In this document: piece after piece, positions 1 through 40,817 of the stretch
Layout of the letters: every line of letters begins with the position of its first letter
Numbering within the stretch: position 1 is the stretch's first letter
NCBI RefSeq assembly: GCF_902779965.1
Contig: NZ_CACZDK010000032.1
Coordinates: forward strand, 1 to 40,817
Source: Fibrobacter succinogenes
Lineage (GTDB): Bacteria; Fibrobacterota; Fibrobacteria; Fibrobacterales; Fibrobacteraceae
DNA: 40,817 nucleotides
Direction: 5' to 3'
Made by a program: the position numbers and the translations under genes
The notes under the pieces: generated by a model
The model's database searches: none
Seen by the model: only the letters and a program-made list of their open reading frames with translations
What the model was told of the DNA's origin: nothing

Positions 1-453
1 GAAAAGACCCGCGAAGCCGTGTTTGCAAAGCTCGCCGCTGCTGGCCTTGAACTCTCCGAAGACGAAATGGGCGCTCTCGAAGAAGGCGACCTTTCCGAAA
101 CCGCCGACATCTACGCCAACCTCCGCTCTTACTTCCACAACCCGGATAAGAACGGGAACCCGGTGGACGGATTCAACTGGCAGGTATTCGCGTTCCTCAT
201 CTTTATCTTGCTTTACGTGCCTTGCCTTGCTGCGATGGGTGTCGTCGCCCGCGAAATCGGCCTCGGCCTCGCTGTTCTCATGGCAACCGTGCAGACAATT
301 CTTGCCTGGGCTGTGGCTGTGCTCCTTTACCAGGTGCCTGTTGGAGGCGACGCCAAGTGGATTGTCGCAGCCATCGTGGCGCTCGTGGGTACGGGCATCT
401 TCCTCAAGCTCTTCGGCATGAAGGCTAACAAGGAAAAACGTTTCGATAATTAG
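1..453 (+). CDS. feoB: Ferrous iron transporter FeoB, C-terminal part (5' end outside window)
   Basis: The reading frame is open from base 1, so this is the 3' end of a longer gene. FeoB moves Fe2+ across the inner membrane. The visible 150 residues hold a short hydrophilic segment and then the last membrane helices of the family, including the conserved VPCLAAMGVVAREIG motif followed by hydrophobic helices (LAVLMATVQTILAWAVAVLL) and a short basic tail. This C-terminus matches canonical FeoB much better than the second, divergent FeoB at 24323-26353. The G domain and the N-terminal helices lie upstream of the window. An intrinsic terminator follows at 477-508. Family assignment is from recognised motifs; the rest of the operon cannot be seen. 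Confidence 0.85.
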   Translation, partial: EKTREAVFAKLAAAGLELSEDEMGALEEGDLSETADIYANLRSYFHNPDKNGNPVDGFNWQVFAFLIFILLYVPCLAAMGVVAREIGLGLAVLMATVQTILAWAVAVLLYQVPVGGDAKWIVAAIVALVGTGIFLKLFGMKANKEKRFDN

Positions 454-476
454 TCTCATTCGAATCAAGAACCATA

Positions 477-508
477 GGGCCGGCGGCCCCAAAACCGTCG
501 GCCCTTTA
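477..508 (+). terminator. Intrinsic terminator after feoB
   Basis: GGGCCGGCGG (477-486) pairs with CCGTCGGCCC (495-504) across an eight-base CCCCAAAA loop, with one G-T pair. TTTATT follows. It lies 24 bases after the feoB stop codon. Confidence 0.85.
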
Positions 509-543
509 TTAAGGAGTTTAACTTAGACAAGACTAATAAAATT

Positions 544-560
544 TTGGCACGCATTTTGCA
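544..560 (+). promoter_or_regulatory. Sigma-54 (RpoN) type promoter for the porin-like gene
   Basis: The sequence TTGGCACGCATTTTGCA matches the -24/-12 consensus YTGGCACGNNNNTTGCW. The invariant GG (546-547) and GC (558-559) are separated by exactly ten bases, as sigma-54 requires. The expected transcript start is near 571, giving a leader of roughly 95 bases. No good -35/-10 pair is obvious in the same interval. A single match can be chance; the exact spacing and the placement between a terminator and a gene argue for it. Confidence 0.6.
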
Positions 561-571
561 CATAATCAAAG

Positions 572-585
572 TGAAAGCGCTTTAA
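572..585. promoter_or_regulatory. LacI/CcpA-type palindromic operator candidate
   Basis: TGAAAGCGCTTTAA contains the perfect palindrome AAAGCGCTTT (574-583) with the central CG typical of LacI-family operators and of cre sites. It starts at the predicted sigma-54 transcript start, a position suited to repression. The regulator is not in the window; assignment rests only on pattern. Confidence 0.35.
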
Positions 586-593
586 CCCCACCA

Positions 594-654
594 TTTTGTA
601 ACACGAATTGTAAAAAGCTTGACGGAGTGTTACAAAAAAAATCAAACCGTCAAG
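594..654 (+). promoter_or_regulatory. Possible H-type pseudoknot in the 5' leader
   Basis: Two perfect inverted repeats interlock. TTTTGTAACAC (594-604) pairs with GTGTTACAAAA (627-637), and CTTGACGG (618-625), inside that loop, pairs with CCGTCAAG (647-654). The order stem1-stem2-stem1-stem2 is that of an H-type pseudoknot: first loop 605-617, a one-base junction at 626 and an A-rich third loop at 638-646. The last paired base, G654, is the first G of the Shine-Dalgarno run GGGAGAG (654-660), so folding could hide the ribosome site of the gene at 665. A nine-base loop crossing eleven base pairs is tight, so stem 1 may be shorter in practice. The outer repeat might instead be a DNA operator. 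Confidence 0.45.
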
Positions 655-664
655 GGAGAGAAAA

Positions 665-2023
665 ATGAAAAAACGTTATTTGATTACCGCTACCATGCTT
701 CTCGCTTCTGCGGCCTTTGCCCAGGAAGCCGAAAGCGCCGCTCCGGCTGCAGCCCCCGCAACAGAGGTAGCAGCTCCCGCCGAAACCGCTCCGGCAGCCG
801 AACCCGCCGCCGCACCTGCCGATGGTTCGACAAGCTCACCAACCGACAAGGTCACTGAGCCTGCCGAAGTGACTGAATCTGCTCCCGCCGAGAATACGAA
901 TCCCGGCGAAGTCGCCGCTGCCGCCGGCAATGCCCTGGACATCATCAAGGCCAGCATGAGCGAAGAAACTTCCGAAGCCAAGATGGAAGTCAAGTATTCC
1001 GGCGAAGTCGAATTTGACGTCTATACCGGCGACCTCTGGAACGATGACGACTTCAAGCATTCCTACGCATCGACATTCGACCTCAATTTCGAAGTCCAGT
1101 TCAATGAAAAATGGTCTGCATTCGTAGGCCTCGAAGCCGACGGAGAAACGGATAGCCCGGAAGCCGTCTACAACGGAGCCTATATCCAGTACCAGCCCGC
1201 CGACTTCTTCTCGGTTAAGTTCGGTGACCTGACTTCCTCTGAAGGTGCATTTGTGGCCTATTACGGTTACGACGATCCTGCCGACAATGCCGCCGGTATG
1301 AAGGAACATGACATTCGTGGAATCCAGTTACAGCTCGCCGGTTTCGAACTCGGTTTGGGCTTTGGCCGCGGTGACAACGACGCACCCGAAACAGAAGCCA
1401 ACGGCAACGTTTACGACGTCCATGCCGCCTATGAATTCGAATACGCCGGTCAGCACCTGCGTCCGTATGCCGATTACAAGAGCTATCAGGAAGCCCAGCA
1501 CAACGAACTGCACGCAGGCGTAGAAGCCGGACTTTCCATTGGCGGATTCGGATTCCGTGCCGTTTATGGATTCCATGCCGACTACCTGGGTGACGACGGC
1601 GACGTGGTGGAAGACCAGGACTGGACTTCTACGGCCCACGCTTTCTTGGTGGAACCCTCCTTCGAAGTGAGCATGTTCGAAATCAAGACCTCGGCTTTCT
1701 ACGCCCTCATCGACAGGGGTGATGCCGCCGAAGGCGCAAGCGACCTGGACAACGAAGAAATCCCGGAATACTTCTTCCTGTATGCAGAACCGGCCCTCAA
1801 GCTGGCTGAATACATCAAGCTCGGCATTCCCGTGGAATACCACACCAACACCCTGGACGACGATGATGACACCCAGAAGACATTCGATGTCGGTGGCCGC
1901 GTCTACATCACGCCGGTTGAGAATCTCGAGATTACCGCCTTCGGCATGATTGACATCCCTGTTGCGGACAACGAAGACAACGAATCGTTCCACATGGGCA
2001 TTGAAACCGTTTTCAGCTTCTAA
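665..2023 (+). CDS. Putative outer-membrane beta-barrel (porin-like) protein
   Basis: The 452-residue product starts with a clear signal peptide (MKKRYLITATMLLASAAFA, cut before QE). Residues 20-100 are an Ala/Pro/Glu-rich low-complexity linker. From about residue 110 the sequence shows alternating aromatic/hydrophobic strands with acidic turns, repeated Y-x-E/D-F patterns, and a C-terminal Phe (ETVFSF), as in barrels assembled by the Bam complex. I do not recognise a specific family. The ATG at 665 follows GGGAGAG by four bases. Upstream are a sigma-54-type promoter, a palindrome and a possible leader pseudoknot, so expression appears tightly controlled. An in-frame repeat element at 824-871 encodes part of the linker. 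The substrate is unknown. Confidence 0.7.
   Translation: MKKRYLITATMLLASAAFAQEAESAAPAAAPATEVAAPAETAPAAEPAAAPADGSTSSPTDKVTEPAEVTESAPAENTNPGEVAAAAGNALDIIKASMSEETSEAKMEVKYSGEVEFDVYTGDLWNDDDFKHSYASTFDLNFEVQFNEKWSAFVGLEADGETDSPEAVYNGAYIQYQPADFFSVKFGDLTSSEGAFVAYYGYDDPADNAAGMKEHDIRGIQLQLAGFELGLGFGRGDNDAPETEANGNVYDVHAAYEFEYAGQHLRPYADYKSYQEAQHNELHAGVEAGLSIGGFGFRAVYGFHADYLGDDGDVVEDQDWTSTAHAFLVEPSFEVSMFEIKTSAFYALIDRGDAAEGASDLDNEEIPEYFFLYAEPALKLAEYIKLGIPVEYHTNTLDDDDDTQKTFDVGGRVYITPVENLEITAFGMIDIPVADNEDNESFHMGIETVFSF
824..871. repeat. In-frame REP-like palindromic element inside the porin-like gene
   Basis: The left arm GGTTCGACAAGCTCACC (824-840) and the right arm, whose reverse complement reads CTTCGGCAGGCTCAGTGACC, share the TTCGnCAnGCTCA core of a palindrome dispersed in many bacterial genomes. 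It falls in the Ala/Pro linker and keeps the frame. A second copy of the same type lies at 16814-16869 inside an ABC transporter gene. Confidence 0.55.
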
Positions 2024-2056
2024 TCGAAGACGTACAGTATTGCCATAAAACCTCAT

Positions 2057-2091
2057 CTTTCGCTTTTTTGAAGTGTCTCCTGAAGCGAAAG
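2057..2091. repeat. Inverted repeat downstream of the porin-like gene
   Basis: CTTTCGCTT (2057-2065) is a perfect inverted match to AAGCGAAAG (2083-2091). It lacks a following T run on either strand, so it is more likely an mRNA 3'-end stabiliser than a terminator. The true terminator follows at 2104-2133. Confidence 0.45.
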
Positions 2092-2103
2092 GAGGGTTGA
2101 TCT

Positions 2104-2133
2104 CCCGCCCGGCGAGTGCCGCGGCGGGTTTTT
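2104..2133 (+). terminator. Intrinsic terminator of the porin-like gene
   Basis: CCCGCC (2104-2109) pairs with GGCGGG (2123-2128), and an inner CGGC/GCCG stem (2110-2113/2118-2121) closes a GAGT loop. TTTTT follows directly at 2129-2133. Confidence 0.85.
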
Positions 2134-2154
2134 AATTGAACGAAGAATAGACAA

Positions 2155-2943
2155 TTAAAGGGCGCTGTCGAGCACCATCATCAGCGTAAAGCCCACGGCA
2201 AAAAGAAGGGTGCCGGCATCAAAGTGATCGCCTTCGCTCACTTCGGGGAGCATTTCTTCGACCACGACATAAATCATGGCCCCAGCCGCAAGCGAAAGCA
2301 GGTACGGCATAAAAGGCGAAAGAGCCTCTGCGGCAAGCAATGTAATCAAAGCCCCCACCGGTTCAACGGCTCCGGAAAGCGCTCCCAATGCGAATGCTTT
2401 TTTGCGGGAAGCTCCTTCCGCACGGAGCGGAAGCGAAACCACGGCCCCTTCGGGGAAGTTCTGAATAGCAATGCCTATCGCGAGCGCAAATGCGCCCGAA
2501 AGCGTGATGGCGACATTCCCCGAAAGCCAGCCTGCAAATACAATGCCTACAGCCATGCCTTCGGGCAAGTTATGCAAGGTCACCGCAAGCGTAAGCATCG
2601 TTGTGCGCTTGAGTTTTGCCTTGGGGCCTTCAGGAGTAGAACTCCCTAAATGCAAATGCGGTGTAATTTTGTCTAGAATGAACAGGAAAATGATGCCCGC
2701 CCAGAAGCCAACTGTCGCCGGGATAAAAGCAAGCTTCCCCATGGATTCGCTCGCCTCAATGGCTGGCAAAAGCAAGCTCCACACAGAAGCAGCCACCATG
2801 ACGCCCGCCGCAAACGAGAGTAGGCCGCGTTTGAGGTTTATGCCCATCTGCTTGCGCATAAAGAAAACGCAAGCCGCCCCTAACACCGTCCCCAAAAACG
2901 GGATGGCAAGACCTTGGGCAATTTGTAAGACGGGTTCGTTCAT
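2155..2943 (-). CDS. ZIP-family divalent metal transporter (GufA/ZupT-like)
   Basis: The 262-residue inner-membrane protein has about eight hydrophobic segments and both signature helices of ZIP transporters: HNLPEGMAVG in helix IV and QNFPEG in helix V, whose His, Asn and Glu form the binuclear metal site. A variable loop containing HLHLGSS (about residues 95-102) sits between helices III and IV, as in the family. ZIP proteins import Zn2+, Fe2+ or Mn2+ down their gradient. The gene is divergent from the hydrolase gene at 3054 across 110 bases. The AraC-type site in that gap is oriented toward the hydrolase, so joint control is uncertain. Length is typical for the GufA branch. Metal specificity cannot be read from the sequence. 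Confidence 0.88.
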   Translation of the reverse strand: MNEPVLQIAQGLAIPFLGTVLGAACVFFMRKQMGINLKRGLLSFAAGVMVAASVWSLLLPAIEASESMGKLAFIPATVGFWAGIIFLFILDKITPHLHLGSSTPEGPKAKLKRTTMLTLAVTLHNLPEGMAVGIVFAGWLSGNVAITLSGAFALAIGIAIQNFPEGAVVSLPLRAEGASRKKAFALGALSGAVEPVGALITLLAAEALSPFMPYLLSLAAGAMIYVVVEEMLPEVSEGDHFDAGTLLFAVGFTLMMVLDSAL

Positions 2944-2987
2944 ACATTAAAAGATAGCATAAATACGCCAATGCGGAAAGATGAAAT

Positions 2988-3021
2988 TTCTCGTGGATTT
3001 TTGAACGCCTGATTGGAGTAG
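2988..3021 (-). promoter_or_regulatory. Candidate AraC-regulon site D (direct repeat, 20-bp spacing)
   Basis: On the minus strand CTACTCCAATCAGG is followed, exactly 20 bp after the first TCC, by TCCACGAG. The CTACTCC end (3015-3021) faces the hydrolase gene and ends 32 bases before its ATG, the same geometry as the sites at 17964, 32595 and 34027. Confidence 0.6.
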
Positions 3022-3053
3022 TTGGGGGTAATGCATTTTTTTATTGTATCAGC

Positions 3054-4244
3054 ATGATTAAAGCAAAAATAATCATTGCCGCGACTATGGTCGCACTTCT
3101 TTCTGCCACATCCGCTAATGCTTGCCTTGCTGCCTGCAAAGAAAAGAAACGTGATGAGGCCTACAGTAAACCCCTCACGACATCGGCTTTGCAGACCCTT
3201 GTTGATAATTCCCTGCCGCAAAAGTCGGTTGATCCGGAACTTGGTGCACCTTATACGGTTTACCCGATTGAGGTGAAACCCTACGACAAGGTTTTCCATT
3301 CGACGTTAATCGAATACCCCTTCGGGAGTTCGCCGCGCGCTGTGTCGCCGATTTCTAGCCCGCGTGGAATTATTTTGTATGTACACGGATACAACGATTA
3401 CTTTTTCCAAGAAGAATTGGCCGAAAAGTCCGATTCTGCCGGGTTCGCTTTCTTTGCGATAGACCTGCATTACAATGGCCGTTCGTACCGCGCTGGGGAG
3501 CCGCGTTCCGACATGCGGAGCGTCAAGGAATACTATGCCGAATTGGATGCCGCCGTGGCGCTCAGTAAAAAGATTGCTGAAAATTCCATTTCGAGCAATC
3601 TGCCGTTTGTCATTATCGCGCATTCCAATGGTGGCTTGATTACGCCGAATTACTTGAACGAACGCAATAGCGAAGATTTTGCGGCGTTTGTCTTGAACAG
3701 TCCCTTCCTCGACTACAAAAACAGCTGGTTTGTCCGTAATGTGGCATTCCCCGTTCTTTCGGACGTCGCGCTATTGATGCCCGATGCGCCGGCGCCAAAA
3801 CAGGAATCTCCCAAGTACAACACGTCTCTTTTGAAAACCGAAAGAGGCGAATGGGAATTCAACACGGAATTAAAGAGCGCCGAATGGCCGCAACAATACT
3901 TCGGTTTCCTTCGCGCGACCACAAGGGGAATCAAGCGGATTCATAACGGAATGCAAATCAAGTCTCCCATACTTATGATGCGTAGTGGCTGCACCGTCAA
4001 CAACGTCAAGTGGGAAGAAGACTACATGCGCTGCGACTGCTTGCTCGATGTGGATCTCCTAGAAAAATGGGCTCCCAAGCTAGGGCCTGATGTTACAACA
4101 GTGACTGTTGAAGACGGAATGCACGACGTATTCCTTTCCCGTAAGGACGTTCGCGATTTCGCTTACCGCACGATGTTCGAATTCCTTGACGATGCGGTGG
4201 CCCGTAAAAATGCGGTAGTCGCTTATAACTATATTGTTCCCTAG
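3054..4244 (+). CDS. Lipoprotein-type alpha/beta hydrolase (serine hydrolase, S33/lysophospholipase-like)
   Basis: The 396-residue product begins with a hydrophobic signal sequence; LAAC places a lipobox Cys at residue 28, though signal peptidase I cleavage after SANA is an alternative. The alpha/beta-hydrolase core shows the oxyanion-hole strand IILYVHGYND, then FAIDLHYNGRS, and the nucleophile elbow AHSNGG with Ser191 (the usual first Gly of GxSxG is replaced by Ala). The likely catalytic His is His357 in DGMHDVF. The acid residue is not certain. No Shine-Dalgarno sequence precedes ATG 3054, and a leaderless or near-leaderless message is possible. The AraC-type site at 2988-3021 links it to the iron locus, so a siderophore esterase role is my inference; a lipase or polysaccharide esterase is also possible. 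Confidence 0.75.
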   Translation: MIKAKIIIAATMVALLSATSANACLAACKEKKRDEAYSKPLTTSALQTLVDNSLPQKSVDPELGAPYTVYPIEVKPYDKVFHSTLIEYPFGSSPRAVSPISSPRGIILYVHGYNDYFFQEELAEKSDSAGFAFFAIDLHYNGRSYRAGEPRSDMRSVKEYYAELDAAVALSKKIAENSISSNLPFVIIAHSNGGLITPNYLNERNSEDFAAFVLNSPFLDYKNSWFVRNVAFPVLSDVALLMPDAPAPKQESPKYNTSLLKTERGEWEFNTELKSAEWPQQYFGFLRATTRGIKRIHNGMQIKSPILMMRSGCTVNNVKWEEDYMRCDCLLDVDLLEKWAPKLGPDVTTVTVEDGMHDVFLSRKDVRDFAYRTMFEFLDDAVARKNAVVAYNYIVP

Positions 4245-4255
4245 TAAGGCCTGAT

Positions 4256-4361
4256 ATGAATGTATGGAACGTTTTCGCGCCGGTTTACGAATTCTCGATG
4301 CGCTCGCGGAAATCCGCCGCGTCTTAAAGGATGGCGGCTTGCTGATTGCGCCGTTTTTCAT
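4256..4361 (+). pseudogene. Remnant of a class I SAM-dependent methyltransferase gene
   Basis: ATG 4256 opens a short frame reading MNVWNVFAPVYEFSMRS, typical of the N-terminus of small methyltransferases (an A-P-x-Y-E start). The next frame from about 4295 reads LAEIRRVLKDGGLLIAP, the conserved segment after motif III of class I methyltransferases. The SAM-binding motif I and more than 60 residues between them are missing, and the 3' end stops where the ORF6N gene begins on the other strand. I read it as a host gene that lost its middle and its end, perhaps when the ORF6N genes arrived. It follows the hydrolase gene by 11 bases and may once have been its operon partner. Confidence 0.55.
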
Positions 4362-4922
4362 CTATCGCTTAACACGCTTTACGGAATGTTTTATCTTGCC
4401 TATGATAAAGTTCAGTTCCAGCGAGGATTCTGTTTCTGTTGTTTCTAAATCCGGCATAACGATGTTTGTGAGAATCTCTCCGAAATGCTGCATTTTCGAA
4501 TGCTTTTCCTCCTTGTCGCCTTCTTTATGCAACTCCACAAGTTCTCTCTTGAGTTCTCGAACAGCCGCAAAAGTCTCGATGATGGCGAAAGTTGTGTTAA
4601 TCGCCGTCTTGCTTTTTAAGATTGTCGCAAGCATATAGAGGCCTTTTTCTGTGAAAGCGTAGGGTAAAGATCTGCTTTTGGCCGAATAATTTGTGGACGA
4701 AATTTTCGTCCGCAAAATTTCAACTTCGTCCTTTGACAACTGGAACATATATGTCGAGGGAAACTTGTCAGGATTGTTCCTGACCGCCTCATTGATTCGC
4801 TTTGTCTCTACACCATATAACAAAGCGACATCGGCATCCAAAATGATTTTATGATTTCGAACGGATGTAATTCGGTCTGCCACATTGCGCATTAAAATCG
4901 AAAACGTGTTTTCGTTATTCAT
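4362..4922 (-). CDS. ORF6N-domain protein (short form)
   Basis: The 186-residue protein carries an ORF6N DNA-binding domain over about residues 10-105: IILDADVALLYGVETKRINEAVRNN, KFPSTYMFQLS and AFTEKGLYMLATILKS are family hallmarks (shown here in separate pieces). A charged helical tail follows (RELKRELVELHKEGDKEEKHS). ORF6N domains come from phage and large DNA viruses and are common in mobile regions; their bacterial role is not established. It lies 60 bases after the longer ORF6N gene on the same strand and shares its leader hairpin, so they are probably a duplicated pair. The 3' end abuts the methyltransferase remnant. Confidence 0.8.
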   Translation of the reverse strand: MNNENTFSILMRNVADRITSVRNHKIILDADVALLYGVETKRINEAVRNNPDKFPSTYMFQLSKDEVEILRTKISSTNYSAKSRSLPYAFTEKGLYMLATILKSKTAINTTFAIIETFAAVRELKRELVELHKEGDKEEKHSKMQHFGEILTNIVMPDLETTETESSLELNFIIGKIKHSVKRVKR

Positions 4923-4961
4923 CTTCTACTCCAATCCGCCTACAAGCAAAAAAAGGCGGGG
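4920..4961 (-). promoter_or_regulatory. Leader hairpin of the short ORF6N gene
   Basis: On the minus strand CCGCCT and AGGCGG (plus positions 4954-4959 and 4936-4941) form a stem with a 12-base T-rich loop, followed by GGAGTAGAAGATG, which holds the ribosome site and the start codon. About 40 bases are almost identical to the leader at 5964-6004. Confidence 0.6.
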
Positions 4962-4982
4962 TACGTTGTCACCTTGTAATGC

Positions 4983-5966
4983 CTAGCTTTCTTTTTCTGC
5001 CTGAATTTTCTGCGATTCCTTCAGCACTTCTTGCAGCGTGAAATCTTCCTGCGTAAAGAAAAACGTATTCTTGCCCAAATCCTTGAGCGAAGCCCCGAAG
5101 TGGTAGGCTGTATCGTCTATGAACAAGAATCGGTCGTGCATTCCGTAACTAGGCAAGACTTGCATCGGGCTGTCAGGATATTGTTCGTTGTAAGTGGCTA
5201 GGTCCATTTCAAGGACTTTGCTTTTGTCGTAGGTGTAGATTGTCACAGAAACGCCCTTTTCCCGTTTGAGCATCATCGTCAAGGTTTTCTCGTTTACATA
5301 TCTATCGACCAGCACAATTCTCTTTTTGGCTTGGCGAATGAGGTTGCAGACAAATACATAGGCATCGAACTCCTGGTTGTTATAAAATAAACCCTTAGAT
5401 TTGAGCTCGCCACGGTCCATCGCCTCGAACAGTTCGTCAAATTTACGGTCATGGTCAAGCAGATGCTCGTCATGACCTGTCAAGCGGTCGTCCTGTTCCA
5501 GATCCTTTGCTTCCACGTTTGAAAGCCGGTTGACGAGGCCTCCATTACCCATCATAAGGTGACGCAATTGCACGAAAGCCCGCATAATGGCGATGTTGAC
5601 CTTGATTGCAGACTCACTTTTTAGAACCGAAGATAGCATCGCTACGCCTTGTTCGGTGAAAGCTAAAGAACGGTATTTTGTGTGCTTTCCCTTTAAATTT
5701 TGCCCCTTTTTTTCTAAGGTCGCATTTTGCGACCTTAGAAGTTGCGATTCCTCTAAAGAGAGTTGTATGCAAAAATCTTCGGGAAAACGCTCAATATTGC
5801 GCTTTACCTGCTCATTTATACGCTTCGTTTCCACCCCGTAAAGCGTCGCCAAATCGCGGTCAAGCAGCACCTGCTTGCCACGAACAACTTGAATCATCTT
5901 TCCGATGCCCGACTCCATAAGCGGGTTAGGTGCGATATCATCCGTTTTTTCGGTCTTTCTAGCCAT
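4983..5966 (-). CDS. ORF6N-domain protein with a C-terminal PLD-like domain
   Basis: The 327-residue protein starts with an ORF6N domain (about residues 18-120; LLDRDLATLYGVETKRINEQ, then LAFTEQGVAMLSSVL). A charged linker follows (about 140-190). The C-terminal 130 residues look like half of a phospholipase D/nuclease fold: RIVLVDRYVNEKTL, VTIYTYDKS, then MHDRFLFIDD (His277, Asp278) and YHFGASLKDLGKN. His-Asp plus downstream Lys and Asp resembles a degenerate HKD motif, but the canonical HxKx4D is not intact. I infer DNA binding by the first domain and an effector or sensor role for the second. ATG 5966 is preceded by GGAGTAGAAG. It is probably co-transcribed with the gene at 4362-4922. Confidence 0.75.
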   Translation of the reverse strand: MARKTEKTDDIAPNPLMESGIGKMIQVVRGKQVLLDRDLATLYGVETKRINEQVKRNIERFPEDFCIQLSLEESQLLRSQNATLEKKGQNLKGKHTKYRSLAFTEQGVAMLSSVLKSESAIKVNIAIMRAFVQLRHLMMGNGGLVNRLSNVEAKDLEQDDRLTGHDEHLLDHDRKFDELFEAMDRGELKSKGLFYNNQEFDAYVFVCNLIRQAKKRIVLVDRYVNEKTLTMMLKREKGVSVTIYTYDKSKVLEMDLATYNEQYPDSPMQVLPSYGMHDRFLFIDDTAYHFGASLKDLGKNTFFFTQEDFTLQEVLKESQKIQAEKES

Positions 5967-6004
5967 CTTCTACTCCTTCCGCCTACAAGCAAAAAAAGGC
6001 GGGG
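5964..6004 (-). promoter_or_regulatory. Leader hairpin of the long ORF6N gene
   Basis: CCGCCT (5979-5984) and AGGCGG (5997-6002) pair around a 12-base loop next to the ribosome site on the minus strand. It is nearly identical to 4920-4961, including the loop and the start-codon context. Confidence 0.6.
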
Positions 6005-6039
6005 CAAAGTGTTCTCGATGCAAATATACATTCCTCGTA

Positions 6040-6054
6040 TGTCATATTATGACA
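6040..6054. promoter_or_regulatory. Perfect 15-bp palindrome upstream of the ORF6N genes
   Basis: TGTCATATTATGACA has two perfect 7-base arms around one base. On the minus strand a TATATT box lies just downstream (6023-6028), so the palindrome sits where an operator overlapping the promoter of the ORF6N pair would be. The cognate regulator is unknown; autoregulation by an ORF6N protein is possible. Confidence 0.45.
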
Positions 6055-6200
6055 ATCGGCGATTTTTGCGGAAATTTTGGGAATTTTGACGAAAATCGAC
6101 CCCCGCAGGCGGTTAAAATCTGCGTTTTTACGCTTTTTTCTTGCCTTCCGGGCGTGGCGTCACCTTTTGACAGCGGAATAATCTATATTTCAAGCAAATA

Positions 6201-6256
6201 GAGTTTTCTCTTGTTCTCTATCTGAAACTTCGACAATTTCAACAACGAGAACGAGA
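6201..6256. repeat. 57-base direct repeat, copy 1
   Basis: This stretch recurs at 6483-6540 with about five substitutions and one indel. It contains TCTTGTTCTC and GAGAACGAGA, which pair with a single G-T, and an inner GAAA/TTTC pair. The intervening 226 bases hold no convincing gene. Confidence 0.6.
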
Positions 6257-6482
6257 CGAACGCTCACGTCTGCGACCGGCGTATGCCCGCCGCATCGTTT
6301 TGCTACATGGTCTATTGTTTAATAGCAGTTTGCCTGTATGCAAGCGGCCTTTTGGGGCGTGAGTTGTTTGTGTTTATTCGTTGTGGGCAGTCGAAGGCCT
6401 CAGATAGGTAAACGCATTCAACTCCACGCCTTTTTTGTTTTCAAGAAAGACTGGGCAAATGCGGAACAGGGGTGGACTCGCT

Positions 6483-6540
6483 GAGTTTTGCTCTTGTCCT
6501 CTATCTGGAACTTCGACAATTTCAACAACGAGAATAAGAC
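6483..6540. repeat. 57-base direct repeat, copy 2
   Basis: This is the second copy of the repeat at 6201-6256. The inner pair becomes GGAA/TTTC (a G-T pair instead of A-T), keeping the pairing, while the outer stem carries one mismatch. The two copies flank 226 bases. Confidence 0.6.
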
Positions 6541-6553
6541 AATAACTCGCCAT

Positions 6554-6574
6554 CGCCCATGGATTGCATGGGCG
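6554..6574. repeat. Strong hairpin upstream of the methyltransferase operon
   Basis: CGCCCATG (6554-6561) and CATGGGCG (6567-6574) form a perfect 8-bp stem with a 5-base loop. No T run follows, so it is not a standard terminator. Confidence 0.5.
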
Positions 6575-6581
6575 TAGTGTA

Positions 6582-6612
6582 CCCTGGGCGTATTGTATCC
6601 GCCCGGGTTTTT
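6582..6612 (+). terminator. Terminator-like hairpin
   Basis: CCTGGGCG (6583-6590) pairs with CGCCCGGG (6600-6607), with one G-T pair, and TTTTT follows at 6608-6612. It may end a short transcript from the repeat region or act as an attenuator for the downstream operon. Confidence 0.6.
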
Positions 6613-6651
6613 GCGGGTGTATTGTATTCTTTTGAAAATGTCGCGCTTTTA

Positions 6652-6688
6652 GGCGAGGAGTGAGTCGGCTCCTCGCCGTTTCTTTTTT
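6652..6688 (+). terminator. Terminator-like hairpin just before the methyltransferase gene
   Basis: GGCGAGGAG (6652-6660) pairs perfectly with CTCCTCGCC (6669-6677) around an 8-base loop, followed by a T-rich tract to 6688. The gap from here to the GTG at 6768 is GC-rich and shows no promoter, so the operon may be transcribed through this structure. Confidence 0.65.
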
Positions 6689-6733
6689 GCCCGCACCCCG
6701 GCCAAGCGAATCGGCCAGAACCGCTCCCGCGAG

Positions 6734-6749
6734 AGTGAACTCGTTCACT
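6734..6749. promoter_or_regulatory. 16-bp palindrome upstream of the methyltransferase start
   Basis: AGTGAACTCGTTCACT has perfect 7-base arms around TC and lies 18 bases before the GTG start. It could be an operator or a leader hairpin close to the ribosome site GGAG (6758-6761). No controller-protein gene is visible next to it. Confidence 0.4.
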
Positions 6750-6767
6750 TTCAACACGGAGCGAAAA

Positions 6768-7922
6768 GTGCCGAGTAAAAAGGTTGTCAAGGACGACAAA
6801 AGCAAACCGAAGTTCAAGTTCATCGATTTGTTTGCTGGTATCGGAGGGTTCCACACAGCAATGCATTCCGTTGGTGGAAAATGCGTTTTTGCAAGTGAAT
6901 GGGACAAGAACGCTCGCATAACTTATGAAGAAAATTACAAGGCCATTGAGCCATCTCTTTTTGTAAAAGATAACGAAGGTAATTACAAGTTTTTCAATGC
7001 TGACATAAACGACGTTCAATTGGATAAGGTTCCAGACTTTGATGTTCTGTGCGGCGGCTTCCCGTGCCAAGCTTTTTCGATTGCGGGGAAACGCAAAGGT
7101 TTTGAAGACACTCGTGGAACTCTCTTTTTTAACATCGCCGCTATAGTTGACCATAAAATAAAGACTGGAAAGAAGCCGAAAGTTCTCTTCCTTGAAAATG
7201 TCAAAGGTCTGAAAAATCATGATCACGGGAAGACTCTTGAAACATTGTTACGAGTGTTAAAAGAGGGCTTGGAATATGAAGTCAGAACGATGGTTTTAAA
7301 TGCCAAGTATTTTGGTGTGCCGCAAAATAGAGAAAGGCTCTTTTTTGTTTGTTGGGACAAAAAGCAATGCCCTGTAGATGACTTTAAATTTCCGATTGGT
7401 TTAGATTCGAACTTGAAATCCATCTTTGATAAAGATTCTTTAGATAAATCCATACCGACAAAAGTTGGTGATATTTTGGAACCTGACGCTTCTCTTCCAG
7501 AGAAGATGACCATCAGCGATAAAATGTGGATAGGACATCAGCTCAGGAAAGAACGAAATCGTGCAAACGGGAAAGGCTTCGGTTATTCGCTGTTTAAGGA
7601 AAACGCGACCTATTGCAGCACCATCTCAGCACGCTACTGGAAAGACGGTAGTGAAATTCTTATAGATCAATCTGATAAAAATAAAAATCCTCGAAAACTT
7701 ACTCCCGTTGAAGCTGGACGTTTGCAGGGCTATAAGATAGTCGGTAATGGCTGGAAGTACGCAGAAGCAGCAGAGAATCAGAACAACAAGAATAGGCTGC
7801 CGACGATGAGAATTGTTGTATCAGATAAAGAGGCTTACCATCAATTTGGCAACAGCGTCGCTGTTCCTTTGATAAGGACTTTGGCGAAAGAAATTAAAAG
7901 GCAACTTCTTAAAATCAAGTAG
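6768..7922 (+). CDS. DNA (cytosine-5-)-methyltransferase
   Basis: The 384-residue enzyme transfers a methyl group from SAM to C5 of cytosine in DNA. Ordered motifs are present: motif I FIDLFAGIGGFHTA (from residue 18), motif IV GGFPCQAFS with catalytic Cys100, motif VI FLENV with Glu143, motif VIII PQNRERLFFV (about 185-194), motif IX LTPVEAGRLQGY and motif X FGNSVAVP (about 360). The target-recognition region lies between VIII and IX. I chose GTG 6768 because GGAG lies six bases upstream and because the upstream frame is hairpin DNA. It is the first gene of a tight five-gene operon (9-base gap to the next) and should protect host DNA from the partner nuclease. The DNA is more AT-rich than that of flanking genes. 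Confidence 0.93.
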   Translation: MPSKKVVKDDKSKPKFKFIDLFAGIGGFHTAMHSVGGKCVFASEWDKNARITYEENYKAIEPSLFVKDNEGNYKFFNADINDVQLDKVPDFDVLCGGFPCQAFSIAGKRKGFEDTRGTLFFNIAAIVDHKIKTGKKPKVLFLENVKGLKNHDHGKTLETLLRVLKEGLEYEVRTMVLNAKYFGVPQNRERLFFVCWDKKQCPVDDFKFPIGLDSNLKSIFDKDSLDKSIPTKVGDILEPDASLPEKMTISDKMWIGHQLRKERNRANGKGFGYSLFKENATYCSTISARYWKDGSEILIDQSDKNKNPRKLTPVEAGRLQGYKIVGNGWKYAEAAENQNNKNRLPTMRIVVSDKEAYHQFGNSVAVPLIRTLAKEIKRQLLKIK

Positions 7923-7931
7923 GATTGCATT

Positions 7932-8747
7932 ATGTCTAATACGCAAATATTGAAAGATTTGAATGCTGTTTTAACATACGCTAAGCAAAGATTCCTGAAT
8001 GAATTTGTTACACAAGAGATTGTGTTGAATGAATCGTTCAAGTTTGCGTACCAAAGATATTTGGCTTCAAAAGAATGTTCTGTTGAGTATTTTACTCATA
8101 CTTCAATTATTACGACAAAAGCGGGCAAGAAAATTTATGTAGCAAACCAATGGTTCGCTATAGCGTCATATATGGTTGATTTTTGTACAGAATTATTAAC
8201 GTACAAATATTTTTTAATAAAAATTTGCGGTTTGATGCATGTAAATGTTGAAACATATATAAAACAGAAGAAGGAAACATTAAATCCTATAGAAGGTCAA
8301 CGTTTTGTTACTGTCGCTAAGAAATTCCTTCAAAATGAATTTCCCCAAAATCCTGATATAGAAAAGGTTTCGCAATACCTATTGAATTTTGTAAGCAATT
8401 ATTCTTGGTGGTCTGGCAATAAAACCATTGACCGTGCTGATTTTTTTGTTTCCCCTGTTTTAAACGCTTTGAACATAGTCAATGTAAGCCACGGTTATGT
8501 CGCAGATATTATTTTCGCTTTTTCAACCGACATCCGTTTACGGAAACTAGTCGAAAATTTAGACTCTTTTGCAATCAATCCTCGCATTAATAAATATACT
8601 CCTGACGACGTAGAAACGAAGTTGTATCAGCTCGCAGAAGGCTGTTCCAAAATACAAATGGTTTGCGACAGCCATGCGGAATACAGACCAAGTCCAACAA
8701 TATCTATAAGCGCAGCAAGTCTAAATAGATTCCGCAGCAAAGGGTAA
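7932..8747 (+). CDS. Unrecognised 271-residue protein of the methyltransferase/SNF2/MORC operon
   Basis: I do not recognise a domain. The protein is AT-rich in codon use like its neighbours, mostly alpha-helical in appearance, without signal peptide or membrane helix. It contains a Trp/Tyr-rich middle (NYSWWSGNKTIDRADFFVSP, about residues 157-176) and a Ser-rich C-terminus. It starts 9 bases after the methyltransferase gene and ends 6 bases before the SNF2 gene, so it is very likely a working part of the same system, perhaps a specificity or target-recognition subunit or the sensor. That role is inference from position only. Confidence 0.7.
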   Translation: MSNTQILKDLNAVLTYAKQRFLNEFVTQEIVLNESFKFAYQRYLASKECSVEYFTHTSIITTKAGKKIYVANQWFAIASYMVDFCTELLTYKYFLIKICGLMHVNVETYIKQKKETLNPIEGQRFVTVAKKFLQNEFPQNPDIEKVSQYLLNFVSNYSWWSGNKTIDRADFFVSPVLNALNIVNVSHGYVADIIFAFSTDIRLRKLVENLDSFAINPRINKYTPDDVETKLYQLAEGCSKIQMVCDSHAEYRPSPTISISAASLNRFRSKG

Positions 8748-8753
8748 ATTGTT

Positions 8754-10646
8754 TTGACGAGTTGGGTTGTTTTGACAAATACACTTTGCATTTCAAGTAA
8801 TGGGAATATTTATTACCCATTGGCAAAAGACCTGTATCCATTATTAACCAAAGATAAGGTTAAGATTCAATTTAAAAATATTGAACTAAGCGACCCTAGA
8901 GAAGCCTTTCCTTCCTTAAAATATTCGTCGATTGGCACAACGTTCAAGGTTTCCATCAAATCAAAAGATAAAAGCATTTGCTTGAATGCGTACTCACAGA
9001 AAAAAGGGATAAGTATCCCTATTGTTATCCATGAAGGGAAAATCATCGATCATTTCGTATTTGAGAATAAATGGTTTTACATATCGAATGATACTTCTGA
9101 TATCGAAGACGCATTGCGCGATGCGAACATTTCTTCTGCGGGAAAAATCTCGCTAGCACAATATTTAAAATTAAAGAATTTTGAAATGATGCGGAAAGAA
9201 TCTTTATTTGAAGATTCTGTAGACACATCATTAATGCAAAAATATCCTATTGAAGATGTTGATATCTCTGCATTGCCACTGCGAGCAACTTTATATGACT
9301 ACCAAAAAATTGGATTTCTTTGGATTCGGTCAATCCTGGGGAATGTGAACGGATGCATTTTGGGCGATGAAATGGGACTCGGAAAAACGCTGCAGATTAT
9401 CACATATGCAGTATCCATGCAGCAAAAAAGAACGTGTTCGATATTGGTTGTCGCTCCAATTTCTCTGCTTGCAAATTGGGAGAAAGAATGTCGCAAATTT
9501 GCCCCCTGTTTGAATATTCTCATCCATCATGGATCACAAAGAGCAGGCAATTTTAAAGATTTCAATCCTTACGATATCGTAGTTACTTCGTATTCGGTTG
9601 TGATAAACGACTTGCACATGTTAAATATGAAAAAATGGGACTTGGTGGTATTGGATGAAGCACAAAATATTAAAAGTCCTACTAGTGCAAGAACAATTGC
9701 GTGCAAATCACTTAATAGAGAAAATGCCATTGCTGTTTCAGGAACACCTTTTGAAAATCATGTGACAGATGTTTGGTCAATCGTTGATTTTGTTAAACCG
9801 GGTTTACTAGGATCATTGGACCAGTTTAATGACGTAATATCTGATGATGTTGATGGGGGCCGAAAGTTAGAACCAATTCTTTCTTCTTTGATGATCCGCC
9901 GACTAGTGAAAGATGTGGCAAATGAATTGCCACCTCGAATAGATATTGACCAACCATTACAAATGTCCCCTAAAGAATGTGAAGAATACGCGCAATATTT
10001 AGATGAAATAAAGGGCTTATCTCAGACGAGCCAAATTTCTATTGGGATGTTTCAGAAATTACGTATGTATTGCACGCATCCGATTATAACAAGTAATGAT
10101 ATCGCTGACCCATATTCGAAATCCATCAAATATCAGCGTTTGTGTGAAATATTAGAAGGAATATTAGAAGCTAAAGAAAAGGCCATTGTTTTTACATCCT
10201 ATAAGAAGATGTTTGAAATCTTTGAAGAAAATTTGCGATATCGGTACGGCGTAAAGACATGGGCTATAAATGGAGAAACCGACGTCAGCGAACGACAAAA
10301 AATTGTTGATGAATTTAATCAGTATTCATCATCTGCAGTTCTTATATTGAATCCGCGTGCTGCCGGTACTGGGCTGAATATAACGGGAGCAAATCACGTT
10401 ATTCACTATAATCTTGAGTGGAATCCGGCTTTAGAGGACCAATCCTCCGCCCGAGCTTACCGTAAGGGGCAGTCAAAAACAGTTTTTGTCTATAGACTGT
10501 ATTACAAGGACACCATAGAACAAGTTATACAACAAAGAATCTTACGAAAAAGGGACATCGCAAAAGAAGCCGTTGTTGGTGTTACAGGCGACACCTTGGA
10601 CGAAGATGACCTTTTGAAAGCGTTAACCATGGTTCCAAAAATTTAA
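8754..10646 (+). CDS. SNF2-family DEAD/DEAH-type DNA translocase
   Basis: The 630-residue protein has an unassigned N-terminal region (residues 1-180) and a full SNF2 ATPase core: Walker A GDEMGLGKT (204-212), LVVAPISLLANWEKE, Walker B as DEAQ (301-304), motif III AVSGTPFENH, then lobe 2 with IVFTSYKKMFEIFEENL, NPRAAGTGLNITGA and motif VI DQSSARAYRKGQ (562-573; usual form QA.DRAHRIGQ). These enzymes translocate on double-stranded DNA. The start is probably TTG 8754, nine bases after AAGGG, though a rare start codon lowers certainty. The stop of the previous gene is six bases away. It likely moves the complex along invading DNA or remodels it for cleavage. Confidence 0.9.
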   Translation: MTSWVVLTNTLCISSNGNIYYPLAKDLYPLLTKDKVKIQFKNIELSDPREAFPSLKYSSIGTTFKVSIKSKDKSICLNAYSQKKGISIPIVIHEGKIIDHFVFENKWFYISNDTSDIEDALRDANISSAGKISLAQYLKLKNFEMMRKESLFEDSVDTSLMQKYPIEDVDISALPLRATLYDYQKIGFLWIRSILGNVNGCILGDEMGLGKTLQIITYAVSMQQKRTCSILVVAPISLLANWEKECRKFAPCLNILIHHGSQRAGNFKDFNPYDIVVTSYSVVINDLHMLNMKKWDLVVLDEAQNIKSPTSARTIACKSLNRENAIAVSGTPFENHVTDVWSIVDFVKPGLLGSLDQFNDVISDDVDGGRKLEPILSSLMIRRLVKDVANELPPRIDIDQPLQMSPKECEEYAQYLDEIKGLSQTSQISIGMFQKLRMYCTHPIITSNDIADPYSKSIKYQRLCEILEGILEAKEKAIVFTSYKKMFEIFEENLRYRYGVKTWAINGETDVSERQKIVDEFNQYSSSAVLILNPRAAGTGLNITGANHVIHYNLEWNPALEDQSSARAYRKGQSKTVFVYRLYYKDTIEQVIQQRILRKRDIAKEAVVGVTGDTLDEDDLLKALTMVPKI

Positions 10647-10659
10647 ATGAGGTATGAAT

Positions 10660-12258
10660 ATGTCAAATTTAAATGAAGAAATTGAACTCTTACCGGATCC
10701 GGCTAGGATTGTGAATGGCCTACGTGATACGGGCTACAATTTCAACACAGCAATTGCAGATATTGTTGACAACTCCATTGCAGCAAGGGCCACCAAGATT
10801 TCTATAAACGTTTCGATGGATCCTTCTCAAAATGTCAGAGTCTATATTGCCGACAATGGTATAGGCATGGATATGGACGGCCTTAAAAACGCAATGAAAT
10901 ATGGATCCAAGGAAAGAGCAGAAAAGAATAGTCTTGGAAAATTTGGACTCGGTTTGAAAACGGCATCTACGGCGTTCTGCAAGCAGCTGTCCTTAATCTC
11001 AAGAGGCCCTAATGATGCTGAGGTCCGTAAGGTTCAATGGGATTTGGATTACATTAGTGATATTGGGTCGTGGAAGCTGAAGATAGTTCCTGTCGATGAC
11101 GAGGAAGTAGAAATCCTAGACATGGTTGCGTCAGAAGCAACAGGAACACTTGTTGTTTGGAATAAGGTTGACAGGTTGCTAAAAAGTTATCAAAAACAAT
11201 CTGCTGCCAAAAGGGCTTTAGAGAAGAAAATAGATGACCTCCGATTCCACTTGTCAATGGTGTTCCAGCGTTTTTTAGATGAAAGAGACTCGAGGGCTGC
11301 GAACACCTCTATTGAATTGAATGGAGTTTCCGTTGAGCCATGGGATCCGTTTTGCACAAAGGAACCCAATACTGAACTTCTGCAATCAGAAAACGTTCCT
11401 GTAGAGGTTGAATATGGAGAAAAAACGTCATTTAAGGTGACAGCATATGTAATTCCAAGAAAATCGGAGTTTAGCTCTAAAGAAGCTAGTGAGAAAGCGC
11501 GAGGAAATAACGATTATCAAGGTTTCTATGTATATAGAGAAAACAGGCTTATTCATTATGGAGATTGGCTTGGTTTTTTCACAAAGGAACCACATGGTTC
11601 CTTGTTACGTGTTGACTTTTCATTCACGCACGAACTAGATGAACTATTAAATGTTGACATAAAGAAGTCAAGAATAATGCTTATATCGGAATTGGCTGAT
11701 TATTTGATTAAGTTCTTGGCTGCTCCTCGGCGGGAAGCGCAAAAGCGTTATAGAGATGGTGAAACAAAATCCATTCATCAGCCTGGCAAGGAGGCTCATA
11801 ACTCATCTAATTCGTCTATTAACGCCAAAGCTCCTGAAGTCGAAAATTCGCGAATGACTCCTACGGGTAAACCCGATGAGGTTGTTGTCGATAATCAATA
11901 TGGCTCGTTTAAAAAGAAGATTACGATTGGTGAAGCGGAAATTCCCTCACAAAATAGAGTTGTTCCTGTTCAATCCATAGAAGGAAATGCTTTGTGGGAA
12001 CCTGCTTTGATTAATGGTGTACACGCTGTTCGAATAAATGAGAACCATGATTTTTATAAAAAAGTATATGGCCCTATTTTAGCAAAGGGAGTCGTTGTTG
12101 AGGGCCTTGATGATCTTTTGTGGGCGCTAGCTGAAGCGGAAAACTCTACTTGCAATCAAGCGACAATTGAAAATTATGAAGACATGCGTTTTACCGTATC
12201 TCGAATTCTGAAAAAATTGGTTGCAGATCTTCCTGATCCAGATGTGTCTGAGGAATAA
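10660..12258 (+). CDS. GHKL-fold ATPase of the prokaryotic MORC/MutL-like group
   Basis: The 532-residue protein carries the Bergerat ATP-binding fold: N-box ADIVDNS (residues 33-39), Mg/adenine motif ADNGIGM (64-70; Asp65, Gly67, Gly69) and lid motif GKFGLGLKT (93-101). A second domain (about 200-360, with GFYVYRENRLIHYGDW) resembles the S5 transducer of GHKL ATPases. A linker with Ser/Asn repeats leads to a conserved C-terminal part (LWEPALINGVHAVRINE, DDLLWALAEAE). Such ATPases act as ATP-driven clamps on DNA. I prefer ATG 10660 to 10654 because GAGGT (10649-10653) is then seven bases upstream. The family is known from restriction-like operons with SNF2 and methyltransferase partners. Confidence 0.85.
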   Translation: MSNLNEEIELLPDPARIVNGLRDTGYNFNTAIADIVDNSIAARATKISINVSMDPSQNVRVYIADNGIGMDMDGLKNAMKYGSKERAEKNSLGKFGLGLKTASTAFCKQLSLISRGPNDAEVRKVQWDLDYISDIGSWKLKIVPVDDEEVEILDMVASEATGTLVVWNKVDRLLKSYQKQSAAKRALEKKIDDLRFHLSMVFQRFLDERDSRAANTSIELNGVSVEPWDPFCTKEPNTELLQSENVPVEVEYGEKTSFKVTAYVIPRKSEFSSKEASEKARGNNDYQGFYVYRENRLIHYGDWLGFFTKEPHGSLLRVDFSFTHELDELLNVDIKKSRIMLISELADYLIKFLAAPRREAQKRYRDGETKSIHQPGKEAHNSSNSSINAKAPEVENSRMTPTGKPDEVVVDNQYGSFKKKITIGEAEIPSQNRVVPVQSIEGNALWEPALINGVHAVRINENHDFYKKVYGPILAKGVVVEGLDDLLWALAEAENSTCNQATIENYEDMRFTVSRILKKLVADLPDPDVSEE

Positions 12259-12263
12259 ATTCT

Positions 12264-13079
12264 ATGAGTTCTGCCGATCTTCAAAAATATTTGCAAGAAT
12301 ATTTTTCTATGCCGTTCGATGTACGAAAGGAATTGCATGACGGCAATGAATGCTATTTTTCCTCGCCGTCCAATGAGGGAGATATGCTTTTTGAAGTTAA
12401 TGCGTATATTCAGAATGAAATTAGGATTGTTTTAGAAATAAGACCGCAAATACATGCAAGGGCGATGCTTGAATCCATCTCAGGCGCCGATAACGAAAAA
12501 AAGACAAAGTTTATAAACTTCCTTAATTCTCTAAGATCCAAAAGGGTCTCTGTTGATTTACAGATAAACGGACGACCAATAAACGATGAAGAATTAAAAA
12601 GTTGTACATGGAATAATTTCTATTGCCGTCTGACACGAGTTCCCATTACAGATTCGAGTGAACCTTGGGATTTGTTTGATGTAATATCAGAATGGACTAA
12701 ACAGGCTGTTTGTCTTTTCTTGTGTTTACTTCCCGTTTCTGATCAAGATGAGCAAACTGGCGAATTAGAGGGGTCGCAATATCAGGTCGTTTGTAATAAA
12801 TACGAACGCAGTCCAATCAATCGTGAATTATGCCTTGCAAAGAATGGCTATACATGCAGAATCTGCGGTTTTGATTTTGAAAAAACGTATGGGAGTATCG
12901 GTCAAAGATTTATACATGTTCATCACATTGTTCCTGTATCAATGATTGGATCGAATTATCAAATTAATCCAGAAAAAGATTTGATTCCCGTGTGCCCTAA
13001 TTGCCACGCAATGTTACACAGAAAAAAACCTCCTTTTTTACCGGATGAAATAATGAACATTCTAGAAAAAAGGAAATGA
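12264..13079 (+). CDS. HNH endonuclease (McrA-like fold at C-terminus)
   Basis: The 271-residue protein ends in an HNH nuclease domain with structural zinc: Cys198-x2-Cys201, the catalytic stretch HVHHIVPVS (His218, His220, His221), and CPNCHAMLH (Cys244, Cys247, His248, His252). The N-terminal 190 residues are unassigned and may recognise DNA or bind the partner ATPases. It starts five bases after the MORC-like gene with AGGA nine bases before ATG. It is the best candidate for the DNA-cutting subunit, since no other gene of the operon shows nuclease motifs. The operon ends here; GC-rich host-like sequence resumes within 60 bases. Confidence 0.88.
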   Translation: MSSADLQKYLQEYFSMPFDVRKELHDGNECYFSSPSNEGDMLFEVNAYIQNEIRIVLEIRPQIHARAMLESISGADNEKKTKFINFLNSLRSKRVSVDLQINGRPINDEELKSCTWNNFYCRLTRVPITDSSEPWDLFDVISEWTKQAVCLFLCLLPVSDQDEQTGELEGSQYQVVCNKYERSPINRELCLAKNGYTCRICGFDFEKTYGSIGQRFIHVHHIVPVSMIGSNYQINPEKDLIPVCPNCHAMLHRKKPPFLPDEIMNILEKRK

Positions 13080-13127
13080 ATAGATTATATCTGTTTTTTC
13101 CACAAAATCGCCTGCATCCTCCTCGAC

Positions 13128-13202
13128 ATGAAATCCGTCATGCGGAACTACGCAAACAACCCCGCTGCGCAAAGTGAACTCGCAGGGGTAATCGGCGATT
13201 AA
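13128..13202 (+). other. Short open frame, possible 3' remnant of a host gene
   Basis: ATG 13128 opens 24 codons ending at TAA 13202 (MKSVMRNYANNPAAQSELAG and four more). It is in the same frame as the HNH gene and continues open upstream to that gene's stop, but its composition is GC-rich and host-like. It may be the surviving end of a gene interrupted by the AT-rich operon. I do not recognise it, and it may not be translated. Confidence 0.2.
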
Positions 13203-13210
13203 ATTCCTCA

Positions 13211-14242
13211 TCAGTGTGTTGAGATTTTCTCTAGGTCCTTAATGTCGTGGCTGTGACCGTGCTTTGCATCGGAGAAGACATGGTTGTGCAAATGGGAATG
13301 CGTAACAACGTGTGTATGGGTTATGCCGCCATGCGTGTGCGTGAAAACATGCTGATGCATGTGCGAATGTGAGCGGACAAGCGTATCGTAAACCACAAAA
13401 ATGGTACCGGCAATCATGACCAGGAACGCGACAATGTATTGCAGCGTGATTTTTTCGTTCAGGAGCACGACAGAAAACAGGACGCCGATAAAGGGCGCAA
13501 AGGCGTAAAAGGCGCTGGTCTTTGCGGCTCCCAGGTATTTTTGTGCGCGGATGTAGGTGAAAATGCTCAGGCCGTAAGCCACAAAGCCGAGCAACAGGGC
13601 TAGCGGGATGTATTTTGCGGCGAAGTTCATTTCGCCTGTGGTAAGCGAAACGACGGTGGAACCGATTCCGGAACAGAGGCCTTTTATGGTCACAATCTGG
13701 TATGTGCTTTTGTCCGAAATTTTGCGGGTGCAGTTGTTTTCTAGTCCCCAGCAGATGGTCGCGCCGAGAACGAAAATGGAACCGATCGAGAAATTGAATT
13801 CATCGGCATTTTCAAACGAGAGGATGAAACTGGATATCGTTATAAATAAAATGGCGATCCACAAACGTGTAGACACCTTTTCTCTAAAGATGAATAGCGC
13901 AATCAGCGTTGTCGCGACGATTTCAAAGTTTCCGAGCAACGATGCATTGCTAGATGTTCCGTACTTTACGCCGAACATGAGCAATATGGGTGCGGCAATG
14001 TCGAGCAGAACCATGCCCAGCGTGTAGGGGAAATCTTTTTTGCAGAGCCGTTCCGATTGGGGCTCGCGCCTGACATGGAACAGGTAGAGGATGCCAATGC
14101 CGATCCCCGCACCAATATAGAGCAGTCCCGCCATGAATACGGGCGAAATGTGGGCCAGCAGCATTTTGGAGCAGGGAACATTCAGTGCATAAAATGCGGC
14201 CGCCGCTATCGCGTAACCAATCGCAATGACATTCTTGTCCAT
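13211..14242 (-). CDS. EamA/DMT-family transporter with a His-rich tail
   Basis: The 343-residue protein has about ten hydrophobic segments arranged as two EamA halves (residues 5-135 and 150-285; PFIGVLFSVVLLNEKITL is the typical end of the second half). DMT proteins usually export amino acids or other metabolites. The C-terminal 55 residues hold about sixteen His as repeated H-x-H pairs (for example THTHGGITHTH), suggesting cytosolic or periplasmic binding of divalent metal. It follows ABC pair 1 on the same strand with a small ORF between. Whether it belongs to the iron locus is uncertain; no clear Shine-Dalgarno sequence precedes ATG 14242. Confidence 0.82.
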   Translation of the reverse strand: MDKNVIAIGYAIAAAAFYALNVPCSKMLLAHISPVFMAGLLYIGAGIGIGILYLFHVRREPQSERLCKKDFPYTLGMVLLDIAAPILLMFGVKYGTSSNASLLGNFEIVATTLIALFIFREKVSTRLWIAILFITISSFILSFENADEFNFSIGSIFVLGATICWGLENNCTRKISDKSTYQIVTIKGLCSGIGSTVVSLTTGEMNFAAKYIPLALLLGFVAYGLSIFTYIRAQKYLGAAKTSAFYAFAPFIGVLFSVVLLNEKITLQYIVAFLVMIAGTIFVVYDTLVRSHSHMHQHVFTHTHGGITHTHVVTHSHLHNHVFSDAKHGHSHDIKDLEKISTH

Positions 14243-14259
14243 GATTTAAATGCAGAATT

Positions 14260-14346
14260 TTATGATGGGAGCGCGTCCAAACGAATAGCCTGCGAAAGGA
14301 ACTCGCCGTCGGCCCCCATCATCATGCCGGGAGCGGCAATATTCAT
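14260..14346 (-). CDS. Possible 28-residue peptide coupled to the ABC transporter gene
   Basis: The ATG overlaps the stop of the ABC gene in the form TAATG, a layout that favours translational coupling, and GGAAG lies five bases upstream. The product begins MNIAAPGMMMGADGEF and ends LDALPS. It has no recognised family and might be a leader peptide, the truncated start of a lost gene or a chance frame. It ends 17 bases before the DMT gene. Confidence 0.3.
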   Translation of the reverse strand: MNIAAPGMMMGADGEFLSQAIRLDALPS

Positions 14347-16094
14347 TACAGCTTCCAGCTGACGGCTTCGCGGCGGGAATCGATGAATCGGGCGTAGATT
14401 CCGCCGTTCTTCACGAGTTCTTCGTGCTTGCCCTGTTCCACGATGCGGCCCTTGTCCAAGACGACAATCTGGTCGGCATGGCGCACGGTCTTTAAGCGGT
14501 GTGCGATCATGATGACCGTCTTTTCGCGGGTCAGTTCCTGAATGGCAAGCATCAAGTCGCGTTCGTTTTCAGGGTCCACGTTCGCTGTCGCTTCGTCCAG
14601 AATGATGACCGGAGAATCCTTCATGATGGCACGTGCAATCGAGATGCGCTGGCGTTCACCGCCGCTGAGGCTTGCGCCGCCTTCGCCGATGACCGTATTG
14701 TAACCGTCGGGGAGTTTTTCAATAAAGTCGTGGCAGCAGGCTTTCTTGGCGGCTTCTACGACTTGCTCGTGCGTGGCGCTCGGATTCCCGAACTTGATGT
14801 TGTTTTCAATCGTATCGCGGAACAGATACACATTCTGGAATACGAAACTGAAGTTCTTCATGAGGCTGTCCATGCTGTAATCTTGCACGCGGCGGCCTCC
14901 CAAAGTGACTGAGCCTGCATTTACATCCCAGAAGCGTGAAAGCAGGTGGCAAAGCGTTGTCTTTCCAGAACCGCTCGGGCCCACGATTGCCGTGGTCGTC
15001 TTTTCGGGAATGGTAAGCGTCACGTTGTCAATGATCTTGCGCTTGTCGTAGGCGAAATCGATACCGTCGGCCTTGATGTCGTGATTGGCAGGGACAATAT
15101 CTTCGCCGTCAATGTCCATGGTGGGCTTGTTCAAGATATCGTTTGCGCGGTTGACCGAGATGTCGACGGCACGGAGGAGCGCCGCGTAACTGCCGCCCAG
15201 TTCCAGGGCTGCAAAGAGCATGAAGGAGCACACCAGCATGACAGCGCAGTTGGCAAGTTCCATGGTGCCGTTCAGGTAGAAATGAATCGAGAACATCATG
15301 ATGGCAACGCCCGTGAGCTTGGCGACAAAAGTCTGCAAGTTTGAAAGCGGAACGCACTTGAGTTCCATGCTGATGTTTGCTGCTGTGCACTTGTCGATGA
15401 CTTCGTTCAGTTCCTTGGAGCGTTTGCCGGTCATGTTGTAGGCCTTGACTTCGGCGATTCCCTGGATGTATTCAAGAACCTTTTCGACTACCTTGCTGTC
15501 GGATTCCACTTTTTCGTGCGACACGGCACGGACGTTCATGCGCATGAGCGTGTTGATGAACTGGAAAATCGCAAAGCCGATGGTTGCGACAATCGCAATT
15601 CGCCAATCGAAGAAGGCGATCATCACGATGATGAGGACGGTGTCGAGAATGCCCTGCGTGACCATCATGACAACGCGTGTTGCCACATCGCCAAGCTGTT
15701 CCATGGTGTTGGTGGTGACGGAGGTGATGTAGCCGAGGCTGTTTTTGTTAAAGTAGCCCATGGGCAGGTAACGCAGGTGTTCGGCGATTTCGATGCGCTT
15801 GGAGGCGCAAGTGCGGTAACCGCCCTCGGTTTGCCACATGCTCATGACGCGCTTGGTAACGGTTGCGCCGATAAGGCTCGCCACCATGATCCCAAGCGAA
15901 AGCCAGACAATATCCATTGTGAACGGGGCGACGCCCTGTACGTGGCGAATGACGCCCTGCAGCATGACGGCCATGGCACCGATGCGGAGTGCCATGAAGA
16001 AGGAATTGAAGATTCCCACGATGATAGAGCCGTAGAACTTGTGGCGGTTTTCTGCATTGCAGAAATTGAAGAATTTAATGAGTGTATCGAACAT
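14346..16094 (-). CDS. ABC transporter, fused permease/ATPase, second half of pair 1 (YbtQ/IrtB-like)
   Basis: The 582-residue protein has a six-helix type IV (exporter-fold) membrane domain (about 15-310) and an ATPase domain: Walker A GPSGSGKTT (about 371), signature LSGGERQRISIARAI (about 475) and Walker B VIILDEATANVDPENE (about 495), with H-loop IAHRL. YbtPQ and IrtAB have this fold but work as importers or reducers of ferric siderophores, and the DPENE extension after Walker B is common in them. ATG 16094 follows the stop of the partner gene directly (TAAATG), with GGAGG eight bases upstream, so the two are co-translated as a heterodimer. Context (divergent receptor, AraC-type site) supports siderophore import. 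Export of a small molecule is the alternative. Confidence 0.87.
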   Translation of the reverse strand: MFDTLIKFFNFCNAENRHKFYGSIIVGIFNSFFMALRIGAMAVMLQGVIRHVQGVAPFTMDIVWLSLGIMVASLIGATVTKRVMSMWQTEGGYRTCASKRIEIAEHLRYLPMGYFNKNSLGYITSVTTNTMEQLGDVATRVVMMVTQGILDTVLIIVMIAFFDWRIAIVATIGFAIFQFINTLMRMNVRAVSHEKVESDSKVVEKVLEYIQGIAEVKAYNMTGKRSKELNEVIDKCTAANISMELKCVPLSNLQTFVAKLTGVAIMMFSIHFYLNGTMELANCAVMLVCSFMLFAALELGGSYAALLRAVDISVNRANDILNKPTMDIDGEDIVPANHDIKADGIDFAYDKRKIIDNVTLTIPEKTTTAIVGPSGSGKTTLCHLLSRFWDVNAGSVTLGGRRVQDYSMDSLMKNFSFVFQNVYLFRDTIENNIKFGNPSATHEQVVEAAKKACCHDFIEKLPDGYNTVIGEGGASLSGGERQRISIARAIMKDSPVIILDEATANVDPENERDLMLAIQELTREKTVIMIAHRLKTVRHADQIVVLDKGRIVEQGKHEELVKNGGIYARFIDSRREAVSWKL

Positions 16095-17909
16095 TTATGC
16101 ATCCTCCTCGGAATCCTTGGCACTGATGTGGGCCTGCCACATGGACTTGTAGAGACCGCCCTTTTCGAGCAGTTCCTGGTGCGTGCCGCAGCTGTCGATG
16201 TTGCCGTCCTTGATGACGTAGAGCTTGTCGGCGTCTTTGACGGTCGAAAGGCGGTGTGCGATGACGATGAGTGTTTTGCCTTGCACGAGTTTTGCCACGG
16301 ATTTCTGGATGATGGCTTCGTTTTCGGGGTCGGTGTAGGCGGTCGCCTCGTCCAAAATGACGATGGGGGCGTTTTTCATCATCGCACGGGCGATGGCGAT
16401 GCGCTGGCGCTCGCCACCGGAGAGGTGGGCGCCCGAGCCGCCGACAATCGTGTCGAAACTGTTTTCAAGACTCATGATAAATTCGTAGCAGCCGCTTTGG
16501 CGCGCCACCTCTTCGACTTCGGCATCGGATGCCGAAGGCCGCCCGAGCCGAATGTTCTCACGGACAGACATGTCGAACAGGAAGTTATCCTGTGAAACGT
16601 AGGCGATGCGGCGGTTGTATTCTTCGAGCGAAAGATCCCTGATGTTCACGCCGCCGATTTCGATATCGCCGCTGTCAACATCCCACAGCGAGGCGATAAG
16701 GCGTGCAATCGTCGATTTGCCCGAACCGCTCGGGCCCACGAATGCGGTAAAGCTCCCTTCGGGGAGAACCATATTGATGCCATGGAGAATTTCCTTGCTT
16801 TTTTCATTGCTAGGCCCTTCGGCAAGCTCAGGGACCTTGTCCTTGCCTGTGCTGAGCGAAGTCGAAGCATGGTAGCTGAACCGGACATTTTTCAACGTGA
16901 TTGAATTGTCGGCCGGATTGTGCAAGTCGACAATGGGGCGTTGCAGCTCCTTCATTTCGAGCACTGAGCCGACTTCGCCGAAAATGACGCCGGCCTTGCT
17001 GATGTCGTCGCTGTAACTCATGATGGTGAGGAGCGGCATCATGATACTCACCGAAACGATGATGACGGTGATAAAATCGACGGCCGTAATGGAACCGTTG
17101 TAATAGAAGTAACCGCCAAACGGTAACACCGTCAATAGCGTGGCAGGAGCGACCGTAATGGCAAGGGAATGCGGCCAAATGCAGCGGCGCATCCATTCAA
17201 CAAAACAGTCGCTCCCTTCTTTTGCGGCTACTACAAACTTGTCGTAAGAAGACTTTGACTTGCCAAACGCCTTGATAACTTCGATGCCGTTGATGTATTC
17301 AACCGCGGTGTCGTTCAACGCCTTCGTTTTCTGGATAGAATTGTCGAACCACTTTTGCGCTCCGGCAAACATGACGGCCATGGCGACCATACCGATCGGG
17401 AGCGTTCCAAGCGAGGCTAGTCCCATGCGCCAATCGATATGGAAAAGGTAGACGAACATGAGCACAGGGAGAATCAGGTTCGAGGTAAATTCCGGAACCA
17501 CGTGCGCAAGCGTCGTTTCCATGCTGTCGATGCGTTCTACCAGGATGTTCTTGAGCGCGCCCGAGGGCATGTCGAGAACAGAACCCAGCGGCACACGCGA
17601 TAGCTTGTCGCAAAGGTCCTTGCGGATGTTGCCGAGAACGTTAAACGTCGCTACGTGCGAAAGCGTCGTCGAAATGCTGTGGAACAGGACATTCCCGAAC
17701 CAGAATGCCGCAATAATCAGGCATTCTTTTAGATAGACGTCCCAATCGCGCACGCCCGAGAGCAGTTCGCGCACGATGTTTGCGATAATGATGTAAGGAG
17801 CGATTCCGCAAGCAACGCGCAAGAGCGCAAAGAAAATGCTTGCGATGTAGTATTTTTTCTTGTTTCTGGCAAACAGAAAAATCCAAGAGAGCAGAGATTT
17901 CTTTTTCAT
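16095..17909 (-). CDS. ABC transporter, fused permease/ATPase, first half of pair 1 (YbtP/IrtA-like)
   Basis: The 604-residue protein has six membrane helices (about 15-310) and an ATPase domain with Walker A GPSGSGKST (about 390), LSGGERQRIAIARAM (about 494) and Walker B IVILDEATAYTDPENE (about 513). The Y/F-x-DPENE form is typical of the YbtPQ/IrtAB group. I start at ATG 17909 (MKKKSLL), seven bases after GGAGG, rather than at the more upstream alternative at 17924. It lacks the N-terminal siderophore-interacting domain of mycobacterial IrtA. Oddly, an in-frame repeat (16814-16869) inserts about 20 residues (STSLSTGKDKVPELAEGPSN) right after the A-loop segment NVRFSY. The divergent AraC-type site at 17964-18001 lies 54 bases upstream. 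Confidence 0.88.
   Translation of the reverse strand: MKKKSLLSWIFLFARNKKKYYIASIFFALLRVACGIAPYIIIANIVRELLSGVRDWDVYLKECLIIAAFWFGNVLFHSISTTLSHVATFNVLGNIRKDLCDKLSRVPLGSVLDMPSGALKNILVERIDSMETTLAHVVPEFTSNLILPVLMFVYLFHIDWRMGLASLGTLPIGMVAMAVMFAGAQKWFDNSIQKTKALNDTAVEYINGIEVIKAFGKSKSSYDKFVVAAKEGSDCFVEWMRRCIWPHSLAITVAPATLLTVLPFGGYFYYNGSITAVDFITVIIVSVSIMMPLLTIMSYSDDISKAGVIFGEVGSVLEMKELQRPIVDLHNPADNSITLKNVRFSYHASTSLSTGKDKVPELAEGPSNEKSKEILHGINMVLPEGSFTAFVGPSGSGKSTIARLIASLWDVDSGDIEIGGVNIRDLSLEEYNRRIAYVSQDNFLFDMSVRENIRLGRPSASDAEVEEVARQSGCYEFIMSLENSFDTIVGGSGAHLSGGERQRIAIARAMMKNAPIVILDEATAYTDPENEAIIQKSVAKLVQGKTLIVIAHRLSTVKDADKLYVIKDGNIDSCGTHQELLEKGGLYKSMWQAHISAKDSEEDA
16814..16869. repeat. In-frame REP-like palindromic element inside the ABC transporter gene
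   Basis: The left arm CCCTTCGGCAAGCTCAGGG and the right arm GCTGAGCGAAGTCGAAGC are imperfect inverted matches (shared TTCGnC...CTCAG) of a palindrome dispersed in many genomes. The insert adds about 20 residues to the nucleotide-binding domain and keeps frame. The other ABC proteins in this window lack the insertion at this place. Confidence 0.65.
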
Positions 17910-17963
17910 AGAGTTTCCTCCCAAAAGGGCTGAATCAAATTTTGGAAAAAAACTTTTTCTGTT

Positions 17964-18001
17964 CTACTCCAAACGGATTTTCGCAAAACCAATTGGAGTA
18001 G
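17964..18001. promoter_or_regulatory. Candidate AraC-regulon site A (works in both directions)
   Basis: CTACTCCAA (17964-17972) and TTGGAGTAG (17993-18001) are perfect inverted repeats. On the plus strand TCCAAACGGA is followed after 20 bp by ACCAATTGGA; on the minus strand TCCAATTGG is followed after 20 bp by TCCGTTTGG. Thus each of the divergent genes (ABC pair 1 and receptor 1) sees a CTACTCC-first site with its CTACTCC end facing the gene, 54 and 34 bases from the start codons. Confidence 0.7.
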
Positions 18002-18035
18002 ATATTTTAGGTCCCATTTTCTCAATTTGGGGCCG

Positions 18036-20300
18036 ATGAAACGAATTTTTGTATACAAACTGATAACGATTATCCTCATTTTGATTGCCATCACGGCGGT
18101 TGCAACGCGGGCACAGGAATCGACGGGGGCAAACCCCGACGAAGATGTCACGAATTTTGACGAATTTTTTGCCGAAGAATCCTCCAATCCGTCCTCTGAC
18201 ACAGACAAAAATGCGAATGATTCGCAAATTGGGGTAACCGTCCTTGACGAAATGGGCATCGAAGGCGAAGGAATCAACGAAGCCGCTCCGATCGACAAGA
18301 AAACGAAAGCCGAATCGGTCAAGGTTATGGATGCCACGGAAATGCAGGGCTCCAGCACCACCATCGCAGACGCCACAAACCGCTCTTCGGGCGTAAAAAT
18401 CCGTCAGTCGGGTGGCATGGGCAGCGAAAGCAAGATCAACATCCGCGGCATGGAAGGCAAAAACGTAAAAGTCCTTGTCGACGGCGTCCCTGTTGATAAC
18501 GGCAACGGAAACTTCTCCGTCAACGACATTCCTATCGACAAGATTGACCGCATCGAGATTTACAAAAGCTACGTCCCCGAACGCTTCGCCACCGACGGCA
18601 TGGGCGGTGTAATCAACATCGTGACACATGACCTGCCCAAGAGTTCGGTTACGGGTTCCTACAGCTTCGGAAGTTTCAATACGCATAAGGCCTCGCTTGA
18701 CGCAAAGTACGTATGGGTAACCGATTCGCTCAAGAGCCGCGCTATCGCCACCGGAATTTCGGCCTATTACAACTACTCCGACAACGATTATGAATTCACC
18801 ACGCCCTACATGGATACGACCGTAACGCGTGAACACGACCGTTACTACAGCTATAATGTGCTACCGTATGTCTCTTTCGAGCGTTTCTTTTTTGACAAGT
18901 TGACATTAGGCGTAATCTACAATGCGATGGACAAAGAAATAGAGTCAAACGCGCACCGCATCGAAGAGGCGACCGCAAATGCGCAATCGTACGGCGTAAA
19001 CCTTTCCCTTGAAAAAGCAAACCTGTTTATCAAGGGACTATCGATGGGTCTTTCGCTAAGCTACGCCTACGGCAAAGAGGCGGTTATTGATACGAGCCAT
19101 ACGTATTATTACGGCTGGGACAAAGAGAATGTACGCGAAAGTAAAAAGGCTTACGGCGAAATTTCTCTTGGCGGAGCGTCGCACATAGAACGCGAAAACC
19201 AGACTTTTATCGTTCCGTGGAACTTTGATTACGCCTTCACCCAGAACCACATTCTCACCTGGAGCGGCCTGTACCGCTACGAATCGCAAGACCCGACGGA
19301 CAAACGTATGGCTAAAGGCAAGACTCTCAACAACGCAGGATTCCCGGGCCATAGCCATTCGGTAGTATCGGGTCTTTCGCTTGAAAATAATTTCTGGAAC
19401 GAACGCATCCAGAACGTAGCAGGAGTCAAAGGGTATTATTACGTCATCGAAGCCGAGGATGACGGCGAAAACAGAATCCAGCAGTTGACCGATGATTATG
19501 CCGACAACAAGGATTATGGTTACAGCGATAACCTGCGCTTAAAATTGATAGACCAATTGGCCGTCATTGATCAGTTTGCCGTGAAAGGCGGGTATCAGCA
19601 CAGCCTACGGTTCCCGACCCGCGAAGAAATTTTTGGTGACGGATTGTACGTGTTGTGCGCCCCGGACCTGAAGCCCGAAAAGTCGGACAACTTTACGGCA
19701 GGCGCCGAACTCGACCTACGACAGATTCCACTGCTGTTAAAACTGCATTTGGAATTCAACTGGTTCTATATGCTCATGGATGACCGCATTTACTGGAATA
19801 ACTTCGTCTCGATTCCGCGACCGTATTACAACAGCGTTGGCACCAAGACGACCGGTTTTGAAATTGATGCCGCAGTCGATGTCAACGAATACATCTCGCT
19901 CACCTACAACATGACCAAGCAAGATGCCGAAAGCCGCGAGGCAGATATGGCGTTTGGAATCGCGAAGGGCCTGACCGTACCGAACATCCCCACATTCTAC
20001 ATGAACTTCGGTGCAGAATTTCACCTAGGCGACTTGCTTTTCCGCGATGACTTCTTCAAACTTTACTGGCTTGCCAACTACACCGATGAATATTACTACT
20101 CCTGGAAAGTCTCCAAGAAACAGGACCGTACCATTCCAAGCTCATTCTCGCAAGACATAGGAGTCGAATACTCGATTCTTGCAAACAAGCTTTCATGGAA
20201 TTTCGAAGTGCGCAACTTTATGGATGAACTCGTCTACGACAAGTATGGCGAATCCAAGCCAGGCCGCGCCTTTGCGACAAAAGTCAAGTTTACACTATAA
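18036..20300 (+). CDS. TonB-dependent outer-membrane receptor 1 (siderophore type)
   Basis: The 754-residue receptor has a signal sequence ending ATRAQ (residue 27), an acidic spacer, a plug domain (about 85-205; SGVKIRQSGGMG, INIRGMEGKNVKVLVDGVP, PERFATDGMGGVINIVTH) and a 22-strand-type barrel ending FATKVKFTL. No carboxypeptidase-like N-terminal domain is present, so it resembles siderophore receptors more than SusC-type carbohydrate receptors. It is a clear paralogue of the receptor at 26611-28839. I start at ATG 18036; TTG 18027 is in frame but less likely. No strong Shine-Dalgarno sequence is seen. The lipoprotein gene follows after 15 bases. Site A lies just upstream. Confidence 0.9.
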   Translation: MKRIFVYKLITIILILIAITAVATRAQESTGANPDEDVTNFDEFFAEESSNPSSDTDKNANDSQIGVTVLDEMGIEGEGINEAAPIDKKTKAESVKVMDATEMQGSSTTIADATNRSSGVKIRQSGGMGSESKINIRGMEGKNVKVLVDGVPVDNGNGNFSVNDIPIDKIDRIEIYKSYVPERFATDGMGGVINIVTHDLPKSSVTGSYSFGSFNTHKASLDAKYVWVTDSLKSRAIATGISAYYNYSDNDYEFTTPYMDTTVTREHDRYYSYNVLPYVSFERFFFDKLTLGVIYNAMDKEIESNAHRIEEATANAQSYGVNLSLEKANLFIKGLSMGLSLSYAYGKEAVIDTSHTYYYGWDKENVRESKKAYGEISLGGASHIERENQTFIVPWNFDYAFTQNHILTWSGLYRYESQDPTDKRMAKGKTLNNAGFPGHSHSVVSGLSLENNFWNERIQNVAGVKGYYYVIEAEDDGENRIQQLTDDYADNKDYGYSDNLRLKLIDQLAVIDQFAVKGGYQHSLRFPTREEIFGDGLYVLCAPDLKPEKSDNFTAGAELDLRQIPLLLKLHLEFNWFYMLMDDRIYWNNFVSIPRPYYNSVGTKTTGFEIDAAVDVNEYISLTYNMTKQDAESREADMAFGIAKGLTVPNIPTFYMNFGAEFHLGDLLFRDDFFKLYWLANYTDEYYYSWKVSKKQDRTIPSSFSQDIGVEYSILANKLSWNFEVRNFMDELVYDKYGESKPGRAFATKVKFTL

Positions 20301-20315
20301 ACAAAAGGATACCCA

Positions 20316-21542
20316 ATGAACCTCTTCAAGAATAAACTAACCATTGCAGCAATCGCATCTACAATGATGCTCGCTGCCTGCGGCGACGATTCCAGCTCCA
20401 GTGCTTCTGGCGATGAACCGTCCAACGAAACTGGCGACCTCTACCTTCTTTCCTTCATGATGGAAACTTCGCAGTTCGTGGGTCTTGGATCTCTTTCCGA
20501 CAATCAGTCCAAACTCGTCCAAGATTTTATCGAGGCTCCGAATACGGGTGCAGTCGCCTACTTTGACGGTTCGGTCTACACCCTTGTTTCTGACGGCGGA
20601 AACAGCACGCTTTCCCGCTACGAAGTCAAGAATGGCCATATGGCCGACAAGGCCGCTGCCAAGGCCAAGTTTAAGGGAACGAACGCCATCATGATGAAGT
20701 TCGTCGACGAAAACAAGATGTACGTTGAACAGGCCCTGGGCGACGCCATCACGGCTCTTGACCCCAAGACTCTCAAGACCACGGCCACCATCGACCTTTC
20801 CAGCTACATCGACGAAGAAAGCGGCGCCCTGACATCTGTTCCGGGCTCTGCCGTGATTCGCGACGACAAGATGTTCGTGTCGTTGAACCAGTTTGTCGAT
20901 TTCGATAACGCGATTGCCGGTCCTCGCGCCAGTGTGGCCATCATCGACGTAAAGAGCGACAAGGTCGACAAGGTCATTTACAGCGACAAGGTTGCAGCCG
21001 TCGGCGGCATGGACGACATGAACAACACCGCCTCTTTTGTCGACGAAAAGGGTGACATCTACTTCTACTCCAACGCTTCCTACAGCTTTATCGAAGGTTA
21101 CCAGGAAGGCTGGGTCCGCATCAAGAAGGGTAAAACCGAATTCGACAAGGACTGGGTGTTCCATATGCACGAAGCCGCCTATAACGGCAAGAAGAGCAAC
21201 AATAACAGCCTGATGGTCGGCGGCACCTATATCGGCAAGGGCAAGTTCTTTGGCTTCTTCGGCAATTTCTCCAATCCGAACAACTGGTACGATTACGAAT
21301 GGCAATACGTGGTTGTAGATATCTATAACAAGACCGTCGAGAAGGTCAAGGACCTCTCTCCGACCATTTCGTGGTTCGCCCCCTCTATCCATCTTGATGC
21401 CGACGGCAAGAGTGTCCTCGTGGGCCATGCCGACAAGAAGGGCGGAGCCATTTACCGCTACGATATTGATAGCGGCAAGGTCACCAAGGAAATGAACGTG
21501 ACCACCGGAAACGCATACTACATCGTTCCCATCGCCGATTAA
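20316..21542 (+). CDS. Surface lipoprotein, DUF4374/XusB-like siderophore-capture protein 1
   Basis: The 408-residue product has a lipoprotein signal with lipobox LAAC (Cys22) and a DDSSSSAS tether typical of Fibrobacter lipoproteins. The rest reads as repeated beta-sheet blades (for example SRYEVKNGHM, TALDPKTLKTTATIDLSSY, VAIIDVKSDKV, IYRYDIDSGKV), as expected for a seven-bladed propeller of the DUF4374 family. In Bacteroides thetaiotaomicron XusB, of this family, captures enterobactin for the receptor XusA. The gene follows receptor 1 by 15 bases with AAGGA six bases before ATG, the same receptor-plus-lipoprotein layout. A paralogue lies at 32743-33948. Family assignment is from memory of motifs and layout, not a search. 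Confidence 0.72.
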   Translation: MNLFKNKLTIAAIASTMMLAACGDDSSSSASGDEPSNETGDLYLLSFMMETSQFVGLGSLSDNQSKLVQDFIEAPNTGAVAYFDGSVYTLVSDGGNSTLSRYEVKNGHMADKAAAKAKFKGTNAIMMKFVDENKMYVEQALGDAITALDPKTLKTTATIDLSSYIDEESGALTSVPGSAVIRDDKMFVSLNQFVDFDNAIAGPRASVAIIDVKSDKVDKVIYSDKVAAVGGMDDMNNTASFVDEKGDIYFYSNASYSFIEGYQEGWVRIKKGKTEFDKDWVFHMHEAAYNGKKSNNNSLMVGGTYIGKGKFFGFFGNFSNPNNWYDYEWQYVVVDIYNKTVEKVKDLSPTISWFAPSIHLDADGKSVLVGHADKKGGAIYRYDIDSGKVTKEMNVTTGNAYYIVPIAD

Positions 21543-21574
21543 TTTTAGAGTACTCCATTCCTGGAACAAAAAAT

Positions 21575-21609
21575 AGTCACCCCGCGAAAACGGGGTGGCT
21601 TCTTTTATT
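21575..21609. terminator. Bidirectional terminator between two convergent operons
   Basis: AGTCACCCCG (21575-21584) pairs with CGGGGTGGCT (21591-21600) around CGAAAA. A T-rich tract follows on the plus strand (21601-21609) and TATTTTTTG follows on the minus strand. It serves the lipoprotein gene and the eleven-gene operon. Confidence 0.88.
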
Positions 21610-21621
21610 GAGAGAGTTTTT

Positions 21622-23019
21622 TTACAGGGAATATTCTTCTACAATACGGCCATGATCCATACGGATGACATAGTGGCAACAGTTCAAGACGAGTTCCGGA
21701 TCGTGAGTGATCACGAAAAGGGTCTTACCGCGCTTCGCAAGCGCCTTGAGCGTTGCGGAAACAGCAAGCATTTGGCGGTAATCAAGGCCGCTCGTAGGTT
21801 CATCGAATACGATCAGGTTGCGATTCGAGCTGACCCCGCTTGCAATAGCGACACGCTGTTTTTGCCCGCCTGAAAGAGCCATCGGATGCTTGTCGACATA
21901 GTCCTTAAGGTTGAGGCTGTCGAGAATTTCGAGAGCGGCCGATTCGTCTTTCGGGTTCATGCCCAGCAAGACCTCGTCCAGGACACTTTCGGTAAACAGC
22001 TGGTGGTTCACGTCTTGCATAATCAAGTAGGTTCCCAACCTGCGGGCAGCGCGTTTTTGGCTCCACGAGCCGCGAAGGCCGCACACCAGCTGTGCAAGGG
22101 TCGATTTTCCGGCACCGTTATGGCCAAGAAGGGCAGTAATTTTGCCCTTGGGAAGTGAAAGTTCAGGAATATCGAGAATCGGGAACTTTTTTTGGTAAGC
22201 GAAACGAAGGTTGCGGAAAGTGATGGATTCGCCCCGCTGTGCGGCAGGTGACACCCCCGTTCCGCCCAACTGCACCAGCTTTATGCTGCGCAATCCGAGG
22301 CTAGCCGCATAATCGGGCCCTTTCGCCTCTAGTTCTGCCGGGGTCCATTCGCATTCAATACGCCCCTCTTTCACATAGATAATGCGGTCAGCGATGTCCC
22401 GCAGGTAATGCAAGCGGTGTTCCACCACGACAACCGTCTTGCCGCGGGATTTCCACAATTTGATGATTTCGGCAAGGTCATCAACGGTTTTCAAGTCAAG
22501 ATTGGCGGAAGGTTCGTCAAGAACAAAAATATCAGGGTCCGTCGCATTCACCGAAGCGCAGGCAATCTTTTGCTTTTCGCCACCCGAAAGGTGGAAAATG
22601 TTACGCCCCAACAACGATTCCAAATGAAAATCCTCGACCGTTTTCTCAATGCGGCGACGAATTTCTTCCGGTTCAATGCCCAAGTTTTCGCAACCGAACG
22701 CAATCTCGCTATCCGTATCGATATTGAAAAACTGCGAACGCGGATTCTGGAATACCGAGCCCACATACTTCGAAATCTCAGCAAGCGTCATATCGGAGGT
22801 ATTCTTGTCGCCCAAGAACACGTCGCCAGCCATGGTTCCCGACTGGTACAGCGGAATAAGCCCGTTAATCAGTTTGGAAATGGTGGTTTTTCCGGAGCCC
22901 GACTCCCCCGCCAACACCACGCACTCCCCCGATTCAATTTGAAGGTTGACATCTTTGAGAATCGCATCGTCAATGCTGTCGGTGTAGGAAAAGGATACGT
23001 CTTTGAGGGTTATTTTCAT
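21622..23019 (-). CDS. ECF transporter ATPase, two fused ATP-binding domains (EcfA1-EcfA2)
   Basis: The 465-residue protein holds two ABC ATPase domains in tandem: Walker A GESGSGKTTISKL, signature LSGGEKQKIACASV and Walker B IFVLDEPSANLD in the first, then GHNGAGKSTLAQL, LSGGQKQRVAIASGV and LIVFDEPTSGLD in the second. This is the energising unit of an energy-coupling-factor importer. ATG 23019 overlaps the stop of the T-component gene (ATGA), so I use it instead of an upstream in-frame start at 23058. The linker between domains contains a Gly/Ser/Pro stretch (GGTGVSPAAQRGE) that looks like inserted repeat sequence. It is the last gene of the operon, followed by a terminator. Confidence 0.9.
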   Translation of the reverse strand: MKITLKDVSFSYTDSIDDAILKDVNLQIESGECVVLAGESGSGKTTISKLINGLIPLYQSGTMAGDVFLGDKNTSDMTLAEISKYVGSVFQNPRSQFFNIDTDSEIAFGCENLGIEPEEIRRRIEKTVEDFHLESLLGRNIFHLSGGEKQKIACASVNATDPDIFVLDEPSANLDLKTVDDLAEIIKLWKSRGKTVVVVEHRLHYLRDIADRIIYVKEGRIECEWTPAELEAKGPDYAASLGLRSIKLVQLGGTGVSPAAQRGESITFRNLRFAYQKKFPILDIPELSLPKGKITALLGHNGAGKSTLAQLVCGLRGSWSQKRAARRLGTYLIMQDVNHQLFTESVLDEVLLGMNPKDESAALEILDSLNLKDYVDKHPMALSGGQKQRVAIASGVSSNRNLIVFDEPTSGLDYRQMLAVSATLKALAKRGKTLFVITHDPELVLNCCHYVIRMDHGRIVEEYSL

Positions 23020-23699
23020 ATGTGAGAGACCACGACAAAAGCGATTACAGCAATACAATAAACAAAGACAACAGCATCTTGTACATGGAACCCTATCGGC
23101 ACAATGCAGGTACGCCTGGTATCGGGGGCAAGGGCACGTGTCGACGCCGCGACAGAAAGTTCATCGCCGATTTTCGTAATCGAAACGAGAAGCGGAATGA
23201 GCCTATATTCTAAAATCGTCAACGGATTCTTGAGAGTATGCAAGCTAAACAGGCGAATGCCGCGCATTTTCATCGCAGTGCTGATAGCCCGCGATTCATC
23301 GAATACCGTTGGGAAAAAGCGAATCATCACCGTCAAGGGAATGGTCACCTTATTCGGCACATGCATTTTCGACATTCCCGCCATAAATTCATTCGCCTTG
23401 GTCGTCGCCATGATGTAATAGAACACCACGCCAACAGGCATCATACGGCAAATCAAGAGAACGGTAGCCGCCAGTAACGTGCCAATCATTCCGGAATCCA
23501 GCTGCTTCAAATAATCAAAACAGAGTGCCGCTATAGCATATACCGGAAAAAATACACTCATGAATTTCCATTTCTTTTCAAGCAACAGCAAGACCAGAAC
23601 AGCGGCCACCATCGGCATGCTATAAGCATACGGGACCGAAAAAATCATGGTGTTCGCTGCGGCAACCAGGAACAGCTTTGTCCGAGGATCCAGTTTCAC
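23016..23699 (-). CDS. ECF transporter T component (EcfT/CbiQ family)
   Basis: The 227-residue membrane protein has about five helices and the two Ala/Arg-type coupling motifs on its cytosolic helices (STAMKMRGI, about residue 140, and SVAASTRALA, about 185), which grip the ATPases. It begins with GTG 23699, overlapping the stop of the S-component gene as TAGTG, and its own stop overlaps the ATPase start as ATGA. The three ECF genes form a translationally coupled set, suggesting a dedicated, not shared, ECF module. Confidence 0.87.
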   Translation of the reverse strand: MKLDPRTKLFLVAAANTMIFSVPYAYSMPMVAAVLVLLLLEKKWKFMSVFFPVYAIAALCFDYLKQLDSGMIGTLLAATVLLICRMMPVGVVFYYIMATTKANEFMAGMSKMHVPNKVTIPLTVMIRFFPTVFDESRAISTAMKMRGIRLFSLHTLKNPLTILEYRLIPLLVSITKIGDELSVAASTRALAPDTRRTCIVPIGFHVQDAVVFVYCIAVIAFVVVSHI

Positions 23700-24310
23700 T
23701 AGGCAAGCCCTATCCGTTCAAAATGCTTTTTCATCACGCGGCGGGCGATAAACGACCCCACAACCGCGCCCAAAATACCAAATGCGAATATGGCCACCAA
23801 AGGCCAGTAACTGTTTGCAAGTTCGGCCATCTTCGCGACATAGCCTTCATCGCTCATGCCGCTCGCATACGCCAGGTATTCTTCGGTAGAAAGCCACAAC
23901 GGAAGCATCATCGAAGATGACAAAAGGCTCATGGAGACATTTGCCGAGAACAAGCCCCAAAAAGACTTGTGCAAAATTTTCAAGCAAAAGCCTGTCAAAA
24001 CACCTACAGTCACAAAAATCGGCAACATCAAAAGGCTCTGTCCCATCATCAGCATCACACAGCCGAAGAAACTGCTGAACAACAAGCAGCAAAAAATCGG
24101 CCTATCAATCTTCAAGAAGAACAGAAACAGCGGAATACTCGTCACAAGGCTGATGCTTCCTGTTGAAAAAATGATCAGCGCCGGAATGTAGCCGATGCTT
24201 GACGAAGCAAATGCAAGCACGAAATAGAGTGCCGCAAAGATGCCGACATTCACCAGGTCGCGCACCAAGGTATTCGAAGATTTCTTACCAGTTGTTTTCA
24301 CATTAGGCAT
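23699..24310 (-). CDS. ECF transporter substrate-binding (S) component, MptD/Trep_Strep family
   Basis: The 203-residue membrane protein has five to six hydrophobic segments. RDLVNVGIFAALYFVLAF near the N-terminus, GMSDEGYVAKMAEL and the C-terminal GILGAVVGSFIARRVMKKH fit the Trep_Strep/MptD family of putative S components. This family often sits next to ECF T/A genes and YbtPQ-like ABC genes in Firmicutes and treponemes, including siderophore loci such as that of equibactin. The substrate is not known; iron or a siderophore breakdown product is plausible. ATG 24310 is seven bases from GGAG and is better placed than ATG 24316. It lies 12 bases after feoB. Confidence 0.8.
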   Translation of the reverse strand: MPNVKTTGKKSSNTLVRDLVNVGIFAALYFVLAFASSSIGYIPALIIFSTGSISLVTSIPLFLFFLKIDRPIFCCLLFSSFFGCVMLMMGQSLLMLPIFVTVGVLTGFCLKILHKSFWGLFSANVSMSLLSSSMMLPLWLSTEEYLAYASGMSDEGYVAKMAELANSYWPLVAIFAFGILGAVVGSFIARRVMKKHFERIGLA

Positions 24311-24322
24311 AAGCATTCTCCT

Positions 24323-26353
24323 TTAGAAAATAAGCAGTCCGATATGATAGCCGATAAAGCCCAAACCCAGCGATAGAGCGATGTAGTACCCCATAATCGT
24401 AGCCAGCCACTTAATGGCCCCCACCTCGCGGTAAGTCGTACCCATGGCAAGTACGCAGGGGACGTTGAACATGGAAGCAAAAAGGAATGCCAGGGCTTCC
24501 GGTTTCGAAATCGTTTTGGCAAGGACCTCGCCCAAATTGTCGCTCGCCGCCACACGGGTCACCAACGAGAACGCTTCTCCGGTATGGTTAAACAGCGTAC
24601 TCATAATGCCAAGGGACGCTTCCTTGCTGAACATTCCACCTAGGTACGAGATGAAGAGTTCCCAACGCATGCCGAAGAACATCGTCACAGGCTCAATCGC
24701 ATTGCCGATCCTGTACAGAATCGTATTTTCGACATTGCCGTCGCTCGCATAAGAAAGCGCCCAGAACACCGCGGCCACCATAAGGATCATCTTGAGGGCC
24801 TTCTTGAAAATGCCCCAAGTGCTGCGCCCGACCATCGCGGCAATCATCTTCCAATGCGGCTTATGGTAAGGAGGCAATTCCATAATCATGCCCACACGCT
24901 CGTTTTCGGGGATAAGCTTTTTGCCAAACAAGATGGACGAAAGCCAAAACGACAGGAAAATCAGCGCCACGTAACCGATGGCAAAGAACGGAGCCGCAGA
25001 ACCGAAGAAAGTAGAAGCCAGGAACAGCACCACGGCCACCTTGGAGCCGCACGGAATCGCCCACAGGAGTACCAGGGCGAACAAGCGCTGCCCGCGGGTA
25101 TCAAGCACACGCGTCCCGCAGACAGCACCCGCCGTACAACCAATTCCAGAAAACAGCGGCATGATAGCCTTGCCATGCAGCCCCAAGCGAGAAAGCCAGT
25201 TGTCAAACGCATACGAGAATCGCGCCATATAGCCGATTTCTTCAAGAATGCGGAAGACGAATATTATTGAGAAAATGAAACTCGTCATGCAAACCGTGAT
25301 GCAGGTTCCGCCCACCAAGACGTTATTGACAAACGAGACCACAACAGGCCAAGCACCAAGCGATGCGCCAGCCTTCTCCACAAGCGACTGCAGGAGCGGT
25401 TGCAAGCCAAAACCGATTCCCATGCCGGGGAAAGCGAGGATCATGCAAGCAAGGAGTGCCACCACCATAATGACGAACGAGAATATCTTGCCCTTGATAC
25501 GGTGAGTCGCAATGCGGTCCCACTTTCCGAACACCTTGTCGGGTGCTTTTTCGTTGCAGGATTCTTTTACGATTTTATAAATCCAACGGTACTTGGCCTC
25601 CCCTGTTGCAATACCGCCATCACCGACATTTCCAAGAATCGTCTCAACGGCATTACGCCTTGCAAATGGGAGGTTATCCTTAACCGCTTGGCGCACGAGC
25701 TTGTCGTTTTCAAGCAGTTTAACGGCAAGCCACATTTTTTCAGAATTTCCCAGTTTAATCTCCCCCAAGGCCTCTTCAAGCAGATGGAGCGGAGACTCTA
25801 CCTTATTTTCGCCGATCTCTTCCAATTCTTTTCGAAGTTCACCGGAATCTAGGAATCTCGGAAATTTTACAGCCAATTCCAAAGTTCTCAGGAATACGGG
25901 GTATCGTTTGGTCTCGGCAGCACTGAAGCCAAGAACCGGGACGCCCAATTTCTTTTCGATAGACTCCACATCAATTTTTTTACCGGCAGCCTCGGCAACA
26001 TCCATCATATTGAGGACCAGCATTACAGGGGCCCTGATGCCCACGAAATCGGCGAGCATATAGAGGCTGCGTTCCAACTGCGAAGCATCAACCAAAATGC
26101 AGACTAAATCAGCCACACCACCGTGAATGTAATTACGGGTAACGACTTCTTCTTCGGAATTCGCAGAAAGCCCGTAACTACCCGGCAAATCGACGACCTT
26201 GTATTCAACGCCGTTATAACTGAAAAAACCTTCGGCGCGTTCCACCGTTTTCCCGGGCCAGTTACCCACCCGCTGGTGAAGACCCGTAAGGTTATTGAAC
26301 AGGGTTGACTTTCCCGAATTCGGCTGGCCTAAAAGAGCAATCGTTTTAGCCAT
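24323..26353 (-). CDS. feoB: FeoB-family ferrous iron transporter, divergent form
   Basis: The 676-residue protein has an N-terminal GTPase domain: G1 GQPNSGKST (9-17), G2 region NWPGKTVE with Thr36, G3 DLPG (55-58), G4 NMMD (115-118) and G5 SAAET. It is followed by a linker (about 170-270) and membrane helices. The second gate shows VPCVLAMGTTYREVG, as in FeoB. In the first gate, where canonical FeoB has CSARLPVY, this protein reads AIPCGSKVAVV (about residues 430-440), keeping only the Cys context. It may thus differ in substrate or coupling. A canonical FeoB end lies at 1-453. FeoA is immediately upstream (one-base gap) and the ECF genes follow. It likely takes up Fe2+ released from siderophores in the periplasm. 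Confidence 0.88.
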   Translation of the reverse strand: MAKTIALLGQPNSGKSTLFNNLTGLHQRVGNWPGKTVERAEGFFSYNGVEYKVVDLPGSYGLSANSEEEVVTRNYIHGGVADLVCILVDASQLERSLYMLADFVGIRAPVMLVLNMMDVAEAAGKKIDVESIEKKLGVPVLGFSAAETKRYPVFLRTLELAVKFPRFLDSGELRKELEEIGENKVESPLHLLEEALGEIKLGNSEKMWLAVKLLENDKLVRQAVKDNLPFARRNAVETILGNVGDGGIATGEAKYRWIYKIVKESCNEKAPDKVFGKWDRIATHRIKGKIFSFVIMVVALLACMILAFPGMGIGFGLQPLLQSLVEKAGASLGAWPVVVSFVNNVLVGGTCITVCMTSFIFSIIFVFRILEEIGYMARFSYAFDNWLSRLGLHGKAIMPLFSGIGCTAGAVCGTRVLDTRGQRLFALVLLWAIPCGSKVAVVLFLASTFFGSAAPFFAIGYVALIFLSFWLSSILFGKKLIPENERVGMIMELPPYHKPHWKMIAAMVGRSTWGIFKKALKMILMVAAVFWALSYASDGNVENTILYRIGNAIEPVTMFFGMRWELFISYLGGMFSKEASLGIMSTLFNHTGEAFSLVTRVAASDNLGEVLAKTISKPEALAFLFASMFNVPCVLAMGTTYREVGAIKWLATIMGYYIALSLGLGFIGYHIGLLIF

Positions 26354-26354
26354 A

Positions 26355-26606
26355 CTACTTTTCCACCCTAGCTAAAATTTGCGAACATTCCCTACGGTTC
26401 ACCGCAATGACAGTATCGCGGCAAAAAACGAGTACTGGAGAGCGACCGTCATTTTTCAAAAGCGTAAAGGAAGAGCCCGGAGTAAGTCCGATAGAAATGA
26501 TTCTGGAGATAAAGCGGGAATCGCCTTCAATCTTAGCGATGTTCCCGCTAGAATTTTCACCCATTTCGCCAAGTGAAATAGCACGGATGTTTTCTTCTTG
26601 CATCAT
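26355..26606 (-). CDS. feoA: FeoA-type SH3-like protein
   Basis: The 83-residue protein fits FeoA in size and sequence: ISLGEMGENSSGNIAKIEGDSRFISRIISIGLTPGSSF shows the small beta-barrel with the conserved G-L-T-P-G-S turn (quoted in part: IGLTPGSSF), followed by DTVIAVNRRECSQILA. FeoA binds the cytosolic face of FeoB and modulates GTPase-driven transport. Two adjacent ATG codons exist (26606 and 26603). It lies four bases after receptor 2 and one base before feoB. Confidence 0.88.
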   Translation of the reverse strand: MMQEENIRAISLGEMGENSSGNIAKIEGDSRFISRIISIGLTPGSSFTLLKNDGRSPVLVFCRDTVIAVNRRECSQILARVEK

Positions 26607-26610
26607 CTTC

Positions 26611-28839
26611 CTACCTAAAACTGTACCTTATCTTTGTCGCATAAGAACGGCCAGGCTTACTTTCGCCGTAATTGTCATAAACAACGCGGTCTGTCAGGTT
26701 TTCCACCTCAAAACTCCAGGCGAGCTTATTGTCCCACACCGAGTATTCAATGCCCACATCTTGCGAGAAAGACGCAGGAATCATGCGGTCCTGACGGGAA
26801 CTGATTTTCCAACCGTAATAGTATTCAGCGGTATAATTGGCGGCCCACCAGAGTTTCAAGAAATCTTCTTTGTTAATCAAGTCACCAATATGGAATTCCG
26901 CGAGATAGTTCATAAAATACCGCGGGATATTCGGTACAATGGCATTTTCGGGAATTCCCTGCTTAGCCACATAATCGATGTTGCGCAAATCCTGGAATGT
27001 CCAATTCGTCCCGAGCAAGATATATTCATTCAAATCAAGCTTCACATCACCTTCGTAGCCCCAACCGCGAATCGGGTCAAGGTTAGAATAGGGTGTTGCC
27101 ACCTGCGCTAACATTATATACTGAATTTTATTCTTGTAGTATGAATAGAAAAAGTCTCCGTCAAAACGGAAGCGCGTCACCAAAGGGAGTTCCATCAAGT
27201 CAATGGAAATACCCGCATTAAAATTATCCACAGCCTCGGGCATCAAGCCAACAGCGGCACTAACCTTAGCCCCGTCGCCAAAAAGTTCTTCAGAACTCGG
27301 AAGGCGCACCGCGTGCTGGTACGAACCTTTTATCGCAAACGGCTTGACGATTTGGAACCGGATACTTTCGTCATAACTAAATTCTTTGTAGTCATCCGAC
27401 TGCAATTCGGGTTCATTGAGCGTAGAATAGACCGGCTTTGAAATTTCGGCTTTCAGGTAATGGAACTTGAAACCAATCAAATTCTGAATATGTTCGTCCC
27501 AAATACGGTCTTCTAGCGAAAGCCCTGTCGTCATCGAATAAGTCTTGCCAGGAAATCCTGCCATATTGAAACCCACCATTTCGGAGCCCACGTCATCTTC
27601 TGGATTCTCCTTGCGGTATCTGAACAAGGTATTCCAATAAACCGTCTGATTCTTGTAGAATTCATAATCCAGGTTCAACAGGTCATTGAAATCAAACGAT
27701 TCTACCGTACGTAATTTCGGGAGTCCCACCATCGAAAGTTCGCCAACATTTCTCGATGCCGTATCGCAAGAAAACCAGTTACGGCAATGAATGCGCGAAG
27801 TATCCGTCACTGTATTTTCACCGTAAGCGAACGAAAAATAATTGCCAAAGTCCAGACCTTTCACAAAAAGATTCTTCTTGTCTAACCCGAATGTTGTACC
27901 AAAACTATAGCCATCCATCGTCGTTTCTGTAATACGGAATGTATTCCCCTGGACTTCATGTTCACTTGCTCCATAGCTAGCGCCAAGCGAAACGTTATCG
28001 AACCAGGCCCCCATCAGGTTCGTAAACACCTGCACATTATACGAAGTATAATGGTCATGATCGCGAATGACAGAAGTATCCTTACCCGTCGAACTTTTCA
28101 TGTACGGGGACGTGAATTCATAATCGTTATCGGAATGGTTAAAGTAACCCGATACGCCAACTTCAAGGGCGGCCGCGCCTACAATGCTATCAATGGTATG
28201 GCTTGCCGTAAGCGAGGCCTTGTGTGTATTGTAACTCGCCAGGCTGTAAGAAGCATCAACCGAATTAGCAGGGCGTTTCTTGGTAATGATGTTGATAGCG
28301 CCGCCTGCGCCGTCGGTTGCAAAACGCGCCGGAATGTAGCCCTTGTACACCTCGATATCGGCAATCTGGTCTATAGGGATATCGTCAAGACCGAGGTTTC
28401 CCTGAGTTTCTATCGGGACGCCATTCACGAGCACCTTGATGTTCTTGCCTTCCATACCACGGATATTGATTTTGCCCTCGCCGCCCATGCCTCCGGACTT
28501 GCGTACTTTAACTCCCGAAGAAGTATTGACTGCTTTCGAGATACTCTTGCTGGTATTCTGAAGTTCCGTAGCGTCGATGGTCGAAACGGTTTCCACCTTT
28601 TTCGCTTGCTTTGCCTGCTCTGCTTCGGCATCAGTTTCCACCGAAAGTTCATCCAGCTGGGTAACACCCGCAGAAGGCGCATTATTCTCGGCGCTTGTAT
28701 TAGCCGCACTAGGCTCTTCCAAAAAATCGTCAATCGACGTCACTTCTTCATCTTGGGCTCGCACGGAAACCGCCGCCATCAGCGTAATCAAAACGACCGT
28801 CAAAGCAAGCGTCATCATCGTGAAATCAAACTTCTTCAT
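26611..28839 (-). CDS. TonB-dependent outer-membrane receptor 2 (siderophore type)
   Basis: The 742-residue receptor has a signal peptide ending SVRAQ (residue 29), an acidic spacer, a plug (about 80-205; SGVKVRKSGGMGGEGKINIR, then ARFATDGAGGAINIITKK) and a barrel ending YATKIRYSF. It is paralogous to receptor 1 over its whole length; both share the short motifs EEVTSIDDFLEE/EDVTNFDEFFAEE and GVTxLDE between signal peptide and plug, one of which may serve as TonB box. It sits between exbD and feoA in an operon with its own TonB system, so energy supply and receptor are made together. The ligand is not readable, but iron-siderophore is the best inference from context. Confidence 0.9.
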   Translation of the reverse strand: MKKFDFTMMTLALTVVLITLMAAVSVRAQDEEVTSIDDFLEEPSAANTSAENNAPSAGVTQLDELSVETDAEAEQAKQAKKVETVSTIDATELQNTSKSISKAVNTSSGVKVRKSGGMGGEGKINIRGMEGKNIKVLVNGVPIETQGNLGLDDIPIDQIADIEVYKGYIPARFATDGAGGAINIITKKRPANSVDASYSLASYNTHKASLTASHTIDSIVGAAALEVGVSGYFNHSDNDYEFTSPYMKSSTGKDTSVIRDHDHYTSYNVQVFTNLMGAWFDNVSLGASYGASEHEVQGNTFRITETTMDGYSFGTTFGLDKKNLFVKGLDFGNYFSFAYGENTVTDTSRIHCRNWFSCDTASRNVGELSMVGLPKLRTVESFDFNDLLNLDYEFYKNQTVYWNTLFRYRKENPEDDVGSEMVGFNMAGFPGKTYSMTTGLSLEDRIWDEHIQNLIGFKFHYLKAEISKPVYSTLNEPELQSDDYKEFSYDESIRFQIVKPFAIKGSYQHAVRLPSSEELFGDGAKVSAAVGLMPEAVDNFNAGISIDLMELPLVTRFRFDGDFFYSYYKNKIQYIMLAQVATPYSNLDPIRGWGYEGDVKLDLNEYILLGTNWTFQDLRNIDYVAKQGIPENAIVPNIPRYFMNYLAEFHIGDLINKEDFLKLWWAANYTAEYYYGWKISSRQDRMIPASFSQDVGIEYSVWDNKLAWSFEVENLTDRVVYDNYGESKPGRSYATKIRYSFR

Positions 28840-28845
28840 AGTGAA

Positions 28846-29241
28846 TTATTCTCCACCTTCTAATTCGTTTATCAGCTGGATGTTGTAGAGTTTTTCAACC
28901 TGCAAGATGTCAAGCACAACAGCGATACGTTCGTAAGTCGTTCCCTTGTCGATTTTAATCGCCACAGGAGATTTCTTGTTCTGAACGGCAGCGGCCTTGA
29001 CGCGCAAATCATCAGGCGTTCCTCGCTCGCCATTGAAAGCGAGTTCCGTTTCAGAAAGTTCGATGTACAGGCCTTCTGGCGTATCGCGCTTGACTTCGCT
29101 CTGCGTCTCAGGCAAAATCAACTTGAGCACCGATTCATCTTGTTTAAAAACGGAGGTGACAAGGAAAAACACCAACAGCAGAAAGACGCAGTCAATCAGC
29201 GGCGTCATATCGGGGCGGATGCGGCGGGTACGGCGGGCCAT
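28846..29241 (-). CDS. exbD: ExbD/TolR biopolymer transport protein
   Basis: The 131-residue protein has a basic N-terminus, one membrane helix with the essential Asp in MTPLIDCVFLLLVFF (about residue 17), and a periplasmic domain (VAIKIDKGTTYERIAVVLDIL) typical of ExbD. With ExbB it uses proton flow to energise TonB. ATG 29241 directly follows the exbB stop (TAAATG), indicating coupled translation. Receptor 2 follows after six bases. Confidence 0.93.
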   Translation of the reverse strand: MARRTRRIRPDMTPLIDCVFLLLVFFLVTSVFKQDESVLKLILPETQSEVKRDTPEGLYIELSETELAFNGERGTPDDLRVKAAAVQNKKSPVAIKIDKGTTYERIAVVLDILQVEKLYNIQLINELEGGE

Positions 29242-29826
29242 TTACGTTTCCTCATCAGCAGCATCTGCTGTAGCAATTTCATGTCTATGGTCTTTTTCCT
29301 TCAAAATGCGGCCCAGACGCAGAAGCACATCGTTTTCCACATTATCCTGTTCCGATTCAAGACGGGCATTCAGGTAATTGAAGGAGATTACATGCGGGAT
29401 GGCGACCACGAGACCGATGACCGTTGTAATCAAGGCCAGCTTAATGCCTGTTGCAAAAGCCCCGGCATCCGAAAGCCCGGAAACCGCAATAACGCTAAAC
29501 GCGTTGAAGATACCAAACACCGTTCCCAAAAGGCCGAGCAGCGGAGAGATGCTCGCGATGTTCTCGATGGTGGTAAGACCCTTCGAAAGCGGCGAGAAAG
29601 CCAGCGCAATCTCGGTGCGAATACTTTCGACAATGATGTGGTGATCGGTATTGTGGGTCACCACACGATGCAGGATCTTCGCCGGAAGGCGCTTGCGAAT
29701 GCTCCTGTTGAAAAGAACGAGAGCGATAACCTTCCATACGATAATCGCATAGCCCACAAAGTTCATAGCCACGAGCACGTAGGCAATCACGCCGCCCTGC
29801 TGGATAAAGTCTAAGATGTAGTTCAT
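29242..29826 (-). CDS. exbB: ExbB/MotA/TolQ-type proton channel protein
   Basis: The 194-residue protein shows three membrane helices, with the family segment LTTIENIASISPLLGLLGTV (about residues 95-114) and GIKLALITTVIGLVVAIP in the last helices, where the conserved Thr residues line the proton path. I start at ATG 29826 (MNYILDF), six bases from AAGGA. A longer upstream frame to 29952 would overlap tonB by more than 100 bases and is unlikely. It lies ten bases after tonB. Confidence 0.92.
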   Translation of the reverse strand: MNYILDFIQQGGVIAYVLVAMNFVGYAIIVWKVIALVLFNRSIRKRLPAKILHRVVTHNTDHHIIVESIRTEIALAFSPLSKGLTTIENIASISPLLGLLGTVFGIFNAFSVIAVSGLSDAGAFATGIKLALITTVIGLVVAIPHVISFNYLNARLESEQDNVENDVLLRLGRILKEKDHRHEIATADAADEET

Positions 29827-29836
29827 GAATTTCCTT

Positions 29837-30532
29837 TTATTGATGCAGATTGTACTTGATTGGAATCTCCATTTTCCAGGTATCCTTTTCCAGGATTTCG
29901 GGAATAGGCTTGAATTTCGGAAGCGATTGCACGGCAGCAAGGGCGCTTTCATTCAATGAGGAATACGGGCACGGTTTTGCAACCACCGCATCGCTAATGG
30001 CACCATCCTTGGCTACCGTAAACTGGACACGCACCGTCCCCTCCTGCTTTAAGCGGCGGGCTGTCGCTGGGTAATCCTTGCGCTTTTCGAATTCCTTCGA
30101 AAGCCCCATCAAGTAGGCACGCGTCACCTTCATCAGCGAATCCTTCGAAGGCTTCGGCGGAGGAGGTGGCGGAGGCGGAGGAGCCACAGGTTCTTCGACA
30201 ACAGGAGCTGTTTCTACCACTTCGGCATCCGTAACCATAATCGGTTCCGGTTCTGGCTCAGGTTCCTGTTCCGGAACTGTATCTTGCACGATGTTCGGGA
30301 TAACCTTCGCCCGCACAATCTTCTTCACAATTTTCTTGATTTCAGGAGGCGGTTCCGGCGGCGTGAGCAGCAGTCGTTCCACATGGATGACTTCAGCATC
30401 CTCGCGCGTCGTAACCACTTGAGTATTCCTCAAAAAGCCCCATGCATAGAAGCCGATATGCAATAGGATTGCAAGACCGACGCCTACCCAGAAGGCGTTT
30501 TTCATGAGGAATGATGCGTAAGGGTTTCTCAT
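29837..30532 (-). CDS. tonB: TonB energy transducer
   Basis: The 231-residue protein has a single N-terminal membrane anchor (about 13-33; FWVGVGLAILLHIGFYAWGF), a periplasmic spacer rich in Pro and Glu (EPEPEPEP and a run of eight Pro before KP, about 95-130), and a C-terminal TonB domain (about 150-231; GTVRVQFTVAKDGAI, ALAAVQSLPKFKPI, IKYNL). It links the ExbBD motor to the outer-membrane receptors. ATG 30532 is directly after the stop of the barrel gene (TAGATG). Confidence 0.92.
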   Translation of the reverse strand: MRNPYASFLMKNAFWVGVGLAILLHIGFYAWGFLRNTQVVTTREDAEVIHVERLLLTPPEPPPEIKKIVKKIVRAKVIPNIVQDTVPEQEPEPEPEPIMVTDAEVVETAPVVEEPVAPPPPPPPPPKPSKDSLMKVTRAYLMGLSKEFEKRKDYPATARRLKQEGTVRVQFTVAKDGAISDAVVAKPCPYSSLNESALAAVQSLPKFKPIPEILEKDTWKMEIPIKYNLHQ

Positions 30533-31744
30533 CTAGAAATAGTACTTGGCCTTTGCCCAAACTTCACAGTTCTTATCGTAATTGGCGAGCTGCCCGCGCT
30601 TGCCACCGAAATGGTCATAGCCGGCCGAAAGCGTCACCTGGTCCGTAACCGCGTAATCGCCTGCCGCGCGCGCATAGTAAGCAAGGTTATCGATATCGAA
30701 CATCCCATAAAGCGAAAGCTTGAGCGTATTGTTTAAAAGTTCCTTCGAGATGCGGAAGGTCATTTCAGAGCTATTCTTCTCAGCCGCAAGTTCGTCCGTG
30801 TAGTCAGCGATATACTTGTGCAGGTACTGCACCATGAACGTCCAGTTGTCACCAGCATACCAATCGATTCCACCGAGCGCATTGAACGTATTCTTGCGGG
30901 CGTAATCAAGATTACTCTTGTAACCGAGAGCTTCACCAAAATATTCCGCAACTTCGGCCCGAATAACGAATTCCCCAAGCGGCATGGAAATATCGCCACC
31001 AATCATCGTCATGGTTTCGTGAACACCACGGATAACGATGGAATCCTTTTCGAAATCGTAACCCGCAACCGTTACCGGCGACTGGCTATGTGTATGCAAT
31101 GCTGAAACCGAGAAATCGAAATTCGAGAGGAAAAACGAGAGGCGCGTTCCGAAATCACCGTTCTTGAAACGGGTATCGGGGCCTTCCGGAAAATCGAGAA
31201 TCGCATTTTCCGGCATATCCGGACGCCACGGGTTTTCTGCCTGGATAGGCATCTGGAAATAACGCGGAGCAGGAACGTAAACGATTTCCGCATTCACGCG
31301 TTCCCCGGGATACTTGACGCGGAAACCATCTACAGCCATGCGCAGATCATCGTAATCACTGGACATGAATTCCGTGTAATCTACCGGCGAAATCAAATCG
31401 GTGACTCTAAGGCCATCCGCAACGCCCCATACGACAATCTGGCGGCCCGCCCGGACTTCCAAGAAGTTATTCGAATAATTCAAATAGGCTTCTTGCAACT
31501 GCACGCCAGTACGATCGTCCAAGATACTGTTATGCACCGCATTCAGACTCGCAAACAGGTATGCGTCTTCGTAATCAACGCGCATCTCGGTACGCAGGCG
31601 CGTCCTCGACGACGTCAAGTCGTGAGGCCACTGCGTCTGGACCGCATGATACGTATCCACGAAACCGTTGAACTGGAACGGACTTTCTTGGGCGAAGGCG
31701 GTTGCTGCCGCCAATCCAACCACTAACCACCAACCATTAGCCAC
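30533..31744 (-). CDS. Outer-membrane beta-barrel protein of the iron operon (DUF1302-like)
   Basis: The 403-residue product has a signal peptide (AAATAFA, cut before QE, about residue 19) lacking the usual N-terminal Lys/Arg, and a barrel-like body that ends in Phe (KAKYYF). FNGFVDTYHAV, LQEAYLNYS and LEVRAGRQIVVWGVADGLRV recall barrel proteins that accompany a LolA-like protein and an RND/MMPL pump. Start is GTG 31744 with AGAGGG nine bases upstream; it overlaps nothing and follows the LolA-like gene by two bases. Its presence in a TonB/receptor operon is unusual. It may secrete or receive a lipid or hydrophobic compound, but function is unknown. Confidence 0.72.
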   Translation of the reverse strand: MANGWWLVVGLAAATAFAQESPFQFNGFVDTYHAVQTQWPHDLTSSRTRLRTEMRVDYEDAYLFASLNAVHNSILDDRTGVQLQEAYLNYSNNFLEVRAGRQIVVWGVADGLRVTDLISPVDYTEFMSSDYDDLRMAVDGFRVKYPGERVNAEIVYVPAPRYFQMPIQAENPWRPDMPENAILDFPEGPDTRFKNGDFGTRLSFFLSNFDFSVSALHTHSQSPVTVAGYDFEKDSIVIRGVHETMTMIGGDISMPLGEFVIRAEVAEYFGEALGYKSNLDYARKNTFNALGGIDWYAGDNWTFMVQYLHKYIADYTDELAAEKNSSEMTFRISKELLNNTLKLSLYGMFDIDNLAYYARAAGDYAVTDQVTLSAGYDHFGGKRGQLANYDKNCEVWAKAKYYF

Positions 31745-31746
31745 TA

Positions 31747-32529
31747 TTACAGCCCTCTTTCCAGGCGCGGAACGGTGAACGTCTTCGCATCCAGCGGGAT
31801 GTTGAACTTGAGGTCGCCAAATTCAAGAATCGTCTTGTGGTTCGTCTGCACGTTTTCCATGCTCATCTTGGCAATAGCCCAGAATCCATCGACCTGCGTG
31901 ACCTTCTCCACCTTCAAGAAACGATGCAGTTTGCCAAGCTTGTCGTAATATTCCACCTTTGCCGCAATCAAGCAATCCTTGCGGATCCACGAGACCTTCT
32001 TCGAAAAGATTTCATCGTTCTTCTTGGGCACCGATTCGATGACCCAGCAATCCACGCCGTCCACTTTCTCTTCACGCAAGAGCGTATGCGTATCTTCATC
32101 GATATTGCGCTGGCCCACATCGTCGTAAGTGAAGTCGGAACCCATGAAGTAATCCGTCTTGGAACTCTTTCCGCTGATGCGGCGCGTTTTCTTCATGGCG
32201 GGCAAGTAAAGCCACTTGTCGTCATCCTTGCTGATATCGTCGTAATCAACCGTCAGGAATCCCGTACCCTTCACATCGTTGGGATAACGGAAGAACATGA
32301 TCTGCTTGGTATCCTTGCCTACGTCCATCGCAAACGAGGTAATCTTGCGTTCACGCTTCGCACCAGCCTTGTTGATAAGCGTCATCGAGAGTTCGGAACT
32401 GCGCGTATCGCCATCGGGACGGTCCTTCACCTTCTGGATGACATCACGGCCCGAAAGCCCCTCCGCCGCCACTAACGAAGCCATTGCGACAACCAGTATC
32501 GCGCCTTTTTTAAACATTTTCAAATCCAT
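31747..32529 (-). CDS. Periplasmic LolA-like (outer-membrane lipoprotein-sorting type) protein
   Basis: The 260-residue product has a signal peptide (residues 1-22, ending LVAAEG) and a LolA/RseB-like half-barrel body. [32 protein letters not shown] and [10 protein letters not shown] are typical of the family annotated as outer membrane lipoprotein-sorting protein, often encoded with a barrel protein and an MMPL pump. Such proteins bind hydrophobic molecules in the periplasm. It heads the eleven-gene iron operon with AGGAGG five bases before ATG. AraC-type site C and a DtxR-like box lie upstream. Its link to iron is given by position only. An MMPL gene fragment lies at 39756-40817. Confidence 0.82.
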
Positions 32530-32540
32530 ATTATCCTCCT

Positions 32541-32565
32541 GCCGACAATTCGGCGTTTTTCGCCG
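32541..32565 (-). promoter_or_regulatory. Two competing short hairpins in the leader of the eleven-gene operon
   Basis: In the minus-strand RNA, CGGCG-AAAAA-CGCCG (plus 32551-32565) and GCCGA-ATTG-TCGGC (plus 32541-32554) share bases and cannot form together. The second lies directly before the ribosome site AGGAGG. The stems are only five pairs each. Confidence 0.35.
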
Positions 32566-32566
32566 C

Positions 32567-32585
32567 TAAAGTTAGCCTAAACTTA
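32567..32585. promoter_or_regulatory. DtxR/IdeR-like iron box at the eleven-gene operon
   Basis: TAAAGTTAGCCTAAACTTA matches 15 of 19 positions of the DtxR/IdeR consensus TTAGGTTAGCCTAACCTAA, including the central GTTAGCCTAA. It lies between AraC-type site C and the start of the LolA-like gene, where bound repressor could block transcription. Confidence 0.5.
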
Positions 32586-32594
32586 TTTTTTACA

Positions 32595-32628
32595 CTACTC
32601 CGAATAGGCCTGTTCAAATCCAATCGGA
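32595..32628 (+). promoter_or_regulatory. Candidate AraC-regulon site C
   Basis: CTACTCCGAATAGG (from 32595) is followed by TCCAATCGGA at 32619, exactly 20 bp after the first TCC at 32599. The CTACTCC end faces the minus-strand operon, 65 bases from its ATG. Confidence 0.65.
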
Positions 32629-32680
32629 TTATTCCCTTGCGTTTTTTTCATTATATTAAGCGGCCTTATGCCGTCATGCC

Positions 32681-32718
32681 GAAAAAAAAGATTTCCCGGC
32701 CAAACGGCCGAGAAATCT
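32681..32718 (-). terminator. Intrinsic terminator of lipoprotein gene 2
   Basis: On the minus strand AGATTTCTCGGCC pairs with GGCCGGGAAATCT (plus arms 32706-32718 and 32689-32701) around a four-base loop, with T8 following. It separates the lipoprotein gene from the downstream operon, which must use its own promoter. Confidence 0.92.
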
Positions 32719-32742
32719 CGAGGAGACTATCCCTCTATGCAA

Positions 32743-33948
32743 TTACTTGAGCGGAACAATCCACATCGGGATCGGCTTGAGGCTTGCAATTTTTTCAGCC
32801 TTGTCCTTCTTGGGATTGTAACGGTAATAGCCATTGCCGTCTTTTTCGGTAGCAACGGCGAACAGCACATTACCATCTTCTTCGACATACTTGCCATAGC
32901 TAGCATAAGCAGAGGTGTAAGGAACGGGCAGAGCCTCCATTTTCTTCTTGGCAAGGTCAATCTTAACAGCCTTGCAAGTGGCATTATAGTAGTCCTCTTG
33001 CGAGTCCCAGCTCTTATTCAAGTCGTTCATTACGTTAAGGTAAGCATAAACCGTTGAACCATCTGCCTTGGCAAACGGAGAGAGGTACTTGAACACACCC
33101 TTCTTCGTCACATCCTTGATGGAGACCTCATCCGAAACGTTCCACACATAATCCTTGTCGAATTCCTTTTCGCCAACCTTGATGCGAAGGAAGCCATCCT
33201 TCTGGCCCGGCGCATAGCTCCAGGAAGCATTGCTATACACATAGATATAGCCATCGGCTTCGACAAAAGCTTCATTCTGGCTATCGTCAAGCGATCCGAC
33301 CGCAGCGACGCGGTCATCCTTGGCGACGCCGAGTACCTTGTCCTTCTTCACGTCGATAATGGCGACCTGAGCGGTATAACCGGTCTCGTAATCGCTCACG
33401 TTCTGCAAGAGGCCCACATAAAGGAGTCCGTCAACAATGATACCGGTTCCCGGGCTCACAGCGAAGGCGTCTTTATCCTTATACTTGGAAAGATTGATAG
33501 AGCCGGTCACCTTCATTTTCTTGGGGTTGAAGATAACCAGCGAATCCGACATACCAGCCAAATAGGCCTTCTCTTCGTTCACGAAGAAAATGTGGTTCGT
33601 CCAAGCGCCCGGCAGGGCAATTTCACCCTGCTTTGCACCAATCTTATTGTTTTCGTCAAGTGCATAGCGGGTTATCAAACCGACATCCAAATCAGTAATA
33701 AACAACGATCTGTTGTAATAGATTACGCCCGAACGGGTGCCAACTTCAATAAAGTCATCCCCAATATCTTCGGTATGCTCAAGCGACATGGTGCCGATGA
33801 ATATACTGTTACCCGCAGCAATGGCTGTCGCAAATTCGCGCTTATAGTTGTCATCGGAAGCGCTGGAGGAGGAATCGTCACTGCAAGCAGCGAGCAACCC
33901 CACAGATGCCAGGGCCACAGCAAAGGTCTTCACTATTTTTGATTTCAT
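32743..33948 (-). CDS. Surface lipoprotein, DUF4374/XusB-like siderophore-capture protein 2
   Basis: The 401-residue product has a lipobox LAAC (Cys22) and the tether SDDSSSSASDD. The body shows propeller-type blades (YYNRSLFITDLDVG, LVIFNPKKMKVTGSINLS, QVAIIDVKKDKVLGV, YRYNPKKDKAEKI). It shares with lipoprotein 1 the patterns DRVAAVGSLDD, IYVYSNASWSY and GFLRIKVGEKEFDKDYVW, so they are paralogues. It is a single-gene unit: site B lies 79 bases upstream and a strong terminator follows. Its likely partner is receptor 2, encoded in the next operon on the same strand. Ligand capture at the cell surface is inferred from the family and from the pairing. Confidence 0.72.
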   Translation of the reverse strand: MKSKIVKTFAVALASVGLLAACSDDSSSSASDDNYKREFATAIAAGNSIFIGTMSLEHTEDIGDDFIEVGTRSGVIYYNRSLFITDLDVGLITRYALDENNKIGAKQGEIALPGAWTNHIFFVNEEKAYLAGMSDSLVIFNPKKMKVTGSINLSKYKDKDAFAVSPGTGIIVDGLLYVGLLQNVSDYETGYTAQVAIIDVKKDKVLGVAKDDRVAAVGSLDDSQNEAFVEADGYIYVYSNASWSYAPGQKDGFLRIKVGEKEFDKDYVWNVSDEVSIKDVTKKGVFKYLSPFAKADGSTVYAYLNVMNDLNKSWDSQEDYYNATCKAVKIDLAKKKMEALPVPYTSAYASYGKYVEEDGNVLFAVATEKDGNGYYRYNPKKDKAEKIASLKPIPMWIVPLK

Positions 33949-34026
33949 AGAATGCTCCTAAATTTTGCGGAAGGGACCGCTTTTTTTGATTTTGCGGAGC
34001 ATTTTAGAAATGTCTCATTTGCCATT

Positions 34027-34060
34027 CTACTCCAAATAGCGGCTAAAAAATCCAAAAGGG
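34027..34060 (+). promoter_or_regulatory. Candidate AraC-regulon site B
   Basis: CTACTCCAAATAGCGG (from 34027) is followed by TCCAAAAGGG at 34051, 20 bp after the first TCC at 34031. The CTACTCC end faces lipoprotein gene 2. A weaker pair of TCC half-sites, also 20 bp apart, lies at 34088 and 34108 in the same gap and may concern the araC-type gene. Confidence 0.65.
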
Positions 34061-34171
34061 TCGTCAGTTCGATTTTTTTGCTTTTAATCCAAAACGCCCA
34101 CTTTAGCTCCATTTAGACAAAAAGAACCCCCAGCGTAAGAAAAAAATGACAGGAAAAGTTCATCCGCATGC

Positions 34172-34190
34172 CTAAGTTAGCCTTGACAAA
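34172..34190. promoter_or_regulatory. DtxR/IdeR-like iron box overlapping the -35 element
   Basis: CTAAGTTAGCCTTGACAAA matches 14 of 19 positions of the DtxR/IdeR consensus and shares AAGTTAGCCT with the box at 32567-32585. It covers the -35 hexamer of the promoter at 34183-34211. Confidence 0.45.
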
Positions 34191-34211
34191 GTTTTTCGTT
34201 GTAGTTAGATT
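34183..34211 (+). promoter_or_regulatory. Sigma-70 promoter of the AraC-ABC-flavodoxin operon
   Basis: TTGACA (34183-34188, perfect -35) and TAGATT (34206-34211, -10) are 17 bases apart. The expected transcript start is near 34218, about 40 bases before ATG 34259. Confidence 0.75.
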
Positions 34212-34223
34212 TGTCTTACTTTT

Positions 34224-34242
34224 TAAGCCTAGTCTAACATAA
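34224..34242. promoter_or_regulatory. Second DtxR/IdeR-like iron box, downstream of the -10 element
   Basis: TAAGCCTAGTCTAACATAA matches 14 of 19 positions of the same consensus (its reverse complement contains GTTAGACTAGG). With the box at 34172 it brackets the promoter, as expected for strong repression. Confidence 0.4.
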
Positions 34243-34258
34243 CGAGAGGAATAAAAAA

Positions 34259-35092
34259 ATGCTCAATCTCGCCGGAATTGAATGGCTCACAAACATTGAC
34301 CGCAACTTCGCCGTCCCGGCCAAAACCCCATCCTTCATCCTGGAATTCTGCCGTCAGGGCCGCATTGAATGGTCTGGCGGGAACCTGCCGTGCAACCACC
34401 TGGAAACAGGAGAAATGCTCGTATACGACGCCTGGACCCTCGGCGGGCTGAACCGTTCCGCCAACTACCGCGGTGACATCATCCTTTTCTACGATGAAGC
34501 CATCAACGAAATACGGCAATCCTTTGCCGGTTTCGACATCGACATCGCATCCTTCCAGGAAAAGTTCAGCATTCAGAACAAGCCCTTCATTGTGCACACC
34601 CGCGAAGAAATCCAGTACGTTTTTTCCAAGTTTGAGCACATAAAGGACGCCTTCCGCCAAGAATATAGCAGGCTCGGTCTCCTTGAGATTCTGATTACGC
34701 TCAAGAACATGGACGCCCACCGCGAATCGGTTTGTCGCGACTGTAACATATCGATGCTCCAGGTCGAAAAGGTTTACGGCATCCGCACGTTCATCTGTGA
34801 CAACATCGATTCCCACTACACCATCGAAGAACTCGCCGACAAGTTCGACATGCCGCCTACCGCAATGAAGGTCTGCTTCAAGAATGTTTTCGGGCTCCCC
34901 GTATTCACCTACGCGCGTCGCGAACGTATGAAACATGCCGCAAAGCAGCTCCGCGAATGCGACCGCGGGATTCTTGAAATTGCAGGAACCGTCGGCTACA
35001 ACAACGGAAGCAAATTCGCCCACGCCTTCCAGGATGTCATGGGCATGACGCCGAAGGAATACCGCAAAAAATTTAGGCAAAACGCAGCATAA
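34259..35092 (+). CDS. AraC-family transcriptional regulator of the iron locus
   Basis: The 277-residue protein has an N-terminal ligand-sensing half (residues 1-165) and a C-terminal double helix-turn-helix: HYTIEELADKFDMPPTAMK (about 195-213), then RERMKHAAKQLRE and ILEIAGTVGYNNGSKFAHAF, ending in MGMTPKEYRKKF, the typical AraC signature. It belongs with the AraC regulators placed beside siderophore ABC genes, such as YbtA, which respond to the ferric siderophore. GAGAGGA lies eight bases before ATG. Its promoter is bracketed by DtxR-like boxes. I propose that it binds the 20-bp-spaced sites A to D and activates uptake genes when its ligand is present. The ABC gene follows after five bases. 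Confidence 0.9.
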   Translation: MLNLAGIEWLTNIDRNFAVPAKTPSFILEFCRQGRIEWSGGNLPCNHLETGEMLVYDAWTLGGLNRSANYRGDIILFYDEAINEIRQSFAGFDIDIASFQEKFSIQNKPFIVHTREEIQYVFSKFEHIKDAFRQEYSRLGLLEILITLKNMDAHRESVCRDCNISMLQVEKVYGIRTFICDNIDSHYTIEELADKFDMPPTAMKVCFKNVFGLPVFTYARRERMKHAAKQLRECDRGILEIAGTVGYNNGSKFAHAFQDVMGMTPKEYRKKFRQNAA

Positions 35093-35097
35093 CAACC

Positions 35098-36882
35098 ATG
35101 AAAAAAACATTCTCTAAGCTCTACGCATACATGGGATCGCGTCGTCCGCTGTTCCCGCTTGCTTTGATTCTCTCGGCACTGAGCGCCATCGCGGGACTCG
35201 TGCCGTTTTTACTGATGTGGCTGATTGTCCGCGAAATCCTTACAGGCGGCGACATGACGAACATCAAGATTTTCGATTACTCTATCGGCGCAGTACTCGC
35301 CTCGGTTGCAAGTGTATTACTTTACTTTGCAGCCCTCGCCTGTTCGCACCTAGTAGCATTCAGGCTTGAAGGCGACCTGCGTCGATTCGCCATGAAAAAA
35401 CTGATGAGCGCGCCGCTCGGATTTTTCGACAAGAACCCGACAGGCAAACTCCGCAAGATTATCGACGACAACGCCGCAATTACGCACACCTTCGTCGCGC
35501 ACGAGATGCCCGATATTTCGGGCACCATCCTGATTCCGATTGTGGCACTCGTGATGATGTTCGTTTTTGATTGGCGGCTTGGTCTTGCCACATTGGTGCC
35601 GATTGCCTACGCCATCTTTATTCTCGGGACCTTAGGCAAAAAAGGAACCAAGTTCATGGAACGCTACATGCAGTCGCTCGAAGAAATGAACAGCGAAGCC
35701 GTCGAGTATGTGCGTGGTATCCCTGTCGTCAAGGTTTTCCAGCAGACCATTTATTCGTTCAAGAATTTCTACAAGACCATTGAAACTTACCACCAGATGG
35801 TAACCGCCTATTCTGCTAGTTGGAAAGTTCCCTACTGCATTTACACCACGCTCGTAAACGGATTCGTCCTGTTCCTTGTGCCAGTAGCAATCCTCATTAT
35901 TGGGCATGGCGACGACGTGAAGCTCACCATTGTGAACATGATGATTTACGTACTAGTGACGCCGCTATTCACGCAATGCGTAATGCGCAGTATGTACCTG
36001 AGCAACGCGACGAACCAGGCAGGCATTGCGGTTGACCGCATCAATGATATCGCGCGCACCAAGGATTTAGAGGTTTGCGCAAATCAGGTCCCGATGCAAA
36101 ATTTTGATGTAGAATTCCGGAACGTGAGTTTCACTTATCCCGGCACCGACAAGCAGGTACTGAGCGACATTTCGCTCTCGGTACCGGTGGGCCACACCGT
36201 TGCACTTGTCGGGCCATCGGGCGGTGGCAAGAGCACGATTGCAAAGCTTCTACCGAGATTCTTCGATGTCGATTGCGGCGAAATTACCATTGGCAGAATT
36301 TCGGTAAAGCAGATTGATCCGAAGGAACTGATGAAGAATATTTCGTTCGTGTTCCAGAATACGCGACTTTTCAAGATGAGCATCTTGGACAACGTGCGTT
36401 ACGGCATGCCCGATGCAACTCTTGAACAGGTAAACGAAGCTCTTGACCTTGCGCAGTGCCGAGAAATCATCAACAAGTTGCCTGGCGGCATCGATACGGT
36501 TATCGGAAGCAAGGGCACTTACCTTTCGGGCGGCGAGCAGCAGCGCGTCGTACTTGCGCGCGCCATCTTGAAGAACGCACCCATCGTTGTGCTCGACGAG
36601 GCAACCGCATTCGCCGACCCCGAAAACGAACGACTGATTCAGGAAGCCTTGCACAAGCTTGCCGCAGGCAAGACGGTGCTTATGATTGCGCACAGGCTTA
36701 CCAGCGTGGTGAATGCCGACCAGATTATCGTGGTCGAAGAAGGCGAAATCGCCGAACGCGGTACGCACGCAGAATTGCTTGAAAAGAACGGCGTTTACGC
36801 CAAGATGTGGGCCGAATACCAGCAGTCCGTCACATGGACCCTCGATAATTCCAAGGAAAATGAAGGAGGCGAAAATGTATAA
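35098..36882 (+). CDS. ABC transporter, fused permease/ATPase, first half of pair 2 (YbtP/IrtA-like)
   Basis: The 594-residue protein has six membrane helices (about 15-310) and an ATPase domain: Walker A GPSGGGKST (about 372), signature LSGGEQQRVVLARAI (about 475) and Walker B IVVLDEATAFADPENE (about 495). DEATAFADPENE is a hallmark of the YbtPQ/IrtAB siderophore-import branch of exporter-fold ABC proteins. The gene starts five bases after the AraC gene and ends with an 8-base overlap with the partner gene. It should form a heterodimer with the next product in the inner membrane and move ferric siderophore inward. Confidence 0.9.
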   Translation: MKKTFSKLYAYMGSRRPLFPLALILSALSAIAGLVPFLLMWLIVREILTGGDMTNIKIFDYSIGAVLASVASVLLYFAALACSHLVAFRLEGDLRRFAMKKLMSAPLGFFDKNPTGKLRKIIDDNAAITHTFVAHEMPDISGTILIPIVALVMMFVFDWRLGLATLVPIAYAIFILGTLGKKGTKFMERYMQSLEEMNSEAVEYVRGIPVVKVFQQTIYSFKNFYKTIETYHQMVTAYSASWKVPYCIYTTLVNGFVLFLVPVAILIIGHGDDVKLTIVNMMIYVLVTPLFTQCVMRSMYLSNATNQAGIAVDRINDIARTKDLEVCANQVPMQNFDVEFRNVSFTYPGTDKQVLSDISLSVPVGHTVALVGPSGGGKSTIAKLLPRFFDVDCGEITIGRISVKQIDPKELMKNISFVFQNTRLFKMSILDNVRYGMPDATLEQVNEALDLAQCREIINKLPGGIDTVIGSKGTYLSGGEQQRVVLARAILKNAPIVVLDEATAFADPENERLIQEALHKLAAGKTVLMIAHRLTSVVNADQIIVVEEGEIAERGTHAELLEKNGVYAKMWAEYQQSVTWTLDNSKENEGGENV

Positions 36883-38608
36883 GTGGGTTCAGAATACTTT
36901 TGCTCTTTCGGAAGAAGGCTCGCACACATTCATCCGCGGAGTCGTGTGGACGTTCCTGCACTTCGTTTCGCTCATGTTCCCGATGATGTTGCTGTTCAAC
37001 TTCTTGATGGAATATATGGGCGTCGGCGATTTTGCAGGCAAGGCCCCTCACGGAATCTGGTTCTATCTCGGTTTTTCCGTCACCCTATTCATTGTGATGC
37101 TTGTAATTTATGCTTTTTCGTACACCGCCACCTACGACAGCGTTTATGACGAAAGCATGCGACGCCGCGTCTCGATTGCAGAAAGGCTCCGCAAGCTACC
37201 GCTTTCCTTCTTTGGCAAAAAGAACCTTTCGGATTTGACGTCGACTATCATGGACGACTGCAATGCGCTCGAAATGATTTTCTCGCATGCGGTGCCGGAA
37301 CTTTTCGCCGCCATCGGAAGCGTCACCATTATCGGCATCATGCTCTTCTGCTACAACTGGAAAATGTCCATCGCGCTTTTCTGGGTCGTACCCGCCGCAG
37401 CGCTTCTGATCGCTCTTTCCAAGAAAATTCAGGACCGCTGGTTTATCAATTCGTACAACATGCGCCGCGAAATTATCGAAGACATCCAGGAAGGTCTCGA
37501 AAACGTGCAGGAAATCCGTTCCTACTCGGGCGAAGCGGCCTACCTCAGGCATTTTGACAAGGACTGCATCCGCTACGAAAAATCGCAGATGGATTCCGAC
37601 ATCAAGGTCGGCATGTTCCTGAATTCGGCGCAGGGTATCCTCAAGATGGGTCTTGCCACGGTGCTAATTACGGGCGCACGCCTCTGGACCAAGGGCGAAA
37701 TCGACGTATTCACCTACCTGGTGTTCATCGTGTGCGCGGCGACCATCTACAATCCGATTTTCCTCGTATTCAACAACCTCGCCGAACTGTTCTTCGTGAA
37801 TGTTCGTCTGCGTCGTTTCCGCGAAATGGACCAGATGCCCATACAACATGGCGAAACAGAATTCACGCCTGCCAATTACGATATCGAATTCAAGGATGTC
37901 GATTTCAATTACAACGAAAACAAGCAGGTTCTGAAGAAAGTTTCGTTTACCGCAAAGCAGGGCGAAATTACCGCACTTGTAGGCCCGAGTGGCAGCGGAA
38001 AAACGACTGCGGCAAAACTTGCGGCACGCTTCTGGGACATCCAGGGCGGTTCCGTAACGCTCGGCGGCCAAGATATCAGTAAAATCGATCCTGAAACGCT
38101 CCTCAAGAACTTCTCCATCGTCTTCCAAGACGTGGTGCTGTTCAACACGAGCATCAAGGACAACATCCGCATCGGCAAGCGCGACGCCAGCGACGAAGAA
38201 ATCCTGAAGGTGGCAAAACTCGCTGGCTGCGACGAATTCGTGCAGAAAATGCCGCAGGGTTACGACACCGTTATCGGCGAAAACGGCGACACGCTCTCGG
38301 GCGGCGAACGCCAACGAATCTCGATTGCACGCGCCCTGTTGAAAGACGCGCCCATCATCCTGCTTGACGAAGCGACCGCAAGCCTCGACGTGGAAAACGA
38401 ATCCAAGATCCAGCGCGGCATTTCGCAGTTGGTGAAGGGCAAGACCGTCATCATCATCGCACACCGCATGCGCACTATCGCAAACGCCGACAAGGTCGTT
38501 GTGTTGCACGACGGTCACATCGCCGAAACAGGCTCCCCCGCCGAACTCAAGGCGAAAGGCGGCCTGTTCAGCAAGATGCTCGAATTGCAAGAGGTTTCCT
38601 CCCGATGA
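36875..38608 (+). CDS. ABC transporter, fused permease/ATPase, second half of pair 2 (YbtQ/IrtB-like)
   Basis: The 577-residue protein has six membrane helices and an ATPase domain with Walker A GPSGSGKTT (about 370), signature LSGGERQRISIARAL (about 473) and Walker B IILLDEATASLDVENE (about 494). I start at ATG 36875 (MYKWVQN), six bases after GGAGG and inside the end of the upstream gene; a longer in-frame start at 36713 would overlap the neighbour by 170 bases and is unlikely. Its stop overlaps the DUF3793 start as ATGA, so all four downstream products are translationally coupled or nearly so. Confidence 0.9.
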   Translation: MYKWVQNTFALSEEGSHTFIRGVVWTFLHFVSLMFPMMLLFNFLMEYMGVGDFAGKAPHGIWFYLGFSVTLFIVMLVIYAFSYTATYDSVYDESMRRRVSIAERLRKLPLSFFGKKNLSDLTSTIMDDCNALEMIFSHAVPELFAAIGSVTIIGIMLFCYNWKMSIALFWVVPAAALLIALSKKIQDRWFINSYNMRREIIEDIQEGLENVQEIRSYSGEAAYLRHFDKDCIRYEKSQMDSDIKVGMFLNSAQGILKMGLATVLITGARLWTKGEIDVFTYLVFIVCAATIYNPIFLVFNNLAELFFVNVRLRRFREMDQMPIQHGETEFTPANYDIEFKDVDFNYNENKQVLKKVSFTAKQGEITALVGPSGSGKTTAAKLAARFWDIQGGSVTLGGQDISKIDPETLLKNFSIVFQDVVLFNTSIKDNIRIGKRDASDEEILKVAKLAGCDEFVQKMPQGYDTVIGENGDTLSGGERQRISIARALLKDAPIILLDEATASLDVENESKIQRGISQLVKGKTVIIIAHRMRTIANADKVVVLHDGHIAETGSPAELKAKGGLFSKMLELQEVSSR

Positions 38609-39174
38609 CTGCAGAACGTTTGATGGATTACAAGCTTGTGCGCCAATGCGCCCCGACCCTTGCCGCCCGCAAGGTCGGGAGCCTTTTCTGCATGGAAAAC
38701 ATCCAAGGCGGACGCGAACCGATGTGTTCGCTTCTGGCGCGCTGGAATCACGACTTGAATCCATCCGGCGTCTTTGTACGCATTGTGGCGGAACGCTGCG
38801 GACGCAGTTTTATTTACGTCTACCGCCGAAACCTCTTGAGCCGCTTATTCGAAACCGCAGAGGTCCGGCACTTCCTCAAACAGTACGACTACAAGCATTT
38901 CGACGAAGAACGGCTCATTTTGAATTTGACACATCGTATTGGACGGTGCCGTTGCTTTCCTCATGAAATCGGGCTCTTCTTGGGCTACCCGCTAGAAGAC
39001 GTAAAAGGTTTTATCATCAATGCGGGCAAGAACAGCAAAAGTACAGGATACTGGAAAGTTTACGGCGACGTCGAAAAATCCGAACGGATATTCGAATGCT
39101 TCCGGAAATGTTTTTCTGTCATGAGTTCACTTTTTGAACGCGGCTACTCGCTCCCCATGCTCGCAGTAAGCTAA
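38605..39174 (+). CDS. DUF3793-family protein
   Basis: The 189-residue cytosolic protein shows the family segment FPHEIGLFLGYPLEDVKGFI and GKNSKSTGYWKVYGD, plus several Cys (C-R-C before FPHEIG, and others). DUF3793 is common in Clostridia next to flavodoxin and iron-uptake genes; its biochemical role is not known. ATG 38605 overlaps the stop of the ABC gene. Next to a flavodoxin and a siderophore importer, a part in reductive release of iron or in handling the incoming complex is a reasonable inference. Confidence 0.8.
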   Translation: MTAERLMDYKLVRQCAPTLAARKVGSLFCMENIQGGREPMCSLLARWNHDLNPSGVFVRIVAERCGRSFIYVYRRNLLSRLFETAEVRHFLKQYDYKHFDEERLILNLTHRIGRCRCFPHEIGLFLGYPLEDVKGFIINAGKNSKSTGYWKVYGDVEKSERIFECFRKCFSVMSSLFERGYSLPMLAVS

Positions 39175-39233
39175 AAAAGGTGCAGAAATTTTAACTAATC
39201 ACTGAGCGAAGGCTCATCAATAGGAGAATCACA

Positions 39234-39662
39234 ATGGATAAAGTTGCAGTCATTTACTGGAGCGGAACAGGCAATACGGAAATGATAGCGAAGTATATCG
39301 CTGAAGGCGTTAACGCCGCCGGCGGTCAGGCCGATGTTTTCAGCGTTTCGGATTTCGCCCAGGACAAGTTGGCCGAATACGGCCGTTTTGCGCTCGGATG
39401 CCCCGCCATGGGCGCCGAAGAGCTTGAAGATTCCGAATTCCAGCCCTTCTACGATGCCGTAAAGCCTTCCCTTGCCGGCAAGAAAGTCGCACTTTTCGGC
39501 TCTTACGGCTGGGGTGGCGGCGAATGGATGAACCCGTGGAAGGCCGACGCCGAAGCAGCAGGCCTTGTACTTGTGGCAGAACCGCTCGCTATCGAGAACG
39601 CCCCTGACGACGCCGGCAAAACGGCCTGTACGGAATTGGGCAAGACTTTGATTCAGGCATAA
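39234..39662 (+). CDS. Flavodoxin
   Basis: The 142-residue protein has the FMN phosphate loop in VIYWSGTGNTEMIAKYI (residues 5-21), the flavin-facing loop GCPAMGAEELED and a third strand/loop VALFGSYGWGGGEWM, all standard for short-chain flavodoxins of Clostridium type. It is a one- or two-electron carrier that replaces ferredoxin when iron is scarce, or here could reduce ferric siderophore. AGGAG lies seven bases before ATG. It is 59 bases after the DUF3793 gene (with a small TGAGC/GCTCA hairpin in between at 39203-39216) and is the last gene of the operon. Confidence 0.92.
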   Translation: MDKVAVIYWSGTGNTEMIAKYIAEGVNAAGGQADVFSVSDFAQDKLAEYGRFALGCPAMGAEELEDSEFQPFYDAVKPSLAGKKVALFGSYGWGGGEWMNPWKADAEAAGLVLVAEPLAIENAPDDAGKTACTELGKTLIQA

Positions 39663-39700
39663 CAAGAATCTCTATCCTATATATACCACCTCATAAGACA

Positions 39701-39727
39701 AAGCATCGGTTATTACCGATGCTTTTT
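39701..39727 (+). terminator. Intrinsic terminator of the AraC-ABC-flavodoxin operon
   Basis: AAGCATCGG (39701-39709) pairs perfectly with CCGATGCTT (39716-39724) around TTATTA; with the stem-end TT, five T residues (39723-39727) follow. Confidence 0.88.
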
Positions 39728-39755
39728 GCGTTTCACTCAATCAATTCAGAATTGA

Positions 39756-40817
39756 CTACTCTTTGCCGAAGATCTTGAACTTCCGGATCAAAAGCGGAGT
39801 CACGAACAGGTCGGCGAGCAATGCCGAGACAAGGCCGATAAACACCACGAAGCCGAAGTTGAACATCTGCGTTGCGGCCGAGGTGGTAAAGCCCGCAAAG
39901 GTCGCCACCATGATAATCGTCGTCATCACGAGAGCTGGGCCCGCCGTGCGGAATACGTTGAGAATGGACTCGCGGTAATCGCGGGTACGGTCAAATTCCA
40001 CATGCCCGTGGTTGATAAAGTGAATCGTGTCGTCGACGGAAAGGCCGATGATCATCGGGATAAGCGTCGCCGTCATCATGTCAAGCGGAATGTCTGTGAG
40101 TCCAAGGTAGCCGCCCACGAAAATGCCCGGCGCAATGTTCGGAATCATGCCGATAAGGCCCGTGCGGATGCTGCCGAACACAATCATCAAAAGGACTGCC
40201 ACAATCACCACAGAAATCAGGAACGAAGTCATCTGGCCCACTTCCAGGTACTGCTGCATGGCGGTGAACTGCGGCAAGTTTCCTACGGCAGTCACCTTTG
40301 CGTCCGGGTAAAGCTTGCGTGCGAAATTCTGCAAGTCCTCGATTTCCTTCTGGAGTTCGTTGGAGTTGTAGCTCGAAATTTCACTTCTTCTTCCGTTTCG
40401 GGAATGGCGTATTTATCCTGACGGTTTTCGTTCAGCGTACGGTCCAAATCCTTGACGATATCAAGAATGGAGGTGGAACGCTTGGTGAGCGGGTACTTGC
40501 CGGCATGATCCTGCAACTGTTCCAATTTTTTCAGATTCTCGACTTCCTTGGCCTTGTCGTTTGTACCAAAGTCAATCACCAGGTCGTACGAATAGAAACT
40601 TCCGATTTCCGATTCTGCCACGTAGAGCATCTTGTTCACGTATTCGACCTTGCGGCCCATGGTGCGTTCCACGTCAAAGGCGGGTTCTATCTTGGTGAGC
40701 CCGAAAACAGAAATTGCAGTCACGACGGCGAATACAATCGCAATCGGCTTGCCGTGCCCGAGAACGAACTTGCCGATAGAATCGAGAATGATTCCCATGC
40801 GCGTGTCGCCGCGTTCA
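39756..40817 (-). pseudogene. RND/MMPL-family transporter, C-terminal half, frameshifted and cut by the window end
   Basis: Reading from the right edge, the frame gives a membrane helix (GKPIAIVFAVVTAISVFGL), a periplasmic segment up to about 40380, and then the product jumps frame. The next frame continues with SYNSNELQKEIEDLQNFARK and five helices with the RND/MMPL motif LIPMIIGLSVDDTIHF, ending LLIRKFKIFGKE. One missing base in the run GTGAAATTTCG near 40377-40384 explains the break. The frame is open to base 40817, so the N-terminal half is outside. MMPL proteins export lipids or hydrophobic compounds and often pair with LolA-like and barrel proteins, as at 30533-32529. A sequencing error is as likely as true decay. 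Confidence 0.75.

Follow-up and report, generated by a model that had tools for sequence, protein, structure and literature searches.

A conserved pseudoknot leader upstream of a porin gene in Fibrobacter, probably a new family of structured RNA

Small pseudoknot leaders and the Fibrobacter porin locus

The SAM-II and preQ1-II riboswitches are mRNA leaders built as an H-type pseudoknot with an A-rich third loop, where the last helix lies at the Shine-Dalgarno sequence and no terminator is present; a given riboswitch class is usually found in front of several genes that have no relation to one another. Pseudoknots close to the ribosome site that control the translation of one particular gene are known from rpsO (S15) and from gene 32 of phage T4, two mRNAs that encode their own RNA-binding regulator. 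A structured leader is also present in the mRNA of the outer-membrane protein OmpA, whose 5' UTR stem-loops have a demonstrated role in stability and do not include a pseudoknot. In this regard, the leader of a porin-like gene found in the window (the whole stretch of 40,817 nt of Fibrobacter succinogenes DNA analysed here) shares with SAM-II and preQ1-II the H-type pseudoknot, the A-rich third loop, the last helix at the Shine-Dalgarno sequence and the lack of a terminator, but has a much longer first stem (P1, 11-14 bp) and occurs in a single gene family of a single genus. With rpsO and T4 gene 32 it has in common a pseudoknot near the ribosome site, regulation being in the Fibrobacter case a prediction from sequence, whereas with ompA it shares the condition of a structured outer-membrane protein leader, only the Fibrobacter one containing a pseudoknot. 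Altogether, the leader appears to resemble the small pseudoknots known to regulate translation from an mRNA leader, apparently without matching any described family.

At the Rfam gathering score neither the window nor its relatives gave a match, and at E<=10 only RAGATH-35, mir-3167, CRISPR-DR41, STnc50 and sok came up, all of them far below threshold and unrelated chance matches. The leader likewise falls outside the covariance models of SAM-II, preQ1-II and the other riboswitches described in Rfam, and the resemblance is consequently architectural only. A previous sequence-only reading had proposed an H-type pseudoknot over the ribosome site of a porin gene. This proposal is supported, and the element is in addition conserved among orthologues and belongs to no Rfam family; its restriction to a single genus and a single family of genes speaks for gene-specific control more than for the riboswitch that this reading evoked. 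A literature search (Fibrobacter riboswitch, porin leader, sigma-54 study) returned nothing on this locus, nor a description of a comparable RNA regulator in Fibrobacter. Fibrobacter is a dominant cellulose degrader of the rumen, and this short leader, kept through most of the genus, is tied to an outer-membrane protein and to ferrous-iron genes, the positions of its promoter, its fold and the porin gene being precisely defined.

Architecture and genomic setting of the leader

All the features of the locus lie on the forward strand of the window unless otherwise stated. The 5' arm of P1 (TTTTGTAACAC, 594-604) makes 11 perfect pairs with its 3' arm (GTGTTACAAAA, 627-637), of which the GTGTTACA part is invariant in the family, and the 5' arm of P2 (CTTGACGG, 618-625) makes 8 perfect pairs with a 3' arm (CCGTCAAG, 647-654) that abuts and overlaps the Shine-Dalgarno sequence. 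Loop L1 (605-617, 13 nt) carries a TGTAAAA stretch that is invariant in alignments A1 and A5, L2 is a single nucleotide (A626), and L3 (AAAATCAAA, 638-646) is A-rich and varies in length among relatives. These perfect stems of 11 and 8 bp, their pseudoknot order and the A-rich third loop coincide exactly with the coordinates read originally, as does the double role of G654, which closes P2 as its final paired base and opens the Shine-Dalgarno sequence GGGAG (654-658, read from sequence). The conserved order of the two interlocking helices, 5'S1-5'S2-3'S1-3'S2, is that of an H-type pseudoknot. A P1 of 13-14 bp is frequent in relatives, and their P2 consists of a 5-bp core with 1-3 flanking pairs, usually ending 1-3 nt before GGAG; in all members the distance from its end to the Shine-Dalgarno is no more than about 3 nt. 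The concern that L3 is short for an 11-bp stem was a fair one, and it becomes sharper in relatives, where a P1 of 14 bp coexists with an L3 of about 8 nt. At the 5' end of the leader (571-593) relatives show a small hairpin, P0 (GGC-N4/5-GCC), which is paired in 66% of cells of alignment A2 and degenerate in the window copy. Chance had already been considered an unlikely origin for such stems, and the counts agree: one interlocking pair of perfect stems with minimum lengths of 11 and 8 bp occurs in the 40.8-kb window, compared with none in 100 dinucleotide shuffles, and relaxing the lengths to at least 9 and at least 8 bp still gave one observed against a shuffle mean of 0.07 (100 dinucleotide shuffles).

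The sequence-only reading had left out three features upstream of the leader, namely the 3' end of feoB, a DtxR-like box and a sigma-54 promoter. The feoB end, encoding a ferrous iron transporter permease, occupies positions 1-453 (NCBIfam FeoB, partial match, E 3.5e-9) and is followed by a GC-rich inverted repeat and a T-rich run (477-507, read from sequence), a probable feoB terminator, so that the porin mRNA is probably a separate one. Just 5' of the promoter lies the palindrome TTAGACAAGACTAA (523-536), a putative DtxR-family-like operator, as a TTAG-N6-CTAA-type element recurs at the same position in many of the loci that share the window's subtype and also in several pseudoknot-free loci. 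The promoter itself (TTGGCACGCATTTTGC, 544-559, with the -24 GG at 546-547 and the -12 GC at 558-559) matches TGGCAC-N5-TTGC in a genome that encodes one RpoN and in which the sigma-54 activator domain gave 8 strong matches and 3 weak ones. Transcription is expected to start near 570-571, which gives a leader of ~94 nt. A sigma-54 element (TGGCAC or TGGCAT, then TTGC) precedes 52/52 leaders at a near-constant distance, all of them lying ~12 nt 3' of it. In a second type of locus (L072-L088), there is an apparent overlap between the sigma-54 promoter and the final part of a short ORF (MGAEKNDSEWNELKNNWHALCFKK-like) located 3' of feoB.

The downstream gene (665-2023) encodes a porin-like outer-membrane beta-barrel of 452 aa, with a signal peptide and an Ala/Pro-rich linker. 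Its AlphaFold model is of moderate quality (mean pLDDT 65), with a disordered N-terminal region of 82 residues and barrel strands from residue 108, and its best Foldseek matches are porins, headed by the Campylobacter MOMP (E 4.2e-11). Two Fibrobacter porin-like proteins, FSU_2404 and FSU_0230, have been assigned to the PopA oligomeric superfamily (2025, PMC12228718). The genome from which the window comes holds a second feoB-leader-porin locus (L082, G000:C20:15000-21500), which adjoins the only DtxR-family gene of the genome; the two porin paralogues are 59% identical and both keep the leader pseudoknot. In a relative (L078) the gene order, according to Pfam, is DtxR-family regulator, FeoA, FeoB, leader and porin. 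On the minus strand of the window, a gene for a ZIP-family metal transporter (2155-2943, Pfam E 1.3e-24) converges on the porin gene.

Conservation, distribution and possible function

A first covariance model, built from 18 leaders, found the element in 50 of 80 Fibrobacter genomes, with 52 copies in total, and gave no credible match in the 87 genomes examined from the rest of the phylum. A second and tighter model (R2), run on the 167 genomes, recovered the same 52 as strong matches (E below 1e-12), the next one, which is spurious, having an E of 0.002. Among eight weak matches of R2, the six inspected as alignments lacked the fold; of these six, L156 and L157 corresponded to a different promoter/operator-like dyad and to a repeat with a long loop, respectively. 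The L156 sequence (~419-479, minus strand) is an unrelated perfect dyad, TTTTGTATCAT/ATGATACAAAA, placed over a sigma-70-like promoter and probably an operator. A pattern scan of 84,980 species returned Fibrobacter-type records and three other matches, which have no flanking stems, look like coding sequence and were set aside as chance. All the 52 leaders run into orthologous porin frames. The element is known from a single genus and a single family of genes, with one copy per porin locus, a distribution more suggestive of an element dedicated to this gene than of a metabolite switch in wide use.

When the porins compared share less than 62% identity, the fourfold-degenerate sites of their genes agree at 37% and the stem arms at 76-91% (90% for the 3' arm of P1, 76% for its 5' arm, 84% and 91% for those of P2), and conservation of the leader is therefore far above neutral. 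In alignment A2, which comprises 41 distinct and closely related sequences, the 11-bp core of P1 is paired in 447/451 cells (99%) and the 5-bp core of P2 in 205/205 (100%), and sliding the partners by 1-3 columns lowers pairing from 89% to 36-46%. On the porin tree, 15 core substitutions kept pairing and 3 broke it; for single changes starting from a Watson-Crick pair the figures were 8 and 3 (p about 0.11 against 50%). One pair of P1 is seen as U-A, U-G and C-G, a change from U-A to C-G via U-G, with G-U drifts at three more pairs, and P2 shows one double change from G-C to A-U, in L086 and L088. The compensatory changes anticipated in relatives do exist, one per stem, although their signal is weak and did not exceed the shuffle control in A2. 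Covariation appears real but is thin: one compensated change per stem plus the G-U drifts in P1. Both stems are supported, and the element is a conserved one, probably representing a new structured-RNA family.

The best explanation, for which we hold a slight preference over doubt, is a gene-specific cis-regulatory RNA leader acting through translational control, and we infer from the layout its translational mode, the direction of control and the link with iron. The sigma-54 promoter would give rise to an mRNA whose leader, some 94 nt long, folds as an H-type pseudoknot, in which P1 would be a long hairpin whose loop would pair, as P2, with the stretch before the Shine-Dalgarno, the A-rich L3 crossing P1. 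A formed P2 would lower access of the 30S subunit to the Shine-Dalgarno, and translation would proceed when P2 is open. Some factor, be it a protein, a small RNA, an ion or a metabolite, may shift the P2 balance, and it is probably tied to ferrous-iron status, given that the locus is organised as dtxR-feoA-feoB-porin. Such a factor would have to act in trans, since an outer-membrane porin, unlike the products of rpsO and gene 32, is not expected to bind its own mRNA. Translational control is the natural reading because every member has P2 directly 5' of its Shine-Dalgarno and there is no terminator; neither stem is followed by a U-run, for which reason a transcription attenuator was rejected and attenuation is unlikely. 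As a counterpoint, the ribosome is not necessarily blocked by a stem that ends just before the Shine-Dalgarno. The duplex energies of the window copy are similar (-11.2 kcal/mol for P1 and -11.3 for P2), and its computed nested minimum, under a model that leaves the pseudoknot unscored, has P2 without P1; P1 is present in the minimum of the five relatives folded. A CsrA site (ACGGA in the loop) was also rejected by eye, as relatives have ACGGG or ACGAT there. If the leader does sense something, this one porin would be under three layers of control: sigma-54, the DtxR-like operator and the RNA fold.

Other readings share part of this evidence. The pseudoknot and the 5' hairpin might constitutively protect a probably abundant porin mRNA, or favour ribosome loading, keeping the ribosome site open and sensing nothing, in the manner of the ompA 5' stem-loop. 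Such a role would agree with the gene- and genus-specific distribution, with the presence in most relatives of the small hairpin P0 close to where the mRNA is expected to begin and with two stems that look stable without a partner, but we regard it as unlikely, since the closeness of P2 to the Shine-Dalgarno and the invariant unpaired TGTAAAA would be superfluous for simple protection, and P0 is degenerate in the window copy. A new class of small-molecule or metal-ion riboswitch, perhaps sensing iron status, is in our view rather improbable: the SAM-II/preQ1-II-like layout, the ferrous-iron uptake genes nearby and conserved unpaired residues in L1 beyond the length required to span P2 speak for it, and against it the element serves a single gene family of a single genus, one copy per porin locus, and unrelated leaders precede several orthologous porins that also lie beside feoB. 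The more specific form of that proposal, a riboswitch class exclusive to Fibrobacter that would sense iron status (Fe2+ or a linked metabolite) through the pseudoknot over the Shine-Dalgarno of the sigma-54-driven porin at the ferrous-iron uptake locus, is decidedly improbable.

The inverted repeat could also act at the DNA level, TGTAACAC and GTGTTACA being half-sites for a repressor 3' of the promoter and the RNA fold incidental. A near-constant spacing of the arms (21-23 bp) and a third TGTAA in the loop fit this possibility. Nevertheless, the 3' half is invariant and the 5' half drifts mostly by A to G and C to T changes, those that leave a G-U pair in the sense RNA, and P2, although it lies outside the dyad, shows the same degree of conservation together with a compensated double change; this direction of drift and the equal conservation of P2 favour RNA, and make the operator very improbable. 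As for inverted repeats arisen by chance and devoid of function, the existence of only two compensated pairs is the point in their favour, and with no equivalent in the 100 shuffles and conservation across a near-saturated neutral divergence we find them hardly credible. The reading that we prefer is thus that of an RNA leader with translational control, dedicated to this porin.

Other leaders at Fibrobacter porin loci

Twenty porin loci in which the model found no match served as a control set, and they include some feoB-adjacent orthologues that lack the element. In one of them (L106), the DtxR-like box is kept and neither the promoter nor the pseudoknot is present. Six further porin loci (L089 and L091-L095, in genomes G009, G011, G058, G024, G025 and G056) carry another leader, with a hairpin of the ATCATCC-TTTA-GATGATGG type; these leaders retain the DtxR-like box, contain no pseudoknot and gave no Rfam match. 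Finally, at the porin loci L101 and L102 a sigma-54-like promoter is followed, in the absence of a pseudoknot, by a strong 5' hairpin of the AAGGTTTGC/GCAAGCCTT type.

Follow-up and report, generated by a model that had tools for sequence, protein, structure and literature searches.

What does an exported alpha/beta hydrolase contribute to a set of genes for iron acquisition? The question is raised by a gene in a 40,817-nucleotide stretch of Fibrobacter succinogenes DNA (contig NZ_CACZDK010000032.1 of assembly GCF_902779965.1), referred to here as the window. In the rumen, Fibrobacter ranks among the principal degraders of cellulose, and iron acquisition in this genus seems hardly described. 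No paper on siderophore use by Fibrobacter was found among the literature matches listed, and a search of titles and abstract openings found nothing on the hydrolase gene or its regulon. The initial annotation of the window had read the product as a lipoprotein hydrolase that might cleave ester siderophores such as enterobactin and release iron for FeoB or the adjacent ZIP protein. The features discussed are collected in Table 1.

Table 1. Positions of the hydrolase gene, regulon sites and neighbouring genes in the window.
Feature	Position	Strand	Remarks
ZIP metal transporter, divergent neighbour	2155..2943	-	PF02535
Site D, exact GGWTTT-N14-GGAGTAG	2995..3021	+	reads GGATTTTTGAACGCCTGATTGGAGTAG
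Predicted -10 hexamer TATTGT	3042..3047	+	20 nt past site D, 6 nt before ATG
Exported alpha/beta hydrolase (Hydrolase_4, monoacylglycerol-lipase-like)	3054..4244	+	396 aa, ATG start
SAM methyltransferase gene remnant	4259..4368	+	nearly full length beside the hydrolase in 20/27 loci
Paired ABC permease-ATPases	14346..17924	-	
Regulon site before ABC transporter pair	17964..17990	-	
Regulon site before TonB receptor 1	17975..18001	+	
TonB-dependent receptor 1	18027..20300	+	Plug; weakly MxcH-like
XusB-like beta-propeller lipoprotein	20316..21542	+	LAAC-GDDSSSS
Regulon site before LolA-like gene	32595..32621	-	DUF1302/TonB/ExbB/ExbD genes next
Second propeller lipoprotein	32743..33948	-	31% identity to the first
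Regulon site before propeller lipoprotein 2	34027..34053	-	
AraC-family regulator	34259..35092	+	presumed activator of the regulon sites
Second ABC permease-ATPase pair	35098..38608	+	

An exported hydrolase related to monoacylglycerol lipases

The reading frame is open and intact, and in a Pfam scan the best model for its product was Hydrolase_4 (PF12146), at 57.9 bits against a cut-off of 27. Relatives of the hydrolase are present in 70 of the 80 genomes of the genus. The gene falls in a clade of 27 hydrolase genes from 25 genomes (approximately 72–100% identity), the remaining matches lying at 37–66%; among named records, relatives at 80–96% identity come from Fibrobacter sp. and F. succinogenes metagenome genomes. 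As a control we used 37 fetched copies of the sister clade, of which the genus survey found more. Ser191 and His357, on which the initial annotation had based its prediction of hydrolase activity, were invariant in all 64 aligned Fibrobacter relatives, as were Asp328, Cys313 and Cys327, and together with the Pfam match they bear that prediction out. Asp328, which the annotation had not named, is likely to be the third catalytic residue. Ser191, Asp328 and His357 follow one another in the alpha/beta-hydrolase order in all 64 aligned sequences, an agreement at the level of sequence order.

An AlphaFold2 model of the hydrolase (45 sequences in the alignment, mean pLDDT 93.0) places the nucleophile elbow at strand E185-191 and helix H192-203. 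By sequence the nearest solved relatives are monoacylglycerol lipases. When the model was used as the query, Foldseek ranked M. tuberculosis monoglyceride lipase first (E 1.5e-13), and VIA-align matched it to the same enzyme (Rv0183) with a Z score of 28.0 and an rmsd of 2.8 Å over 274 residues. The hydrolase therefore shares the PF12146 family, the predicted fold and a serine nucleophile at the elbow with Rv0183 and human MGLL. However, identity to these lipases is 18%, and only the Fibrobacter protein has a signal and extension, a putative lipobox, the Cys313/Cys327 pair, a promoter of the AraC/iron type and a set of clade-specific cap residues.

Comparison with Fes and IroE, proposed in the initial annotation, went against the relationship it had in mind. 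Fes, IroE, PfeE and Cee are siderophore trilactone esterases of the PF00756 family; like the Fibrobacter protein they are serine alpha/beta hydrolases of an iron-uptake regulon, and it is by analogy with them that a role is proposed here. In contrast to these enzymes, the hydrolase gave no PF00756 match at E 0.01 in the Pfam scan, and its nearest solved folds are the monoacylglycerol lipases. Membership of the Fes/IroE group was rejected on the PF00756 test. A profile comparison with a PF00756 esterase from a Xus operon, in which only the 20-residue nucleophile elbow aligned (probability 14%), agrees with this. Fes and IroE entries were absent from the best 50 Foldseek or VIA-align matches listed for the hydrolase, a result that excludes nothing.

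Export of the hydrolase is supported by its N-terminus, a signal plus extension of 50–60 residues, and by the invariant cysteine pair, and we consider it very probable that the protein is an exported serine hydrolase. The lipobox (LAAC28), taken in the initial annotation to place the enzyme in the periplasm or at the surface, fared less evenly. A loose pattern, [LVI][ASTVI][GAS]C, is present in 27/27 clade members and 0/37 sister-clade members, but only two of the 27 satisfy a strict PROSITE-like pattern and the hydrolase of the window is not one of them. The fit to the lipobox pattern is thus plausible but borderline, and the protein is probably lipid-anchored.

Membership of the AraC/iron regulon

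The regulon site noted in the initial annotation directly before the hydrolase (site D) matches the motif GGWTTT-N14-GGAGTAG exactly. Five exact copies occur in the 4.09-Mb genome, every one in the window, and a control motif, the pattern read backwards, has none. With up to two mismatches allowed, the window contains 10 matches compared with a shuffle mean of 1.5. Across the whole genome, up to one mismatch yields 13 matches compared with 12 for the backwards control, and single-mismatch matches were therefore counted only where their context supported them. Sites with one mismatch precede a hydrolase copy of 80% identity in the same assembly (C14:1796) and a DUF3793-flavodoxin pair (C20:20218), and another has an MMPL exporter on one side and an ECF transporter on the other (C20:34682).

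To follow the site across the genus, we built a matrix from 19 non-hydrolase sites and ran it upstream of the 27 clade genes and the 37 sister-clade copies; one clade locus at a contig end (L103) is excluded, giving 26 loci with upstream sequence. In all 26 a regulon site is found 32 nt before the ATG. The score is between 21.6 and 36.0 bits in 25 of them and 10.2 bits in L107, where the site is degenerate; for L044 and L100 a distance of 38 nt becomes 32 when an ATG 6 nt upstream is taken as the start. The 37 sister-clade loci have no site, the top same-strand score being 2.9, with late-starting homologies measured from the start of homology and with little upstream DNA at L016. A chance origin of site D was rejected in view of the confinement of exact copies to the window, the excess over shuffled sequence and the conservation in the clade. 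The reading of GGAGTAG as a plain Shine-Dalgarno sequence was also rejected, since it ends 32 nt before the hydrolase ATG and is accompanied by a distal GGATTT at fixed spacing. That reading had suggested itself since GGAGTAGAAGATG stands before two ORF6N genes, with starts at 4922 and 5966.

We regard it as practically certain that the hydrolase gene is a member of the regulon. The other members include the AraC regulator, two TonB receptors, ExbB/ExbD/TonB, FeoA/FeoB and two ABC permease-ATPase pairs, with an ECF transporter, a flavodoxin and a DUF3793 protein in addition. This gene set fits a function in iron acquisition, and we infer that it responds to iron.

A predicted leaderless promoter

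The hydrolase promoters share a strict geometry. In 26/26 loci, representing 21 distinct sequences, they read site-N20-TAnnnT-N6-ATG, with the hexamer at +21 to +26. The hexamer occupies the same position in 14 of the 23 distinct contexts of other regulon sites, whereas at any other offset TAnnnT is found in at most 7/26 hydrolase loci and 2/23 other contexts. As the hydrolase ATG lies 6 nt after the hexamer, the expected transcription start coincides with, or directly adjoins, the start codon, and a leaderless transcript beginning at 3054 is predicted for the window. Because this arrangement recurs in every hydrolase promoter, an AraC-type activator should drive a leaderless hydrolase mRNA. 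In the regulon promoters of receptor and TonB genes the spacing from hexamer to ATG is approximately 8–9 nt; in some of them the predicted leader is just 1–3 nt.

Origin and divergence of the clade

In a tree of the 64 relatives, the 27 clade genes form one group on a long branch, the support for its node being 0.54, a value that midpoint rooting makes weakly informative. Between the window hydrolase and its relatives dN/dS was 0.06–0.12 in 13 usable pairs, a 14th pair being saturated. The copies used for this calculation contain no internal stops; in two genomes (G056 and G074) the hydrolase match contains a stop where its aligned part ends. At 44 positions at least 26 of the 27 clade genes share a residue that is rare in the others. 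The signal region, in which LAAC28 arose, accounts for ten of these; the other 34 lie mainly at 197-208 just behind the nucleophile, at 222-296 in the cap and at 314-338 near Asp328. To judge from their location, these changes fit a change of substrate. The best reading is that the clade hydrolase arose by duplication of a housekeeping lipase-like gene, of a family found across Fibrobacter and Bacteroidota, and then joined the regulon. A tblastn search with window proteins around hydrolase relatives elsewhere (70 loci from named records, L139-L208) found no iron loci; such matches as there were, to transporters, ZIP or regulators, were weak and scattered.

Gene neighbourhood of the hydrolase

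The initial annotation put the hydrolase about 11 kb from the main iron locus. In the window approximately 10 kb separate it from the ABC genes, but in relatives it adjoins the iron locus. In one genome (G068, L092) only a scrap of methyltransferase gene lies between the hydrolase and an EamA gene, the iron ABC pair coming next; in two others (G079, L096; G052, L093) what lies between hydrolase and EamA is the methyltransferase gene plus a short stretch. Since it stands beside the iron locus in these relatives, the hydrolase is part of the iron island and has become separated from the rest of it. The gap in the window is filled by the two ORF6N genes and a methylase/SNF2/MzaB-like/HNH block. 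This block (6660-13079) holds a C5 methylase, a 271-aa protein, an SNF2 helicase with a ZorD/DpdE-like part, an MzaB-like HATPase and an HNH protein; it is a defence-type island between the hydrolase and the iron locus.

Of the two transporters that the initial annotation expected to receive the released iron, the ZIP protein is genuine but is replaced in some loci, as discussed below, and the FeoB (1-453) is partial, a C-terminal piece at the window edge whose Gate match reaches 17.5 bits against a cut-off of 29.6. Porin-like proteins of similar sequence adjoin FeoB pieces in the window (665-2023) and in L031 (283-1404).

A predicted XusB-like partner in the iron locus

The open reading frame of TonB receptor 1 ends 15 nt before that of the first propeller lipoprotein. 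When this lipoprotein was searched by sequence against the PDB to E 10, the single match was XusB (E 2.4e-4). A structural model built from three sequences (pLDDT 73.4) gave a consistent picture in Foldseek, in which ranks 1–6 were B. fragilis XusB chains (E 1.8e-16 to 3.5e-13), followed by the vitamin B12 lipoproteins BtuG (E 6.4e-12). No match to DUF4374 (PF14298) was found in the Fibrobacter propeller at E 1, and for this reason we describe the predicted partner as XusB-like without assigning it to the family. The catecholate receptor MxcH is a weak match for both TonB receptors (321 bits, where the cut-off is 925), so the ligand may also be a catecholate.

According to the published account (PMC13142918), structures 9HQE and 9HQK are B. 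fragilis XusB, and this hookless protein is described there as binding ferrichrome, with no substantial binding of ferric enterobactin. With such a protein as the best match of the XusB-like partner, enterobactin and salmochelin, named as substrates or as assay compounds in the initial annotation, become weaker candidates. The Xus system of Bacteroides resembles the Fibrobacter locus in having a TonB receptor followed by a propeller lipoprotein and, in some operons, an esterase; in P. distasonis this is the periplasmic esterase BDI_3403 (PMC13142918). The Fibrobacter locus differs in that it gives no DUF4374 match, the window proteins scanned with Pfam include neither a PepSY nor a ferric-reductase partner at the inner membrane, and its hydrolase belongs to another family. 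When we searched 11 genomes for esterases near DUF4374 genes, two had DUF4374, and a Prevotellaceae genome contained the operon TonB receptor-DUF4374-PF00756 esterase-ferric reductase. This operon and the reported BDI_3403 show that Xus operons can carry an esterase. The match of the Prevotellaceae enzyme to the enterochelin esterase model is weak (39.1 bits against a cut-off of 222). The window's own genome has one PF00756 match, at the cut-off. The first of the two propeller lipoproteins is XusB-like by prediction, and this points to iron piracy in Fibrobacterota.

Co-occurrence across 80 Fibrobacter genomes

The clade hydrolase is present in 24 of the 38 genomes with an AraC regulator of type I or II, compared with one of the 42 without (Fisher p 1.8e-9, phylogeny ignored); this one hydrolase genome without AraC (G056) is 71% complete. 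An XusB-like gene with at least 50% identity is present in 20/25 hydrolase genomes and 5/55 others (7 with two partial ones), and both results are inflated by shared ancestry. The remaining five hydrolase genomes lack an XusB-like gene, and two of them (G014 and G070) are near-complete. Since 14 of the 38 regulon genomes are without it, the clade hydrolase is an accessory part of the regulon.

Two genomes have two clade hydrolases each: G048 and G000, the assembly of the window. We first viewed the copy on contig C14 of G000 as a paralogue from the same cell as the window (contig C32). Doubt arose because both AraC types occur together in G000 and in no other of the 80 genomes; the assembly could be a mixed bin, or one genome could hold two systems.

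A possible role in the use of foreign iron carriers

An iron-linked role of the hydrolase is well supported, and the enzyme probably helps the cell to use iron carriers made by other microbes. Our preferred reading, to which we give a little less than an even chance, is that an exported serine hydrolase of the monoacylglycerol lipase type, its gene presumably responsive to iron, was recruited to take the place of a PF00756 esterase in xenosiderophore use. In this scheme a duplicated hydrolase copy would have been placed under the control of an iron-acquisition island's AraC-type activator. When iron is limiting, this activator may bind GGWTTT-N14-GGAGTAG and stimulate the promoter, whose -10 box lies exactly 20 nt past the site, so that the mRNA would begin with the ATG. 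The hydrolase could then work beside the XusA/XusB-like receptor pair, either on the cell surface or in the periplasm, and cut an ester or amide bond of the imported carrier, which would loosen its grip on the iron or yield a reusable ligand. In some Bacteroidota Xus operons this function probably falls to PF00756 esterases, whose place the hydrolase would fill.

That the hydrolase acts on an iron carrier at all is a tentative proposal, somewhat short of evens in our estimation. Against it, none of the solved or annotated siderophore esterases is a near relative, and family and fold favour lipid esters. Ferrichrome, the ligand of the XusB match, is a cyclic peptide hydroxamate without a lactone ring, which also counts against this reading. 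The siderophore-esterase proposal of the initial annotation stands in its iron regulon membership, hydrolase chemistry and export but not in its kinship with Fes and IroE; by family, fold and partner, the enterobactin and Fes/IroE readings are not supported.

The main rival, which we think unlikely but take seriously, is an iron-regulated lipase, acting on monoacylglycerols or lysophospholipids, by which membrane lipid would be remodelled or recycled, with the neighbouring methyltransferase acting on headgroups. The kinship with monoacylglycerol lipases in sequence and predicted fold speaks for it, as does the best PDB match of the methyltransferase, the phosphatidylethanolamine N-methyltransferase 8ys9 (E 1.4e-13). 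However, the UbiE/MenG and BioC models lie closer to the methyltransferase than the PmtA model does, and its gene is cut short in 7/27 loci, that of the window included, in which the hydrolase is intact. Given this and the dN/dS of 0.06–0.12, the hydrolase has been kept without the methyltransferase. Nearly the same gap, at about residues 18-87, is seen in the methyltransferases of L043, L100 and L102, and in L107 the gene lies on the far side of ZIP. The lipid reading is further opposed by the changes at cap and pocket positions, which are confined to the regulon clade, and by the regulon neighbours, most of which serve iron import.

It is improbable that the enzyme is instead an esterase for plant or microbial phenolic esters of the feruloyl or chlorogenate type, whose catechol products would chelate iron so that fibre digestion feeds uptake. 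Fibrobacter lives on the plant cell wall, and feruloyl and chlorogenic acid esterases (Est1E and those of L. buchneri and L. helveticus) are among the VIA-align matches of the hydrolase, at Z scores of approximately 20.6–21.4; these are nevertheless about 7 below those of the lipases, and the Pfam scan found no carbohydrate-binding domain in the hydrolase. Finally, it is very improbable that site D serves the ZIP gene, or both genes, with the hydrolase as a passenger: ZIP is the divergent neighbour in the window and many relatives, but an ECF operon takes its place in 5/27 clade loci, the site keeps its position and orientation where an ECF operon or nothing recognised replaces ZIP (L089-L092, L094-L097), and the -10 box is directed at the hydrolase.

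Returning to recruitment for xenosiderophore use, its widest form, a Xus-like iron-piracy island of Fibrobacterota in which a duplicated lipoprotein of the monoacylglycerol lipase type, cleaving siderophores as PF00756 esterases do elsewhere and expressed from a leaderless AraC promoter, would represent a second, unrelated origin of siderophore esterases, appears unlikely on the present evidence. The regulon motif provides a direct handle on the iron-uptake genes of Fibrobacter, and the hydrolase, with its conserved promoter in 25 genomes, makes it testable whether siderophore-cleaving enzymes have come from more than one alpha/beta-hydrolase family.
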